This document shows positions 1-64,000 of a stretch of 64,000 nucleotides of DNA, one piece after another (the first letter of the stretch is position 1; every line of letters starts with the position of its first letter). The DNA is from Craspedostauros australis (Eukaryota; Bacillariophyta; Bacillariophyceae; Mastogloiales; Achnanthaceae). The position numbers and the translations under genes are program-made. The notes under the pieces were generated by a model, which searched no databases, was not told where the DNA came from, and saw only the letters and a list, made by a program, of their open reading frames with translations. The stretch is taken from positions 23,067-87,066 of the forward strand of contig JAMXDE010000084.1 of the NCBI GenBank assembly GCA_026770025.1, in the 5' to 3' direction.

Positions 1-564
1 TGCAGCAGCACCATGTCATACTGTTGCATTCATGCATCTTATCATCATGAATCATCGCTTGCGTACATGAGATCGCATCCGCAGGCATCCTTTGTCATGC
101 ACATCGTCGTGCATATCCGTAGGCATTCTTTCCATGCACCTCGTCGTGCATATCCTTATTCTACATTCCCTGCGGTACGATTCCACAGTCTTGCGTTTCG
201 CTCTTGATCTCCTGACACCAAACTTTACGATTGGTGTCATGATTGATGTCATGATTGATGCCTTTTCTGAGTTGTTCTAGTCCGTGGGTGACACGTGCCA
301 TGATCTCCAGATGGGGTGATCATCAATGTGTCAGTCATCATCTTCCTTCACATGGTTTAGATGTCGTGGCCTTTTCTTGATTCATAGAGGACAGGCTTGT
401 TTGCTTGGTAAGACTGAGGTCATTCCTGTGTGATTCGTGTCGTGGGTGGAATGGACAATATTCAATGGTGTGACGAATAATATCCAAAGGTGTGACAAAT
501 AATGTTGGGAGTTGCGGCAATCATGGGTATCTTTCCGACAGAGTCGTACCCTCGATTCCTGACA
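1..564 (-). repeat. 3' LTR of element 1 (partial)
   Basis: Direct repeat of 6831-7394 at an offset of 6830 bases with no difference seen. It ends at 564, where the two copies diverge: internal DNA follows here, host DNA follows at 7394. About 118 bases of the LTR lie left of the window. Confidence 0.95.
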
Positions 565-574
565 CCCTTCCATT
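565..574 (-). other. Polypurine tract of element 1
   Basis: On the element strand the sequence AATGGAAGGG directly precedes the 3' LTR, as expected for the primer of plus-strand DNA synthesis. Element 2 has a closely similar tract (AGGAAGGG) in the same place. Confidence 0.8.
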
Positions 575-639
575 GTCGCATCGACAACACATCACTCACA
601 CTCTCACATTTTCATAATTTTCGCCTCCTCTCCTCTCCG

Positions 640-3600
640 TCACTGATCCATTGTGGAACGCAGTTGGATGTAGTAATCCCTGTGTTTTTCGTAGATCTCC
701 TTTTTGGTATTCTTCGTAAAGCCGTCTGCGATGTTGTCTTCAGAACGCACAAATTTGGTTCTGGCCTCTCCGTTTGTGATCAGTTCTCGAATGAAATGAT
801 GTCGGATGTCGATGTGCCGTGTCCTGGCGGATGTTGATGGGTTGGACGCGATGAAGATCGCTCCAACATTGTCAACCATCACATCTGCCGGCTTGTGCAT
901 CCTCAATCCGATGTCGCTCATCAATTGTGTTACGAAGCGAATTTCTTTTCCTGCCTCCGACAGGGCGACGTACTCTGCTTCCGTCGAGCTGAGTGTTACG
1001 CTTCGTTGTGCCTTTGATCTCCATATGATCGGCACTCCTTGTAGTAGGACGATGTGCCCTCCTACGCTGATGCGATTGTCCTTGTCACCTGCGAATTCGC
1101 TGTCGGTGTATATTGCAATCTTCCATGCATCTTGGGTCAGTGGACTCGGTTTCATCTTCAGTCCATATTCTCTCGTGTCCCATACGAACTTCATGACTCG
1201 AAGCATTTCCTTGTATGCTGCGGCTGTTGGTCCATCCAACACCTTGGTCAGTTCTCGCACTGCATTGGCGATGTCGGGTCGAGAGTGTTTCACCAGGTAT
1301 AGCAGCATACCTACTCCGCTTCGGTATCTGCTGTGTCGCTGCTTGTCCACTTTGGGTGCATCGCTTTGCCTTTGGATGCCTTGCCCTGGTGTCCCAGGCG
1401 TTCCGTATCGTTGCAGCTTCACCACATCGCTTCCGAACGTATCGATGATGTTCTTTAGGATGTGTGGTTGGTTCACCCAACAGTTCGTCTTGTCGCGGTT
1501 GAAGATGATCTTGCAGCTCAGGTAGTCTTCGAGATCTTCCTCCACTTTGACTCCGAATCGTTCCGCTCGGATATCCTTCACAAGCTTCTTCAATTCCTGC
1601 TCCTCTCCGATGCAGAGGCAATCGTCCACATAGGTGCCGATCAGTAGCAGTCTCCCTTCCTGATTCCGAATCAGCAGGCATGGGTCCACCTCGCTCTGTC
1701 TGAACCCCAATTTGAATAGGATGTCGACGAGCTTCTTATTCCATTGTCTCGCGCTCTGCACGAGTCCGTAGATGGTTTTCTTGAGTAGCAGGCATTCGTC
1801 GGCTTCGTGCCTCATACCCTTTGGGCATTGCATGTAGATCTCTTCATCGAGTTCTCCATGCAGGAATGCTGTCTCAAAGTCGATGATGATACTGTCCATA
1901 TGTAATATCATCTTCATCGTGAGCATGATTCGATATGTTGCATCATGTATCACTGGTGCGTGGTGTGCCGAGAAATCGACTCCTGCGATCTGCGAGTATC
2001 CGCATGCCACGAGTCTGGCGCGGAATACCCCGTTTCTCTTTTCCTTGAAAACCCATTTGGTCTTCACACACCGCCGATCCTTCGGCATCTGGTCCTTCTT
2101 GATTTTCTCCCATACTTTCCTTCTGGCCATATCATAGAACTCTTTGTTGATAGCTTCGCGCCATTTCTTTCTTTTGTTGGGATCCGCATGGTCCCAGCAG
2201 TCTTCGAATGTGGTAGGGTCTAGCAGCATTGCGACATGCGCGTGTTCTGCTCCTCCCTCATTTCGTTCGTCTTTCAATGCTTGGTCCGCAGCGATGATGT
2301 CATCTAATCTCATCATTCCATGAGGCGTGTCTATCATCGTACCTGCGATATCTCTGTTGAATATTGACCCGTCTGCGTGGAAGTCGGGTCCTCCTGTTTC
2401 CGGTGGAGTTGTGATGGTCTCTTCGGGCGTCACATATCCCTCGCTGTCATTAGGTTCTGACTCATCACTTGATCCGAGATCTCGCTCCTCCTCTGGGATT
2501 GGGTCGTTGTTGTACCCGGCGAGAGCGCTCAGCATCCTTGGTATGCGTGTTACAGGTTCTGCGACAGGGGTGTCGTTGGGCTCTTTCTCGGCCGCTTCGT
2601 CTACCTTCCCCTCGTCGTCCCTTCCGAATTCATCGTCGTTCTCTTCGTTCGATTCATTTTCCCCTTGGGCAGGGAGCAAGCTATCTTGCCCTCGCGCAGC
2701 GTCATCAGTATCTTCTATCTCTTTGGCTCTGCTGCTGCGATCCGCGTCGTCGGCCTCCATGCTTCTGATGGTCTCCGATCGTCGCTCCCAAGTTGTTCTC
2801 GTAGCTCGGGTGTTTATTCCCGACGTAGAGTCGTCATCTTCTAGATCTATCAGCACAGATCTGTTGGCATTCTCGATACCTCTGAATTGCCCGTATGACT
2901 GATTCATCCATGTCACGTCTCTCGTGAATAGGATCTTTGTTGTTGCGAGATTCAGCATTCGATCTACTCCCTTAGCGTGCGACTGGCCGTAGCCGACGAA
3001 CATGGCTGGTCTGGATCTATCGTCCAGCTTAGCCTTTATCGTACGACCGCCGATGTATACCATGCCTATTTCTCCGAATTTTCGTAATCCATCCACGAAT
3101 GTTGGGATGCGGTTGTTGAGGAGAACACATGCTGGTTCTCTTGTTTTTGTCTCGATAATATTTTCGAGCTGAGTCGCGGTTCGGGCTGCCTCCGCCCACA
3201 ATTTTCCACGCACTGTTCTCGGTAGATGCGTTTGGTTGAGCATGGAGCGGACTTTCCCGTACAGCGTTGCGAATTTTCTTTCCACGCGACCATTCTGTTG
3301 GGGAGTGGAGGCTGCAGTATATTCGAATGTTGGACCGAACCCTGTGTTGAGAAGCTGTTTTTCCGTGGCATAATTCTCTCCCGCGTTGTCACATCTGATA
3401 TTTTTCACATGAGCCTGTTGGTTGGAGTGAAGCCATCGGAGGAGCGTGATCAGCTTTTCTCCGACTTCACTTTTCTCTTTCAAAAAGTAGCTCCAGCAGT
3501 AATCACTGTAATCATTGATGACAAGGAGCCAATATTTTCCTTGTCCGTAGCTGTGCGTTTGAACACTCGATGTATCAATGAACAACCGCTCACCAATTTC

Positions 3601-5139
3601 CTTTGCTCGGCGCTGCAGGCGTTTTGTCATTGACTTCTGCTTCTGTTTTCCAATTGCGCAGTCAATGCATGCATGCAACTTGCCTGTGACATTCCAACCG
3701 TATCGTCCCGCTGTGCGAGAGATCGTGTAAGTGTCAACATGGCCTAACATTTTATGAATTTGGTTGATGTCCACTGCGGACTTGGTGGACACGCCGACAT
3801 TGGCTTGGTCTTTGTGGGGAGGGGCGCTGATCATGTTCACTCCACTCACGAAACCGCTATGGGTTGCCATGAGTCTGTCGAACGTGATGCGTTGCCCGCG
3901 CTTCTCCAAGCTCATCACGACACCTTGGTTGCTGATGTCGAAGCCGTTCTCGAGAGCTTTGTTGATGCTCAAGAGGTTCACCCACAGGTTGGGCACGAAC
4001 TTCACTTGCTTGAGCACGATGGTAGCTTGGTTCCCGTTCTTCTGCATCACGACCATGCGTTTATCGCCAACCTTCGTTGCCTTGAGGTATCGGCCGCTGC
4101 CGATCTTGATGGAGTGGTTGGCCACTCGCACGTTAATCATTCCCTCTTCGCTATTGGTGAGGTGGCATGAGGCACCGGAATCACCCAGCCACGTGTTTGC
4201 TTCGTGGTGGTCGGGGGCGATGGTGTGGCGGAGTGCACTTGCATCGTCGAGGTCACCGATTATCATGGCCATGTCTGGTTGAGCGTCTTGGTGGTCACCG
4301 ATCACCATGGCCATGTCTGGTTGAGCATCAGCCGCTCGGTAGATGGGGAGCTGGTTGAATACCTCAGGGTCTCGGACTCCTTGGTCACTTGGATGGTGCA
4401 TCCACATCAGCATCTCTGCGGCGTGCTGAACCAGGCTGTCGATGAGCCCTCTGTGGATGGGTGGCAAGTTGAGCTCCTCGAGTCTTGCATTGATGTGTTG
4501 CACGGCTTGCACCAATTGCAGTGGCGTGAACACGTCGATGCAATGCATCATGTAGTAGAGCGTGCGCGGGTTCAGGCTTTCTCCTCCTCCTTCGGTGTAC
4601 GCATGCGCTGCGTCGCAGCACAGTAGGGCGAGCTCAGAGCGCACTTCATCAGCGACCATCATGTTGCTGAGAGAGTATCTCATTGCGACATGCAAAGGTC
4701 CTGCAGTCCAGAGCTTCTGGCGGCGCGTCATGATGTCTTGGATCGTTGTTGGCACCGCCCTTGCAGGGGGGTTTGCCAGTTGGATGAGGAACGGCGAGTT
4801 ACGGCAGGTCTTGCACATGGCGTAGAGAGGGCCGCGCTGAAAGCACAGCAGGCACCATCCTGTGGTGCTCCCTCCGTTGCGGGACGACTCTTCGATCATT
4901 CGATCGACCAGAGTCCTTGGTTCGGTTCGAGAGTAGATGGTGGAGGTGACGCAATGGTCGACTCCAGGCATCGCTACTTCATTCTCCATGATGTCTCTGA
5001 CGTTGAGGGGTTCATCCTCGTAGACGATCCCTTCGAAGAGATTGTCTTCGTCGGTGTAGTCGTCTTCATCGCTTGATGGGAATTGCTCGCGGTTGATGGT
5101 CTCAACTGCAGCAACTGGGGGCCTGTAGTATCCGTACAC
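640..5139 (-). CDS. Copia Pol polyprotein (protease-integrase-RT-RNase H)
   Basis: A 1499-residue open frame. The aspartic protease motif WLGDSGASCHL has its Asp near residue 320. It is followed by the integrase HHCC segment (HKMLGH ... CIDC) and the integrase core: Asp in LFIDTSS, Asp in IRCDNAGEN, Glu in the QQNGRVERK block. Reverse transcriptase follows with IIDFETAFLHGEL, YGLVQSARQW and the catalytic YVDD near residues 1170-1173, then RNase H (YTDSEFAGD, SSTEAEYVALSEA, ADGFTK). All signature residues are present. The frame is the same as the upstream Gag, separated by one TGA at 5158-5160 plus six codons, so the first ATG of this ORF need not be used and expression may be as Gag-Pol by readthrough. 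A short tandem duplication (DAQPDMAM, twice) lies near 4260-4330. Confidence 0.95.
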   Translation of the reverse strand: MYGYYRPPVAAVETINREQFPSSDEDDYTDEDNLFEGIVYEDEPLNVRDIMENEVAMPGVDHCVTSTIYSRTEPRTLVDRMIEESSRNGGSTTGWCLLCFQRGPLYAMCKTCRNSPFLIQLANPPARAVPTTIQDIMTRRQKLWTAGPLHVAMRYSLSNMMVADEVRSELALLCCDAAHAYTEGGGESLNPRTLYYMMHCIDVFTPLQLVQAVQHINARLEELNLPPIHRGLIDSLVQHAAEMLMWMHHPSDQGVRDPEVFNQLPIYRAADAQPDMAMVIGDHQDAQPDMAMIIGDLDDASALRHTIAPDHHEANTWLGDSGASCHLTNSEEGMINVRVANHSIKIGSGRYLKATKVGDKRMVVMQKNGNQATIVLKQVKFVPNLWVNLLSINKALENGFDISNQGVVMSLEKRGQRITFDRLMATHSGFVSGVNMISAPPHKDQANVGVSTKSAVDINQIHKMLGHVDTYTISRTAGRYGWNVTGKLHACIDCAIGKQKQKSMTKRLQRRAKEIGERLFIDTSSVQTHSYGQGKYWLLVINDYSDYCWSYFLKEKSEVGEKLITLLRWLHSNQQAHVKNIRCDNAGENYATEKQLLNTGFGPTFEYTAASTPQQNGRVERKFATLYGKVRSMLNQTHLPRTVRGKLWAEAARTATQLENIIETKTREPACVLLNNRIPTFVDGLRKFGEIGMVYIGGRTIKAKLDDRSRPAMFVGYGQSHAKGVDRMLNLATTKILFTRDVTWMNQSYGQFRGIENANRSVLIDLEDDDSTSGINTRATRTTWERRSETIRSMEADDADRSSRAKEIEDTDDAARGQDSLLPAQGENESNEENDDEFGRDDEGKVDEAAEKEPNDTPVAEPVTRIPRMLSALAGYNNDPIPEEERDLGSSDESEPNDSEGYVTPEETITTPPETGGPDFHADGSIFNRDIAGTMIDTPHGMMRLDDIIAADQALKDERNEGGAEHAHVAMLLDPTTFEDCWDHADPNKRKKWREAINKEFYDMARRKVWEKIKKDQMPKDRRCVKTKWVFKEKRNGVFRARLVACGYSQIAGVDFSAHHAPVIHDATYRIMLTMKMILHMDSIIIDFETAFLHGELDEEIYMQCPKGMRHEADECLLLKKTIYGLVQSARQWNKKLVDILFKLGFRQSEVDPCLLIRNQEGRLLLIGTYVDDCLCIGEEQELKKLVKDIRAERFGVKVEEDLEDYLSCKIIFNRDKTNCWVNQPHILKNIIDTFGSDVVKLQRYGTPGTPGQGIQRQSDAPKVDKQRHSRYRSGVGMLLYLVKHSRPDIANAVRELTKVLDGPTAAAYKEMLRVMKFVWDTREYGLKMKPSPLTQDAWKIAIYTDSEFAGDKDNRISVGGHIVLLQGVPIIWRSKAQRSVTLSSTEAEYVALSEAGKEIRFVTQLMSDIGLRMHKPADVMVDNVGAIFIASNPSTSARTRHIDIRHHFIRELITNGEARTKFVRSEDNIADGFTKNTKKEIYEKHRDYYIQLRSTMDQ

Positions 5140-5157
5140 ACTTGGGGTGTGGGCCTC

Positions 5158-6633
5158 TCACTCCTCTTCAGAGTACTCGTCCTCTTCTTCGAGGTCGAGT
5201 CCGGTCATGTCTTCGTCGGTGGTTGCAAGGGCCATGTCGTTGATGAACGACTCGTAGTGCGCCATGTTGGTGGTGTTGATTGTTTGGTTTTTCTTGATGT
5301 TCGTGATTTCGTCGATTGTCACGATTCTTGGATTGGTCACATTTTTGACCTCAACGGGGTCGTTTTCGAGCTCGTTGGTGGGGAAACACACCAATTCTTC
5401 GTTGTTGACCGACTTGTCTTCGTCGGGTAACCACATTGATTCATCGGTCATCACGAGACCGATTTCGTCTTCTTCGTCGTCAGCGGGCATCCACATGGGT
5501 TCATCTACCACGACGAACGCGGCGTTGTCTGCCGCGGCGTCTTCGGGTAGCCACATCGGTTCTTCGACCATCACGAGGGCGACGTCGTCTGTTCCGTCCA
5601 TTCCGTCGGTGGCCACGTTGGCGGCGTCGGCTGCTCTCATCGCTGCCTTCAACTTGAAGCACTCGAGGATCTTGTGTCCCTTCTTACCGCAGTACTTGCA
5701 GTTTCCGTTGAACTTAGTCTTGTCCTCAGTATCACTTCTCTTGTTCTTCTTCGTGGGCTTGCCACCTTTGTTCTTAGGCGCAGAGCGGCAGTCTGCCTTC
5801 TTGTGCCCGTAGGCGCCACAGTTGCGGCAGTGGCCCTTGAAGCCACCAGTGGCGGCGAGTGCCATTTCTTCCTTGCTATTGTTCTCGCGCTTACTACCTC
5901 CTTGCTTGATGTGACGTGCGTCGTAGGTTGCACTCACTGCTTCACGGATGTCTTCGATAGTCATCTGCTTTTCGATGTTCTTGAACTTGAGCTCGATGAG
6001 CTTCACATCCATTTCGTAGTCCCTTCCAAGAGCGTTGAGCACGGGCATGTGGTACTGCTCCATGTCCATGTTAACTCCCGCGTGCTTGAGGCGGTTGCGG
6101 ATCACCTCCATTTCGGTGAGGAAGGTATCTGGGTGTTCGCCTTTCTTCAATCGCATCCCGTTGAGTTGAGCCAACAACTTTGCCTTCATTGGCGCAGTGC
6201 GTTGCTTGTAGATGCGCTCGAGAGCCTTCCACGCCTTACGAGGGTCTCCTCCCTCGTAGGTGCTGCTCTCGCATCCCAACACAGCCATGAAGGCGACATC
6301 GCCTTCGGTGGTTTCATGGTTGATTGCCATGGTCAGTTCTTCAAACGCGTACTTGGCTAGAGCCTTCTTGTACTCCGCCTTCTCCTCGAGAGACATGGCA
6401 GATAACTTCGAGGCCTTAAGCTTCTTCTCTTCGCCTCCCACGATGGAGGCGAGAGGAGAGGGGTCGAAAGCCTCGGTCTTCACAATCACTGCACCCAAGT
6501 CCTTGAGATACAAGTCTCCGTAACCCTTGCGGTTGGCGCGGGCGAGGAACTTCGCACTCCAAGCTTTCCAGGAGGATCGCTTGCCGTCGAACATGATCAT
6601 GTAACGATCGGTCTTACCGAGGAAAGACGTCAT
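5158..6633 (-). CDS. Copia Gag (nucleocapsid) protein
   Basis: A 491-residue protein beginning at the first ATG after the 5' LTR leader. The N-terminal part (SSWKAWSAKFLARA) and the GDPRKAWKALERIYK segment are typical of the copia Gag capsid domain (UBN2/retrotran_gag type). Two CCHC zinc knuckles follow, CRNCGAYGHKKADC and CKYCGKKGHKILEC, for RNA binding. The C-terminus is acidic, with three repeated segments ending in EPMWLP, EPMWMP and ESMWLP. It ends at TGA (GAG TGA GAG). Pol continues in the same frame, so this is either a readthrough stop or a recent nonsense change. Confidence 0.93.
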   Translation of the reverse strand: MTSFLGKTDRYMIMFDGKRSSWKAWSAKFLARANRKGYGDLYLKDLGAVIVKTEAFDPSPLASIVGGEEKKLKASKLSAMSLEEKAEYKKALAKYAFEELTMAINHETTEGDVAFMAVLGCESSTYEGGDPRKAWKALERIYKQRTAPMKAKLLAQLNGMRLKKGEHPDTFLTEMEVIRNRLKHAGVNMDMEQYHMPVLNALGRDYEMDVKLIELKFKNIEKQMTIEDIREAVSATYDARHIKQGGSKRENNSKEEMALAATGGFKGHCRNCGAYGHKKADCRSAPKNKGGKPTKKNKRSDTEDKTKFNGNCKYCGKKGHKILECFKLKAAMRAADAANVATDGMDGTDDVALVMVEEPMWLPEDAAADNAAFVVVDEPMWMPADDEEDEIGLVMTDESMWLPDEDKSVNNEELVCFPTNELENDPVEVKNVTNPRIVTIDEITNIKKNQTINTTNMAHYESFINDMALATTDEDMTGLDLEEEDEYSEEE

Positions 6634-6700
6634 GGTGATGATGGTGAGAGTTGTTTGTTGCTGCGTTGGTGATGATGGAAACGTAGGATTTCAATCGTAA

Positions 6701-6712
6701 CGTTTCGAAACG
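6701..6712 (-). other. 12 bp perfect palindrome at the primer-binding position of element 1
   Basis: CGTTTCGAAACG lies directly inside the 5' LTR, where LTR elements carry the tRNA primer-binding site. It does not match the usual initiator-Met primer site (TGGTATCAGAGC type). Element 2 has CGTTTATAAACG at the same place, and both continue with a similar CGxTA-x-GAT stretch. Confidence 0.7.
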
Positions 6713-7394
6713 TGTTGGAAATCCGGGGTTAGTGTTAGTAAGAACTAATTGGTTGTTAGATCGTACTATTCAGAACTGTGAGCTCATTCTCTTCAGCTCC
6801 TTTGCCTTTCGTTTCTCATATAGCATCTCCTGCAGCAGCACCATGTCATACTGTTGCATTCATGCATCTTATCATCATGAATCATCGCTTGCGTACATGA
6901 GATCGCATCCGCAGGCATCCTTTGTCATGCACATCGTCGTGCATATCCGTAGGCATTCTTTCCATGCACCTCGTCGTGCATATCCTTATTCTACATTCCC
7001 TGCGGTACGATTCCACAGTCTTGCGTTTCGCTCTTGATCTCCTGACACCAAACTTTACGATTGGTGTCATGATTGATGTCATGATTGATGCCTTTTCTGA
7101 GTTGTTCTAGTCCGTGGGTGACACGTGCCATGATCTCCAGATGGGGTGATCATCAATGTGTCAGTCATCATCTTCCTTCACATGGTTTAGATGTCGTGGC
7201 CTTTTCTTGATTCATAGAGGACAGGCTTGTTTGCTTGGTAAGACTGAGGTCATTCCTGTGTGATTCGTGTCGTGGGTGGAATGGACAATATTCAATGGTG
7301 TGACGAATAATATCCAAAGGTGTGACAAATAATGTTGGGAGTTGCGGCAATCATGGGTATCTTTCCGACAGAGTCGTACCCTCGATTCCTGACA
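6713..7394 (-). repeat. 5' LTR of element 1 (682 bp)
   Basis: Complete LTR. On the element strand it starts TGTCAGGAATC at 7394 and ends GATTTCCAACA at 6713. A TATA-like GCTATATGAG lies about 105 bases before the LTR's 3' end and may be the promoter core. The boundary is fixed at the right by comparison with the other LTR and at the left by the TG...CA rule and the adjacent palindrome. Confidence 0.9.
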
Positions 7395-7770
7395 GCTATG
7401 GTTCTTCCCTTCGAGGGGGATCTCCTGTGGTGTCCTGATTGACAATGCGTGTGGGTTGTGTAGCCCGAGTACCGTGGGTCGAGATCCGTTGTCTGAGTTC
7501 TGTGAGAGACAATGGGCAATGATGCGCGTTGCTGTGGCTTTGGTTCCGTGCGTCGGCGTTTTGGCAATGGTGGGTGTCAGAAACTTGGTTATCGGAACCC
7601 TGTTGGTTCCCTGACACGAATTCCGAAGATCTACTTCAAGGTTCTGGATCTGTCCCCAAACGTGGGGGCCGGTGATGTATTCGTTCGACCTACTGGAATG
7701 CTGACGAGTTGGATGATTCGTAGTCTCTCTTGCTAAGATGGCTACTAGTTTAGCTCTATTAAAGCACACA
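7395..7770 (-). repeat. Old non-coding repeat, family X copy 1
   Basis: Read on the minus strand this tract starts with TAGAGCTAAACTAG and later contains GGTACTCGGGCTACACAACC. Similar landmarks occur in the same order at 14404-14830. Element 1 abuts its end, so the LTR element may have inserted into it. No coding sequence is convincing. Confidence 0.4.
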
Positions 7771-8880
7771 AGCACACAAGTACGCGATGAACAGACAAAG
7801 ACTCGTGTGAGTTGGGAAGTGGCGGACGCTTGCACCAATACGAATCGTGCGTGGGTATGTGTGTTCGTTCGAGTCTGCGGAATGCCATGACCTGCGGATG
7901 TTGTCAACGCCATTGTTGATGTCTCCTCACTGCGCTGCACTGCGCTGCAACAACCGAACCGTCTCTGCTCCTCGTGCTGTGGGCTGTACGAGTCGGCTGT
8001 GAACCACTCGGTCTTGCTCGTTGGCTGTCTTGCTGGCCTGTCTTGGTGTGTTCTTACCTCAGTGGATCTCGCGTTGTTGGCTGCTGACCTTGTCGTGTTG
8101 GTATGTATAGTACGCTGTGTTGTTGGGATGCAATGGGATGGATGACGACGATGGTGATGGTGGCAACGGGAGAAGTGGTTGGAGTCTTCGCGACTACGAG
8201 TATGAGAACTTCTGAGTGGAGGGTGCGATGTTATGATTGGTAAACATGTCTTTGTCGATTGTGGATGAAGTGTGCATCGTTGCCGTTCTTGTCGTTCTTG
8301 TCGCTGTTGTCACTGTCGCTGTTGTCACTGTCGCTGTTGTCACTGTTGCTGTTGTCCTCCTCTCCCTTCTTGTTCGTTGCTTCTTGGCCTCGCTGCTTCT
8401 TGTTGCACATCGTCAACAACCCACAATTTCGAAAATCCGTCTTGTCCCTGTCTCATTCACTGGTTGCGCTTCGTTGGCATTTCTCCATAGGCGCATTGGT
8501 CCGTACCGCATGCCATGGTTGGAGATCCGCGTTTGTATACGCAATTGGGAGAGTTGCCACGGTGGCGACATGACGAGTAGAGTACTGCTGTCACAATCAA
8601 TCAATCATCTCCGAAGCACCGCCCACCCGTCCACCGCACCATCTGGCGAGCGCTGAGCTTTGGCAATGTTGGCGACGCCGCAGACTGCACCACAGACCGC
8701 GTCATAGACTCCATCGCAATCTGCACCAGAGCAAACGCAAAGGTCAATACCAACGTTCACACTCGTATGTACAGAGTAAACATGTTGTGTCGCGACATGG
8801 GTCATGAGCGTCAATTTCTTGTGTTCATGCAGGGCGTGGACTGGCTTCGTGGTTCGATTCCGCAGCGCGCTATTTTGACA
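7771..8880. other. Intergenic stretch with a GTC/GTT-rich microsatellite
   Basis: No gene recognised. Bases about 8281-8357 hold tandem 15-mers of the type GTCACTGTCGCTGTT. A short open plus-strand stretch ends just before the segmental duplication at 8881, but I cannot assign it. Confidence 0.6.
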
Positions 8881-9318
8881 CAGTTGCAGTGGGGTACGAC
8901 GATCCATGCATGACGCCAGCGGATACCACCATCCTTTTCCACACAATTCCTTCCACACAACTCCTTCCACATCATTGAAACCAACGAACGCGGAAAGCAC
9001 TTGATTGGCGACGACGATCTCGGCGACAACAGTGGTGGCCAGACCATCGTCGTCATGCCACACTGCCCAATGATGCTGTATGGTACACCAACGTGCTGTT
9101 CACCAACCAGGATCATCTGCTGCTCAGCGGCATGATCATCAGCAATGTATTGGCCAAAGAGCATGCCTTGCTGTCCAGCCAGTCAGGCTGTGCTGCGAAC
9201 GATACGGTCGTGCATAGAACAGCACGCTGCGCAAGTCACCAAAGGCGAGATCCAAGACTTGCCGGGCGCACCATTGGATGTATCACTGATAGCTATCTTA
9301 CGAAATACGGTAGTGTAG
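8881..9318 (+). pseudogene. SRR1-like domain protein, 3' fragment (copy 1)
   Basis: Matches the 3' half of the SRR1-like gene at 48151-49177. It contains the SRR1-domain block ending in TIVVMPHCPMMLY; in another frame the expected continuation TNVLFTNQDHL...MIISNVL follows. In SRR1-family proteins these form one block (MPHC-x-x-x-LY-NNLL-W-N), so the frame is broken by about one base near 9080. The upstream half is absent: similarity to the other copy begins abruptly at 8881. SRR1 (BER1) proteins act in clock-related processes in plants and heme regulation in animals. The likely C-terminus is the frame ending LDVSLIAILRN before TAG at 9316-9318. It is tail-to-tail with the BTB gene, 111 bases away. 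Confidence 0.65.
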
Positions 9319-9429
9319 TTACTTCTCTGATTACAGCCTACTCATTTTCCTCTTCTTCATTACGCGCTCATTTCTCTGTCTACTGTTGTTGTGATTCACT
9401 CCTCTTCTGCAGCGGCAGCGCCATCGGCC

Positions 9430-10884
9430 TCAGCCAGGTGCGACGGACCGCACGAGGTTCATCAACGTTGCACGATCCATGTATGAATCCACTTGTGCTG
9501 TACCCTCGCTTTCATCCACGACCTTGTACAAATCCATCATGGACATGGCACTGTACTTGTCATCAACTTCATTGCTTGCCGCTCTCCCACTGCAGATGGC
9601 ATGGATCTCTCCCATCAGTTGGGGATGTAGAATCAGCTTGCTGAAATCTGGATGAGTGAAGAAGTTCTGTTTATTCGCAGCTGCCATTCTCGTTGCTGCA
9701 TCTTTCAACAGTAAACAGCCGTGTTGATTGGCGAAGATCAACGCATCTACCATGGTGTCCTCTGTGAGATGAGTGCGGGCCAACTCTGCTTCAAGAACAA
9801 GCTTGAGTCGCCAGAAGCCGAACTCGTTGGCCACAAGGATCAGCTGTTGTAGATCGTCCTGTCCATCGAGGGTGGGAGTTGGCTGGTCAGCACCATCATC
9901 ATCATCATGAGCGCCATCGCGGGTATCAGTATCATTGTCCGGAGCGCTGTGATCGAAGGATATCTCACCTGTGTAGATGCATTCGAGGACGCGTTGGACA
10001 TGTTTGGGTTGATGGTTGGGAAGAGGGATGAGCCTGCGGGTGAGGGCAGTGGCAGAATCAGTGCCGTCATCAGTGCCGTCATCGACATGCTGACGTTGGA
10101 TTCCTGAGTCGATCAATGTCTGAATGGACGGAACAGTGACCATGAGGACTCCGGAGTTTGCTTTGATTGGCTGTTGTTCGTCGCCTTGTCCGCACAGGAA
10201 GGTGATGTCTGCCTTGGCCTCAGAACGAACAGCGCTGCGACGATCTTGGCCGATGCTGATGTTGGTTGTTGTGTGGATTTTAGGATTGTCGTGCTTGGTT
10301 GGTGTTGTGATGGTGTTTGTGTGGCTTTGCTTGCGCACCTGCATCTCTGTTTGCAGCTGTGTCTGCGGTTGCAAGTTGCGTTGACTGAGGGGCTTCATGA
10401 TTGATGTCATCATCTCGACCTGATATTTCGCGCTGATTAATTCAACGGGTGTTTCGTTGTCGTTGTTTTGGATGTCGATATTGACCTTGGCTGATTCGAT
10501 GAGGTACTTGACGCATTCAGACTTGCCGTTGGCGGATGCTTTATGAAGTGGAGTGTCGCCAATGTTGTTTTTGCAGTTGACATCGGCGTTGCATGTTTCG
10601 ATGAGGTACTTCACACATTCCAGGTGGCCGTTGGCGGATGCTTTATGAAGTGGAGTGTCGTCAAAGTCGCCTTTGTAGTTGACATCGGCGTTGCATGTTT
10701 CGATGAGGTACTTGACGCATTCAGACTGGCCGTTGCCGCATGCCCAATGAAGTGGAGTGTCGTCAAAGCCGCTTTTGACCGTGTTGACATCACGTCCTTC
10801 GTTCTGCTCCTTCCATTCCTTCAACACCGACAGATCACCTGTCCCAGCAGCAAGAATGAGTTGTCTGTCTGAGACATTCGGCAT
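9430..10884 (-). CDS. Ankyrin repeat-BTB/POZ domain protein (484 aa)
   Basis: I start it at the ATG at 10884 (MPNVSDRQ), because the frame upstream is low complexity and the partner copy is conserved from the same Met. Three ankyrin repeats lie at about residues 40-135 (TPLHWACGNG, TPLHKASANGHLECVKYLIE, TPLHKASANGKSECVKYLIE) with a fourth, degenerate one after. A Gln/Thr-rich linker follows. The BTB/POZ domain runs about 223-365: ADITFLCGQG, then CIYTGEISFD and LVANEFGFWRLKLVLEAEL, with an Asp-rich insertion near 315-340. A BACK-like helical tail ends the protein. By analogy with the family it may be an adaptor of a Cullin-3 ubiquitin ligase; this is not shown by the sequence. A longer reading from 11208 exists but looks like 5' UTR. 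Confidence 0.85.
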   Translation of the reverse strand: MPNVSDRQLILAAGTGDLSVLKEWKEQNEGRDVNTVKSGFDDTPLHWACGNGQSECVKYLIETCNADVNYKGDFDDTPLHKASANGHLECVKYLIETCNADVNCKNNIGDTPLHKASANGKSECVKYLIESAKVNIDIQNNDNETPVELISAKYQVEMMTSIMKPLSQRNLQPQTQLQTEMQVRKQSHTNTITTPTKHDNPKIHTTTNISIGQDRRSAVRSEAKADITFLCGQGDEQQPIKANSGVLMVTVPSIQTLIDSGIQRQHVDDGTDDGTDSATALTRRLIPLPNHQPKHVQRVLECIYTGEISFDHSAPDNDTDTRDGAHDDDDGADQPTPTLDGQDDLQQLILVANEFGFWRLKLVLEAELARTHLTEDTMVDALIFANQHGCLLLKDAATRMAAANKQNFFTHPDFSKLILHPQLMGEIHAICSGRAASNEVDDKYSAMSMMDLYKVVDESEGTAQVDSYMDRATLMNLVRSVAPG

Positions 10885-10975
10885 GTTGGTCGTTGGTTGT
10901 TGAGCTGTTGGTAGACAAACAATTGTTGGATGATTGCTCAATGTGTTCACGGTCTTATAATGAAGATGCTGGCTG

Positions 10976-12590
10976 ATGGTATGAGACCAAACTGTTGCAA
11001 GGAATAGCAAGGTTGTCGTTGTCTTGTTCGCACGTTCTGTTTCTCTGTTCCATGATCGCACTCTGGTTTGTCGTGGAAGAACTGGTTGGTGCGGATCCTT
11101 CTCGACATCCACCACAAAACACACACACACACACACAAACAACACGAAAGAAACACGAAGAAGGAATGTGTGCGATCGAACTCGATGTTCTTGAGTCCAT
11201 TGAGTCATTCGACAGAAGCTTCCCTGTTTGTGCCAAGCTGTGTCGGATCGCTGGGTGTGCGTCCAACAACGTGGCTGTTAGCGCGAGTGACTTGGTTGCC
11301 ACGATGGCTTTTCCATCACTCTCGTTTCCCCAGTCGTACACTTCCCACAGAACACCACACAAACACCATGATCTCAGACTCCCACAATAGCAATACCTGC
11401 CCAAGCACACTTCCTTCTGCAAACACTGTCCAGATGATGAGCGCGATTGCTGGTGCTTCAATTCCCCCATCTGAACAAGTTCGGGTGGAGGATGCACGCC
11501 TTGTGTGGAAACGTGAAGCTTACAGATGGCACAGCTGAGGCCAGATCACGCATCATACTGAAGATGTGTGCGATGTCTTGGCGTTGATGCCAATGCTGCA
11601 CATCTTTGATCCAATGATGCCATTGGCCAAGTTGTCAAGCTGGAGCATTGCTCAAGACACACACACCCTGAGGTGAATTGGTCCTGAGATGTGAAAAACA
11701 ATGGCTTGATGCCAATGCATCATATGGTACCAATACATTGTGCCTGAAACGTATCGCTTTGAACACTGGAGTATTCACAAATCCAACCAATTGGTTGGAC
11801 TGAAGCAAGCCTTGCACACTCCAACAGGAGCAATCCAAGATGGTGCAAGAGTAGAGCCAGGTGAGCATAGTTTCACTATCAGCACATACATGATCACATC
11901 AGTGGCAATCTTCAATTGGTGTCACATGACATCCCCTTGGTCGCTCTCCTGCTTGCACACTGTCTCTTGTTCTATCTTTTAGCTCAGCTCGATCCCAATC
12001 GCTCACCAAATCCAGATCAAGAGCCACCCACACGTGTCGAGTCAGATGTCATCGCAACATTCACAAGCTTCATCAAGTGATCATTCAGAGCATCGTTCGA
12101 CACAGTGATGAGGGCACAAGTGTTGGAAATCCTCTGGGTATTGCAAAGGTATGCTTTGGTTGCATCAAGCTTGACCAAAGCACAATTGGCAAGGTGTATG
12201 GCTCTTTCTTTGCTCTTTGGCTCACCAGCTGCCCCATGGCTGGTCCGAACAATCGGGTGAATGCTTGCATACCGCAAGGACCCAACAATGCGATGACAAT
12301 GAAAGTGTCAATAGTGACTCCGACTGAGGTTCAATCTTGTTGATATTCCAAGCTCCTCACCCACTCACAGCCACATCCATCCTGTCTCACTATCCACAAC
12401 CAAACCAAATCATGAAGTGTGAGCTATCCATTGTATGATGGAGTACATCACCTGCACCACCTTCTATACCACATGCACACTTGCCATTGTCTTTTCACTG
12501 CATGTGTGTGGAAGTGTTGAGCCAATGAGTGACTTGGAATGTGTGACACAGCAGTGGAGTAATCACCATTTCCACTTTGCACCATCACCA
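10976..12590. other. Intergenic stretch, no gene recognised
   Basis: Contains a (CA)n run near 11116-11139. Short open frames in both strands lack recognisable domains. The DNA near 12590 grades into a BTB-gene remnant, so part of this stretch may be decayed sequence of that gene's 3' side. Confidence 0.5.
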
Positions 12591-12732
12591 TCACTCCAAC
12601 AAATCGACTTGCCCAGTACCCTTGTCTTCATCCATAACCTTGCACAACTCCATCATGGGCATTGCAATGTACTCATCATCAAATCTGTGGTTCATTGTTC
12701 CACCATGACAGAGGGCATGGATGTCTCCCATC
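12591..12732 (-). pseudogene. BTB gene remnant (third copy, C-terminal end)
   Basis: Translated on the minus strand this gives GDIHALCHGG ... FDDEYIAMPMMELCKVMDE and ends at TGA (12591-12593). It aligns with GEIHAICSGR ... VDDKYSAMSMMDLYKVVDE of the intact gene at 9430-10884. It is much more diverged than the 48.7 kb copy and is cut at 12732 by a solo LTR. Confidence 0.75.
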
Positions 12733-13533
12733 TGTTGGCAAGTTCCGCTCACGGTAACCTGCGGTCGTGGAAGATGGTGTTGGTTGATAGTCGTTCGTTT
12801 GCTATTTCATTACGTTGGCACTCCGATCCTCTCGGTGTCCGTTCGTTCTCTTGCCCGATGCTCTCGGCGCTTCAATCTGTTTTGTAGATTCGGTCTCCGA
12901 CTATGAGTTGGTGTGCGAGATGCTCTCTCACTGCTCTTCATATTCTCTCTCTCTCTGTCTCAGCATCGTGTACTTCGTGCTACACCATGCTCCGTGTTCG
13001 ATGCGTACTCCGCATTCAATACTCCGTTCATTCAGTACTGGTTCCTACTCCATGAGTACTTACCATTTGAAGTTCATCTCCCGTATCCATGATCTTGATG
13101 CCCTTCGATCATCGGATCCTCGCCTCCTGCTCTGACTTGGAGACAGATGTCAACGTGGTGACATGATGACATCCTGTCGACGTCAGTAGGCGTCCTTCTG
13201 CTCTCCAGATGTCACGTTCCATTGGTGATGCAGCAGTCTGTCAGATGATATCATCATCTGAGGTTTAGTTGGGAAGTACCTTGAGATTCTCTCGGTACCA
13301 TTGATGGATGGACGGACGATATTTCCAATTCTCTCAGAAATCGTCGATTGCAGATTTCCTCCAGAAATTCTGCTCATTTTCGTGTGTTCCATTTCCCCTG
13401 TAATTCTGACGAATCACAGCATACTATTGACACGAGTGTAGTTATACCGTCCAAGTGCGTATGAGAGAATAGCGGGTGAACGATGCACATATACTCGTAC
13501 ATCTCGACATATACTCACATGTACATATCGACA
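12733..13533 (-). repeat. Solo LTR of the element-2 family
   Basis: An 801 bp minus-strand copy of the LTRs at 31436-32232 and 38551-39346. It begins TGTTGGCAAGTTCCG and ends ATCGACA, the inverse of the LTR termini. No internal gag or pol is attached, so it arose by LTR-LTR recombination. The flanks (CCATC left, GCTGT right) are not a direct repeat, which suggests recombination between two insertions or later loss. Confidence 0.9.
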
Positions 13534-13767
13534 GCTGTGTGGTTTGCACAGATCCTCACGAACAATGTACATGTGCCCTCTGGACATCACTGGGGTCACC
13601 ATGACCATTGCCACCTCTCCTGGTGCGAGAGGTCCATCACGTTTGATGGTAGCGCCCTCAACATTCAGCTTCATCAGCGACTGGACATGGTACACACCAA
13701 GGTCATGAACCCTGCCACGTGAGTTCGTGTGGGATGTCACCTTCACATAGTCACCAGCGAGCATCAT
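13534..13767 (-). pseudogene. Coding fragment of unknown family, cut by the solo LTR
   Basis: An open minus-strand frame from ATG 13767 that reads like real protein (MMLAGDYVKVTSHTNSRGRV ... GPLAPGEVAMVMVTP) and is open up to the LTR boundary at 13533. I do not recognise the domain. Whether it belonged to the same gene as the BTB remnant on the other side of the LTR is possible but unproven. Confidence 0.4.
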
Positions 13768-14400
13768 GCTTGCGAGCTGAAGAGTACAGTGATTGCAGGA
13801 TGATGTGTACTGTGTTGATGGAGGCTGCAGTTAGGTTGAAAGGCGCGTCGCAACACACACCAGAATCACGAGGACAGCAACGCAGCGCACTGCATCATCA
13901 GCCGTCGAAGCACAGCACAGCGCAGTGCATCACAGGGGGGCATGGGCAACATTGGAGGAGAGTCACAAGGTGCATTGTATCATCCACTCTCTCCCATGTG
14001 GGAGGGTCCCAGTCATTCTACATTGTTGTACAAGCTATAACTGCAAGCAGCAGAGAATCAAGAGCAGCTGGTTCGAGATGCGCAGTGTTTCCGTTGTCCA
14101 CTTTGTGAGGAGAGTTTTGGTGTTGTGGAATGGATTCGCAATTCGGGACTCGCAAAGTGTTCCCATTGGTTGGCACATTCGGTAGAATTGTGGTTAATCT
14201 CCCTGCCCCCCAACAGCAAAAACTGAATGAGAACACCAAACACAACACAACAACACGACAATGGAGAAACACAACAAAACTCCTCAAGCGCTGTCGAACG
14301 GCATCATCGGCACTGCGATAACCAGCGGCCCAGTGCAAGATATGATCACATGGGCGGAACCGCCATGGAAAAATTGGTGGATGAGCAAGAGGGGTCTGTC
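13768..14400. other. Intergenic stretch, no gene recognised
   Basis: Short frames only, no domain or repeat that I can support. Confidence 0.5.
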
Positions 14401-14835
14401 AGAGTGTAATAGAGCTAAACTAGCAGTTAGGCTAAGGAAGGATTTCCTGGAACACATGACTCGTTTTCCCACGAATCGGTCTGAACCACGTTTCGGACAT
14501 AACCATGTTTGGAGCAGGCACAAGTCTTCGAAGAAACTCTTTGAAATCCAGGACCCATGGAAAAAGGGTCCCAATGACTGTGTCATCGGAACCCCTCCCC
14601 ACCGAAAACTTGATGCCGATACAAGACTGCTGGATCCACGGTACAGTTCCACGTGGGAATACACGCAAGATGACCTTCGCCCAGCTTCCAACTTGATGGA
14701 GGGAAACTTTCCCCTGGTACTGGAGCTACGCAAACCCTACGCCCTTTTCTGACAGCAACCCAACAAAAGGGCCCCTCCTGTGGTACTTGGGCTACGCAAA
14801 CCCTACGACCCTTTTCCAGGGCAACCCACACAGGG
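14401..14835 (+). repeat. Old non-coding repeat, family X copy 2, with internal tandem duplication
   Basis: Starts with TAGAGCTAAACTAG like the tract at 7395-7770 (opposite strand). Near 14714-14830 a unit of about 60 bases is present twice: TGGTACTGGAGCTACGCAAA and TGGTACTTGGGCTACGCAAA, each followed by CCCTACG and CCCTTTT. Confidence 0.45.
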
Positions 14836-14912
14836 TGTCACACGAACAAGAATAATTGCACTAATCTCATAATCCGCACGTTTCTTCACCATCTACCAGT
14901 ATTCTAAATTGA

Positions 14913-16087
14913 CTACTTGTGGAACAGAAGACTCTCGTCCGGATCGCTTGCCAGTCAAGCCTCTGCCTACAGCTAAAGAACAGCCAACAAGACAACAGCC
15001 ATTACGTTTGGGCTCTATTAGAGTGGTTTGATTTGGGACCGTGGCAGGCCCACGCGCACATGACACGATTTGGAGGAGAATCTGCTGGTTGGATATGGTC
15101 TCCGCCTGGAATGCACAGGCCATCCCAGCGACTAGTGATGGGCAAGACGCATCCAAGAGGATGATATGAAGGTGCCCACAAAGTTTGAGGGTCGGGGGTG
15201 GCCTGGAAGGTTCCCTCCGCAAGAAACAAGTGGAGGGCAAGAGTGTTTTGGTGTGTGGCAGCGGACACATCACGTGACTTCGCTGGTGATGGGTGCCATT
15301 GACAAGTCACCCAGATCGCCAAGGTACCCATTTCAGATGTGTTCGGAATCAAATCAGGAACAAGGATATGGAAGAAATTCCGAGTTGGATTGTCTGGAAG
15401 AGGCTGCAAGGTGGGATGCGCACAAAAGGGTTTGTTTGGGGTGTCGCAAAAACTCCATGGTGGCATCATCACATGGAGATGTAACTTTGGAGGTATGTAC
15501 TCCCAACCCATTCTGAACACATCAGTGTGTCGCCAGAGAATGTGGGAACGCATGAGGGGCATGTGGAGGAGCTGCAAGGATCGTATCAACAAGATACGGA
15601 TCCAAATATGAATGGCATCCGCGTCCAAATCGGGTGTTCAAAATTTCTGTGTTTCAGTGCAGGGAGGCTTTGGGGTGTGCAATGAACATCCAACACGGAG
15701 AGCTTCATGGAGTGGATAGATGGGGCGTATATGGAGCTAATGTGGTGCGCAGATTACGAGAATGCCAGGATGATGATGATGATCATGGGTGCTGAAGATA
15801 GGGCAGCATGGTGCTGTTGAGAACTTTTTGTGGCATTCACCACCTGACAGACAGCAAGCCAAAAGGACATTAAAAATAAAGTTCATACAATTGTAACTTC
15901 GATATTCAGAATAAGCGATAGCCAAGCGTCCGGATACACTGTTTAGTTTTAATTGTAAGTGATGTGTTGTTGAGATAAAACATCATAAGCAGTTGTTTGG
16001 ATGGTTTTGGGTGTGCTCTATTTTAGTCTACTTTAACACGACTCATCACCCACAAAACCCAACAAAACTCCACAACCAGCGTTATCG
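14913..16087 (+). repeat. Dispersed ~1.2 kb repeat, family Y copy A
   Basis: Diverged but collinear with 51537-52735 in the same orientation. Clear anchors are AAGTTTGAGG near 15180 (51845 in the partner), AGCTTCATGG...GGATAGATGG near 15700, TTAACTTCGATATTC-like sequence near 15895, and CACCCACAAA...CTCCACAAC...GTTATCG at the end. No shared open frame is convincing. In the partner location it lies inside the TIR-bounded element, so it may be part of that transposon family. Confidence 0.75.
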
Positions 16088-16227
16088 TTGGTGCATCAAC
16101 TACGATCTGCAGCTCGTATGCCATTCAGAGCTTCCATTCATCACAACAATACCTTACATCACATTGCATTACATCGCATTGCACAGCATTGAATAGAGCA
16201 CTATTCTACATAGCACTACATATAATA

Positions 16228-16270
16228 GCATCACATAGCATCACATAGCATCACATAGCATCACATACTC
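16228..16270 (+). repeat. Short tandem repeat, 10 bp unit
   Basis: Unit CATCACATAG about four times, in the presumed 5' region of the gene at 16307. Confidence 0.8.
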
Positions 16271-16306
16271 AGGCATACTACTGCGACTGAGCACAACAGG
16301 ACAGGC

Positions 16307-17062
16307 ATGACGACAATGATAGAACCTCTCTCAGCGTTGACAATGTTGGACACTCCCTCTGCACCACCGCAAATGACTGGAATGGACAACAGCTGCAACG
16401 ACAGCACTCATGATGCTGCGCCGCGCACATCGCTGCACAAGAGCGATCGCAGGCACCAGCGCGGCTTCGTCTTCGAGATGGACGGTGCTTACGATTGCAA
16501 GCACTCCGCATCGCTGTCGTCCATCGAGACGTTGCCGACGATGCGGTGCTCCCTGTCCTCGAAGTCCAGCGACGCTGACTACTACTGTCCATTCGAGGAC
16601 CCCAAGCAAGTGCGCTTCGCACCGATGGTCGAGATCCGCGAGATGCCGACCACGTTGGGCGTCGGACCCGTGGCGATCGGACCGCCGCTGACGATGCAGT
16701 GGGAACCGAGCCGAGAGTACACTGCTGTTCTCAACGACTCCTCGCAATCGCTGCTGCGCCGCCGATCCTCGGTGCTGTGTTCCATGACGACGTCGCTGCT
16801 CAACAATAGACGCAACACGTTGCAACCATTGACGCCGCAGCAACGGCATGTGCGGTTGCGCCAGAACGGCATCACCGTGCAGGAGATTCAGAGTGCCATC
16901 GCCGTGTCGCAGCTCATTCTGCAGCAGCGCATGAAGACGCAGATGAAGGTGATGCAGCGACAGCAGAAGCGCAGTCAGAAGAGCAGGCGGCAGCGGCGGC
17001 AGAGCCATCCGGCCATTGTCGATGCGATGACGCGTAAGGATATCTTTCTGGAGTGTGCGTAG
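16307..17062 (+). CDS. Diatom-type conserved protein of unknown function (251 aa), paralogue 1
   Basis: An intact single-exon frame from ATG 16307. Residues about 102-132 carry the motif VRFAPMVEIREMP...GPPLTMQWEP, which I recognise as the signature of a protein family expanded in diatoms (VRFxxVxIRExxxxLGDxP...GPPLxxGW). The N-terminal 90 residues are Ser/Thr-rich and low complexity. The C-terminal part (about 165-235) is predicted helical, Gln/Arg-rich and basic, with LTPQQRHVRLRQNGITVQEI matching a block in the next gene. No signal peptide or membrane segment. Function unknown; the basic tail could bind nucleic acid but that is a guess. Confidence 0.8.
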   Translation: MTTMIEPLSALTMLDTPSAPPQMTGMDNSCNDSTHDAAPRTSLHKSDRRHQRGFVFEMDGAYDCKHSASLSSIETLPTMRCSLSSKSSDADYYCPFEDPKQVRFAPMVEIREMPTTLGVGPVAIGPPLTMQWEPSREYTAVLNDSSQSLLRRRSSVLCSMTTSLLNNRRNTLQPLTPQQRHVRLRQNGITVQEIQSAIAVSQLILQQRMKTQMKVMQRQQKRSQKSRRQRRQSHPAIVDAMTRKDIFLECA

Positions 17063-18450
17063 AGGGGGAGATGGAGCAGGGAATGAAATAGGGAATGCAA
17101 CGGAGAGAGAGGCGCAGCACATTTTTGAAGAGTAACCTCAATAGTTCTAGTTGTCCATTGAGCAACTACACTACCAGACGACTGTGTTCGTGACATGACT
17201 TGCTTAGGACTCTCATGTGTACTGCTGCAGCGCACGAATGTTGATGTGGTAGGAACATATCTAGCATGTTATTACGATAGGTCCCATCCATTGACAGTAT
17301 CTTTCATGATGGAGATCAAAGGAAAAGCAGAGTGCGATTTGAGGATGGCGAGATGGCGAAGGAACCACGTCGCAGATACCGACACTGAATGTAACCCTAT
17401 GTTAATGGTGGAAACAAGCAACCCATGTTCACAACTGCCAAGAATGATCGCATGCTGACGATCGCGTTGCTCGCAACAGTACATGCCATTCAATGAGGTA
17501 GGTAATTACCTCCCGATTGATCCTGATTCGGCCCTCTTTTGTGCCCTTCGTGATACAATGCACCGACACAACTCTCACATGTGTATGAGTGAGATTTAGG
17601 AGGCAAAGCACAGCTATGGCATTGAAATAGCGTTACGACAACACTGCAATAGCCTCGCAATGGCCTCAGGCTTAGTCATGTATCCAAGCAAACGACAGCC
17701 AAAATCGCCCACAAAGTAGCCACCAAATCGATTCTTCTCGCATTTCGCAATTGACTGGCGTGGTCTGAGCAACGTGGAGAAGTACATGATGCATCTCCAT
17801 CAATTGCAACCAACGCATACCGAGTAACACTCCCTTGGCTTGAACACCGAGCGCTTTCGAAACAATGAACACAAGAGTGTATTACAACTCAACTCTCTCA
17901 AGAGCATGGATTTCTGGAGGCATGGCTCCATTCACATCCTTGCAACCGTTGATTGTGTGATCCCACACAATTCCAAACCAAAGAAAGCATCGACAGGCTA
18001 TCCTGCACTATCCTTCCATACATCTCCCATACATCGTCCAGACGAGCATCCACATCTCAGGTTGGAGCGATCTCTCAGGAGGTCAAACAATAAATCCCGA
18101 CGGTCGCACACTCACAAAGACTGATGAAAACGAGAAACACTATCGGCGACGGCGACGACGGCGAAGAAGGGAGCGACCAAGCAATTGAACCAAGAGAGAG
18201 GGCGACCAAGGAGACGCAGCAGCGGCAGTGCAAGTATCGGTTGCGTCCACTGAGTGACTGAGTGTGTGCGAGAGACGCCAATCCAGGCATTGAACGCATA
18301 GATTCAGGTGCATGTGACTGCAACGGCAACTCCAGCTTCGATTCCAGTCAGAAAAACGCAACCAGCAATACCACCAGCACATCGTCAACTAAACCAACAT
18401 CAAGATCAATAACAATACTCATACTCATACGAGAACAGCATACGTGCACA
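17063..18450. other. Intergenic stretch, no gene recognised
   Basis: Spacer between two co-oriented paralogues. No domain, repeat or RNA gene seen. The last ~200 bases are A/C-rich and likely 5' UTR of the next gene. Confidence 0.5.
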
Positions 18451-19692
18451 ATGGCCATCCCAGAAAGCTCATCGCAAAAGTCGCCCCGCTCTGTGAGTCG
18501 TTCACAGAGAGCCGCACCTTCGACGCCCGCTCCCGTGTTCAACACCAAGCGCAGGCAGAGGAGAACACCGACCTCCCAGGAGCATCGGGAGGCCACACTG
18601 CAGCAGCAACGCCGAACCTCGCTGCCATCCTTGCCTATTCCAAGATCGAACAGGCGAGAAGTGCTACATCCAGCAACGCCGCCACCTGCCGCTGCAATTC
18701 GCAGTGCGCGGCGCAGCTCGGATTCAATGGTCGCCCACGCTCGATCGCAGCAGGTCGCAGCGGAGACCCGGCGAAGGAGAAACACGGTGCAGTTCACTCA
18801 GATGCCGGATATCTACGAGTTCCCCATCACTCTCCACGCACCCTGCAGCACGGACGTGCAACCACTCAAGTCGTGCCTTTCGCCCGAGTCCTGGTCTGCA
18901 AGAGCCGAGACGTTGAGGGTCCGATTCTCGACCGTCCAAGTCCAGGAGATGCAGACCATCTTGGATACCGGCGGCGCCATGGTTCCGTCCGGTGGGGCGC
19001 CCTTGTCCATGGGGTGGAAGCCGAAGCGCAGATGGGCGGTCTCTGTGGACTGCGTCGAACATCAACGGCACAACATCGTCATGCACATGGCCTCATGCAG
19101 CGAATCGGCATCGTTGTCGTCCAGCGATTCATCGACAGTGTCATCATCATCGTCGGCAGAGTCCACGCCGACGCGCACTTCCTTGCTGTCGCCATCGAGT
19201 TCACCCGCCCGGTTCTCTCCATCTTCCGTGATTCCGGAGACCTTGACATCGCCCATGTCACCTTACGTCAAACGACCCCAATACCTGCCACTTTCACCCG
19301 CGGAACGGTGGCAGATCCTGCAAAGGATCGGATCTCCTCCAAACCAAATCAAGAAAGCCATCACGCGTTCCAAGTTGCTGCAGGAGCGACGGCTTGAGAC
19401 GAATCTGCTGCACGACATCGAAGTGGCGCAGCATCAGGCCCGGCAAAAGATGTGGACTCAGCCACGACACGCGATGTACTCGTCGCATGAGCTGCGCGAG
19501 GCGATGGGCATCGATCACACGTACGCTGCGGCCAGCAGCCCAATCCAATTGCCGCGACACAGATCGTCGGTGTTGTTGCATCAGATGTCGCCCAACTATG
19601 CTTCGCCCAACCAATCGCCATCGTATACGAACGTGATGAAGCGTCGTCTCGATTCCGACATCGCAAGGCACATCCAGTCCGTGCCATTTTAA
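18451..19692 (+). CDS. Diatom-type conserved protein of unknown function (413 aa), paralogue 2
   Basis: I start it at ATG 18451 (MAIPESSSQK); the frame is open back to 18262 but that part reads like UTR. The family motif is at about 156-190: LRVRFSTVQVQEMQTIL...GGAPLSMGW. A second block, YLPLSPAERWQILQRIGSPP followed by a helical segment ending KLLQERRLET, aligns with paralogue 1. The N-terminal 110 residues are Arg/Ser/Pro-rich with basic clusters (KRRQRR, RRRR) that could act in nuclear import. A long Ser-rich linker at about 210-265 separates the two blocks. Same strand as paralogue 1, 1.4 kb downstream: a likely old tandem duplication. Confidence 0.8.
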   Translation: MAIPESSSQKSPRSVSRSQRAAPSTPAPVFNTKRRQRRTPTSQEHREATLQQQRRTSLPSLPIPRSNRREVLHPATPPPAAAIRSARRSSDSMVAHARSQQVAAETRRRRNTVQFTQMPDIYEFPITLHAPCSTDVQPLKSCLSPESWSARAETLRVRFSTVQVQEMQTILDTGGAMVPSGGAPLSMGWKPKRRWAVSVDCVEHQRHNIVMHMASCSESASLSSSDSSTVSSSSSAESTPTRTSLLSPSSSPARFSPSSVIPETLTSPMSPYVKRPQYLPLSPAERWQILQRIGSPPNQIKKAITRSKLLQERRLETNLLHDIEVAQHQARQKMWTQPRHAMYSSHELREAMGIDHTYAAASSPIQLPRHRSSVLLHQMSPNYASPNQSPSYTNVMKRRLDSDIARHIQSVPF

Positions 19693-20580
19693 AACCATGC
19701 CCATGCTGCCCTTGCGCAAAGAGAGATCCACTCGGAATCACTCAAAGCAATACACTTGAGTGCAATTGCAAAATGGGATGGGATAGTGTGGTGTGACAGC
19801 AACAGATAACATCACCTCTCTCTCTCTCTCTCTCTCTGGTGTTGCTTGACGGAGGTCGTCCGAGTACCCAATCTCTTGCGTCGACACCACGATCACAACA
19901 GTGAGAATCAACAATGAATGAGGACAGAATCAAGGTGTTTCGAAAAGTGTGGGACTTGTGCCATCTTGTGCACACGCATTCTTTTCTCCTTCAACTTTAT
20001 CACCGGAATCGTCGCAACCACCAATGACGTAGTGTTGTTCGGTGGAACTCTAATTGCTTGGACAGCTGATTCGTCAGTTGAGTTCTCTGGGAGCAGGAGA
20101 AATAGACGTCCTGCAAAAAAAAGAGCGTATTTTCTGCATTTGTTCACGGATTGCTTCCCCAACTTTGGACTGATATGACCAACACTATTGCGACAATGCA
20201 GTTCAACGCAAGCAGTATCGATAGTACTTCTGTGCGAGTTCCACACAGCTGATTTCGAACAAGCAGAGCTCGCGTTTGTCGTCCTGCTTCCTTTTGTCGG
20301 CGTTTGTGCTCATTGGTTTTGGTGGCGCCTGTTGTGGTGGTTTGGTTCTTCGCTGCTTTCTGCGTCGTTCACGCCCTTCACACAGCGCCGAGTGTTTCTC
20401 GGCGATGCACTCGCTTGCGTTGCCGTCCGACGGGCACGAAACAAACACTCATGCATTCGGTGTCTCTGTTCGATCGAGCGCAAATCGCCAACACAAATAG
20501 AGGAATCAACTGCTTGTGGTTGCTGATCATCCTCCTGTCAACGAATGCATTGTGATGCATGTTTTGAAGCAATACACCAC
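19693..20580. other. Intergenic stretch with (CT)n and a hairpin-repeat fragment
   Basis: A (CT)n run lies near 19817-19839. Bases 20087-20155 resemble part of the ~117 bp hairpin repeat at 24714-24830 and 50737-50852 (shared GGGAGCAGG-GAAATAGACG and TTCACGGATT). No gene recognised. Confidence 0.5.
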
Positions 20581-22190
20581 CGATGCCAACCCCACTGCGT
20601 TGCCATGGCTTGCGTCGTGCATGGTTTGGTGGTGGTTTTGAGCCATTTCTGTTGTGCGTTGGTCTCGCGCGGCATTCTGGTGCGGACCCAAAAACACGCG
20701 CCCATAGTCTCGTTTCTGTGTCGTTCGCCGCGTCCGGTTGCGGTACATTTTGCAGCGACAGTGGTTGGCGAACTTCAACTATGCCTCCTCTGATACAAGC
20801 TCATTGGTCGCGGGCAGCGTTCTTTGATTTCGAAGAGGCGACAAAGCATGTGTTCTCCGCGGTGCGAGTTTGTCCATCTCAGTGTGCGCCAAAGAACACA
20901 ACACACAACGTGTCACGAGAGCAGCACCACACAAACATGCTGCCGCTGTCGTCACAAAATGGAAGTGAACCGTTGTTGTTGGCACATTCGTGCATTGTTG
21001 CACTGATAGGTACTCCTCTCCTCCTCCAATACTCTACTTCACCCTGCTCTGCTCGCACTCTATTCAGGTCACAAACCAGTTGCCATTGATGTGGTGTATT
21101 GTACAGACACTTCTGCACTTGTGTGTTGCAATAGCAAGATGATTGTCATTCGAATTGCACTGGTATGGTTGCGAGGGCGTGATCATTCGCGTACCACTGC
21201 AGAGCACAACGCGGTGTGACTGCGGGCGTTGGCTCTCCTCCGTTTTGTTCTGCGTGACGGCGTGTACTTCTGCAATCCTCGCGCACGATCGATACTGGCG
21301 AACAGTGATCAAGATGCCAATGACCAGACATGAGGAGGTTCTTTGTTAGTCGTACATAGATGCATGCAGATGGTATGACATGGGCGGCGGCGACTGGATC
21401 GGAGCTGACACGCGCACGAGGAGTTGGAGAAATCGAGCAAGTCCAACCACATCAACATCATGGCGATCTCTTTCTTTCCCCTCCAATCGAAGTTGCGCCC
21501 GGCATCCATACAAAAATATCACAATGATGTCATGCACACGAGCATTGCGGCAACCTGAACAGTTCTCCCTCTTTTCGTGAAAAACACAGCATCGCCAGGT
21601 TTGGACAATGGGGAGCCACCACATGCACCATTGGCATCTGCAATGACTGGATGGAAAGTGCGGGCAAGTGCAGCGTAGACGGATCTCCCTTCGTCAAGGC
21701 GCGGATGTGGTGATGGTGCATGATTGAACTGATCGTCTTCTCTGTTTCAGTGCAGAACAGCACTTCCATCAACACACCGTTGCGCAATTAACCGTCAGTG
21801 ATGGTGTCATGGAGCAGCCACAAGAGATGCGAACTGTCGCTCCTTGACTTGTTGCAGAACAGGCGCAGGATGTGCACATTTGGTGACAACGTTGACATGT
21901 TCCTTGGAAAACAGCAACACGTCTCTGCGCGTCGCGAATCGACTCTTAGTCTGCGCAATTTCCCCAAGGTATCGCCGTCGCCATGCAATTGTTTGTCCGG
22001 CTATACGTACTCGCATGCGCGTTTTGATGTCATGTGCCTCTCCGCATGCGCGTGCCCCACCAACAAATTCCAATTGCGTCTGGATGATGCCAATGCGCGC
22101 TCTGCGAAGCACATCCTTCGCATGCACAACGAGGACTGTGCGTGCAGTGCACGTCCATCACGACAACATCCTTCACACATCTTTCCTCGC
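20581..22190. other. Unrecognised stretch, possibly decayed coding DNA
   Basis: Several Cys/His-rich short frames (for example CDACFEAIHHRCQPHC near 20550-20600, and a plus frame near 21070-21220) look protein-like but are broken and match nothing I know. No support for a working gene. Confidence 0.35.
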
Positions 22191-22385
22191 GCATGCACTG
22201 CACATCACGCACATTCTCCGCGCATCCGCACATTTGCCAACATCTTCGCCACAAACCGCGCATTTTCTGCGCATCGCTGCATGTGTTGACATCTTCCCCG
22301 CAAACTGTACATTCCCCGCGCATCCACGCATTTGCCGACAACTTCCCTGCAAACTGCACATTCTCTGCACATCCGGGTCATCTCA
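22190..22385 (+). repeat. Degenerate tandem repeat, ~49 bp unit
   Basis: About four units, each with ACATTC-CCGCGCATCC near the start and ACATCTTC-CCGCAAACTG near the end. No spacer function evident. Confidence 0.6.
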
Positions 22386-22704
22386 CATTCTGATACGTAT
22401 TTATGTCTTAGTTATGTCTGTGTTATATCCGATAGGACATGAACACGATCCTGCCTCTTGGCCATCACAGCATCACTCCCACTTTAATATTAGTACTACT
22501 CAGCAACAAACAACAGAGAAACAAGGTTGCTACTAGTGTATTCGGGAAATAGCTAGCGACTCAAATAAAGGATATCATTCTTTTTTCCTTTTTTATGCTT
22601 CTTTCGTGTGATCAATGATGTTAGTCTATGCAGTATTGACTAGAAATAGAATATGATTTATGTCTCAGTGAGGACCGAATCATGTCGTAGTTATGTCTTG
22701 GGAA

Positions 22705-23243
22705 TTGTGGTTGTGCAGGGAAAAGTGCATGCGCAGGGAAAACGCATGCGCAGGGAAAGCGCACGTGCAGTGCATCCGCACAAGCAGGGAAAATGCATGT
22801 GCAGGAAAAGTGCAGTGCATGTGCAGGTGCAGTGCATGCGCAGGGAAAATGGAGGCGCAGGGAAAATGCAGGCGCAGGGAAAAGCGCAGTCGAAGTGCAG
22901 TGCATGTGCATGAGCAGGGAAAATGCAGGCGCAGGAAAAGTGCAGTGCATGTGTATGTGCGTGCGCAGGGAAAACGCGGGCTATGGAAAAGTGCAGTGCA
23001 TGTGTGCATGTGCAGTGCAGGCACAGGGAAAATGCAGGCGCAGGGAAAAGCGCAGTCGAAGTGCAGTGCATGTGCATGCGCAGAGAAAATGCAGGCGCAG
23101 GGAAAAGCGCAGTCGAAGCGCAGTGCATGTGCATGAGCAGGGAGAATGCAGGTGCAGGAAAAGTGCAGTGCAGTCGAAGTGCAGGTGCAGGTGCACGCGC
23201 AGTGGAAGTGCATGCGCAGTTGAAGTGCCTGTGTAGTAGTGCA

Positions 23244-23286
<43 letters not shown>

Positions 23287-23410
23287 GTGCAGTCCATGCG
23301 CAGTCGAAGTGCATGTGCAGTGCAGTGCAGTCAACATGCAGCCGAAGTGCATGTGCATGTGCATGCGCACGCACAGTCGAAGTCCAAGTGCAGTGCGCAC
23401 AACTGCGATG
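22705..23410 (+). repeat. GCAGGGAAAATGC minisatellite, 57 bp higher-order unit
   Basis: Built from GTGCATGYGCAGGGAAAA words. A 57 bp unit starting GGAAAATGCAGGCGCAGG recurs at 22861, 22918, 23027 and 23084. Because the unit is a multiple of three and free of stop codons in most frames, frames of 150-290 residues appear on both strands; I treat them as artefacts. A (GTATGT)n run sits inside at about 23241-23289. Confidence 0.85.
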
Positions 23411-25409
23411 CACATGCGTTGCACGTCCGCCGGACATCCGCTGCACGTGCACTTTGGCTGCACGTGCGCATCCACTTTCCATGTGCAATGACGCAGCGAT
23501 CAGACGCGCGGGGCGACACATGGACAACAAATTGCTCGCCGGCGCAGGTCCGTCGCGCACTGTTGGAGCACATCGATAATCGCGTTTGTTGATGCATCAT
23601 GACCAACCAGTTTGCGAATGACATTTATGCTTGTGGTGGGAACAAACGCATGCTTGCATACGAGAATCATCGCACCCTGTCCTCCAGACCTGTGATGCTC
23701 TGCTGAAACGAACGCGAACGTCAGATGTTGCGCCATTGCTTGGATGCAAATAGTGAACACCACTATTCCGTTGTCAAGGAACAAGCCCAAGCGCGAGCAG
23801 AGAAGAGCAACGCCGCAATTGCCGCAAACATGTTGTCGTCATCCTCAGGATGAGTACGCACAGGACATCGTTCTTTTTTACCACGTCTGCACCAATGGTG
23901 TTCTGCATTCACATCCTCTGTATTGGGTCTTGCCTTGCATCAGGATGCCAAGTTGAGGCTGAGAACGGGAATGCCAGAACTTTCTCTGTGTGGTGGAAGG
24001 AGAAGAGCATGCTCGCACTTCACCACACATTCCAACAGTGCTGGGTACGCGGCAATGCAATGAAACAGCACATTTCTTCGCATGCGCCTTGGGTACGCAG
24101 CGCGACATTGGTGCGCCGCGATGTGTGAGTACCAACCCCAAAACCAATACGCGGCACCATGAATACTCATGCTGGCACTCCCCACATTCTCCTTCGCATC
24201 AGAACACAGGCGCTGTACTCCTCCACTCTACTGCACTCCTGCATACTCTGTATCTCTCTACCCTGATGAATACATGCAAACATCAGACAACCAGGTGTTC
24301 GGTCATGAGTGTAAATTGACCGCTCCACCGTCTTCGAATCACAATTGCTCTGTTCTCCGCATGACGCACTTGAATGCGCACACTTGCTCTGCTTGCAGCA
24401 ATCCACCACCAATGAGTGTGATCTGTGTATCGTGCAACAGCAATCGGATTTGCGAAGAAACGTGCGTGGGCGAAGCGACTAAATGAGAACAATCCAAAAA
24501 CGCTCTTCGGGAAAATGACTGAAACGCAAGCGCCTCAACCAGCAACTGCTTGGACAAGTTGGTTGTCGACGTCAGTGTTGGAACAACGAAAACGACACGA
24601 CTTGGACATGTCTCGGAAATAGCGACACACAAAGCTGATGGTATCATTGTACAACACATGGAGTAGTCGACATGGTACATGTGAAGTTCTTACAAAGCGC
24701 TACGCATCATACCTGACAAATGCAATGGGACTCGTTTTTTAGTCCTGGGAAATGTGCGGCATAAAATTACGGTAAATGACTGCATTTTCCCAGCCGCTGT
24801 ATATATGTCGACGTTTTCTCCTGCTCCCTGGACAGAATCTGTGACTTTTCGCGTGTGCTTGTGGAGTCATGACACCGTTCGCGTTTGTCTATCCCATAAT
24901 TATCATTGTCACTCAGACAAGAAAAGGCATCGCAACAAGATAGCGAAGATGGAGGTGTCTTGCGCACAATTTGCCTGTCCGAACAACGCATCCGACCAAC
25001 ACCATGACGCATGTCACGAGTTGTGGTGCCCACACGTTTTGTTCCTCCAAACCTTCCCACAACCACTCTGCCTCCGACACACACAGAGAGGGGACTGGAG
25101 CGTCTGATCATTCACAAGAGGACACGAGTGTCGGCACGGTATGGAACTGCGTTTCTGGGAATGCCAAACGCGTAGCCACTCCTCAGCCAGGTCATTCACC
25201 ACGAAGCAAGCAACGACTGCTGTGGCGACATCATCATCCTCCTCCTCCAAAGAAGACAGTCAGAGCACCATCTCTCCAAGAGCGCGATTATTCGCACGAG
25301 TAGATAGTGATAGATAGAGACCCCCGCATCCTCGTACCTCCGTTCATGCCTCCATTCGTACCTGCACTCACTGCCAACAAGTCAATCACAAACAAACGAA
25401 CCCGATGCG
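23411..25409. other. Unrecognised stretch upstream of the receptor gene
   Basis: Short protein-like frames occur (minus strand 23500-23790; Cys-rich plus frame near 24350-24486) but none has a domain I can name. The final ~150 bases are C/A-rich and probably the receptor gene's 5' UTR. Confidence 0.4.
24714..24830 (-). repeat. Short hairpin-type repeat, family H copy 1 (~117 bp)
   Basis: On the minus strand it reads GGGAGCAGGAGAAA ... GGGAAAATGCAG ... ATTTCCCAGGACT ... CCCATTGC and ends TTGTCA. It is collinear with 50737-50852. Internal GGGAAAAT/ATTTCCC words allow a hairpin. Size and lack of coding capacity suggest a MITE-like or foldback element. Confidence 0.65.
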
Positions 25410-27322
25410 ATGGGACAGGATCGCACAGATGCGCAGTACATAGCGATGGGGGTCGCGATGACGACATCCAGCCTGCTCTCCATCGTGGGATCATCCTTGA
25501 TCATCTACATGGCCAGGCGTGACCTATCCTTGGTCTACCATCGCATCCTCATTGTGATCTCTGTCACGGACATCATCGCTGGTGCATTCAATGCGGTCCA
25601 TCTCTTCCTTGTCCCGTCCGACCGCACGGACAGCCCCATCGCATTTGGAAACGACATGACGTGCACCATGCTCGGTTTCGCCCTCAACAGCGCCCCCATG
25701 ATCATCACGCCATACAACACCTTCCTGGCCGTCAACTTTCTGCTGCAGATACGGTACCGATGGACGAATCGACAAATTGCGACGCAGATCGAGCCATACG
25801 TCTTCCTCCTCACGATTCTCATGGCCGTCTGCATTCCCAGCGTCGGGCTCCTCCAGAATTCATTCGCATTGAACTACCTCAGCGGGTATTGCATCTTTGG
25901 CACATATTCGGAAACGTGTACTATGGAAGAAGTAGTGGTATTGCTTCAGGATGACATGCACAATGCTACGACTACGACTACGACGATACAGCACTGCACA
26001 CCCGACGCGCTGAGTCTCGATTTGCTCAGCATCATCGTTTCGTTCCTCGTCGGTATCATCGCGATGCTGGGTATTGCCAGCACGTACGCGCTGTACAGCT
26101 CGGTCTATTCAACGTACACAGCCAATGCACGGTATGCGACGGATAATGAGCTGGTTGTCAGCAAATCCATGGCAATGACGGTCGCAGACAGCGCGGAAGA
26201 GATTGCTGCACGGCGAAAGAGGAAACGAAGGCGATCGTTCATCACATCGAAGCTGCAACAGGAACGATTCAAGCAGATCACGCAACAGTGCATCCTGTAC
26301 GGATTGTGAGTTTGGTCAGTGGGAGGGGAACGGGTCACTCCTGCCATGGTTGTGCTTCGTACGGGCATGGAGCACTTGCGCGTGCAGCGTATCCTCTACA
26401 ATGCTCTCGCTTTGATTTGATTTGATTTGAATAGATGTATCCATGTTGGTTATGTCCTTGGCGATCCATTTTGAGTCTCCATTCAGCGCACCGTGCTTCC
26501 GCTCATCTCTCTCCCTCCTTTGCCCCCCAACTCTACCAACACAACTTAACCGATAAACGCTTGCCCCTATGCAGAGCCTTCGGAAACACATCCATCTGGC
26601 CGATGGCATTCACGATCGTCGACCTCACAATGGAGACGCAAGACAAGTTGGGTTCGCCGGGGATCTTCCTGCTGGTCTTCCTCACGTGCGTCTTCATGCC
26701 GTTGCAGGGTGCATTCAATTTCATTGTTTTCATTTGGCCCAAGTACCAACGCGTGCACCAGCTGCTGCGGAAACCCATGGGATCGCATGACATGATGATG
26801 CACTCTGTCGAATCGAATGGCGACTCCATTGTGGGAAGCAGCGAGATGCAGCATGCAACCTTGTTGGCGAAACAGAGTACAAGCAGCACAGGCGAGATGC
26901 ATGGCAACGCCGGTGTCGCAGAGAAAAAGGGCGACAGCATGAGGTGGTTCAGGATCATCCTCATGATCATCCAAGATGAGGATGCAGCATCAGCGAGATT
27001 TTCCAGCAGAGCGTCGGACTTGCGCATGCGATCGAATCGTCGTGCATCCGAGGAATTATCATCGTACTTCAGCAGGTTTCGTGAGGGTAGTGTGGATGTG
27101 ATTGATCAGGACAGTAAATCACCGCAGCATGTTGCCGTACAAGATGAAATGAATGAGTCCACCATGCAGCAGGCCTGCAAGGATCCATCTCTTTTGGCAG
27201 AAGCGCAAGAGGACGAGGTTGTGGGTGAAAACAGCAATACCAGCGAAAGCAATGAAGAAACCAATGCTGAGAGTCAGCAGAGACAGACTGTACCTGGAAA
27301 GCCACAGTCGATGACCTTCTGA
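25410..27322 (+). CDS. Seven-transmembrane receptor (GPCR-like), two exons, 547 aa
   Basis: Exon 1 is 25410-26305, the intron 26306-26574 (GTGAGT...GCAG, 269 bp), exon 2 26575-27322. The splice restores the frame as ...CILYG-L-AFGNTSIW. Seven hydrophobic segments lie at about residues 12-34, 44-67, 88-114, 128-148, 203-232, 290-315 and 327-352. Cys85 at the start of helix 3 and Cys161 or Cys170 in the second outer loop could form the usual disulfide. The third inner loop is basic (RRKRKRRRSF) and the ~190-residue C-tail is Ser/Glu-rich and probably cytoplasmic. No DRY motif is seen after helix 3 (it reads IRYRW). It resembles the cAMP-receptor/secretin-like receptors common in diatoms; ligand unknown. 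There is no signal peptide and the N-terminus is short. Confidence 0.85.
26306..26574 (+). other. Spliceosomal intron of the receptor gene
   Basis: Donor TT|GTGAGT at 26306, acceptor CTATGCAG| at 26574. The exons join in frame (exon 1 ends at codon position 2, exon 2 supplies position 3) and the join falls inside transmembrane helix 6. Confidence 0.85.
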
Positions 27323-28868
27323 TCGATCATACAGGCGATGTCAAACGAATTTGAGACAAGATTTCAGTTTTTGCACGTTGACTTGGAGCGCTGTGAGGGA
27401 TTGGCTGGTTGGGATTTGCATCTGCTGTTCTTGGTTGCGGACGGGTGCACATCGGCCGCCAACAGGACAGCTTCTTGCGTCGGCGAATCGCTGCAGCACT
27501 CGTTGGCCATGCACTGACGCAACATGGTCTTGATGATCGTTGGAGCACCGGATGAACAGCAGATCCTATGCTGCCGAGACAACCAAAGTCAACAGAACGT
27601 GGGTGTGACATGTGTGAAAGAACAAGGAATGAGAACCATCCTTCGTTGACAACACACTAGTCACAGTCAAGCTAGAAGTATGCTAACAACTCGGAATCCA
27701 AACACGGAAATGGCCAACACGAAGATCCATCACAAACATGCACATCTCTAACAGAACACAACACAACACAAACAGTGGCAACATCGACATCAACATCAAC
27801 AGATCCGCACACCACAAACCATTTACATTGATTCTATTTTCACCTGTCACCAAGTCCAAACCATTCCTACTGGCATCGTAATACCCCAAACACGATCAAC
27901 CACGGACGACAGGCAGACGATTGAAGTGCGCCAACAATTCTTGACATCACCGAAAACAACGAACTGTTGATGTTGATGTCACACAGAACAACTACTCAAC
28001 GACTATGGCAATACATGTCCTCGTTCTGTGTAAGACCCCATTCAGGATACGATAGTATACAAATGCGGATTTTTTATTTTATTACCTATATCATCCTATT
28101 ATATTGTAGAGAGTATATGTGTGAAGTTACAAGCTCCTGGGCCCTGTAGTTAAAAAGTTTATATTTTTCGCACTAATCTACAACTAAAAACGTTGCGCAT
28201 GCGGACGTGAAGGGGCAAATGGGGTTCGGAATCGCCAGTCGTGCTTCAGGTTGATTTCCAGTCGTGTCCATCATTGGCACACTCACATTTCGCGTGGGTG
28301 AGGTGGTTGGGTGCGAAAACATGTTGAGGATTGTGAAGTGGCAGCATGCATACTGAGGCTTCTGCTTCGTCTGGACTGTGGATCAGTTGTCAAAATCCAG
28401 AGTTGTGGGTTGGTGGGTAATCCAGATCTTGATGCCCAGCTTGACTTTCACAATGCTTTGTTCTCTGTTCTGCTGCTGTTCATGGCCATCGTTGGCTTCT
28501 GGCCGTTGTTCATCTGCTTTGCGCTTGGCTTCTTGTTTCGGTGTCAATCTCTTGATTCTTCCGAATCGAACGCAGTTTCGTGTGCTTTCCTGTTTCCAAA
28601 CAAGTGTGATTTTCTTGTTCTCAACGTATTTCACGTTTTGGACGAGAACAAAGGCCTGGCTTCATCAATTTTTGGTCCCAAATTTCTGATTTCAGATCAC
28701 GTGTCGGCGAGAGGTGTTCTCCACCAACCTGTTTGAATTTTCAGCGACCAATCATTTCTTCTCGACGACGCACAACATCTTTTCGAAAGAGGGACAGACC
28801 TTATATTTGGCAGCGAATACCAGCGCCGATTTGGATCTTGGTGGGAGAGAGCCCAGCTCGTCGTCCTG
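27323..28868. other. Intergenic stretch, no gene recognised
   Basis: Includes an AT-rich part near 28040-28200. A minus-strand frame at 28383-28634 is charged and protein-like but matches nothing I know. Confidence 0.45.
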
Positions 28869-29327
28869 TTGTGTCGGGTGCAATCTCCTCAAGTGCGCCA
28901 ACCTCTATCACACCAACACACGACGAGCTACGATGCTAACAACAACAATGACAACAACAATGGCAACAATGACAACAACGACAATAGCGACAACAACAAT
29001 CTAACCACAAAAGCAGCTCCTGAAGAATCTGTGTTGCAACTGCCAATTGTCATGATCGGAGATCGTTCCATGGAAGTGATTGAAAGCACAACCAGCATCC
29101 ACTACTGAATTCATCGTTGGGGGCAACACGCATCTCGCACACTCAAATTTGTCACTCTGCCTGGGCAACGTTTGACCGCGCAAGAATTTTTGCGCTCCGC
29201 GCACGCGCGCGACACTTGTGATGTTGACATCTGTCGAAGCCCGCTTTCGATTCGCATTGTCCACGTCGCGCGCTATGATTGGTTCAAAAACGAGTCCATC
29301 CAGTCGATGATCGTGACATGTTGGTGA
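28869..29327 (+). other. Possible coding remnant with one in-frame TGA
   Basis: From ATG 28869 the frame carries an Asn/Asp run (from a CAA-type microsatellite at about 28935-29000), then PIVMIGDRSMEVIES, stops at TGA 29106-29108, and stays open in the same frame for another 72 codons to 29327. Composition after the TGA looks like protein. No family recognised. Confidence 0.3.
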
Positions 29328-29724
29328 TTCCTTGTTCTTCGTCGGAAGTAGGAATTGAGAGTTCTCACAGGACGATTCCGAAATCTGGCGGAGGAATCAT
29401 CACCACAGGAATTCACGACGAAAAACGTACCGTGCAACTCTGCGTGAATTGCTTGTCCAACGCAAAACTGGGAGCTATGGTAATATATATTTTCCCTTTG
29501 GTCTAAGAACGAAGACCCAATGGGATTCATTCGAATTGACAACTGTGCAAACCCAAAATCGTTCCAATGACAGGCAACACGGGTCTTCTGTACAACACTT
29601 TGTTCACACGCATACAACCAATTTCTCTGCTCTGCTCTAATCACTTAGTCTGTCTCTTTCTCTATTACCTGACTTGGCAAGGCTGGAAGAAGCCCTGATC
29701 AACAGACAGCTATGGCAACTGCCT
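29328..29724. other. Intergenic stretch, nothing recognised
   Basis: Short frames only, no feature supported. Confidence 0.45.
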
Positions 29725-30139
29725 TCAATACTGTCTTGCGCAGTTGCATATTATGTTGAAATGAGTCATGTAAGATCTTCCATCTCTTGAAGAGACGTAA
29801 ATGGTTTCATGTCTTGCTCTTACATGAGTCTTGCCATCCCTGTCAGCATTGGTATCATAGTCCTTTGACTTGCATACCAAGGGACTGCTGTATCCTCGAT
29901 CAGCATGCACCATTTCATCAGCAGAAAGTTTCCCACCATCAAGCAGTCGAAGATCTGTTGGTCCGGCCACTGACCACAAGGTAACAGACCATGGCACCAA
30001 ACGATGTCACCAGCTTGGATGCAAATTGCCATCTCGTACTGCAGATCAGTTCCCTTGTATTTGAGACTGTACCATTTCTTTGAAAAGGATGAGGTTCAAG
30101 AAAACAAAAGTCAGTCCCATCCACCATGAATTTGCACAT
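29725..30139 (-). pseudogene. DDE_Tnp_4 (PIF/Harbinger-like) transposase remnant
   Basis: Three minus-strand pieces in shifted frames line up with the DDE superfamily endonuclease core. The first is KFMVDGTDFCFLEPHPF (first Asp). The second is AICIQAGDIVWCHGLLPCGQWPD. The third is MVHADRGYSS (second Asp) followed by HVRARHETI (Glu). The order and spacing fit the family pattern DGTDxxIxEPxPF ... RYEVGICIQTGxIVW-NGPxPCGxWPD ... ADxGY ... RARHET. At least one frameshift separates the pieces, so the gene is dead. No TIRs found around it. Confidence 0.75.
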
Positions 30140-30368
30140 CTAGTTAGGATTTGTGCTCTGTTGGTGACACAATTCAGTAGGAAAGGCCTCGTGAGCTGCC
30201 GGTTTCGGGATAACCGTGCAATGCAGTTCGAGAGGAGTGACCTTGTTAGAAGTTGTGTTACTGTAACGATGAGTAGAGTCATGCTTTTGTGCTAATCTCT
30301 GTTTGTGTTATTATGAGTTAGTTAGTAGTCTTGGTAGGATGAAGAAATGATGTCACACAGCTCGACAC

Positions 30369-30558
30369 TGTCGAGATGTACATGTGAGTATATCCGTAAG
30401 GAAAGTTTCGGTCCTCAGGAGGACATTTAGTGCTATCTGTCCTCCTGAGGACATTTATTTTTGACATGCATCGTAACTGTTCTCAGGAAGACAGAAAACT
30501 TATCTGTCCTCCTGAGGACATTTAATTTTGGTGTTTGACTGGTTGGAACACGTATCCA
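30369..30558 (+). repeat. 190 bp LTR-like unit with internal dyad array
   Basis: The first 25 bases (TGTCGAGATGTACATGTGAG and TATAT) equal the start of the element-2 LTR; it ends TATCCA. It is flanked by the 6 bp direct repeat CGACAC (30363-30368 and 30559-30564), consistent with a target-site duplication. Inside are dyads at 30411-30424, 30439-30454 and 30505-30520 plus a degenerate one at 30479-30492, with arms GTCCTC/GAGGAC. They sit in two similar ~55 bp units. It is too short to code. Confidence 0.5.
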
Positions 30559-30564
30559 CGACAC

Positions 30565-31435
30565 AAATTATGAGTGTCGCGACAATTCATCGCGTTGTGG
30601 CTGGTGCCATCTGCTCCGTTCTTTTTTGCCATCTGCACATCCACACGCCAATCTGTTCAATAGTATTCCAGAATATTATTCTATAATATAATAATATATA
30701 TAAAGTTCTACAACATCTGCTTTCAGTTGCGTCACTTATGGGTGTTGGGGGGATCTCTAATTGTGTTCTGGAACTTGTGTGTCCTGGTTATGTTTCCTCT
30801 TTCATCAACGGAGCCATGTAACTGTGTGTCCATTTTAAAAAAAGCTTGGTTGATTTCTCGTTGTTGCGATAGAGGACTCTCGCACTCCGCTCAGCCCTTC
30901 ACAAGCAAGCCTGCAAGGGAGCCACAGCCCGATAGCCACACCTTTCGAGGGGTGGCATCAGAGCTTCTCCCTTGGCGCAAGCCGAATAGATTTAAGTTCG
31001 TGCGCTCCAAGCTGATATGTTCTAAGCTTGCACAGTTCCGGCAAACTAGCAGCTCCATGCGTTAACCAAACATTAGCCAATCATGGTACTTTATTCTGCG
31101 TTGTTTGATTGTTCTTGTTGTCTTCATTGCTCCATGCTTGTCGCTGGGCTATCTCATTTGTAATCCATTTCAAACCACGACATCAAGGAGAACCACCGCA
31201 ACACATCCATGTCATGGGATTACATTGCATCACATGCTTCCTCCGCATCATCCGCATCATCCGCATCATCCACACCACTCTATGTTTATGCTTTCCTCTG
31301 ATCCACACCCACCTACAACAGCCAATTCATCCATACCCCACCCCACTGTACATCTTCTTGCCAAATCAACAACACGCCACATTCTTCCATCATTGATCCA
31401 TCCCATCCTTTCGATTGTCTCTCCACCCCTCACCT
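30565..31435. other. Intergenic stretch with AT-rich tract
   Basis: Bases about 30655-30705 are a TA-rich tract. No gene recognised. The right edge borders the element-2 LTR. Confidence 0.5.
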
Positions 31436-32232
31436 TGTCGAGATGTACATGTGAGTATATGTCAAGATGTACGTATATATGTGCATCGTTCACCCGTTAT
31501 TCTCTCATACGCACTTGGACGGTATAACTACATTCGTGTCAATAGTATACTGTGATTCGTCAGAATTACAGGGGAAACGGAACACACGAAAAGGGGCAAG
31601 ATTTCTGGAGGAAATTTGCAAATGACGATTTCTGAGAGAATTGGAAGATCGTCCGTCCATCCATCAATGGTACCAAGAGAATCTCGAGGTACTTCCCAAC
31701 TAAACCTCAGATGACGATATCATCTGACAGGCTACTGCATCACCAATGGAACGTGACATCTGGAGAGCAGAAGGACACCTACTGACGTCGACAGGATGTC
31801 ATCATGTCACCACGTCGACATCTGTCTCCAAGTCAGAGCAGGAGGCGAAGATCCGATGACCGAAGGACATCAGCATCATGGATACAGAAGGTGAACTTCA
31901 AATGGCGAGTAATCACGGAGTAGGAGCCAGTACTGAATGAACGGAGTGTCGAATACGGAGTACGTATCGAACACGGAGTATCGTGTACGACGAGCACACG
32001 ATGTTGAGAGAGAGAGAGAGAATACAGAGAGGAGCGAGAGAGCATCTCGCATACCGACTCATAGTCGGAGACTAAATCTACGAAACAGATTGAAGCACCA
32101 AGAGCCTCGGGCAAGAGAACTGGTGTACACCGAGAGGATCGGAGTAGCCAACTAATGAAATAGCAAACAGACGACTATCAACCAACACCATCTTCCACGA
32201 TCGTAGGTTACCGTGAGCGGAACTTGCCAACA
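31436..32232 (+). repeat. 5' LTR of element 2 (797 bp)
   Basis: Starts TGTCGAGATGTACATG and ends CGGAACTTGCCAACA, with a (GA)n run near 32010. Same family as 38551-39346 and, inverted, 12733-13533. Confidence 0.93.
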
Positions 32233-32244
32233 CGTTTATAAACG
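32233..32244 (+). other. 12 bp perfect palindrome at the primer-binding position of element 2
   Basis: CGTTTATAAACG directly follows the 5' LTR. It differs from element 1 only in the two central bases (AT instead of CG). No standard tRNA 3'-end complement is seen. Confidence 0.7.
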
Positions 32245-32314
32245 ATAGATCAGGGCGAGCCCGCGGATCGGATCGTGCGAGGAAGACGAACATCATTCAA
32301 GAGCAGCAGGCTGA

Positions 32315-35300
32315 ATGAGCGAGGAAGAGGAATTGAGAGAAATCCCTCTGTCCAACCCAACTGTCAAACAAGAAGAAGGTGCGAGTGAGACTCCACCACG
32401 AGAAGAGAAGGAAGCAGCCGCGGCTACTGTCCTATCAGGCGCAGACGCAAGCGCGATCGACGAGACCGAAGAAGAACGGTCTGCAAGGCTACACCGCGAG
32501 AAGGAGAGTATCCTCAAGGCGTACAAGCAAGAGGAGACTGGTGTGACGGAGAGCATTCGCACAACCAAACGAAGTGGTAAAAGTGAGATACCACCAGGAG
32601 GAGAATTTGTGAGCAAATCAACCCTCGCGAAACAACAAGCGAAAAACGAAGAATCGACAACACAGAAACAGACGGAAATCAAGGGCGCGAGCGCACCGAC
32701 AACGAAACAACGAATCAACATGGCGACATCAGCCAACATGAACAAGTGACGCATCAAGGCGCCGATGTTCAGCGGTGAACAGGAAGACTATAGCGCATGG
32801 GAGTCCCAAGCAAAGGCATACGCTCGTGCACAGAAGACGAGAGACGTGATGTTGGGCAAGACTAAGGTGCCAACAGTGAGCAAGATCGCGGCAGCCGCCG
32901 GTGAAGCCAAGGAAGCGATGGAAGAGATCTACGAGCTGGGATGTGACTGCTTCAGCGATCTGATCCTCATGATGGATGCAGAGAAAGGAAAAGGCAAGCA
33001 GGCCATCCAATACATCAACCAATGCATCTCCGACGACTACCCCGAAGGAGACGCACACGCAGCGTGGAACGTTCTCGCGGAGAAGTTCCGACCATCCGAC
33101 GCGGTGACGAAGATCAAACTCAAGCGCCAATTCAACAACGAAAAGATAAAGAGAGACACGGACCCAGACATCTACATCACACGACTCGAGGGTCTACGCT
33201 CGCGTCTTCACGATGTCAAGTACGAGATCACGGACGAGGAAATGATCATGCAAATCCTCAGCACGGTGAGCAACGAGTACAGTACACACATTGTGAACTT
33301 CCAACATCAACTCACGTACAATCCGGAACTGATTACCATCAACACGATCAGAGGAGTACTCCGCACTGCATACGCCACTCACAAAGGAGGCAAAGCGTAC
33401 ATCGACGACTTCCAAGACAGCAACACGAAGAGCAACGACACCGGCTTCACGAGCACCGGTAACTTCAAGGGTACTTGCCACAACTGTGGCGTGTATGGTC
33501 ATAGATCCGCCGATTGTCCAGAACGCAAGAAATCGAACAACAAGAAAAACAACAACAACAACAAGATGAACGGAAAGCGCAACAACAACCGCAACAAGGG
33601 AAGCGGCTTCAACGGGAAGTGCAACTACTGTGGCATCTTCGGACATCGCGAGGCGGAGTGCCAAAAGAAGAAGTTCAACGAGAAGAAGAAGAACAACGAA
33701 CAAGCCAACGCGGCAACGGAAGGACACGACAAGAGCGGGCACGAGATGGTACTCTTGGCGAAAGACATGCTGCTCTGCATGTTGGTGTCCGACGACTACA
33801 TTGAAGACTCCTTCTTCGATAACTTCGAATACGTCGGAAGTGACGACGAAGTACAGGACGATGAGATCGTTCCTGAGTGGCTCAGTGAGGAGCCAATCAT
33901 CCACGAGGTGGATCCAAGACGCGAAGTGAGCTACGAATGCTGCTTCAACGCGCACGACCTGATCGGTTCATACGGCGACGCAGCCAAGATGGACAGCGAA
34001 GCCATCGATAGTGACATCGAAGAGGCAATGAGCGAAGACAACGAGGACGCCGACAAGAGCGGCTCAGACGAAGACGCCGACGAGGACAGCGCAGATGGAG
34101 ACGACGACGACACCATCAGAGACGGGGCGAACCGCGCCGAGGCGCCGCCTCCAGCAGCAATGCGAAACGAGAGAACGGGCATCTTCGATGAAGAGGACAG
34201 CGACGAAGCTGAGGACCGTCCAAGCGATACGTTCAATCCGTATGAACACGTCGTCTATCCAATCCGAATCCAATTCCCACCGGAACCAAATCCCAGAAGA
34301 GTCGACGACATCTACCGACTCCAGACCTTCCCGGAACCAACGGTCACTGCAAAACGAATGCAGAAGCAGCTCATCTACGATGCGGTTCTAACAGCTGCAT
34401 TACCGATGTTCCCAGGGTTCGTGAACGAACCACTGCGATACATTTGGGTGAACATGGTAAGCACCATCCTATCCGATAACTTCAAATCAATTGAGGAGAT
34501 CCTCGCAAACGCAGCCATCCTCAACCGACTACTGCAAGCAAACGAAGAGGAGGAACTCTCCGAATTGGATTTGCACTATGTGCTTGGAGGATGCATGCAG
34601 GTGCTCCTGCGCGAGCGACCACGCGTCACACCGCATGACACGGTCACCGGAGTTCATCGAAACAGTACAGTGCCAGCGCACTTCGCTGAACTACCAAGCG
34701 ACGACGAAGCTGATGAGAATCACAATCCATACAACGAAGATGGAGTGCATGAAGATGAAGAGGCAGACGGCCTCATGGATGAGATGGCTACAGCCGCCGT
34801 GGAGCAGCTCCACGAGCTGAGCACTCGATACAAAGACAAGGTCAACAAGGACACCTGGCTCGCTGACAGTGGAGCTTCGTGTCACATCGTCAATTCAGAC
34901 GCCGCTCTCTTCAACGTGCGGCACATCAAGTCATTCGTCCAAGTGGGAGACAGCACGAAGCTGGACTCTCCCAAAATGGGATCCATTCGCTTGAAGGTCA
35001 AGCAACGAGACAACACTGGCCACATCATCCGGCTCGATGATGTGAAGTACACACCGAAAATGGCGGTGAACCTTTTCTCCACGAACAAGGCTCTGTACAA
35101 CGGTTACCAGCTTGGTAACAACGGCATTCTGATGGACATCATCAACGGATCCGGAACGAAGATCGTATTCGACCGAGTCTTCCCCACATCCAACAGATTC
35201 ATCACGGGAGTGCAGATGCATCCCATCATGCCAACAGATGACGACAAGGCTTGCACAGCCATCATCAAGAATCCATCCAAGGAGATCAGCGCGGTGAATC

Positions 35301-36154
35301 TGCATCGAATGCTCGGCCACGCGCCACTCGAGACCATGAAGCGGACAGCCGCCCAATACGGATGGAAGATCATCGGCGAGATGCCGGTATGTCGCGACTG
35401 CGCAGTCGCGAACGCAAGAGTGAAGAACATCCCGAAGGCAACCATTCCAAGAACGACTCGCCGCGGCGAACGGCTCTTCATTGACATTAGTTACACTAAA
35501 CACATAAGCTTCGGAGATAAACGCTACTGGACCCTGATCGTGGACAACTGCACGGATCACTGCTGGAGTTTCTTTCTCAAGAACAAAAGTGATCAACCAG
35601 GGTACATCAAACGATTCATCCAAACGATCAAGTCACAGACTGGTGACCAACAGATCATCTTCCGAGGTGACAACAGCGGAGAGAACAAATCCACGCAGGA
35701 TATTCTCATCGATGCAGGACTGAACGTGAAATTCGAATTCATGGCATCGAACACGCCGCAACAGAACGGCAGAGTGGAACGCAAGTTCGCGTACCTCTAT
35801 ACCAAGATCCGCTCCATGCTCAATGGAGCACAGCTCGACGAAGAGTATAGGCATGGCCTGTGGGCAGCTGCTGCGAGCACTGCCACTGCCATCGCTAACA
35901 TCACCGTAGCGAAGAATCAAAAGGAGTCACCACATCGACAATTCTTTGGCAACGATCCACCATACGCAGATGCACTCCGCACATTCGGAGAGGTGGGTGT
36001 TGTGAAGACTACCTACGGCGGGATCACCGCTAAACTCAAGAATAGAGGAGAAGAGATGGTGTTCATCGGATATGCACACCAACATGCATCAGGGGTCTAC
36101 AACATGTACAGACCATCGACCAAGTCACTGATCTGCTCACGCGATATCAAGTGA
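32315..36154 (+). pseudogene. Copia Gag-protease-integrase, part 1 of a TGA-interrupted polyprotein
   Basis: One frame runs from ATG 32315 through TGA at 32747-32749 to TGA at 36152-36154. After the first TGA the Gag core begins (RIKAPMFSGEQEDYSAWES), aligning with the start of element 1 Gag; MATSANMNK just before the stop may be the ancestral Gag start, making the first ~135 residues an extension. Zinc knuckles CHNCGVYGHRSADC and CNYCGIFGHREAEC follow, then a long acidic region, protease WLADSGASCHI (Asp near residue 701 counted from 32765), the integrase HHCC segment (HRMLGH...CRDC) and core residues (LFIDISYT, IFRGDNSGEN, QQNGRVERK). The second TGA replaces a Trp found in element 1 (TWMNQSYGQ), so it looks like a nonsense mutation. 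Confidence 0.9.
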
Positions 36155-36265
36155 CTCAACCAATCATACGGACAGTTCCGTGGCTGGGCACCAGCACCGA
36201 ACATATCCAACGAAGTAGGAACAACGGACGCAGACGGCTTTACAACCATCGGACGGAAGGGAGCA

Positions 36266-38530
36266 ATGCCAAGGACGGCAACGTGTCAAGTATCAGAAGC
36301 GAAGAGAGTATCTTTCGCTGACAGCAACAGGTACTATATCCTATCGGACAGCGACGATGAGGATAATGAGGACGACGGAGTAGTGACTCAACTAATCCAC
36401 AACGACGAGGAAAATTGGAGCGAATCCAATCATGAGGATGACGAGATCATACCATCCGGCGACGAAGCCGACGATGACACAGGCGTCACTCCTCCGAATA
36501 CACCAGCGAGGTCTACACATGACGTACCATCCAGACCTCCACCCAACAAACCAAGCAAGCGTGACACAGCTAGAAAGGAGAGAATCCGACGTCATGAAGC
36601 ACGAGACAGGAAGGGAGAAGCTAATCCTAAGCCAACTACAGGGAAGAGTATTCCCAGAGCTCTGTGTGAGCTCGCAGACTTCAACGAACAAGGTCGAAAG
36701 GAGGAAGGCTATGAGAGCAAGTCATCATCCAATGACGATAGTGACGAACTCAGCGATGAGATAACCGACGAGTCCAACAACGAAACTACAGATGACGAAG
36801 AGATTGCAGATGAAGAAGAGATCGAAATCACTCATCATAGCACAACTGGACTATATGGGATGAACGCAATCATCACCGAGGCACCAATGATCGACATCGA
36901 ATTGTCGATGCAGGACGAGAACAAGGAACCAGAGAAGCACATCGAACCTACAACATTCGATGGAGCCTTCAATCATCCAGATCCCATCCATCGAAAGGGA
37001 TATCGAGCAGCCATCAAGAAGGAGTTCGACTCCATGAACACACGAAAGGTGTACAGCAAGATCAAACGAGACGCCATCCCACGCGGCCGCAGATGCTGCA
37101 AGTGCAAATGGGTCTTCAAGCTGAAACGCGACGGCACACATCGAGCACGGTTCGTTGCATGTGGCTACTCACAAATTGCAGGAGTAGACTTCCAAGAGTA
37201 CTACTCACCCGTCATTCATGACGTGACCTATTGGGTCATGATGGTGATCATGCTGATCAAGAAGATGGACTGCGCACTCGTCGATGTTGTAACGGCATTC
37301 CTACATGGAGACCTCAACGAGGAGATCTACATGAACTGTCCCAACAGGATGGATCATCAAGCAGACAAAGCCCTGACCCTACACAAGCCAATCTACGGAC
37401 TTGTGCAGAGCGCCAGGCAATGGTTCAAGATGTTGGTATCGACCCTCAAGGATATTAACTTCGAACAGAGCGCAGCAGACCTGTGCCTGTTCTACAGGAA
37501 GACGAACGAAGGAAGCATGATCGTGGCCATCTACGTGGACGATTGCTTCTGTTGCGGAGACTCCAAGGCATTGGAGACATTCCTGAAGGACATCCAAGGC
37601 AGCAAATTCAAGGTAACAATCGAGCGCGGACTCGGAGACTACCTCAGCTGCAACATCGAACTGAACCATGACAAGACCAAAGCAACATTACGTCAACCAC
37701 ACCTCATCCGACATCTCATCGAAGAATTCGGAACCAAGGTTGAGAAGATGCAACGCTACGGGACACCGGGAACCCCGGGTCAAATCATCGTACGACCATT
37801 CGAAGATAACGGACTACAGAAGGTCGGACTGGAAGAACATGCCGAATACCGCCGAGGCGTCGGTATGCTGCTCTTTCTCATCAAGCACTCGCGACCAGAT
37901 ATCGCGAACCCTGTGAGGGAACTCTCCAAGGTATTGATCGGGCCCACTAAGGCCGCAATGAAGGAGATGTATCGGATCATCAAGTATGTGATCGATACAA
38001 AGGACTATGGATTGAAGATCCATCCAGCGCGTCCAGACGACGACGGCTGGGACATGGAGCTCTTTTGCGATAGCGAATATGCAGGAGACAAGAACACGAG
38101 AATCAGCGTAGGGGGATTCATCCTATACCTGTGCAAGGTGCCAATCCTTTGGCGATCCAAGGCACAGAAGGCCATCACACTCAGCTCATCCGAAGCAGAC
38201 TACGTTGACCTTTCCGAAGCAGCAAAGGAGATCTTCTTCGTCATGCAGCTACTCGAAAGTGTGGGCGTCCCAGTGAAGACGCCGATCAAGGTCCGCATGG
38301 ACAACATTGGAGCAATCTTCATCGCCAAGAACCCATCAACATCCCAACGATCGCGGCACATCGACGTGCGCCATCACTACGTGAGGAACATGGTAATCAA
38401 CAAAACCATCGAAATCATTTTCGTTAAATCCGAGCAGAACACAAGCGACAGATTCACCAAGAACATCAAGGCCGACTTACAACGTGAACACGAGAAGTCG
38501 TACCTTGATACATCAAGAACATTCGAATGA
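36266..38530 (+). pseudogene. Copia RT-RNase H, part 2 of the TGA-interrupted polyprotein
   Basis: Continues in the same frame as the upstream part after the TGA at 36152; the frame is open from 36155, and the ATG at 36266 is only the first Met. RT motifs: WVFKLKRDGTHRARFVACGY, VDVVTAFLHGDL (catalytic Asp kept), YGLVQSARQW, and YVDDCFCCG at about residues 423-431. RNase H motifs: FCDSEYAGDKNTRISVGG, SSSEADYVDLSEA (the usual A in YVA is D here) and SDRFTKN (element 1 has ADGFTKN). These signature changes suggest loss of constraint. The stop is followed 20 bases later by the 3' LTR. Confidence 0.9.
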
Positions 38531-38540
38531 CCGAATGCAC

Positions 38541-38550
38541 ACAGGAAGGG
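38541..38550 (+). other. Polypurine tract of element 2
   Basis: ACAGGAAGGG directly before the 3' LTR start TGTCGAG. Confidence 0.8.
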
Positions 38551-39346
38551 TGTCGAGATGTACATGTGAGTATATGTCGAGATGTACGTGTATATGTGCA
38601 TCGTTCACCTGCTATTCTCTTATACATGTATGGACGGTACAACTACATTCGTGTTGATAATATGCTGTAAATTGGCAAAACCACAGTGGAAATGGAACAC
38701 AGAAACATGAGGAGAATTTCTGGAGGAAATTTGCAATCAATGATTTCTGAGAGAATTGGAAGATCGTCCGTCCATCCATCAATGGAAACGTATGGTATCG
38801 AGCGAGCCTCGATGTACTTCCCAACAAAACCTCAAATGACAATATCCTCATCAAGCCATCGACATCATCGATGGAACGTGACATCTGGAGGAACAGGAAG
38901 ACGACAGCTGAAGTCGACAGGATGTCATCATGTCACCACGTCGACATCTGTCTCCATGTCAGAAGCAGAAAGTGAAGATTCGATGACCAAAGGGCATCAA
39001 GATTGTGGATACACGAGGAGGAGTTCAAGTGGCAAGCACTCATGGAGTGGCAAGCCAGTAGTGAATGAACGAAGTGTCGAATGTGGAGTACACATTGAAC
39101 ACAGAGTATTGTGTAGCATGAACACACAACATTGAGAGAGAGAGAGAGAGAATACGAATAGCAGCGAGAGAGCATCTTGTGCACTGACTCGTAGTCGGAG
39201 ACCCAATCTACGAAACAGACAGATACGCCAAGAGCATCGGGCAAGAGAACAGAGACATCAAGAGGATCGGAGTGCTCAAGTAATGAAATATCAAACAGAA
39301 TGACTATCCACGATCGTAGGCTTCCGAGGTCCGGAACTTGCCAACA
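38551..39346 (+). repeat. 3' LTR of element 2 (796 bp)
   Basis: Starts TGTCGAGATGTACATG and ends CGGAACTTGCCAACA. Clearly diverged from the 5' LTR, so the element is old or recombinant. Confidence 0.93.
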
Positions 39347-39559
39347 GCTTGTCACTCCAAGTCGTTGTGGCATACGTGTTTCACTTCAGCTATTTTGCGA
39401 CCTATGGTAATTGTCATTATTCCCGTTTCTCCCTGTGAGTTGAGTCCAAACGCAGCGCCAGCGGCTTTCGACCCGCAGACAAGGAGGGGCAGTGCCATCT
39501 GCACACAATTCGCCGCTTCATCAAATGGAGTGGTCGCGACGGCAACGACAACAGCGACA

Positions 39560-40840
39560 GAGATAGCCACAGCAAGGCGATGGGCGACGAAAGCAACAGC
39601 AAGGCGACGGCAGCGACGAAGGTAATGAAAGCGATGGCAAGGCGATGGGCGACGGCAACGGCAGCAAGACGATGGGCAACGAAAGCGACAGCAATGGCAA
39701 GGTGATGAGCGACAGCACCGACGAAAGCGATGAAAGCAACAGCAAGGTGATGGAGGACAGCAGTGACACAGATAGCCACAGCAAGGCGATGGAAGTGACA
39801 GAAGTGATGAAAGCGACGGCAAGGCGACGGAGAACAGCAGCGACGAAAGCGACGGCAATGGCAAGGTGATGGGCAATGAAAGCGATGGCAAGGTGATGGA
39901 GGACAGCAGTGATGAAAGTGATGAAAGCAACAGCAATGGCAAGGCGATGGGCAACAGCACCAACAAAAGCAATGAAAGCACGGCAAGGCGATGGGCAACA
40001 GCACCAACAAAAGCGATGAAAGCGACAGCAATGGCAAGGTGATGGGCGACAGCACCGGCAAAAGCGATGAAAGCAACAGCAATGGCAAGGCGATGGACAA
40101 TGAAAGCGATGAAAGCGACAGCAATGGCAAGGCGATGGGCGACAGCACCAACAAAAGCGATGAAAGCGACAGCAATGGCAAGGCGATGGGCAACAGCACC
40201 GGCGAAAGCGATGAAAGCGACAGCAAGGCGATGGGCAATGAAAGCGATGAAAGCGACAGCGATGGCAAGGCGATGGGCGACAGCGCCGGCGAAAGCGATG
40301 GAAGCGACGGCAAGGCGATGGGCAATGAAAGCGACAGCAATGGCAAGGCGATGGGCGACAGCACCGGCAAAAGTGATGAAAGCAATGGCAAGGCAATGGG
40401 CAATGAAAGCAATGAAAGCGACAGCAATGGCAAGGCGATGGGTGACAGCACCAACAAAAGCAATGAAAGCATGGCAAGGCGATGGGCAACAGCACCGATG
40501 AAAGCGATGAAAGCGACAGCAATGGCAAGGCGATGGGCAACGAAAGCGATGAAAGCGACAACAATGGCAAGGCGATGGGCGACAGCACCAACAAAAGTGA
40601 TGAAAGCACAGCAAGGCGATGGGCCACGAAAGCGATGGGCAACGAAAGCGATGAAAGCGACAGCAATGGCAAGGCGATGGGCAACAGCACCGGCGAAAGC
40701 GATGAAAGCAACAGCAATGGCAAGGCAATGGGCGACAGCACCAACAAAAGCAATGAAAGCATGGCAAGGCGATGGGCAACAGCACCGATGAAAGCGACAG
40801 CAATGGCAAGGCGATGGGCAACGAAAGCGGCAGCGATAGG
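39560..40840 (+). repeat. 51/42 bp coding-frame minisatellite
   Basis: Units of 51 bp (and 42 bp variants) built from AGCGATGAAAGCGACAGC, AATGGCAAGGCGATGGGC and ACAGCACC. For example AATGGCAAGGCGATGG recurs at 40081, 40123 and 40174. Every unit length is a multiple of three, so frames stay open for 266 codons on the plus strand (GKAMGDSTxKSDESDSN units) and ~500 codons in each of three minus frames (Leu/Pro/Ser-, His/Cys- or Ala-rich). I cannot tell whether any is translated. The minus frame ending at 39352 has a non-repeat C-terminus (CVQMALPLLVCGSKAAGAAF), which could be a real exon end. Confidence 0.85.
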
Positions 40841-40965
40841 AAGGTTCGTAGTAGATCCACATTGCAACATCAAACCAAGTGTATTCTTTTGTTTCTTGAT
40901 GCTTGTAGATATGTATACAATAGACTGGTGAGATGGACAAGACCAGAAAGAAAGATAAAAAGAGA

Positions 40966-41454
40966 TCAGAGGGATACAACTGTAGAATATAACAGACTGC
41001 CAAAACCACTCCAAATTGTTTGCTTCAACTGTTCACAACTCTGATGGTATGCCTCTCCTGGGGCAGACCCATCAATGATTGTGCGATCTATATCGTCAAA
41101 GGAGACAACTGCCTGTGCATTCAACATAGTTGAAGCTCCATTTGTCAATATTCTGCTCCACTGGTCCCAGTATCGAAAAATGTCGCAGGCGACATGTTGC
41201 AGATGGTATGTTTGACGCTCGGTTTTTCTGGGACAGCTGCTCATTTTGATGACACCCACAGGGCACATCACTTTGGAAAATGCAGACATGTGTGCATACA
41301 AGTACTGGCCTCTCAGGTGTGCTGTGGGCTTTCCACCATCATTGTCCTCCTCCTTCTCTTCGTCGTGTCTGTTGTGATCTCTCAGGCTGCGGTTCTTGGG
41401 GCTGTCCTGTTCCTCGTCACATGTCCAGAAACACTCAGCAAGCACCAATTCCAA
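40966..41454 (-). other. Unassigned 162-residue ORF divergent from the transposase-like gene
   Basis: The minus-strand frame reads protein-like (YLYAHMSAFSKVMCPVGVI, HVACDIFRYWDQWSRILTNG). It starts 71 bases from the transposase ORF on the other strand, so the two could be a divergent pair of one mobile element. No domain recognised, and I find no counterpart beside the decayed transposase at 52.9-56.4 kb. Confidence 0.3.
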
Positions 41455-41525
41455 CAGTATCTTCGATTGTCTATATCAAACCACCCATCACCCTCCTTCG
41501 TTTGCCCTGACACCACCTTCGGATC

Positions 41526-44500
41526 ATGAGCCACCCACGCCCAAACTCTCCCCCCAACGCCCACCAGCCTTCACCAAAGGTTCACCGTCCTCTTGAAGGT
41601 CGCGATGTCCACTCTCCTCGCCAGGGGCTCAACCCTTATGCTCTCCCCTTCGTACCATCGGTGTCTCAGGACCAATCTAGGATGATTGCACCAGTGGCGC
41701 GCTTTGTACCATCCCCACCCCTCGCCAACTACCCGACCATTCTCTATGGTCCAACCCCTGCATCCCCTCCAACGCATGCCAACTACAACTATCCCACAGG
41801 AGGTGGGCACTACAACGCTGCGATGCCAACTGTTGGGTATGATGCAAACTTGCATTCTGCCTTTGTTGGCATCCCAAACTACCCCATGCCACCTATGGTT
41901 GCCGCACCTGCTCCATACGGTACCTCTCCAATGCCACCAATCGCACACGGCATGCCAATCACCTGCTTTGGCAACTTGGAATGTCAAGGTTGTGGTATCG
42001 TGTTCTGCGGTTGCTGCAATCCGGCATATGCAAGACTCTCGTTCTGCCCACAATGTGGAGCAAACCATGAAGGAGCTGGGCAGGTGGGCTTTGCCCCAGA
42101 TGGTGGCAATCAAAACCACTCCGAAACAGCACCTCGTCCGCATGTCCAAGCAAATCGCAGTGTTGTCATGTCTGCTCCAGTCCCAACCAGCATTGACAAC
42201 AATCGCGATGGTGATACAATGATGGGTGACACTATCATCAACAACGAAGCCTCAGCCCCTGGATGGCCAACATGGACGAAGGATATGTCTGCAAAACAGA
42301 AGCTGCTATCCCTCTTCAGGATGACAGGCAGGGATCCAGGCGCACTGAGGAACTTCCCAAAGGGCGGATACCCAGGGATTTCAACCAAGTCCAACAGATA
42401 TCATTGGGACTCCATGGAACGAGCATGGGAAGAACATGTTTCTATCTTTTGGAATGCAGCTGCCCCCAACACGATGGCTCCACCCCAACTGTGTGATGTC
42501 ATCAAGTATGTCCGGCACAACAAGGCTCTCTCTCTCACAGGTTTAGAGGAGACTGTCTGTCACGTTGCCTTCTTTGGAAATGACGACTTCTCTAAAGCTG
42601 CACGTGCGATGCTGGCATGCACATGTGGTGCCACAGAATGTGAGCGCATCCTGCAAGTGCACCATCATGCCCTACCAGCAGAAGAACAAGCCAAGGTTGT
42701 CAACACTCGAATTGCCATGCGCCAAGACACGCACGGCCGATTCAAGGATTTGGCGGGCACCCTTCTATCTGGGAAGTCAATTCCAAAAATAGAGCGGCCT
42801 TACCGTCCACCCGAAGACTCCCTCAAGAACGCCATCTCGTACATCACAACCATTGGGCACTACAAGGGCGGAAGATCGCGTACTGTGATGCTCGATGGCA
42901 TTGTCTACGATAATTTGCCAATCTTTGTTCGCGACAGTACTCCTTCAAGGGAACTGTTCCGCGACTACATCAAGGACAATGACAATGCAGTCGGCTTTCC
43001 CACCTTCCGCGACCTCCTCAAGCTGCTGACAAGATGTGGCACTTCACACACCGCCTTGTCCTCCTACTACATGGACATGTCGAACGTCATTACTGAATTC
43101 AAACTCATGATGGAAAGGATCTTGGAATTACTCCCTGACATCGACGCGACCACAGATCTGCGTGCCGAAGTTGCGATGCTGGTGAATGATGCCGACGCTA
43201 CTTTCACCTTTGTGAGATGGGAGTATACCAACTCCCATATGCAAATTGAGTGTGATGATGACCATCTCCACTCTGCAACATTTGCTCTCACCGAATGTGA
43301 TCGGCAGCCATCGAAGCACGTCTGCAAGAAATGCGCTGCTGCCATGACATTCTTTCCAATCCGTGCCAAGACAGCTGTCGAAGCTGCTAGGCAATGGATT
43401 ACAGATGACGACGTTTTGGAGGAGGTGGAAACAATGCCACACGCAGTCGACTTCTGCAGCAACCAGATGAAAATCTACATGGCTCATCGGATCAGGGCGA
43501 TGGTGCAGTTCAAGCAAAGTGAGCGAAACAACCAATACTTGATGACCCACCCACATGCATGTGTCGCCACGATTGACCACAAGTGCAAGCTCCTCCCCAC
43601 CGCAAACGAAGAGACCCAAAGTGAATTCTTTGGAAAATCAGGAATGTCACTTCTGGGTGTGATGACAGTCGTCTTCACAGATGGAAGATTTGAACATCGA
43701 TTCATTGACCTTCTCATCGAGGGGCGCTCTACACAAGACACTCTACAGGTTGCTGGTGCACTGAAGCTTCTCCTCAGAGACATTCTACCCAAACTACACA
43801 ATGGTCTCGAGGAGGTCATTTTTCAGAGTGACAATGCCAGCTGCTTTGCAAGCCCATCGGCAATCCGATTGATCCATGGTCTCAACAGAAATGAGCATGG
43901 GGTCACATTCGACATGAAGGGGTATGATAAGAAGCATCCCATTGCCGCTGTCAAGCTCAAATCCAAGTCCAAAACCGCTGTCAATAGCATCGACGCTGTC
44001 ACAACTGCCACATTCACGAGTACACCTGATGACGCTGCTGCTACTGCAATAGCCACATCTGCGAGTGCAGCTTGCAGTACCAAGGCGACGAAGAGGACAA
44101 CTGTTGGCATCATCACCAAGGTCAAAAAGAGTACGAAACGCCCAATCAAGGCCAAATGTGAACGGAAGGTGAAGAGGGCTGTGGGAAGGAAGTCTGTCGC
44201 GAAAACTCCGGAACAGAAAGCGCGAGCAAAGAGAATGGCGCAGAGAGCAAAACACAGACGCATCAAATCCAACGCGTTTTTGGTCGCGAAGCGAAAAAGT
44301 GAGGACCAAGCCATCAAGAACCGCGGATCAACGCCACCATCAAAACTACCCAAAATCACACAGTGGCTGTTCACAGAAGCTCAGACCGGCAAGAGTCCAG
44401 TGGATGGCCACTTTGGTATCGTGGGCAACGTTCTGAGACGAGCCATCAACCGCACAAAGGGCGCAAAGGGGTTGACAGAGAAAGGTATCTTCACCAACCT

Positions 44501-45485
44501 CGTAAAGCACAAAATCAAGGGGACGATCACCGTGCTTGCACATGCCGGCAAGTTGAAGGGCACCACTGTCATGCAATCCGATGGACTCGAAAACAAGCCA
44601 TTTCGAACAGAAGAGATTCCCTGCCGAGATGTGCATCAGGTGGACTTTCGCGATGACAGCGCTGTACTCACAGCATCCTCTGGTGTCACCGAGCCAGAGA
44701 TCATCGATCAAGAAAAGCTGGACAGCTACGACATCCAAGATCTGCAAATACACTTCGAAAGCGACGAAATCAAAGAGATCGAGCCTGCCTTTGTGAAGAC
44801 GCCAGGCGAAGCCAAGTCTCCGCCAACATACACAACACGCACGTCACGCGCTCGCGGCAAGCCTGATACTCCAAAAAGTGCCGTTCTCCGCGATCTCGTC
44901 ACAAATTGGGTCTTCGATTTCATCTCACAGCCACGCCCTGGCGACGAAGCCAACACCGTCACAGTTGAGCAGAAGGTCGAGGCTCCTGACTTTGTCGAAT
45001 CGGGTTGGGCAATCACATACACCAAAAAGGCGAGTACGAAATCATCCACGAAGACAGCATCCAGGAAAGCAACTGCAAATTTATCGTCATCATTGGCGTC
45101 ATCATCGGCGGCATCATCTGGATCAGCATCGCCAACTGTGAAATTGTCATCGAAGCCACCTGCCAAATCAACCGTGACACATCCCAATGCGTCGTCCTCT
45201 TCGGAATCCAAACCATTGTGGGCATCCGAACAAAAAATCAGGATGATGTCGCCCACAAAGAAGAAGAAGACACCACAGCTATCTGAAAAGGTCCGAAAAG
45301 CTGCGTGCGAGGTAATCCAAGAAAGCAAAGACAGGACCGACAGGATCACGTCGTATGCTGTGTTTGAATGGTTGATGGAAAGGGTAATGAAATATGATTG
45401 GGAGCAGAGAGTGTCGATCCAAGCCTCCTTCTTCAAATCGTTTCTGAGAAGTGGCGAGAAGAACGCCGAGTCCTCCACAGAATAG
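41526..45485 (+). CDS. Candidate D-D-E transposase (1319 aa), superfamily undetermined
   Basis: One long intact frame. The N-terminal ~130 residues are Pro-rich; a Cys cluster at about 147-182 (C-x5-C-x2-C ... CGCC ... CPQC) looks like a zinc ribbon. A second Cys pair (VCKKC) is at 600-603 after a Cys/His-containing segment. The proposed RNase H-like core has Asp684 in TIDHKCKLL, Asp769 in IFQSDNASCF and Glu951 in WLFTEAQTGKSPVDGHFG. All three are conserved in the decayed copy at 52.9-56.4 kb (LDHKQK, ILQSDNACCF, WIYTEAQT). A Lys/Arg-rich insertion (about 810-940) lies between the second Asp and the Glu, and the C-terminus is Ser/Lys-rich. That a relative sits between terminal inverted repeats supports a transposase role. 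I do not match it to a named superfamily. No TIRs found around this copy. Confidence 0.65.
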   Translation: MSHPRPNSPPNAHQPSPKVHRPLEGRDVHSPRQGLNPYALPFVPSVSQDQSRMIAPVARFVPSPPLANYPTILYGPTPASPPTHANYNYPTGGGHYNAAMPTVGYDANLHSAFVGIPNYPMPPMVAAPAPYGTSPMPPIAHGMPITCFGNLECQGCGIVFCGCCNPAYARLSFCPQCGANHEGAGQVGFAPDGGNQNHSETAPRPHVQANRSVVMSAPVPTSIDNNRDGDTMMGDTIINNEASAPGWPTWTKDMSAKQKLLSLFRMTGRDPGALRNFPKGGYPGISTKSNRYHWDSMERAWEEHVSIFWNAAAPNTMAPPQLCDVIKYVRHNKALSLTGLEETVCHVAFFGNDDFSKAARAMLACTCGATECERILQVHHHALPAEEQAKVVNTRIAMRQDTHGRFKDLAGTLLSGKSIPKIERPYRPPEDSLKNAISYITTIGHYKGGRSRTVMLDGIVYDNLPIFVRDSTPSRELFRDYIKDNDNAVGFPTFRDLLKLLTRCGTSHTALSSYYMDMSNVITEFKLMMERILELLPDIDATTDLRAEVAMLVNDADATFTFVRWEYTNSHMQIECDDDHLHSATFALTECDRQPSKHVCKKCAAAMTFFPIRAKTAVEAARQWITDDDVLEEVETMPHAVDFCSNQMKIYMAHRIRAMVQFKQSERNNQYLMTHPHACVATIDHKCKLLPTANEETQSEFFGKSGMSLLGVMTVVFTDGRFEHRFIDLLIEGRSTQDTLQVAGALKLLLRDILPKLHNGLEEVIFQSDNASCFASPSAIRLIHGLNRNEHGVTFDMKGYDKKHPIAAVKLKSKSKTAVNSIDAVTTATFTSTPDDAAATAIATSASAACSTKATKRTTVGIITKVKKSTKRPIKAKCERKVKRAVGRKSVAKTPEQKARAKRMAQRAKHRRIKSNAFLVAKRKSEDQAIKNRGSTPPSKLPKITQWLFTEAQTGKSPVDGHFGIVGNVLRRAINRTKGAKGLTEKGIFTNLVKHKIKGTITVLAHAGKLKGTTVMQSDGLENKPFRTEEIPCRDVHQVDFRDDSAVLTASSGVTEPEIIDQEKLDSYDIQDLQIHFESDEIKEIEPAFVKTPGEAKSPPTYTTRTSRARGKPDTPKSAVLRDLVTNWVFDFISQPRPGDEANTVTVEQKVEAPDFVESGWAITYTKKASTKSSTKTASRKATANLSSSLASSSAASSGSASPTVKLSSKPPAKSTVTHPNASSSSESKPLWASEQKIRMMSPTKKKKTPQLSEKVRKAACEVIQESKDRTDRITSYAVFEWLMERVMKYDWEQRVSIQASFFKSFLRSGEKNAESSTE

Positions 45486-48150
45486 AATAATGTCCCGAAA
45501 CAAGGAATGTACCATTCGACTATCGCATTCTGCTTCTAAACGTACTCCCGATGTACTCTGGTGGTGTGCTCTACTCGCATCGTAGTTGCTCCCTTCTCGT
45601 ATCATATCCATACTATAATCGCACCATACTATCTTCGCACTATACTCGCAGCTCCATACTCGTGAACTCGTCGTGCGACATGGTCGTCGTCAGATCTCTC
45701 TACAACACTCCATTCTTCATGTGCGCACTGCTGGAACAGGGAACAGGAAACAGGTACGAATCACGAGCGTCTTCATGGCATACCACGTCACCTCCGCCAT
45801 CGCAAAGACAGTCGGTTGTATCCACATTCACATCCGCGCATAACAGATATTGCGGTGGCGCTGCCCATAGCATTCAAGAGAGGTACGCTCTTCTTGCCTT
45901 GCTTCCGACACTACGCTGATACTCTCTGGGCGCGCAAGCAGCGACTCATCGTAAACATTGTCGAATCAACTTCATGATGGATAATCGGCGCAGACGTCGA
46001 CGACAGCATGATGATGTTTGGCATCCGCTTGCGACCTTCGCAATACGCAAAGCTTGGATCCATGCCTCCAAACAAACGAGAAGAAGATCCTGGGCTCGGC
46101 CACCTTCGCGTGCTGCTTCCTCAGTGGAGGATTCCATGATGGTGGCAGCCGATGTGTTGCCTGATGTGCAGCTGAGATATTCGTGGAGGCATGTCGACTA
46201 CCTTTTCAGCATCGTTGTTGTTGTGATCTTCGTTGTTTGTTGTGGTGCGTGCGTTTATGTTGATTTGCGCAGCCCGTTCCTCCCTCCGCCGTGCGCGTTT
46301 GTGTTCTTGTGCCTTGTCTGATGGTTGCGCTTTGCATGCCCACCATTTAGTGATGAATGTCGTTTGTTGCCAATAGACAGACCCGACGCCATCGATACGA
46401 CATGGCTCATTCATGAATGCGATCACAAAGTGAGGAACAGAACAAGCACACCACAACGACAGAGGCAACGACGACAATGTTGGATCATGTATGCAGGCGA
46501 ACCGAAGTTGTTTCTGATATGTGATAAGTGTCCATGGTTGCTGTTGCGTTGTTCACAAGCGGTCGCTGTGACATGTGTGATGCAAGAATGACAGTTGTAC
46601 TTCCTTCACGTGACCACAAATACAGAGATTTTTCCGAAGTGGTGAACACAACACACACCGCAACCATTGCTCATCTGCTCTCTGCCGATCAACCACGACG
46701 CAGACAATCAGTCATGGAACGCAGGGACGATGACAGTATTCGCTATCGCACACAAATTGCTTGAAGCTATTGTATTCTTATAGTACTGCACTATTGTACG
46801 GTGATAATCGCCTCTGCTCCACTGTACTCCACTCTACTATTTTGGCTCCATTCTCAAGCTGGCAGCTCGCGACGATCCTCAGCCTATCCCTCTCACTGAT
46901 TGTATTCCGTGTGGAAGGCAAGGATTGCAACACTCGAGCAAAACTGTCACATTCAACGCGCCCACCCCACAGATCAACAGATGCAAGAAAGGTCCAGGGG
47001 ACCACCCGATGTGATCGCGGCGGCCAAAAAGCTGTTGCGGCTAGCAGTTGTCCGCCCCTGACTTTACCTCCCATGCAAAAGTAGGCACGAAAAAAAAAAT
47101 GCAACTGATTTGCGCCAGCACTCGGCGGAATTGTTCGGCAGTGGAGCCCATTCTCGTGTTGTGTGTCTCTGCTCGATCCCTCAACATGACAAATTCAACG
47201 TCTGTCTCACCACCAGGCTCGGATTCTCTAAAACGTGCTCTGACGCCAGATCGTGCAAACGGACGCATGGAATTGGAAAAAATGTGGTCATTTGGTTCCT
47301 TCTTCCTGTCAAAATCGTGTTGCCATTTGCACAATGATGGCTGCCACAACAGGAAAGGTCAAAATCAACCGACAACGACACAAAACACAACACGAGAAAC
47401 AACAAAGGAAACGACGCTGCTGCCACCAGTCTCTTTCCGCATCGTGCCATCAGCTCAGCAGATGAACATGACGTCCCATGTTCAAGGGGAGCAACGCAGG
47501 TTGCGCAGGACTTTGTATTGACAAACTAAGCATCGCATTAAATAGTACAATGTTTTGCACACCACAGAATAAGTCATTGTGCTCCATTACATTATATTCT
47601 ATAATACTGTGCTGTGTGGTATTCGCAAGTGTTGCTGTTGCAGCTGATGCGCAGGGATGCCGCCGACGCTGTGCTGTTTGACACGACACGCCCAAAGGAG
47701 GAAACACCAAACCGAGCCAAATCACCAACAACGCGAGAAATCAACGCAACATCGAATCTGCCACAACGTCACCATCCACCCTGTTGGGTGTCATCGCCGT
47801 CTGATATCGACCGTCAACAACGTCATCATTTTCGTCCGCGGTGAAGACAATCCAGCCAGGTATTTGTGTCGTAGAAGCTAGCTAGATTTATCTAACCCTA
47901 ATGTACAACACGAAAAATCATGTTCTAATAATATCACGTTTCAGTATCTCAAATCCGCAGAAAAATACTGTACTTCGCTGAATGGGGCCGTAAGAGATCA
48001 TGGTTGTACTTGTGTAGAACTACATGCATTGATGGAGGTGTCAGCCAATGTGTCATAGTCGTACGCATACATGACCAGTAAAGCAATGCATGGGTGAAAC
48101 AAGCAGCCACGCACAACGTCGCATACCGAAAAGGATGGATGAAGGCGACC
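45486..48150. other. Intergenic stretch, no gene recognised
   Basis: Short frames, some Cys-rich (plus strand near 46500-46620: ICDKCP, then RCDMCDA in a shifted frame), none assignable. Two AT-rich spots lie near 46760-46800 and 47890-47960. Confidence 0.45.
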
Positions 48151-49177
48151 ATGGCAAGAGACGGAGATGGAGATGATGTTGATGATGACGAATGGGAAGT
48201 GGTGATGAGAAGCGACTGCAAACGTATCGCATCAATCAGCGACATCAGAAAGGAAGATATCAAGGCAATTGCATAGGTAAACAATCACATGATCAGCAGC
48301 AGCGCCCACGCTGGATGTGCCGTCGGCAGCTGAGATTCAATGCCTGCTGGACGAGTGCATTCATGAGACCGGATGCAGCAGCTTCTTCGGGGCCTGGAGC
48401 ACCAGCTGTTCGGAGATACTCCTTCTATTACGCCACCACTACGTGCACCATTACCACCAACGCCCGCTCATGCTGAAGCTCAAAGCGATGCATCGCAGCC
48501 ACAACTGCAAACGATGAGATGGAGGCACTGTGTCATCGGATCCACAAGTCGGAGAAATCATCTGCCAAGACATCAGCAACTTTTCCCATGGCTCGCCATC
48601 CTTGCCGGCTGCATTGGGGCCCGTGTGGCAGCTGGCGTGCGCTTGTGCCTTGCGTGATACCATCCAAACATGGCGGAAGCAACACCAACAAGCCAACAGT
48701 CGCGATACATTCATCCTGCGCCGTCCAGTTGCAGTGGAGTACGACGATCCATGCATGACGCCAGCGGATACCACCTTCCTTTTCCACACAACTCCTTCCA
48801 CACAATTCCTTCCGCACAATTCCTCCCACATCATTGAAACCAACGAACGCGGAAAGCATTTGATTGGCGACGACGATCTCGGCGACAACAGTGGTGGCCA
48901 GACCATCGTCGTCATGCCACACTGCCCAATGATGCTGTATGGTACACCAACGTGCTGTTCACTCACCAGGATCATCTGCAACGCAGCGGCATGATCATCA
49001 GCAATGTATTGGCCAAAGAGCATGCCTTGCTGTCCAGCCAGTCAGGCTGTGCTGCGAACGATACGGTCGTGCGTAGAACATCACGCTGCGCGAGTCACCA
49101 AAGGCGAGATCCAAGACGTGCCGGGCGCTCCATTGGATGTATCACTGATAGCTATCTTGCGAAATATGGTGAAGTAG
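48151..49177 (+). pseudogene. SRR1-like domain protein (copy 2, longer, frame broken)
   Basis: The likely start is ATG 48151 (MARDGDGDDVDDDEWEVV), the acidic DEW-x-VV start common in SRR1-like proteins. The core is read in pieces. First VGEIICQDISNFSHG, where the family has CYGIGNFS. Then FILRRPVAVEYDDPCMTPAD, where the family has YDPxF-TxxE. Then NERGKHLIGDD and TIVVMPHCPMMLY. The expected next block TNVLFT...DHL is in another frame, the same break as in copy 1. The likely C-terminus (LDVSLIAILRN, stop 49175-49177) is in a third frame. Introns could explain some shifts, but the break near 48937 has no room for a normal intron. Tail-to-tail with the BTB gene, 108 bases apart. Confidence 0.6.
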
Positions 49178-50739
49178 TTACTTCTCTGATTACAGCCTAT
49201 CCATTTCCTCTTCTTCATTTCGCGCTCACTTCTGTCTACTGTTGTTGTGATTCACTCCTCTTCTCCAGCGGCAGCGCCATCGGCCTCAGCCAGGTGCGAC
49301 GGACCGCACGAGGTTCATCAACGTTGCACGATCCATGTATGAATCCACTTGTGCTGTACCCTCGCTTTCATCCATGACCTTGTACAAATCCATCATGGAC
49401 ATGGCACTGTACTTGTCATCAACTTCATTGCTTGCCGCTCTCCCACTGCAGATGACATGGATGCCTTCAATCAGTCGAGGATGTTGACATAACTTGCTGA
49501 AATCTTCACGAGCGAGTAAAGTCTGCATGTTTCGAGCTGCCATCCTCGTTGCTGCATCCTTCAACACCACGCAGTTGTGTTGATCAGCGAATATCAACGC
49601 ATCTACCATGGTGTCCTCTGTGAGATGAGCGCGGGCCAACTCTGCTTCAAGAACAAGCTTGAGTCGCCAGAAGCCGAACTCGTTGGCCACAAGGATCAGC
49701 TGTTGTAGATCGTCCTGTCCATCGAGGGTGGGAGTTGGCTGGTCAGCGCCATCATCATCGTCATGAGCGCCATCGCGGGTATCAGTATCGTTGTCCGGAG
49801 TGCTGTGATCGAAGGATATCTCACCTGTGTAGATGCATTCGAGGACACGTTGGACATGTTTGGGTTGATGGTTGGGAAGAGGGATGAGCCTGCGGGTGAG
49901 GGCAGTGGCAGAATCAGTGCCGTCATCAATGCCGTCATCGACATGCTGATGTTGGATTCCTGAGTCGATCAATGTCTGAATGGACGGAACAGTGACCATG
50001 AGGACTCCGGAGTTTGCTTTGATTGGCTGTTGTTCGTTGCCTTGTCCGCACAGGAAGGTGGTGTCTGCCTTGGCCTCAGAACGAACAGCGCTGCGACGAT
50101 CTTGGCCGATGCTGATGTTGGTTGTTGTGTGGATTTTAGGATTGTCGTGCTTGGTTGGTGTTGTGATGGTGTTTGTGTGGCTTTGCTTGCGCACCTGCGT
50201 CTCTGTTTGCAGCTGTGTCTGCAGTTGCAAGTTGCGACGACTGAGATGGCCGAGACGCTTCATGATTGATGTCATCATCTTGACCTGATTGTACGCTTTG
50301 ATTAATTCGACGGGTGTTTCGTTGTTGTTGTTTTGGATGTCGATTATTGACCTTGGTTGATTCGATGAGGTACTCGACGCATTCAGACTTGTCGTTGTAG
50401 CATGCTCGATGAAGTGGAGTGTCGCCATCGTTGCTTGTGCAGTTGACATCGGCGTTGGTTGATTCGATGAGGTACTTGACACACTCCAGGTGGCCGTAGA
50501 TGCATGCCCAATGAAGGGGAGTGTAGCCATTGCAGCCTTTGACCTTGTTGACATCACGTCCTTCGTTCTGCTCCTTCCATTTCTTCAACACCGACAGATC
50601 ACCTGCCTTGGCAGCATGAAGGAGTTGATCGTCTGAGACATTCGGCATGTTGGTCGTTGGTTGTTGAGCTGTTGGTAGACAAACAATTGCTGGATGATTG
50701 CTCAATGTGTTCACGGTCTTATGATGAAGATGCTGACTG
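48726..50739. repeat. Segmental duplication, copy 2 (partner 8881-10975)
   Basis: Same orientation as copy 1. Similarity starts at CAGTTGCAGTGG and ends at ATGAAGATGCTG. On the left the SRR1-like gene continues upstream here but not in copy 1, so copy 2 is closer to the ancestral arrangement. On the right it abuts a hairpin repeat and then the TIR-bounded element. Confidence 0.9.
49286..50648 (-). pseudogene. Ankyrin repeat-BTB protein, frameshifted copy
   Basis: Starts at ATG 50648 (MPNVSDDQLLHAAKAGDL) with two ankyrin repeats (TPLHWACIYGHLECVKYLIE, TPLHRACYNDKSECVEYLIE), one fewer than copy 1. Near 50344-50346 there is one extra T (GTCGATTATTGACC against GTCGATATTGACC at 10475), which shifts the frame. 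The BTB and C-terminal part (49286 to ~50345) is open in the second frame and is over 90% like copy 1. Either a young pseudogene or a sequencing error. Confidence 0.8.
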
Positions 50740-50852
50740 GGAGCAGGGGAAATAGACGACATTTTCCCGGATGTAGGGAAAATGTCAGCATTTCCTGTTA
50801 TTGTTTTCCTAAATTTCCCAGGACTACAAACGAATCCCATTGCGCTTGTCAC
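50737..50852 (+). repeat. Short hairpin-type repeat, family H copy 2 (~116 bp)
   Basis: Collinear with 24714-24830 on the opposite strand, from CTGGGAGCAGG to CTTGTCA. It lies between the segmental duplication and the TIR-bounded element. Confidence 0.65.
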
Positions 50853-50873
50853 GGATTAGTTGCTGCGACAACT

Positions 50874-51067
50874 GGCACCATGTACTGAGTTTTGATTAGG
50901 ACCCTCCCGAGTGAGTCGACCTGCAGTCCGGAATAAGGCATGTCAACTTTTTATGGATATATGGATAACCACCCACAAATTAAGAATACTAACCATCACG
51001 GTATGACGAAAAAATAAAGTCCATATTGCTATAGTTTATATTTTAAGTTTTATGGACCCATTCAACG
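50874..51067 (+). repeat. Left terminal inverted repeat
   Basis: Matches the complement of 56757-56963. Best blocks are CCGAGTGAGT-CGAC-CTGCAG, GGCAT-TCAACTTTTTATGGA, ACCCACA-ATT, and TATATTTTAA...TTTATGGACC near the inner end. Confidence 0.8.
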
Positions 51068-51536
51068 TTGTCATTTTTTTGACCTCTTCTACGTTTCAGC
51101 CATAGATAAATGACTAGATCGATCCAATGTAACCCTTCGCTGTTCTTTGTTTCATCGAGGTTGTTCCCATTTTGAATTGTTTAGTCTCTTTTTGAGGTGT
51201 TCCGATCAGACCATCCAACACCCGCCCACGATAGCGCTAGTTGTACTGTTTTGGGAGAAGCGGCCATAGCGCATTTACATTCATTCTACTCAATGTTTGT
51301 CTAATCTGTTATCGACGTCACAACACTTGACACTACGTCATGAAACACCAATCACAGGACGATGTGAATCATCATCAGCTGCGTTTCGTCCCGACAGAGC
51401 GGTCGAGTTGCGTTGGTACTCTCGAAGTGTTTTGTGTCATGCATTTTTCGTACGTTCGTTTCAATGTTTGACATTTACCTCAGCCCCCAAGATGCCCCGA
51501 CTGGCTGAGAGCGCCAAACTCGACACAACAAGATGA
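51068..51536. other. Internal non-coding part of the TIR element
   Basis: No coding sequence or repeat recognised between the left TIR and the family-Y repeat. Confidence 0.5.
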
Positions 51537-52735
51537 CAATGGTGGAACACCAAAAAAAAACGTCACAATGGCCGTCCAACGGCCATCCGCAGCGCCGCAC
51601 CAACCAGCCGTCCAATGCAACATCCACGCACATCGCCGTCACCGCGATGCAACCTTTGGTGGGTGGGCGAGAGGGGGCTGCGATAGAGGCTGATTTGGGG
51701 CGGCGGCAGCCCCTCGAACGAAGGACACATTTTTGGTGGCAGATCGGCTCATTGGATGAGACACTGTGTATGCAATACACAAGCCACACCAGCGCCTGTG
51801 GATTTGCAAGACACACACAGGAGGCAATTTACAAGGTTCCCGTGAAGTTTGAGGCTCGGAGACTCCCGCGAAGGTGTCCGCGCGGACGAAAAGGTGGAGA
51901 GCAGAAGGTTTTTGGGGGGTGGCGGCGCGTCCATCGCGTGCATTTGGCTGTGATCGGCGCTATCAACAGGTCGTCCAATCGCCAAACCACCCATTGAGAA
52001 TACGTACGACATCGGCTCAAGATGCTCGTCACGAAGTATGCGCCGTGGATATTTGTCTGGGAGAGGCTGCGGTCAAGATTATCCAAGGAATTGTTGCTCT
52101 TGGTGGGGCGGCAAAAAAACAATTGGCATTGCCAAATGGAGGTGTACCATCGGTACCATCCACGCCCCAAACCATTCTGAATGCATCAGCATGTCGTCAG
52201 AGAGTGTGGAAATGCACGAGGGTCATGTGGGAGGGGCTGAAAGGGTCATATGGATGAGGTATGGATCCATATCCGTACTGTGTCCGCATTGAAACGGCTT
52301 TTCGAAATCGCTCTTTTCCAGTGTGTGGACACTTTGGCCCATTAGATGTGGGTATCTGTGGCCAAGCTTCATGGATTGGATAGATGGGGGGGTATACCAA
52401 GTCATTGTGAGTGCGCAATTTACTGAAATATCAGGATGAGGATGATGATCATGGGGGCTGAGGCAAGAGCAGCATGTTGCCATCCAGAATTTGTCGATTC
52501 CACCGCACAACTGTGTGGTGGCCAACATGACAAAAATAACTTCTATTCAATTTAACTTCGATATTCTGATTCAAAGATAGTCAGGTGTATGCATGAAATG
52601 ATTAGATTTAATTGTAAACATTGTATCATTGAGATATAGCATGATAAGCAGATGTTTGGATGGTTTTTGGATGCTCTCTAGATTAGCCTACGTATCACGA
52701 CCCATCACCCACAAACTCCACAACTCGTGTTATCG
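51537..52735 (+). repeat. Dispersed ~1.2 kb repeat, family Y copy B
   Basis: Partner of 14913-16087, same orientation, with indels throughout. It lies inside the TIR element downstream of the transposase remnant, so it may be the element's own 3' region rather than a nested insertion. Confidence 0.75.
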
Positions 52736-52899
52736 CGGCGAAGCACCTCCATCACAAAATTTTCGTCTCGGCGTCCAACACAGCCTCACTTTCTGATTCA
52801 CCTTCACTGTGTGAGCATCACACCACCTCTGATTCTCCCATTCCTCTTCCTCTCTCTGCCAACTCCTCTTCGATTCGTTCCTTCTCTGTTCCAGCTGAT

Positions 52900-55800
52900 T
52901 CATTGTTGGTCGCCACAATTCTGGATGTTGCTGTTGCTTTGCTTGTTGTGTTGGCTTCTGCCTTGATGAGAGCGGCCTCCTTCTTTTCTTTGCGTTGTTT
53001 GGCGTTGTACGCTGCAAAACAGCGACGCTTTTACGCGCCTGGGATTTGCGTGCAGTTGTACGTACCAGTCAGTTTTTGTTTTTTCGTCGCTCATCCAATT
53101 GTTCGTGTGCTTCGTGTTCGGATGGTCTGTTTTTTCGGATCCTTCCGCGGACGCTTCACAGATGTCCTTCAATTTGTCCGCGATGTAGTCTGGTAGTTTC
53201 GCTGGTTTTGCGCGTTGTTTTGCTCGCCCAGCCTTGTACTGCGAGTGGTGGGTGTTCGGTTTCCGCGGTTCTGGTCTTGTAGTGCCGTGGTGTGATCGGA
53301 TGGCAGGTGTCGTTGTCCGTCTGCGATGGCCTTGCCGAACGCCAGCGCCTTGCTCTCCGCCGCTGTGCGACCGCATTTTCGCGTCTTGTCCGTCTTCCTG
53401 GATGATTCGGACGTGATCGGCAGCTTCTCGGACGTGTACGATTCTTCCTCGGTGACGCCCCAACTCGTGATGGTCCACCCTTCCAATTCGGCACTTTTCA
53501 CCACGACGTCTTCCGTGATGCCAGATGCGGCACCAGTCGTGCCTGGTCATCGTCGTATTTCACCTCGTGAGTCTGACGTAACTGTTGTCCCACTTGCGCG
53601 GAATCGCCGTTTTTGGTGCACCAGGCAGCGTGGTGATGTTGCCTTCAAGGTCCGACGCGTCCACTAGTACTGTTGTTGTCCCCGCGATGCTGCCGGCTTG
53701 CAGTGCCCTTCGAAGACTTGGAACGGGGTCTTGATGTCATGTCCACTTTGCACGTATTTTCGCAGTACACGGGTGATGTACGCGAAGTGGGTGTCCAGCA
53801 TGCTCTTACGGTTTGGGCCTCTGTGTAGATCCACGCGATGATTTTTGGCCGCGTTTCGTCGGCCCTGAGGTTCTTGTTCAGTTTGGACGTGATGAGCGCG
53901 ATGTGCTCGTGGACTGGACGAAAACAACACGCGTTATCGCTCTGTAGGATGATTTCAGTCACGGATGGTGAGAATGTCTTTGACCTTTTTTTGCACAATG
54001 TCAAGGCAGTCCACCAACTTGAAGTGTGTCTTGCGTCGGTCTTCCATCGACCACAATGTCAATGAACCGAATAAGTAAAAATGTCATTGCGACACGTGAT
54101 GACCATCGCCCCAAGCAGTGACATTCCCTTCTTCCCCCAATATTCTTGTTTGGGCTTCGCCTTGGCCTGTCGGTAGAATTTTTTTGCTTATGGTCGAGTA
54201 CCACATAGGCTCTGTCAGGCTTATTGTGATCTGGGATTTGATAAAAGTTCGATCTGTCTGAATTGAACTTTTGCACGCACTTTGTGAGCCATATAATTGA
54301 TAATTTCGTTTGCGAACCCTGGTGCGGCGTCAAGCATTGTTTGCAATTCGTCTTTGTGTTCCGTGAGTTCGTTGTCCTTAAGCATTTCGACGAATGGGAC
54401 AAAACGATCATCACAAATCGCATTGCTGATTCCACAACGGTTGCATACTTTACACGGTTGGTCATTTGCGGCAGTTACAGGAATGTCATTTGTGGCCGGC
54501 GGAGGTGACAATTGTGACAGTGGTCTTCTTCTTCTCTGCACTTGTGCTTGTTGGTGCGTGGTTTGCGTTGGTTGGTTGATGTGGCGGATGGCTTCCTCTC
54601 TTCTTGTCTTTTTCGGGGTGAGGGCGAACGCGGCCGAATGCATCGGGTCATCACACAGAAGCTGCATGTGCGACGCAGTGAATTCCCATTTCACAAGATC
54701 ACAAGTAATTCGAGCGCATGCAAGAGGGATTCTGTTTCGCGGAATGTGCTGTGCAACGATGTCATCGGGGTCGTTTTCAACGTTTGATGCAGGATACTTA
54801 GTCTTCAAAAGGACGGCGATGCGGGAGACTGCGCGGTTCAGTGTCTCCATCGCCATCCAAAAATGACTGTCGAAAGAAGATAACCCTGTCTTGATCTTGG
54901 CTCTTGCGTGTGAGTATGTTGGTGATGTCAGTGAACGCAGGCATTCCGACGGGGTTATTGGTCGTGCCCGAATACATGCCGAATAATTCTGTGATCGTAG
55001 TTCCGCCACGATCGAACACAGGGACATCTCTCAAACTCCAACCCAGCCCACCGCCACCGTTGCTGACACAAGCCAGGTTTGTACGTTTGTCGTGGTCGAT
55101 GAGAAGGAGACGACGCCAGAAAGAGCGCATGCACTCACTCTATACTGAAGAAACTCTCTGTCCGGCAGCATCTCCCCTTCGCACAACCATGCCGTAGTTA
55201 GCACCGCAATGTTTTTTCTTTTTATAGTGAGTTGGCTGCGCGTCCTGAATTTGCGTTTCGGTTTGCCACGTCCCCGCTGTTTCCTTCCGAGGACAATCCC
55301 CTCAAGTGGTTCGACAGTTGAGAGCGGAAGCAGCTTTGACGGTGACTCAGACGCGGCGAGAACGGCTCTCGCAGGCGGTGGCCAGTGTTTCGTTACTCAC
55401 GAAGGCACAGATGGTGTCGAATTTAGGTCCCAGTGCTACTGGTGGCAAGTCCACGTGAGCGCGGACAAACGGCACAACCTGCTCTCCAGGGAGGAGAACA
55501 TGCCAGAGTGCACAGGCAACCATGACCCACACCTGTTTAGTTTTACTCCAAGTTGGCCTGTCGTATGCGCTCCCAAGAACGAATCCTTTCTTTGGCATCA
55601 GCTTCAAAACGTCAGGGTCGCTGTTTAGAGTTAAGCGCATCCATGACAGCAACTACTGCATCGTTGGCGCCACTCCTCTGCATGTTTTTTGCCTGACTTC
55701 GAGCGACCGTCCTTGCGCTTCTTTGTTGGTTCGCGTTCTTCCTGCGATTGCGTCCGTCCACGTAGTCCTCGTCACTGTCACCATCGCAATCAGCCTCCAA

Positions 55801-56381
55801 TGCAACCGGCCGAGGGCGCAGGGGAGATCTGCCAGGGCTGGGTGAGGTTGGTCGAGAGGCGCGTCAGGAGGCGGCACGTTCACGGTAACGTTAACCACTG
55901 TTGCATTACTGACACCTCGTCCCTCCGAATGCACCTCAACATGGTAGTCGTCGATGATGCCTCCCTTATCGTCTACGATGTGTACGTAGACGTGGAGCTC
56001 ATGAGCATGTGCATCCGCATCGTTTGGGACAAGGCCGCTGTCAGCTGCCTGCATGGGCTTCACACCAAACAACCTTGCTTGATGGTGATCGGCTTGCGCA
56101 ACACAGTAGATGGGCTTGTCAGGCAACAAATGCTCCGTGACAGGAAGCAGATTCCCCTTGGAGTCGAAAGGCAGGAGCAGACGCAAGTCGAGCGGAACGA
56201 GGTTTCTTACTTGGCGAGGGGTTTCCATCCTTGGAAAGGCTTTGGCGGCGGAGGAGAGGAGCATATGTGGTGACGTGGAGTAGCGATGTTGGTTTGGTTG
56301 GGGGATGGCATGCACGCGGTTGGGGGAAAGTGACCCGACAAGATGATGCAGTGACAGGCACACAGGGTGCAACAACGACAA
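52900..56381 (-). pseudogene. Decayed D-D-E transposase, relative of the 1319-aa ORF
   Basis: Pieces in shifting minus frames follow the order of the 41526-45485 protein. In 55130-54798: VPVFDRGGTT...PVGMPAFTDI against LPIFVRDSTP...AVGFPTFRDL. In 55027-54221: CDLVKWEFTASHMQLLCDD against FTFVRWEYTNSHMQIECDD, and IINYMAHKVRAKVQF against KIYMAHRIRAMVQF. In 54465-54001: VVLDHKQK (first Asp) and RPTQDTLQVGG. In 54004-53645: ILQSDNACCF (second Asp) and AWIYTEAQT (Glu). In 53504-53169: AELEGWTITSWG against DFVESGWAITYTK. The 56381-55653 segment is open but I see no match; it may be the divergent N-terminus. Several frameshifts: not functional. Confidence 0.75.
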
Positions 56382-56756
56382 CTTCCATAGTGGTACAGCA
56401 GCACTACTCTACCGTTTGTACAATGGCCGTGCGTGCAGAACAATACTACGCTACACATAACATGACCGAAGCAGACAAGAATCGGCGCAAAACGTGACGA
56501 TGGATTTTGTGGGCAGATGATGACTGTGCTGTGATGTGTTGTCATCTTTGTGATGTGTTTCAGTTTGTGGAGGCTCAAAACAGACGATGTTGTTACCAGT
56601 GCTAACGCGGGATTAAACGCGTCGCAAACGACCGAGTTGGGATGACAACACCCGAAACACTAGCGTGAATAGACACCTCGGGATTTCGACACAGATCATC
56701 ATAGAAATGCCAAAATCAAGGCGCCGTATCGTGACTAGACTCGGGGACCACAAAAT

Positions 56757-56963
56757 CAATGAATGGTCCATAAACTTTAAAATATACTCTTTAACCACCT
56801 GGATCCTTTATTTTTACTTTATAACGTCGCTGGTAAAGATTTGAATATGTGGGTCGTTTTGTTGTCTATCCATAAAAAGTTGAAATGCCTTATCCGGACT
56901 GCAGTCGAACTCACTCGGGGGCCATTTCTAGCAGCGACATGGGATACCATACTATTGGTGCCA
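56757..56963 (-). repeat. Right terminal inverted repeat
   Basis: Inverse partner of 50874-51067, with substitutions and small indels along its length. Confidence 0.8.
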
Positions 56964-57263
56964 TCTGCACAACACACGTCATTGGACTTTCCCCAGCCGA
57001 TGCTGCGGGTCAGATTTTGACCCCGCATTCACTAGTTCAGTTTGATGGGCTTGTACTCCCGACGACGAACATGTTTACTATGATTTCAGCGCAGCACGTT
57101 TGCGATGTTGTGTTTGCATGGGTGGTTGGTTATTCATTATGTCTTGCGACGTGGTTCATCTATTCCGCTTTTTGTTTCTGTCTTTGTGGGGGTTGTCTAC
57201 GTATTTGTTTCTGTTGGCTTGTGGGTTGGACTGTTTGTGGCGATTCCGCTTTCTTTCATGATT

Positions 57264-57590
57264 GGTGCTGTCCGATGTTGCGCTTGCTGGCTCGTTGATG
57301 CTCACTCATTTCATATTTGGTACTGTCCGATGTTGCTGTTTGCTGGCTCTGTTGCGCTCACTCATTTCATGATTGGTGCTGGCCGATGTTGCTGTTTTCT
57401 GGCTCTGTGATGCTCCACTCATTTATATTTGGTGCTGTCCGATGTTGCTGTTTGTGGCTGTGTTGCTGCTCACTCATTCATGAAGGGTGAATGTCGATGT
57501 TGACTGCTTTGCTGGCTCTGTGCTGCTCACTCATTTCATAATGGTGCTGTCCGATGTTGCTGTTTTGCTGGCTCTGTTCCTCAGTAGTGT
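57264..57590 (+). repeat. Tandem repeat, ~55-75 bp unit
   Basis: About five units with GGTGCTGTCCGATGTTGCTG and CTGGCTCTGT-CTCACTCATTTCAT. Non-coding. Confidence 0.75.
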
Positions 57591-60500
57591 CGCCGTTGTT
57601 TGGTTCGTTGCAAACTCGGCATGAGGGGCGCATCGGCCCCGCCCTTGATTCCTGTGCTGGTTGCTGTGTGGTGTGTGCCTGGCTGCTGCCAAGGTTGCCA
57701 AGGCTGGCTTCTGGCAGTGGCAGACACATCTGGGACCTCGAATGTTGTGCTCGGTGGTGCAGTGCTGCATGAATCTGGTGGTGGGGGTGTGTTGGCCCCA
57801 CCACCGAATGCTGTGCTGTTGCTGGCTTGCAATGCTCTTGCCAAGGCCAGCTTTCCTGCCTTGCCGCAGTATCTGTCAGTGTGCAGCGCATGTTGACCCC
57901 ACTGTCGAATTGTTTCTTGGGCTGGATTGGTTGTGGCGCATGCTGTGTGGAAGCTGCCATGGAGGATGCGACGCCTCGGACGGGAGGCGTCTTGCGTTTT
58001 TCGTGGAGAGCCACACACCCCATAGTGCCATTTGGGTGTGTTTCTCGCTTAGGCCGGACTGCCATGGTGAGAGGCGGTACCAATGTGGTGGTTGCTGCCT
58101 CGTTCGGTTGGTGTTGTTGTTTTGCGGTTGGTGCTTTGTTTTTGTGAGTGTTTTTTGGCTTGGTGGTGGCTGAATCCTCGCTGTAGGAGCGATGGTGAAC
58201 ACACTGCGCATGCTTGCAGCGTGTTGGTGCGGGTCATGTGGTGGATGCGGAAGATCTCTTGGATCTGGCAAACCAGTCCACCCTTCACTTTGCTCCGTGC
58301 GTACGACAGGGACGCAATCAGGACGCTTGGCTTTAGCTTCGTTCTTGTCAGCAACGATCGGGTCAGTGTCGCTGTCGTGCTCAACAGATAGATAATCTCT
58401 GGCTGTGCGCACAGAAGCAACAAGGCGCATGCTGTGGACAACGGTCAAAACGGAAAAAGAGAGGTGGAGTAAGTGTTAATTAACAATTGCAGTCGGTTGT
58501 TCCATAGGGCGCAGCACTTACCTCGCTTCTGCTGCGGACTGGTGCTGGACAAAGTATACTTGCAGCATCTTCAGACAAGCTGCCGGAGTCAGAAGCGCGC
58601 ACAATTTTTCAAGCTTGGGTTGTCGTGTTGTTGGGTGGGGAGGTGCGAAGCGTCCTTCGGGGTGGGATAGTGCGCGAGGCTCGGTTGGTCGGTTTGAGGG
58701 GAAGGGTCTGTCTGGGCGCGCCTCCCACCATACGGACAAGTAGACATGGCACGCGCGCGCTTTCTTGTATTTTTGATCGGGATGAGTAAGAAGGGGACAA
58801 CAGAGGTTCGATTGAAGTTTGTGTGGAGAAAAACGCCGGTGGGTTTGTTGCAAGCTCCCGCGACAACACATGGCAAGTCTTCACGGTGCACACGAGTTTG
58901 GGATCATCCGAATTCCAGACAACTTGTTCGCGCGTTGTAGCGAGTTTTGCGTTCTGTTGAAGGTAGAATCCGGTGGCATCGGGGGCTTTTTTGTTTTTTT
59001 GGTCGGGGTTTGGTTGAACAAGGAAAAGCAGTCACGGTTTGGTGCAATGTTGTATTGGTGAGTGCTGCATTGGCCTCCACCTGTGATGTGGAGTTGAGTG
59101 CCGTTGACAATGATGCATTCAAATCGATCCGCCACATGTGCCACCAGGGAGAGAACGAAATCAATACCCAGGACACAATGGTTCTCGTGCAAGTACTCAT
59201 GACGATGACCCAATCAGTCCCACAGTTTTGTTGCGCTCAAGCCAGGACGCGGTTGTCAAAAACTTTACTCTCCTGATTCGCGCCAGGAGGTGACCAGGAC
59301 AGGGTTCCGGGTCAGACATTCTTCCGTACAGGGATCTCACCTCTATCTGTTCACCAGTTGTACTTACCTGTTCACTCTTGGCTGTCTTTTGTTTGCTTTT
59401 TCATTCGTTGTTGGAGTGGTGGAGGTGTTCGGTGCCCCAAGTTGATGCGTTGATTGGGTGGAGGGAGATGGTGACGGTGTTTTGGGATGCGGTTTTGAGA
59501 AAGTGAGACGGAGGAAGGGAGACGGCCAAACCGACTTCGGATTGAAAGTACTCTTGTTTATTGATGTACTGTTACATCCGGATGTGTTCTTCGGCTTTGT
59601 GGCTTCTGTTGGCAGATCCGTGTGAGTGAGAAATGTCCATTGTTGCGCACATCATACGTGGCACAACCAATCAAATTTACTCCACAACTCGTACCTGCTA
59701 ACGCGACCTCCTCCATTGTGCGCTTAAATCCCACAAGTCCTGTAGTGCGAGCGAAGTTTGCGCGGCTGAAACACGTGCAGTTCAGGCGTATTGTCGTAGA
59801 CGAAGTTCGCAGAGTAGGAATTGTAGGATTTCACCACCAACTCTATCTTTCGTTTCAGCTCCACTACCGTCGGGTTTGCGCGTGCGCTTCCAGGATTTAG
59901 CCAGCTAGCAGTTGATGAATGTAGTTGACGGGAGGCCTGCCTATTTTGTGAGTACATTCCACCGTCAGCAATCCATGCATCCACTCATGCAACACAAACA
60001 GGCTCCGTCGGCCTGCTAGATTACTACGTTGATGTACATGGAACAGATGAGTTACAGAATCGCACAGGGGAACGAATTATGTAGCGTAGTAGGATTCTAC
60101 ACCCACAGTACATGTGACACACACATGTTCGTGGTTAGTACTCGTTTGTTGGAAAGCCAATGGCTGCTGGACCGACTCTTCGGTGGGTACAGATCAGTGG
60201 ATGGACAGTCACTGTGCAAAAAGATCGTCGCATGCAGGCGGCTTCAACTCGTAGTGAATGTTGACAACACCTATCTATCGGAAACAATCGGTTGTCACTA
60301 GCACAAGTGATGTCCATCGTGGGGCCTACGATATGAATAGATTCATCGCATCTTTTGCCGCAGCTCCTAGCAGTTTAGATCCTCGCTCTCGCACGGACGG
60401 TGTAGTTGACGTCCCATAGTGTTACATCATTGGTTGGTTTCCGCACGTGACATGTAGGCCTGTGATATACAGCATTCCATCGCGTGTAGTTGAACCATAC

Positions 60501-61837
60501 GCCGTCATCCATGTCATGTCAACAGTTCGACAGACACACGCTATCCCCTTCTTCGTGCGCAAGAACGTTGATCACATGACGTGTGGCCACCACCGGGGAA
60601 CGCAAGGTTGTGACACGAACGTGGAGCCGCGGCACCAGCACATGCTCCACGCGGTGCTCGACAGTCGGATCCAACTCATTTTTTCGCTTTTGCAACAACC
60701 AGTATCATTGCAGGACGAAAGGACATCAGTGCGCACGACCATGCGGTGCTGTTTGTCACTGATGGAAGTGATGCCAACTGCGTAGGTCGCGCAAGACATT
60801 CCTGTTGCACGACTGGTGTAAATGGACGTTGGTGGCGAGTCGTAATGGACAATTTCTGTGAGGCACTTTCCGCCACTGAACAAAGCAAGCCATTTTTTCT
60901 TGTGTTTGTCAGTGCTGCGACCACGAAATTACAAGACGCGCACAATTTGTGGTTTGCACACGGTTGGATGAATCATTCCGCGTCGCCTGTCGTTTGTAGT
61001 TGCGCGTTGTCCTCGTTGTGAGGTGTTTTTGTTCTGTTTCGAGTTGCACTGCGGCACACCAGGATATGCATGTCAACATGTACACATGAGCGTCATCAGT
61101 CGCCTACCCTGCATGTTGGAGGATGCGTGTCGGCATTACGGACAACTGCATTGCGCACGACACAGCATCGTATGCGTTCGTAAACGTATGCGTGTCATAG
61201 TATGCGGTCATCCGTAGGCTGTGTCATAGTATGCGTTGTCATCGTCTGCACTTCAGAATGCGCACCTACGCATGTCAGCATGTTGATGTCAACCTTTGCT
61301 TCGCCATGCGGCTTCATCAACGGACCGGAACTGCACATTTCAGGACTGCAACATCAGCGTTCGACGCATGCGCTTCCAGAGTTTCGCAAACTCCACAGAT
61401 TTGCACATTTTCGTGTTGGCAAGTTCCCATCCGCGGATTTGCCATCTTTGTCAGTATTTCCCATCCGCTGATTTGCATGCAGCATTTCCCATCCGCTGAT
61501 TCCCAGACATACAACGGGGACTGGCTACGACAACCCGGTGACATTTCTCCACACCATTGACAACGCTAATCATCGTGGTGACCTTGGCACTTTGAGTCTA
61601 ACGAAGCGATGGCGACTGTAGAGCCTGCATGGGCACACCGATTCCACGCACAGATTGTGCGCCTCTTCTGCCTTGTAGGCTTTGCCATTGTTTGCTATTG
61701 TCAGTGGTAAACGTGCAAACCAAGTATAACAGAGAAATGCTATTTTCGTCTAAAATGTTCGTTGCGATATCGCTTGGACAGACTGCGACATGCTCACGCA
61801 CATACGCTAATCTGGCATCCACGTATTGATGAGCTGC
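57591..61837. other. Unrecognised stretch
   Basis: Many short frames on both strands. Some are protein-like (plus strand 59085-59276, 60447-60785, 60746-61021; minus 59724-59984) but none carries a domain I can name and they are not joined by clear splice sites. I see no RNA gene or transposon ends. It may be decayed mobile or coding DNA. Confidence 0.35.
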
Positions 61838-62330
61838 AGGGAAAATGCATGCGCGGGAAGTGGCAGCGCAGGGGCAAGTGCATGCGCAGGGAAGTGCATG
61901 TGCAGGGAACGTGCATTTGCTGGGAAGTGCATGTGCAGGGAAGTGCAGGTGCAGGGAAGTGCATGTGCCCATGAAAAAAAGTGCGTGTGCATGAAAAGTG
62001 GTGTGCATCTGCATGTGCAGTGCATGTGCGCGAAAGTGCAGTGGCATTTGAAGTGAAGTGCCATGTGCGCGGAAAGTGCATGTTGCAGTGACAGTAACAG
62101 TACAGTACAGTGCAGGGCATGTGAAGTGCATGTGAGCACAGTGCAGTGCAGTGACAGTGGCTGTGCACGAAAAGTGCGGTTACAGTGCAGTGCAGTGCAG
62201 TGTAATGTGAAGGGCATGTGCAGCACAGTGCAGTGCAGTGCAGGCAGGCATTGTGCCCAAAAAGTGCGGTACAGTCAGTGCAGTGCATGGCACGAAAAGT
62301 GCAGTGACGTGCAGTGCTGCATGCGCATGC
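61838..62330 (+). repeat. GCAGGGAA/GTGCATG minisatellite, second cluster
   Basis: Same word family as 22705-23410 (GTGCATGTGCAGGGAAGTGC units), grading into GTGCAGTGCAGT and ACAGTGCAGTG runs. Less ordered than the first cluster. Confidence 0.75.
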
Positions 62331-64000
62331 GACGTCGATCTGTGTACACGGACAGTGTATGGAAAAGTGCACATGGTGTCAACAGCTCACATGTTGCCTA
62401 CGCGAATACAGTGCACTCCTTCGTGCGTTGCAGCCCCTGCATGTTATCTGCAGTGCAAGCATCCGCTACGCGCAGGCATTTTCGCATGGGGGTGATGCGG
62501 TGTCGACGTTTTTGAGTTGTGCACGAACGTGCCTCTGCCAGGTGGAATAATGCAAGACGACGTCATCGTTGGAGAAATGGTGCGTCGCGAAGGCAAATCG
62601 TGGAAGGCGAGAGTGCGTGTCCCCCGCACCCACCAACACGGATGTCTGGGCATCAAGTGCGAGCCAGAGACAGACCAGGCACCCTCGATGGAGACCTTGT
62701 GAAATCGTCATCCTGAATCGCGGGGTGGTTGGGGTGCGTTTGCGAAGTTGCACTGGAAGGAAGAAATGACCTTGCGTTTCCGCCAATGGCTGGAATGCAA
62801 TACGCGTTCGTCGTTGGGATGTACAGGTGCATGCAAGACACGACCACAGCAGTGTTTAATGTGCATTGCATTCAGTACTACTGCACCTTTCTGTTCCCGC
62901 GAATAATCCATCTTGGAATGCTTGGTACAGAACGGGAGTCATCAACAAATTTGGGCAATGCACGCAAGGTAGCTAGCGCCCCTACCGCATGACCCGCGTC
63001 AGATCATGTCATGAGATCCGTGAGGATGGAGTGGAACGCCCGTGGACGTAGTTGTTTGACATCATGGAACATTGCAGATCGTCAGAGAGCGTTGGTGCAA
63101 TCGTGACGTGGAGTTCCCCGCCTCGCTGCGCTGACACCAACATAGGTGCAGTCCCTACCAATGCAGGGAACTCCGTCGACAAGGGGTAGAGCTTTTTCGG
63201 TCGTACACCAAAAGAACAGCATATGTCCGCCGTGCAACTCAAGTGATATCTTTGCCTGGGATAGGAACAAACACACGAAGGTACAACGGATAGGAAGAGC
63301 GTCCAGTGCAGTGCCATCATGGCATCGTACGTCGTTGCATGAGCGAAGCAAGTGACGCCATGGAGGAAACACGAGGAGATGGGGAGAAACGACCGAGAAT
63401 GTACATTTTCGTCGCCAAGGAGGGACATGTTGGATATGTGTCACGCAAGAGCGGCAATCCATGTCGTACAGAACAAAATGGTGAGTAAGTGCCGCTGCCG
63501 ATGTCGTTTTGTGACATCAACCGGTCGCGCGGAGAGCCATCATGCCACACACAAATGTGGTGGACGAAAGCAAATTGGCCTGCTCCGTCATGTAATGACG
63601 TTTCCCTGGGCTCGCCATGGTCAAAGCGAGGAGTCCAAAGGATAAGACAATTGGTAGTGTGAAAGCAGCGATGGAGTGCTAGCATGTTTGTGGCACTGTT
63701 CGTAACAACGCAGTTTGCTTTCGTCCGCCCAAAGACAAGGCACATTGCGGGGAACAATAGTCTCTCTACAGCAAATTACAATCACAAGTGACTACTACAT
63801 GGATGTGCTCTGAATCCAATAGTGTACGGCATCCTGCGAGAGACAGGAAGCGTGTAAGGAGCATCCAACCTGCCAATGTTGTGGCCTCATGGATAAATGA
63901 TGTGTGAATAGGCCTATATGGAGGCTCATCTCATATTGTTTCACGTGTGATTGCGATGTGGAGGTGTTGTGTTCGTCATGCAGCGCCAAGATGGGCGGTC
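62331..64000. other. Unrecognised stretch at the right end
   Basis: No gene supported. A plus frame at 63306-63481 (RMYIFVAKEGHVGYVSRKSG) ends at AATG|GTGAGTAAG, a strong splice-donor consensus at 63481, so it could be an exon of a gene running off the window. A plus frame at 62517-62702 is similarly protein-like. Confidence 0.35.

Follow-up and report, generated by a model that had tools for sequence, protein, structure and literature searches.

A 1,319-residue protein as the probable transposase of a giant terminal-inverted-repeat DNA transposon in the diatom Craspedostauros australis

Introduction

Does a very long open reading frame in the genome of Craspedostauros australis encode the transposase of a mobile element and, if so, what kind of element does it move? 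The frame lies in a stretch of 64,000 nucleotides (C82:23067-87066; hereafter the window, whose own numbering is used throughout). An original prediction, made from the letters of the window, described an intact D-D-E protein that may define an unnamed transposon family, and expected such a protein to have an RNase H-like fold, to occur in many copies and to lie between ends that an alignment of those copies would expose. Transposon studies in diatoms have dealt mostly with LTR retrotransposons. One such study is PMC2806351. We compared the window with the whole assembly (74.8 Mb, 90 contigs) and with proteins from other sources, and conclude with a probability of roughly 0.93 that the long frame encodes the transposase that belongs to a giant DNA transposon, about 20 kb in length and bounded by terminal inverted repeats (TIRs).

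Results

The transposase gene occupies positions 41526-45485 of the plus strand, exactly as originally placed, and encodes 1,319 amino acids followed by a stop codon. In 30 shuffled versions of the window, stop-free runs extended to 277 codons at most, and the gene is further marked out by homologues and by selection. Its Cys-rich N-terminus, which had been picked out as zinc-ribbon-like, pairs by eye in the alignments with the Cys/His-rich N-termini of its relatives. The predicted long Lys-rich insertion is also there (43890-44345, plus strand): it lies between the second and third acidic residues, shows no obvious intron and, given its low pLDDT in the model, is probably disordered. Measured in 51 proteins, the interval from D769 to E951 spans 181 residues in the window protein, compared with 31-37 in all 48 measurable relatives from other sources. 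The other two proteins of this genome have intervals of 98 and 99 residues and belong to a second subfamily, described below, whose Lys-rich insertion is shorter and different.

The three acidic motifs on which the original prediction was built are strongly conserved. Counting those aligned proteins that have a residue in the column concerned, D684 (codon 43575-43577, plus strand, as are those that follow) is kept in 66 of 67, D769 (43830-43832) in 67 of 69 and E951 (44376-44378) in 62 of 62. In the structural models the order of core strands and helices is RNase H-like, the fold that had been anticipated, with D684 on strand 1 and D769 at the end of strand 4 as the predicted first and second catalytic aspartates. 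The choice of E951 as third catalytic residue is probably wrong. This glutamate sits just past the fifth core strand, and D960 (44403-44405; 62 of 63) is probably the better candidate, although both positions are near-invariant. D960 is the third residue of the helix that follows the fifth strand (719-737 in the first model, 335-352 in the second); H962 is likewise kept in 62 of 63 aligned proteins. The predicted RNase H-like core would hold three acids, the third being D960 or E951. Aligned with VIA-align, this predicted core matches retroviral integrases and Mos1 with a modest score (173 residues at 3.2 Å for Mos1).

Three protein searches returned at least 2, 33 and at least 52 proteins, in overlapping sets. 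Nearly all of these relatives are encoded on metagenome contigs, the rest being MMETSP/EukProt transcripts. Of those with a named source, the closest is a transcript from another diatom, Dactyliosolen fragilissimus (P0004). A diatom host also fits the assembly itself, in which 88 stretches score above the cut-off of the Pfam silicic acid transporter family, as against none of 14 control genomes. No Pfam model reached its cut-off for the window protein or for the other 33 members of our 34-row alignment (A2), no NCBIfam model did so for the four proteins tried, and no PDB sequence matched the family. The Pfam rve model, the integrase-core family of Ginger/IS3EU and retroviral-type integrases, gave no match at E ≤ 0.1 among the 34 members, although the predicted fold aligns with integrases. 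Farther out lie proteins of the P0079 type (978 aa, 53 member sequences), which match the family profile at E 3.2e-20 and carry MDWAMKF, RSDEAGCY and SEPQYGKDVCDR in the positions of the three acidic motifs. They are very distant, with an end branch flagged at 10 changes per column and an unsure placement in the tree.

Within its own genome the gene is multicopy, as the original prediction had supposed. Searching with the transposase gave at least 61 matching stretches (35 of 1,096 candidates scored). At least six of these, including the window, are near-full-length gene copies at 90-100% identity, four without internal stops and two with one; other matches are fragments. The uninterrupted frame had been taken to imply recent activity or selection, and this is supported: dN/dS among the six copies is 0.203-0.307 (15 pairs), and the copy on contig C2, which has one stop, shares 99% protein identity with the window at a dS of 0.018. 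Judged from these substitution ratios, the transposase gene is evolving under purifying selection. The neighborhood itself had been called decayed. A tblastn search did recover the decayed relative that had been reported some 10 kb away. It lies outside the element on the minus strand, at roughly 53352-55028, and its reading frame shifts at the third acidic motif. Decay is not the whole picture, however, for the intact frame sits in a 20-kb element whose ends can be recognised and which holds a nested Ty1/copia element.

That element is a complete transposon copy of 19,956 bp (28034-47989, plus strand), delimited by TIRs, target-site duplications, an uninserted site and the stop of homology between copies. 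On the right, homology between the window and the copies on C2, C63 and C19 ends at one common place, after CTGAATGGGGYC; the alignment of copies that had been proposed thus exposes an end. When the left end is locally aligned to the right end in reverse complement, imperfect TIRs of about 39 bp emerge at 28034-28072 (plus strand) and 47951-47989 (minus strand). The left-end candidate at 28034 came from a search with 2 matches; since 13 of 100 shuffles gave as many, this match is not proof on its own. The flanks are the stronger evidence for the left end: GTAA stands on both sides, at 28030-28033 and 47990-47993, and the uninserted site is found elsewhere. Two other places in the genome match the joined flanks with a single GTAA exactly, and 14 more match them with one to three mismatches, against none in the control, and homology runs across the junction at both uninserted-site places examined. 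For the C2 and C19 copies, the left ends fall outside the sequence compared, and the homology of the C63 copy to the window stops within the nested Ty1/copia element.

Homology and comparison of copies place the Ty1/copia element, which is nested in the left arm, at 31436-39346 (plus strand). It has LTR-like repeats at 31436-32232 and 38551-39346 and gag-pol frames at 32765-36154 and 36266-38530. A minisatellite array (39565-40822, plus strand) also lies inside the transposon, upstream of the transposase gene.

A second subfamily of the same genome occupies 19 places among the matches listed, at 36-39% identity to the window protein. In their main pieces, 15 of the 19 have no stops and 4 have one TGA; dN/dS among 12 of its copies has a median of 0.248 over 66 pairs (range 0.178-0.592). 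Its protein (P0035, 1,216 aa) forms one clade with the window protein (P0001; support 100/100, tree of 42 rows) and resembles it in protein plan, in the presence of a Lys-rich insertion, in a 4-bp target duplication of the form NTAN and in a TIR that starts GACCC. The tandem array and arms differ from those of the window element, as does the TIR past its first bases. The C3 and C15 copies of this element share homology from TIR to TIR and not beyond (13.0 kb, 98.4%), with a TIR of 47 bp at 95.7%. Allowing up to three mismatches, the start of this TIR, GACCCGCCTGAGCCAAAATAGTACAC, occurs 28 times forward and 27 times in reverse in the genome, against none for a reversed-pattern control. These form 22 forward-reverse pairs with spacings of 12.9-30.1 kb; in 15 pairs the spacing is below 14.4 kb. 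Such a pair encloses 11 of the 19 listed gene places, the other 8 having none at that number of mismatches.

The target duplications of these elements are uniform in length. We chose 20 further TIR pairs and dropped none: 10 of the 22 pairs of the second subfamily and, for the TIR GRCCCCATTCAGGATAG, 10 of its 18 pairs. Every one of the 20 has a perfect 4-bp duplication. Together with the window, C3 and C15 elements, the duplication is NTAN in 23 of 23, and it reads TTAA in 5 of them.

Finally, a 6.3-kb element on C2 (L085) has a 37-bp TIR at 97%. It shares 1.3 kb with the window element in the left arm (85%) and a further 1.1 kb in the right arm (79%), while no stretch of it matches any of 79 family proteins. 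Because both arms are shared and no family protein is matched, we read L085 as a non-autonomous derivative that has both ends in common with the window element. Mobility is most likely on these comparisons of sequence.

Could the frame instead be a passenger, a captured gene riding on a transposon that another protein mobilises? Giant transposons may bear extra genes (PMC12477816), and the window element also holds the nested Ty1/copia element. Yet the frame is kept in two subfamilies whose arms have no DNA similarity and in metagenomic relatives, its predicted core is integrase-like, and a frame of 508 aa on the minus strand of the C3 copy is disrupted in C15; we consider a passenger very unlikely. 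The transcript of a relative in another diatom might speak for a cellular gene that diatoms conserve in single copy. That reading is refuted for practical purposes because there are multiple copies and their ends were found: the gene is flanked by TIRs and target duplications, and uninserted sites occur elsewhere.

Discussion

Our favored reading remains that the 1,319-residue protein is the transposase of the element that encloses it. Its core would adopt the integrase-type RNase H-like fold seen in the models, in which two metal ions would be bound by D684, D769 and, as third acid, either D960 or E951. The Cys/His-rich stretches and the Lys-rich insertion may help to bind the transposon ends or target DNA. 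We suppose that the transposase would pair the GRCCC ends and then cut them, and that the cut ends would be joined into an NTAN target with a stagger of 4 bp. By default we assume cut-and-paste, and a replicative or copying mode would also be compatible.

On this interpretation the locus offers a complete class II element, with its ends, target site, uninserted site, non-autonomous form and open-frame copies under selection. Automatic annotation gains a family that is absent from Pfam, and a set of unannotated metagenomic proteins becomes readable as transposases. The giant elements also went on multiplying after a retrotransposon had nested in them.

To which superfamily would the element belong? 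Two answers refine the transposase explanation and are not rivals to it. A divergent lineage of Sola, whose transposases are DDD and whose target duplications are 4 bp, has nearly an even chance of being correct. Sola elements are described as having TIRs and, in some cases, sizes over 15 kb (PMC10741241), and a Sola1 family of 21.5 kb occurs in the brown alga Ectocarpus (PMC12477816). The window element matches in its TIRs and size, the 4-bp duplication is present in the window, C3 and C15 elements and in all 20 chosen pairs, and D960 makes a DDD triad plausible. Against this, E951 is as conserved as D960, and the duplications described for Sola2 are AWWT (PMC3627910), compared with NTAN here. 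The likeness to Sola is one of published features, and either answer may hold.

The second answer, a superfamily not yet named, is possible and somewhat short of an even chance. It would comprise giant TIR elements of 13-20 kb that occur in diatoms and further microbial eukaryotes and duplicate NTAN targets. Their DDD/E transposases would be Cys/His-rich and some 900-1,300 residues long, with a Lys-rich insertion in the lineage of this genome, and the P0079 type would form a distant sister group. The absence of Pfam (34 members), NCBIfam (4 proteins) and PDB-sequence matches favors it. So does the literature: in the accessible text of papers that include PMC12730594, PMC3706591, PMC12477816, PMC3627910, PMC4455052, PMC10294476, PMC10741241, PMC9587614 and PMC2806351, we recognised no description of the family. 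However, Pfam and NCBIfam may not cover all transposon superfamilies, the length of the duplication and the possible DDD triad fit Sola, and the distance and unsure place of the P0079 type weaken its inclusion.

Other known systems differ in features that could be compared directly. With Tc1/mariner (Mos1, SETMAR) and the retroviral integrases the window protein shares the predicted RNase H-like core, and the D769-E951 spacing of its relatives, about 35, is Tc1/mariner-like; the window protein is much larger, has Cys/His-rich parts and gave no sequence match to either group among PDB sequences, and the 2-bp TA duplication described for Tc1/mariner (PMC10741241) is not the 4-bp NTAN found in 23 of 23 elements. 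For piggyBac and Kolobok the described duplication is TTAA only (PMC9587614), as compared with just 5 of 23 here. The KDZ group (Kyakuja-Dileera-Zisupton) is similar in its giant elements and long transposases (PMC12477816), but the duplication described for Zisupton and a Dileera family is 8 bp (PMC12730594) and not 4 bp. A C-x2-C between the equivalents of D769 and E951, a feature taken from the same source (PMC12730594), was not seen by eye in the 34-row alignment, where the gap in the relatives that lack the insertion is 31-37 residues. Dada is described with duplications of 6-7 bp and no TIRs (PMC3706591), as opposed to 4 bp and TIRs here, and CMC fails on a tested feature. Closer to hand, two types of uncharacterised transposase-containing elements are described in Phaeodactylum, one of them weakly related to piggyBac (PMC2806351), and these could be relatives of the family found in the window.

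A Ty1/copia element nested in the transposon

The giant transposon (28034-47989) harbors a nested Ty1/copia element at 31436-39346 that is found in several transposon copies, namely that of the window and those on contigs C2, C63, and C19 (loci L031-L038). The right-hand junction of this nested element is identical in all four copies compared. Its two LTR-like repeats share a mutual identity of only 79%, yet comparison of the pol frame between copies gave a dN/dS of 0.14-0.23. Exchange with other copies of the family may explain how such diverged repeats came to accompany a pol frame with low dN/dS. Across the genome, the family of this nested copia was scored at 59 places with 92-100% identity, most of which hold open frames of ~2,050-2,080 codons.

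Size classes and arrangement of TIR elements

The TIR sequence GRCCCCATTCAGGATAG forms 18 pairs in the genome, which were sorted by size in a count made by eye: 13 span ~6-8 kb, four span 14-15 kb, and one spans 32 kb. A copia pol is located at C6:327215-329476, inside the 14.7-kb pair on contig C6 (321145-335860), and the larger size class may therefore represent the smaller class plus a nested copia. Two TIR ends of subfamily 2, the second transposase group of this genome, lie back to back at C59:54112-67390 (loci L059/L060), separated by a single ATAA, an arrangement that would fit insertion of one element into the target-site duplication of the other.

In both transposon subfamilies, the transposase gene is preceded by a tandem array (window 39565-40822 in subfamily 1, L015:624-839 in subfamily 2). 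The array units are unrelated, with overlapping periods of 16 to 165 bp in the former versus a 7-bp unit in the latter. The subfamily 2 copy on contig C3 additionally carries a 508-aa frame on the minus strand, opposite to the transposase (L040:722-2248), over which no Pfam model exceeded its cut-off; this frame is broken in the C15 copy.

Other features of the window and genome

A very young Ty1/copia element occupies the minus strand at 1-7394, with gag-pol frames at 640-5139 and 5158-6633 and terminal stretches (1-564 and 6831-7394) that are 100% identical over 564 bases. The window also contains a duplicated stretch (8881-10686 and 48726-50555, 92% identity) whose minus-strand frames encode ankyrin-repeat/BTB and BTB/BACK proteins. 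Finally, 88 stretches of the whole genome matched the silicic acid transporter family over the cut-off, some thirty of them covering nearly the whole model, and 88 is probably an unusually high count for this family.
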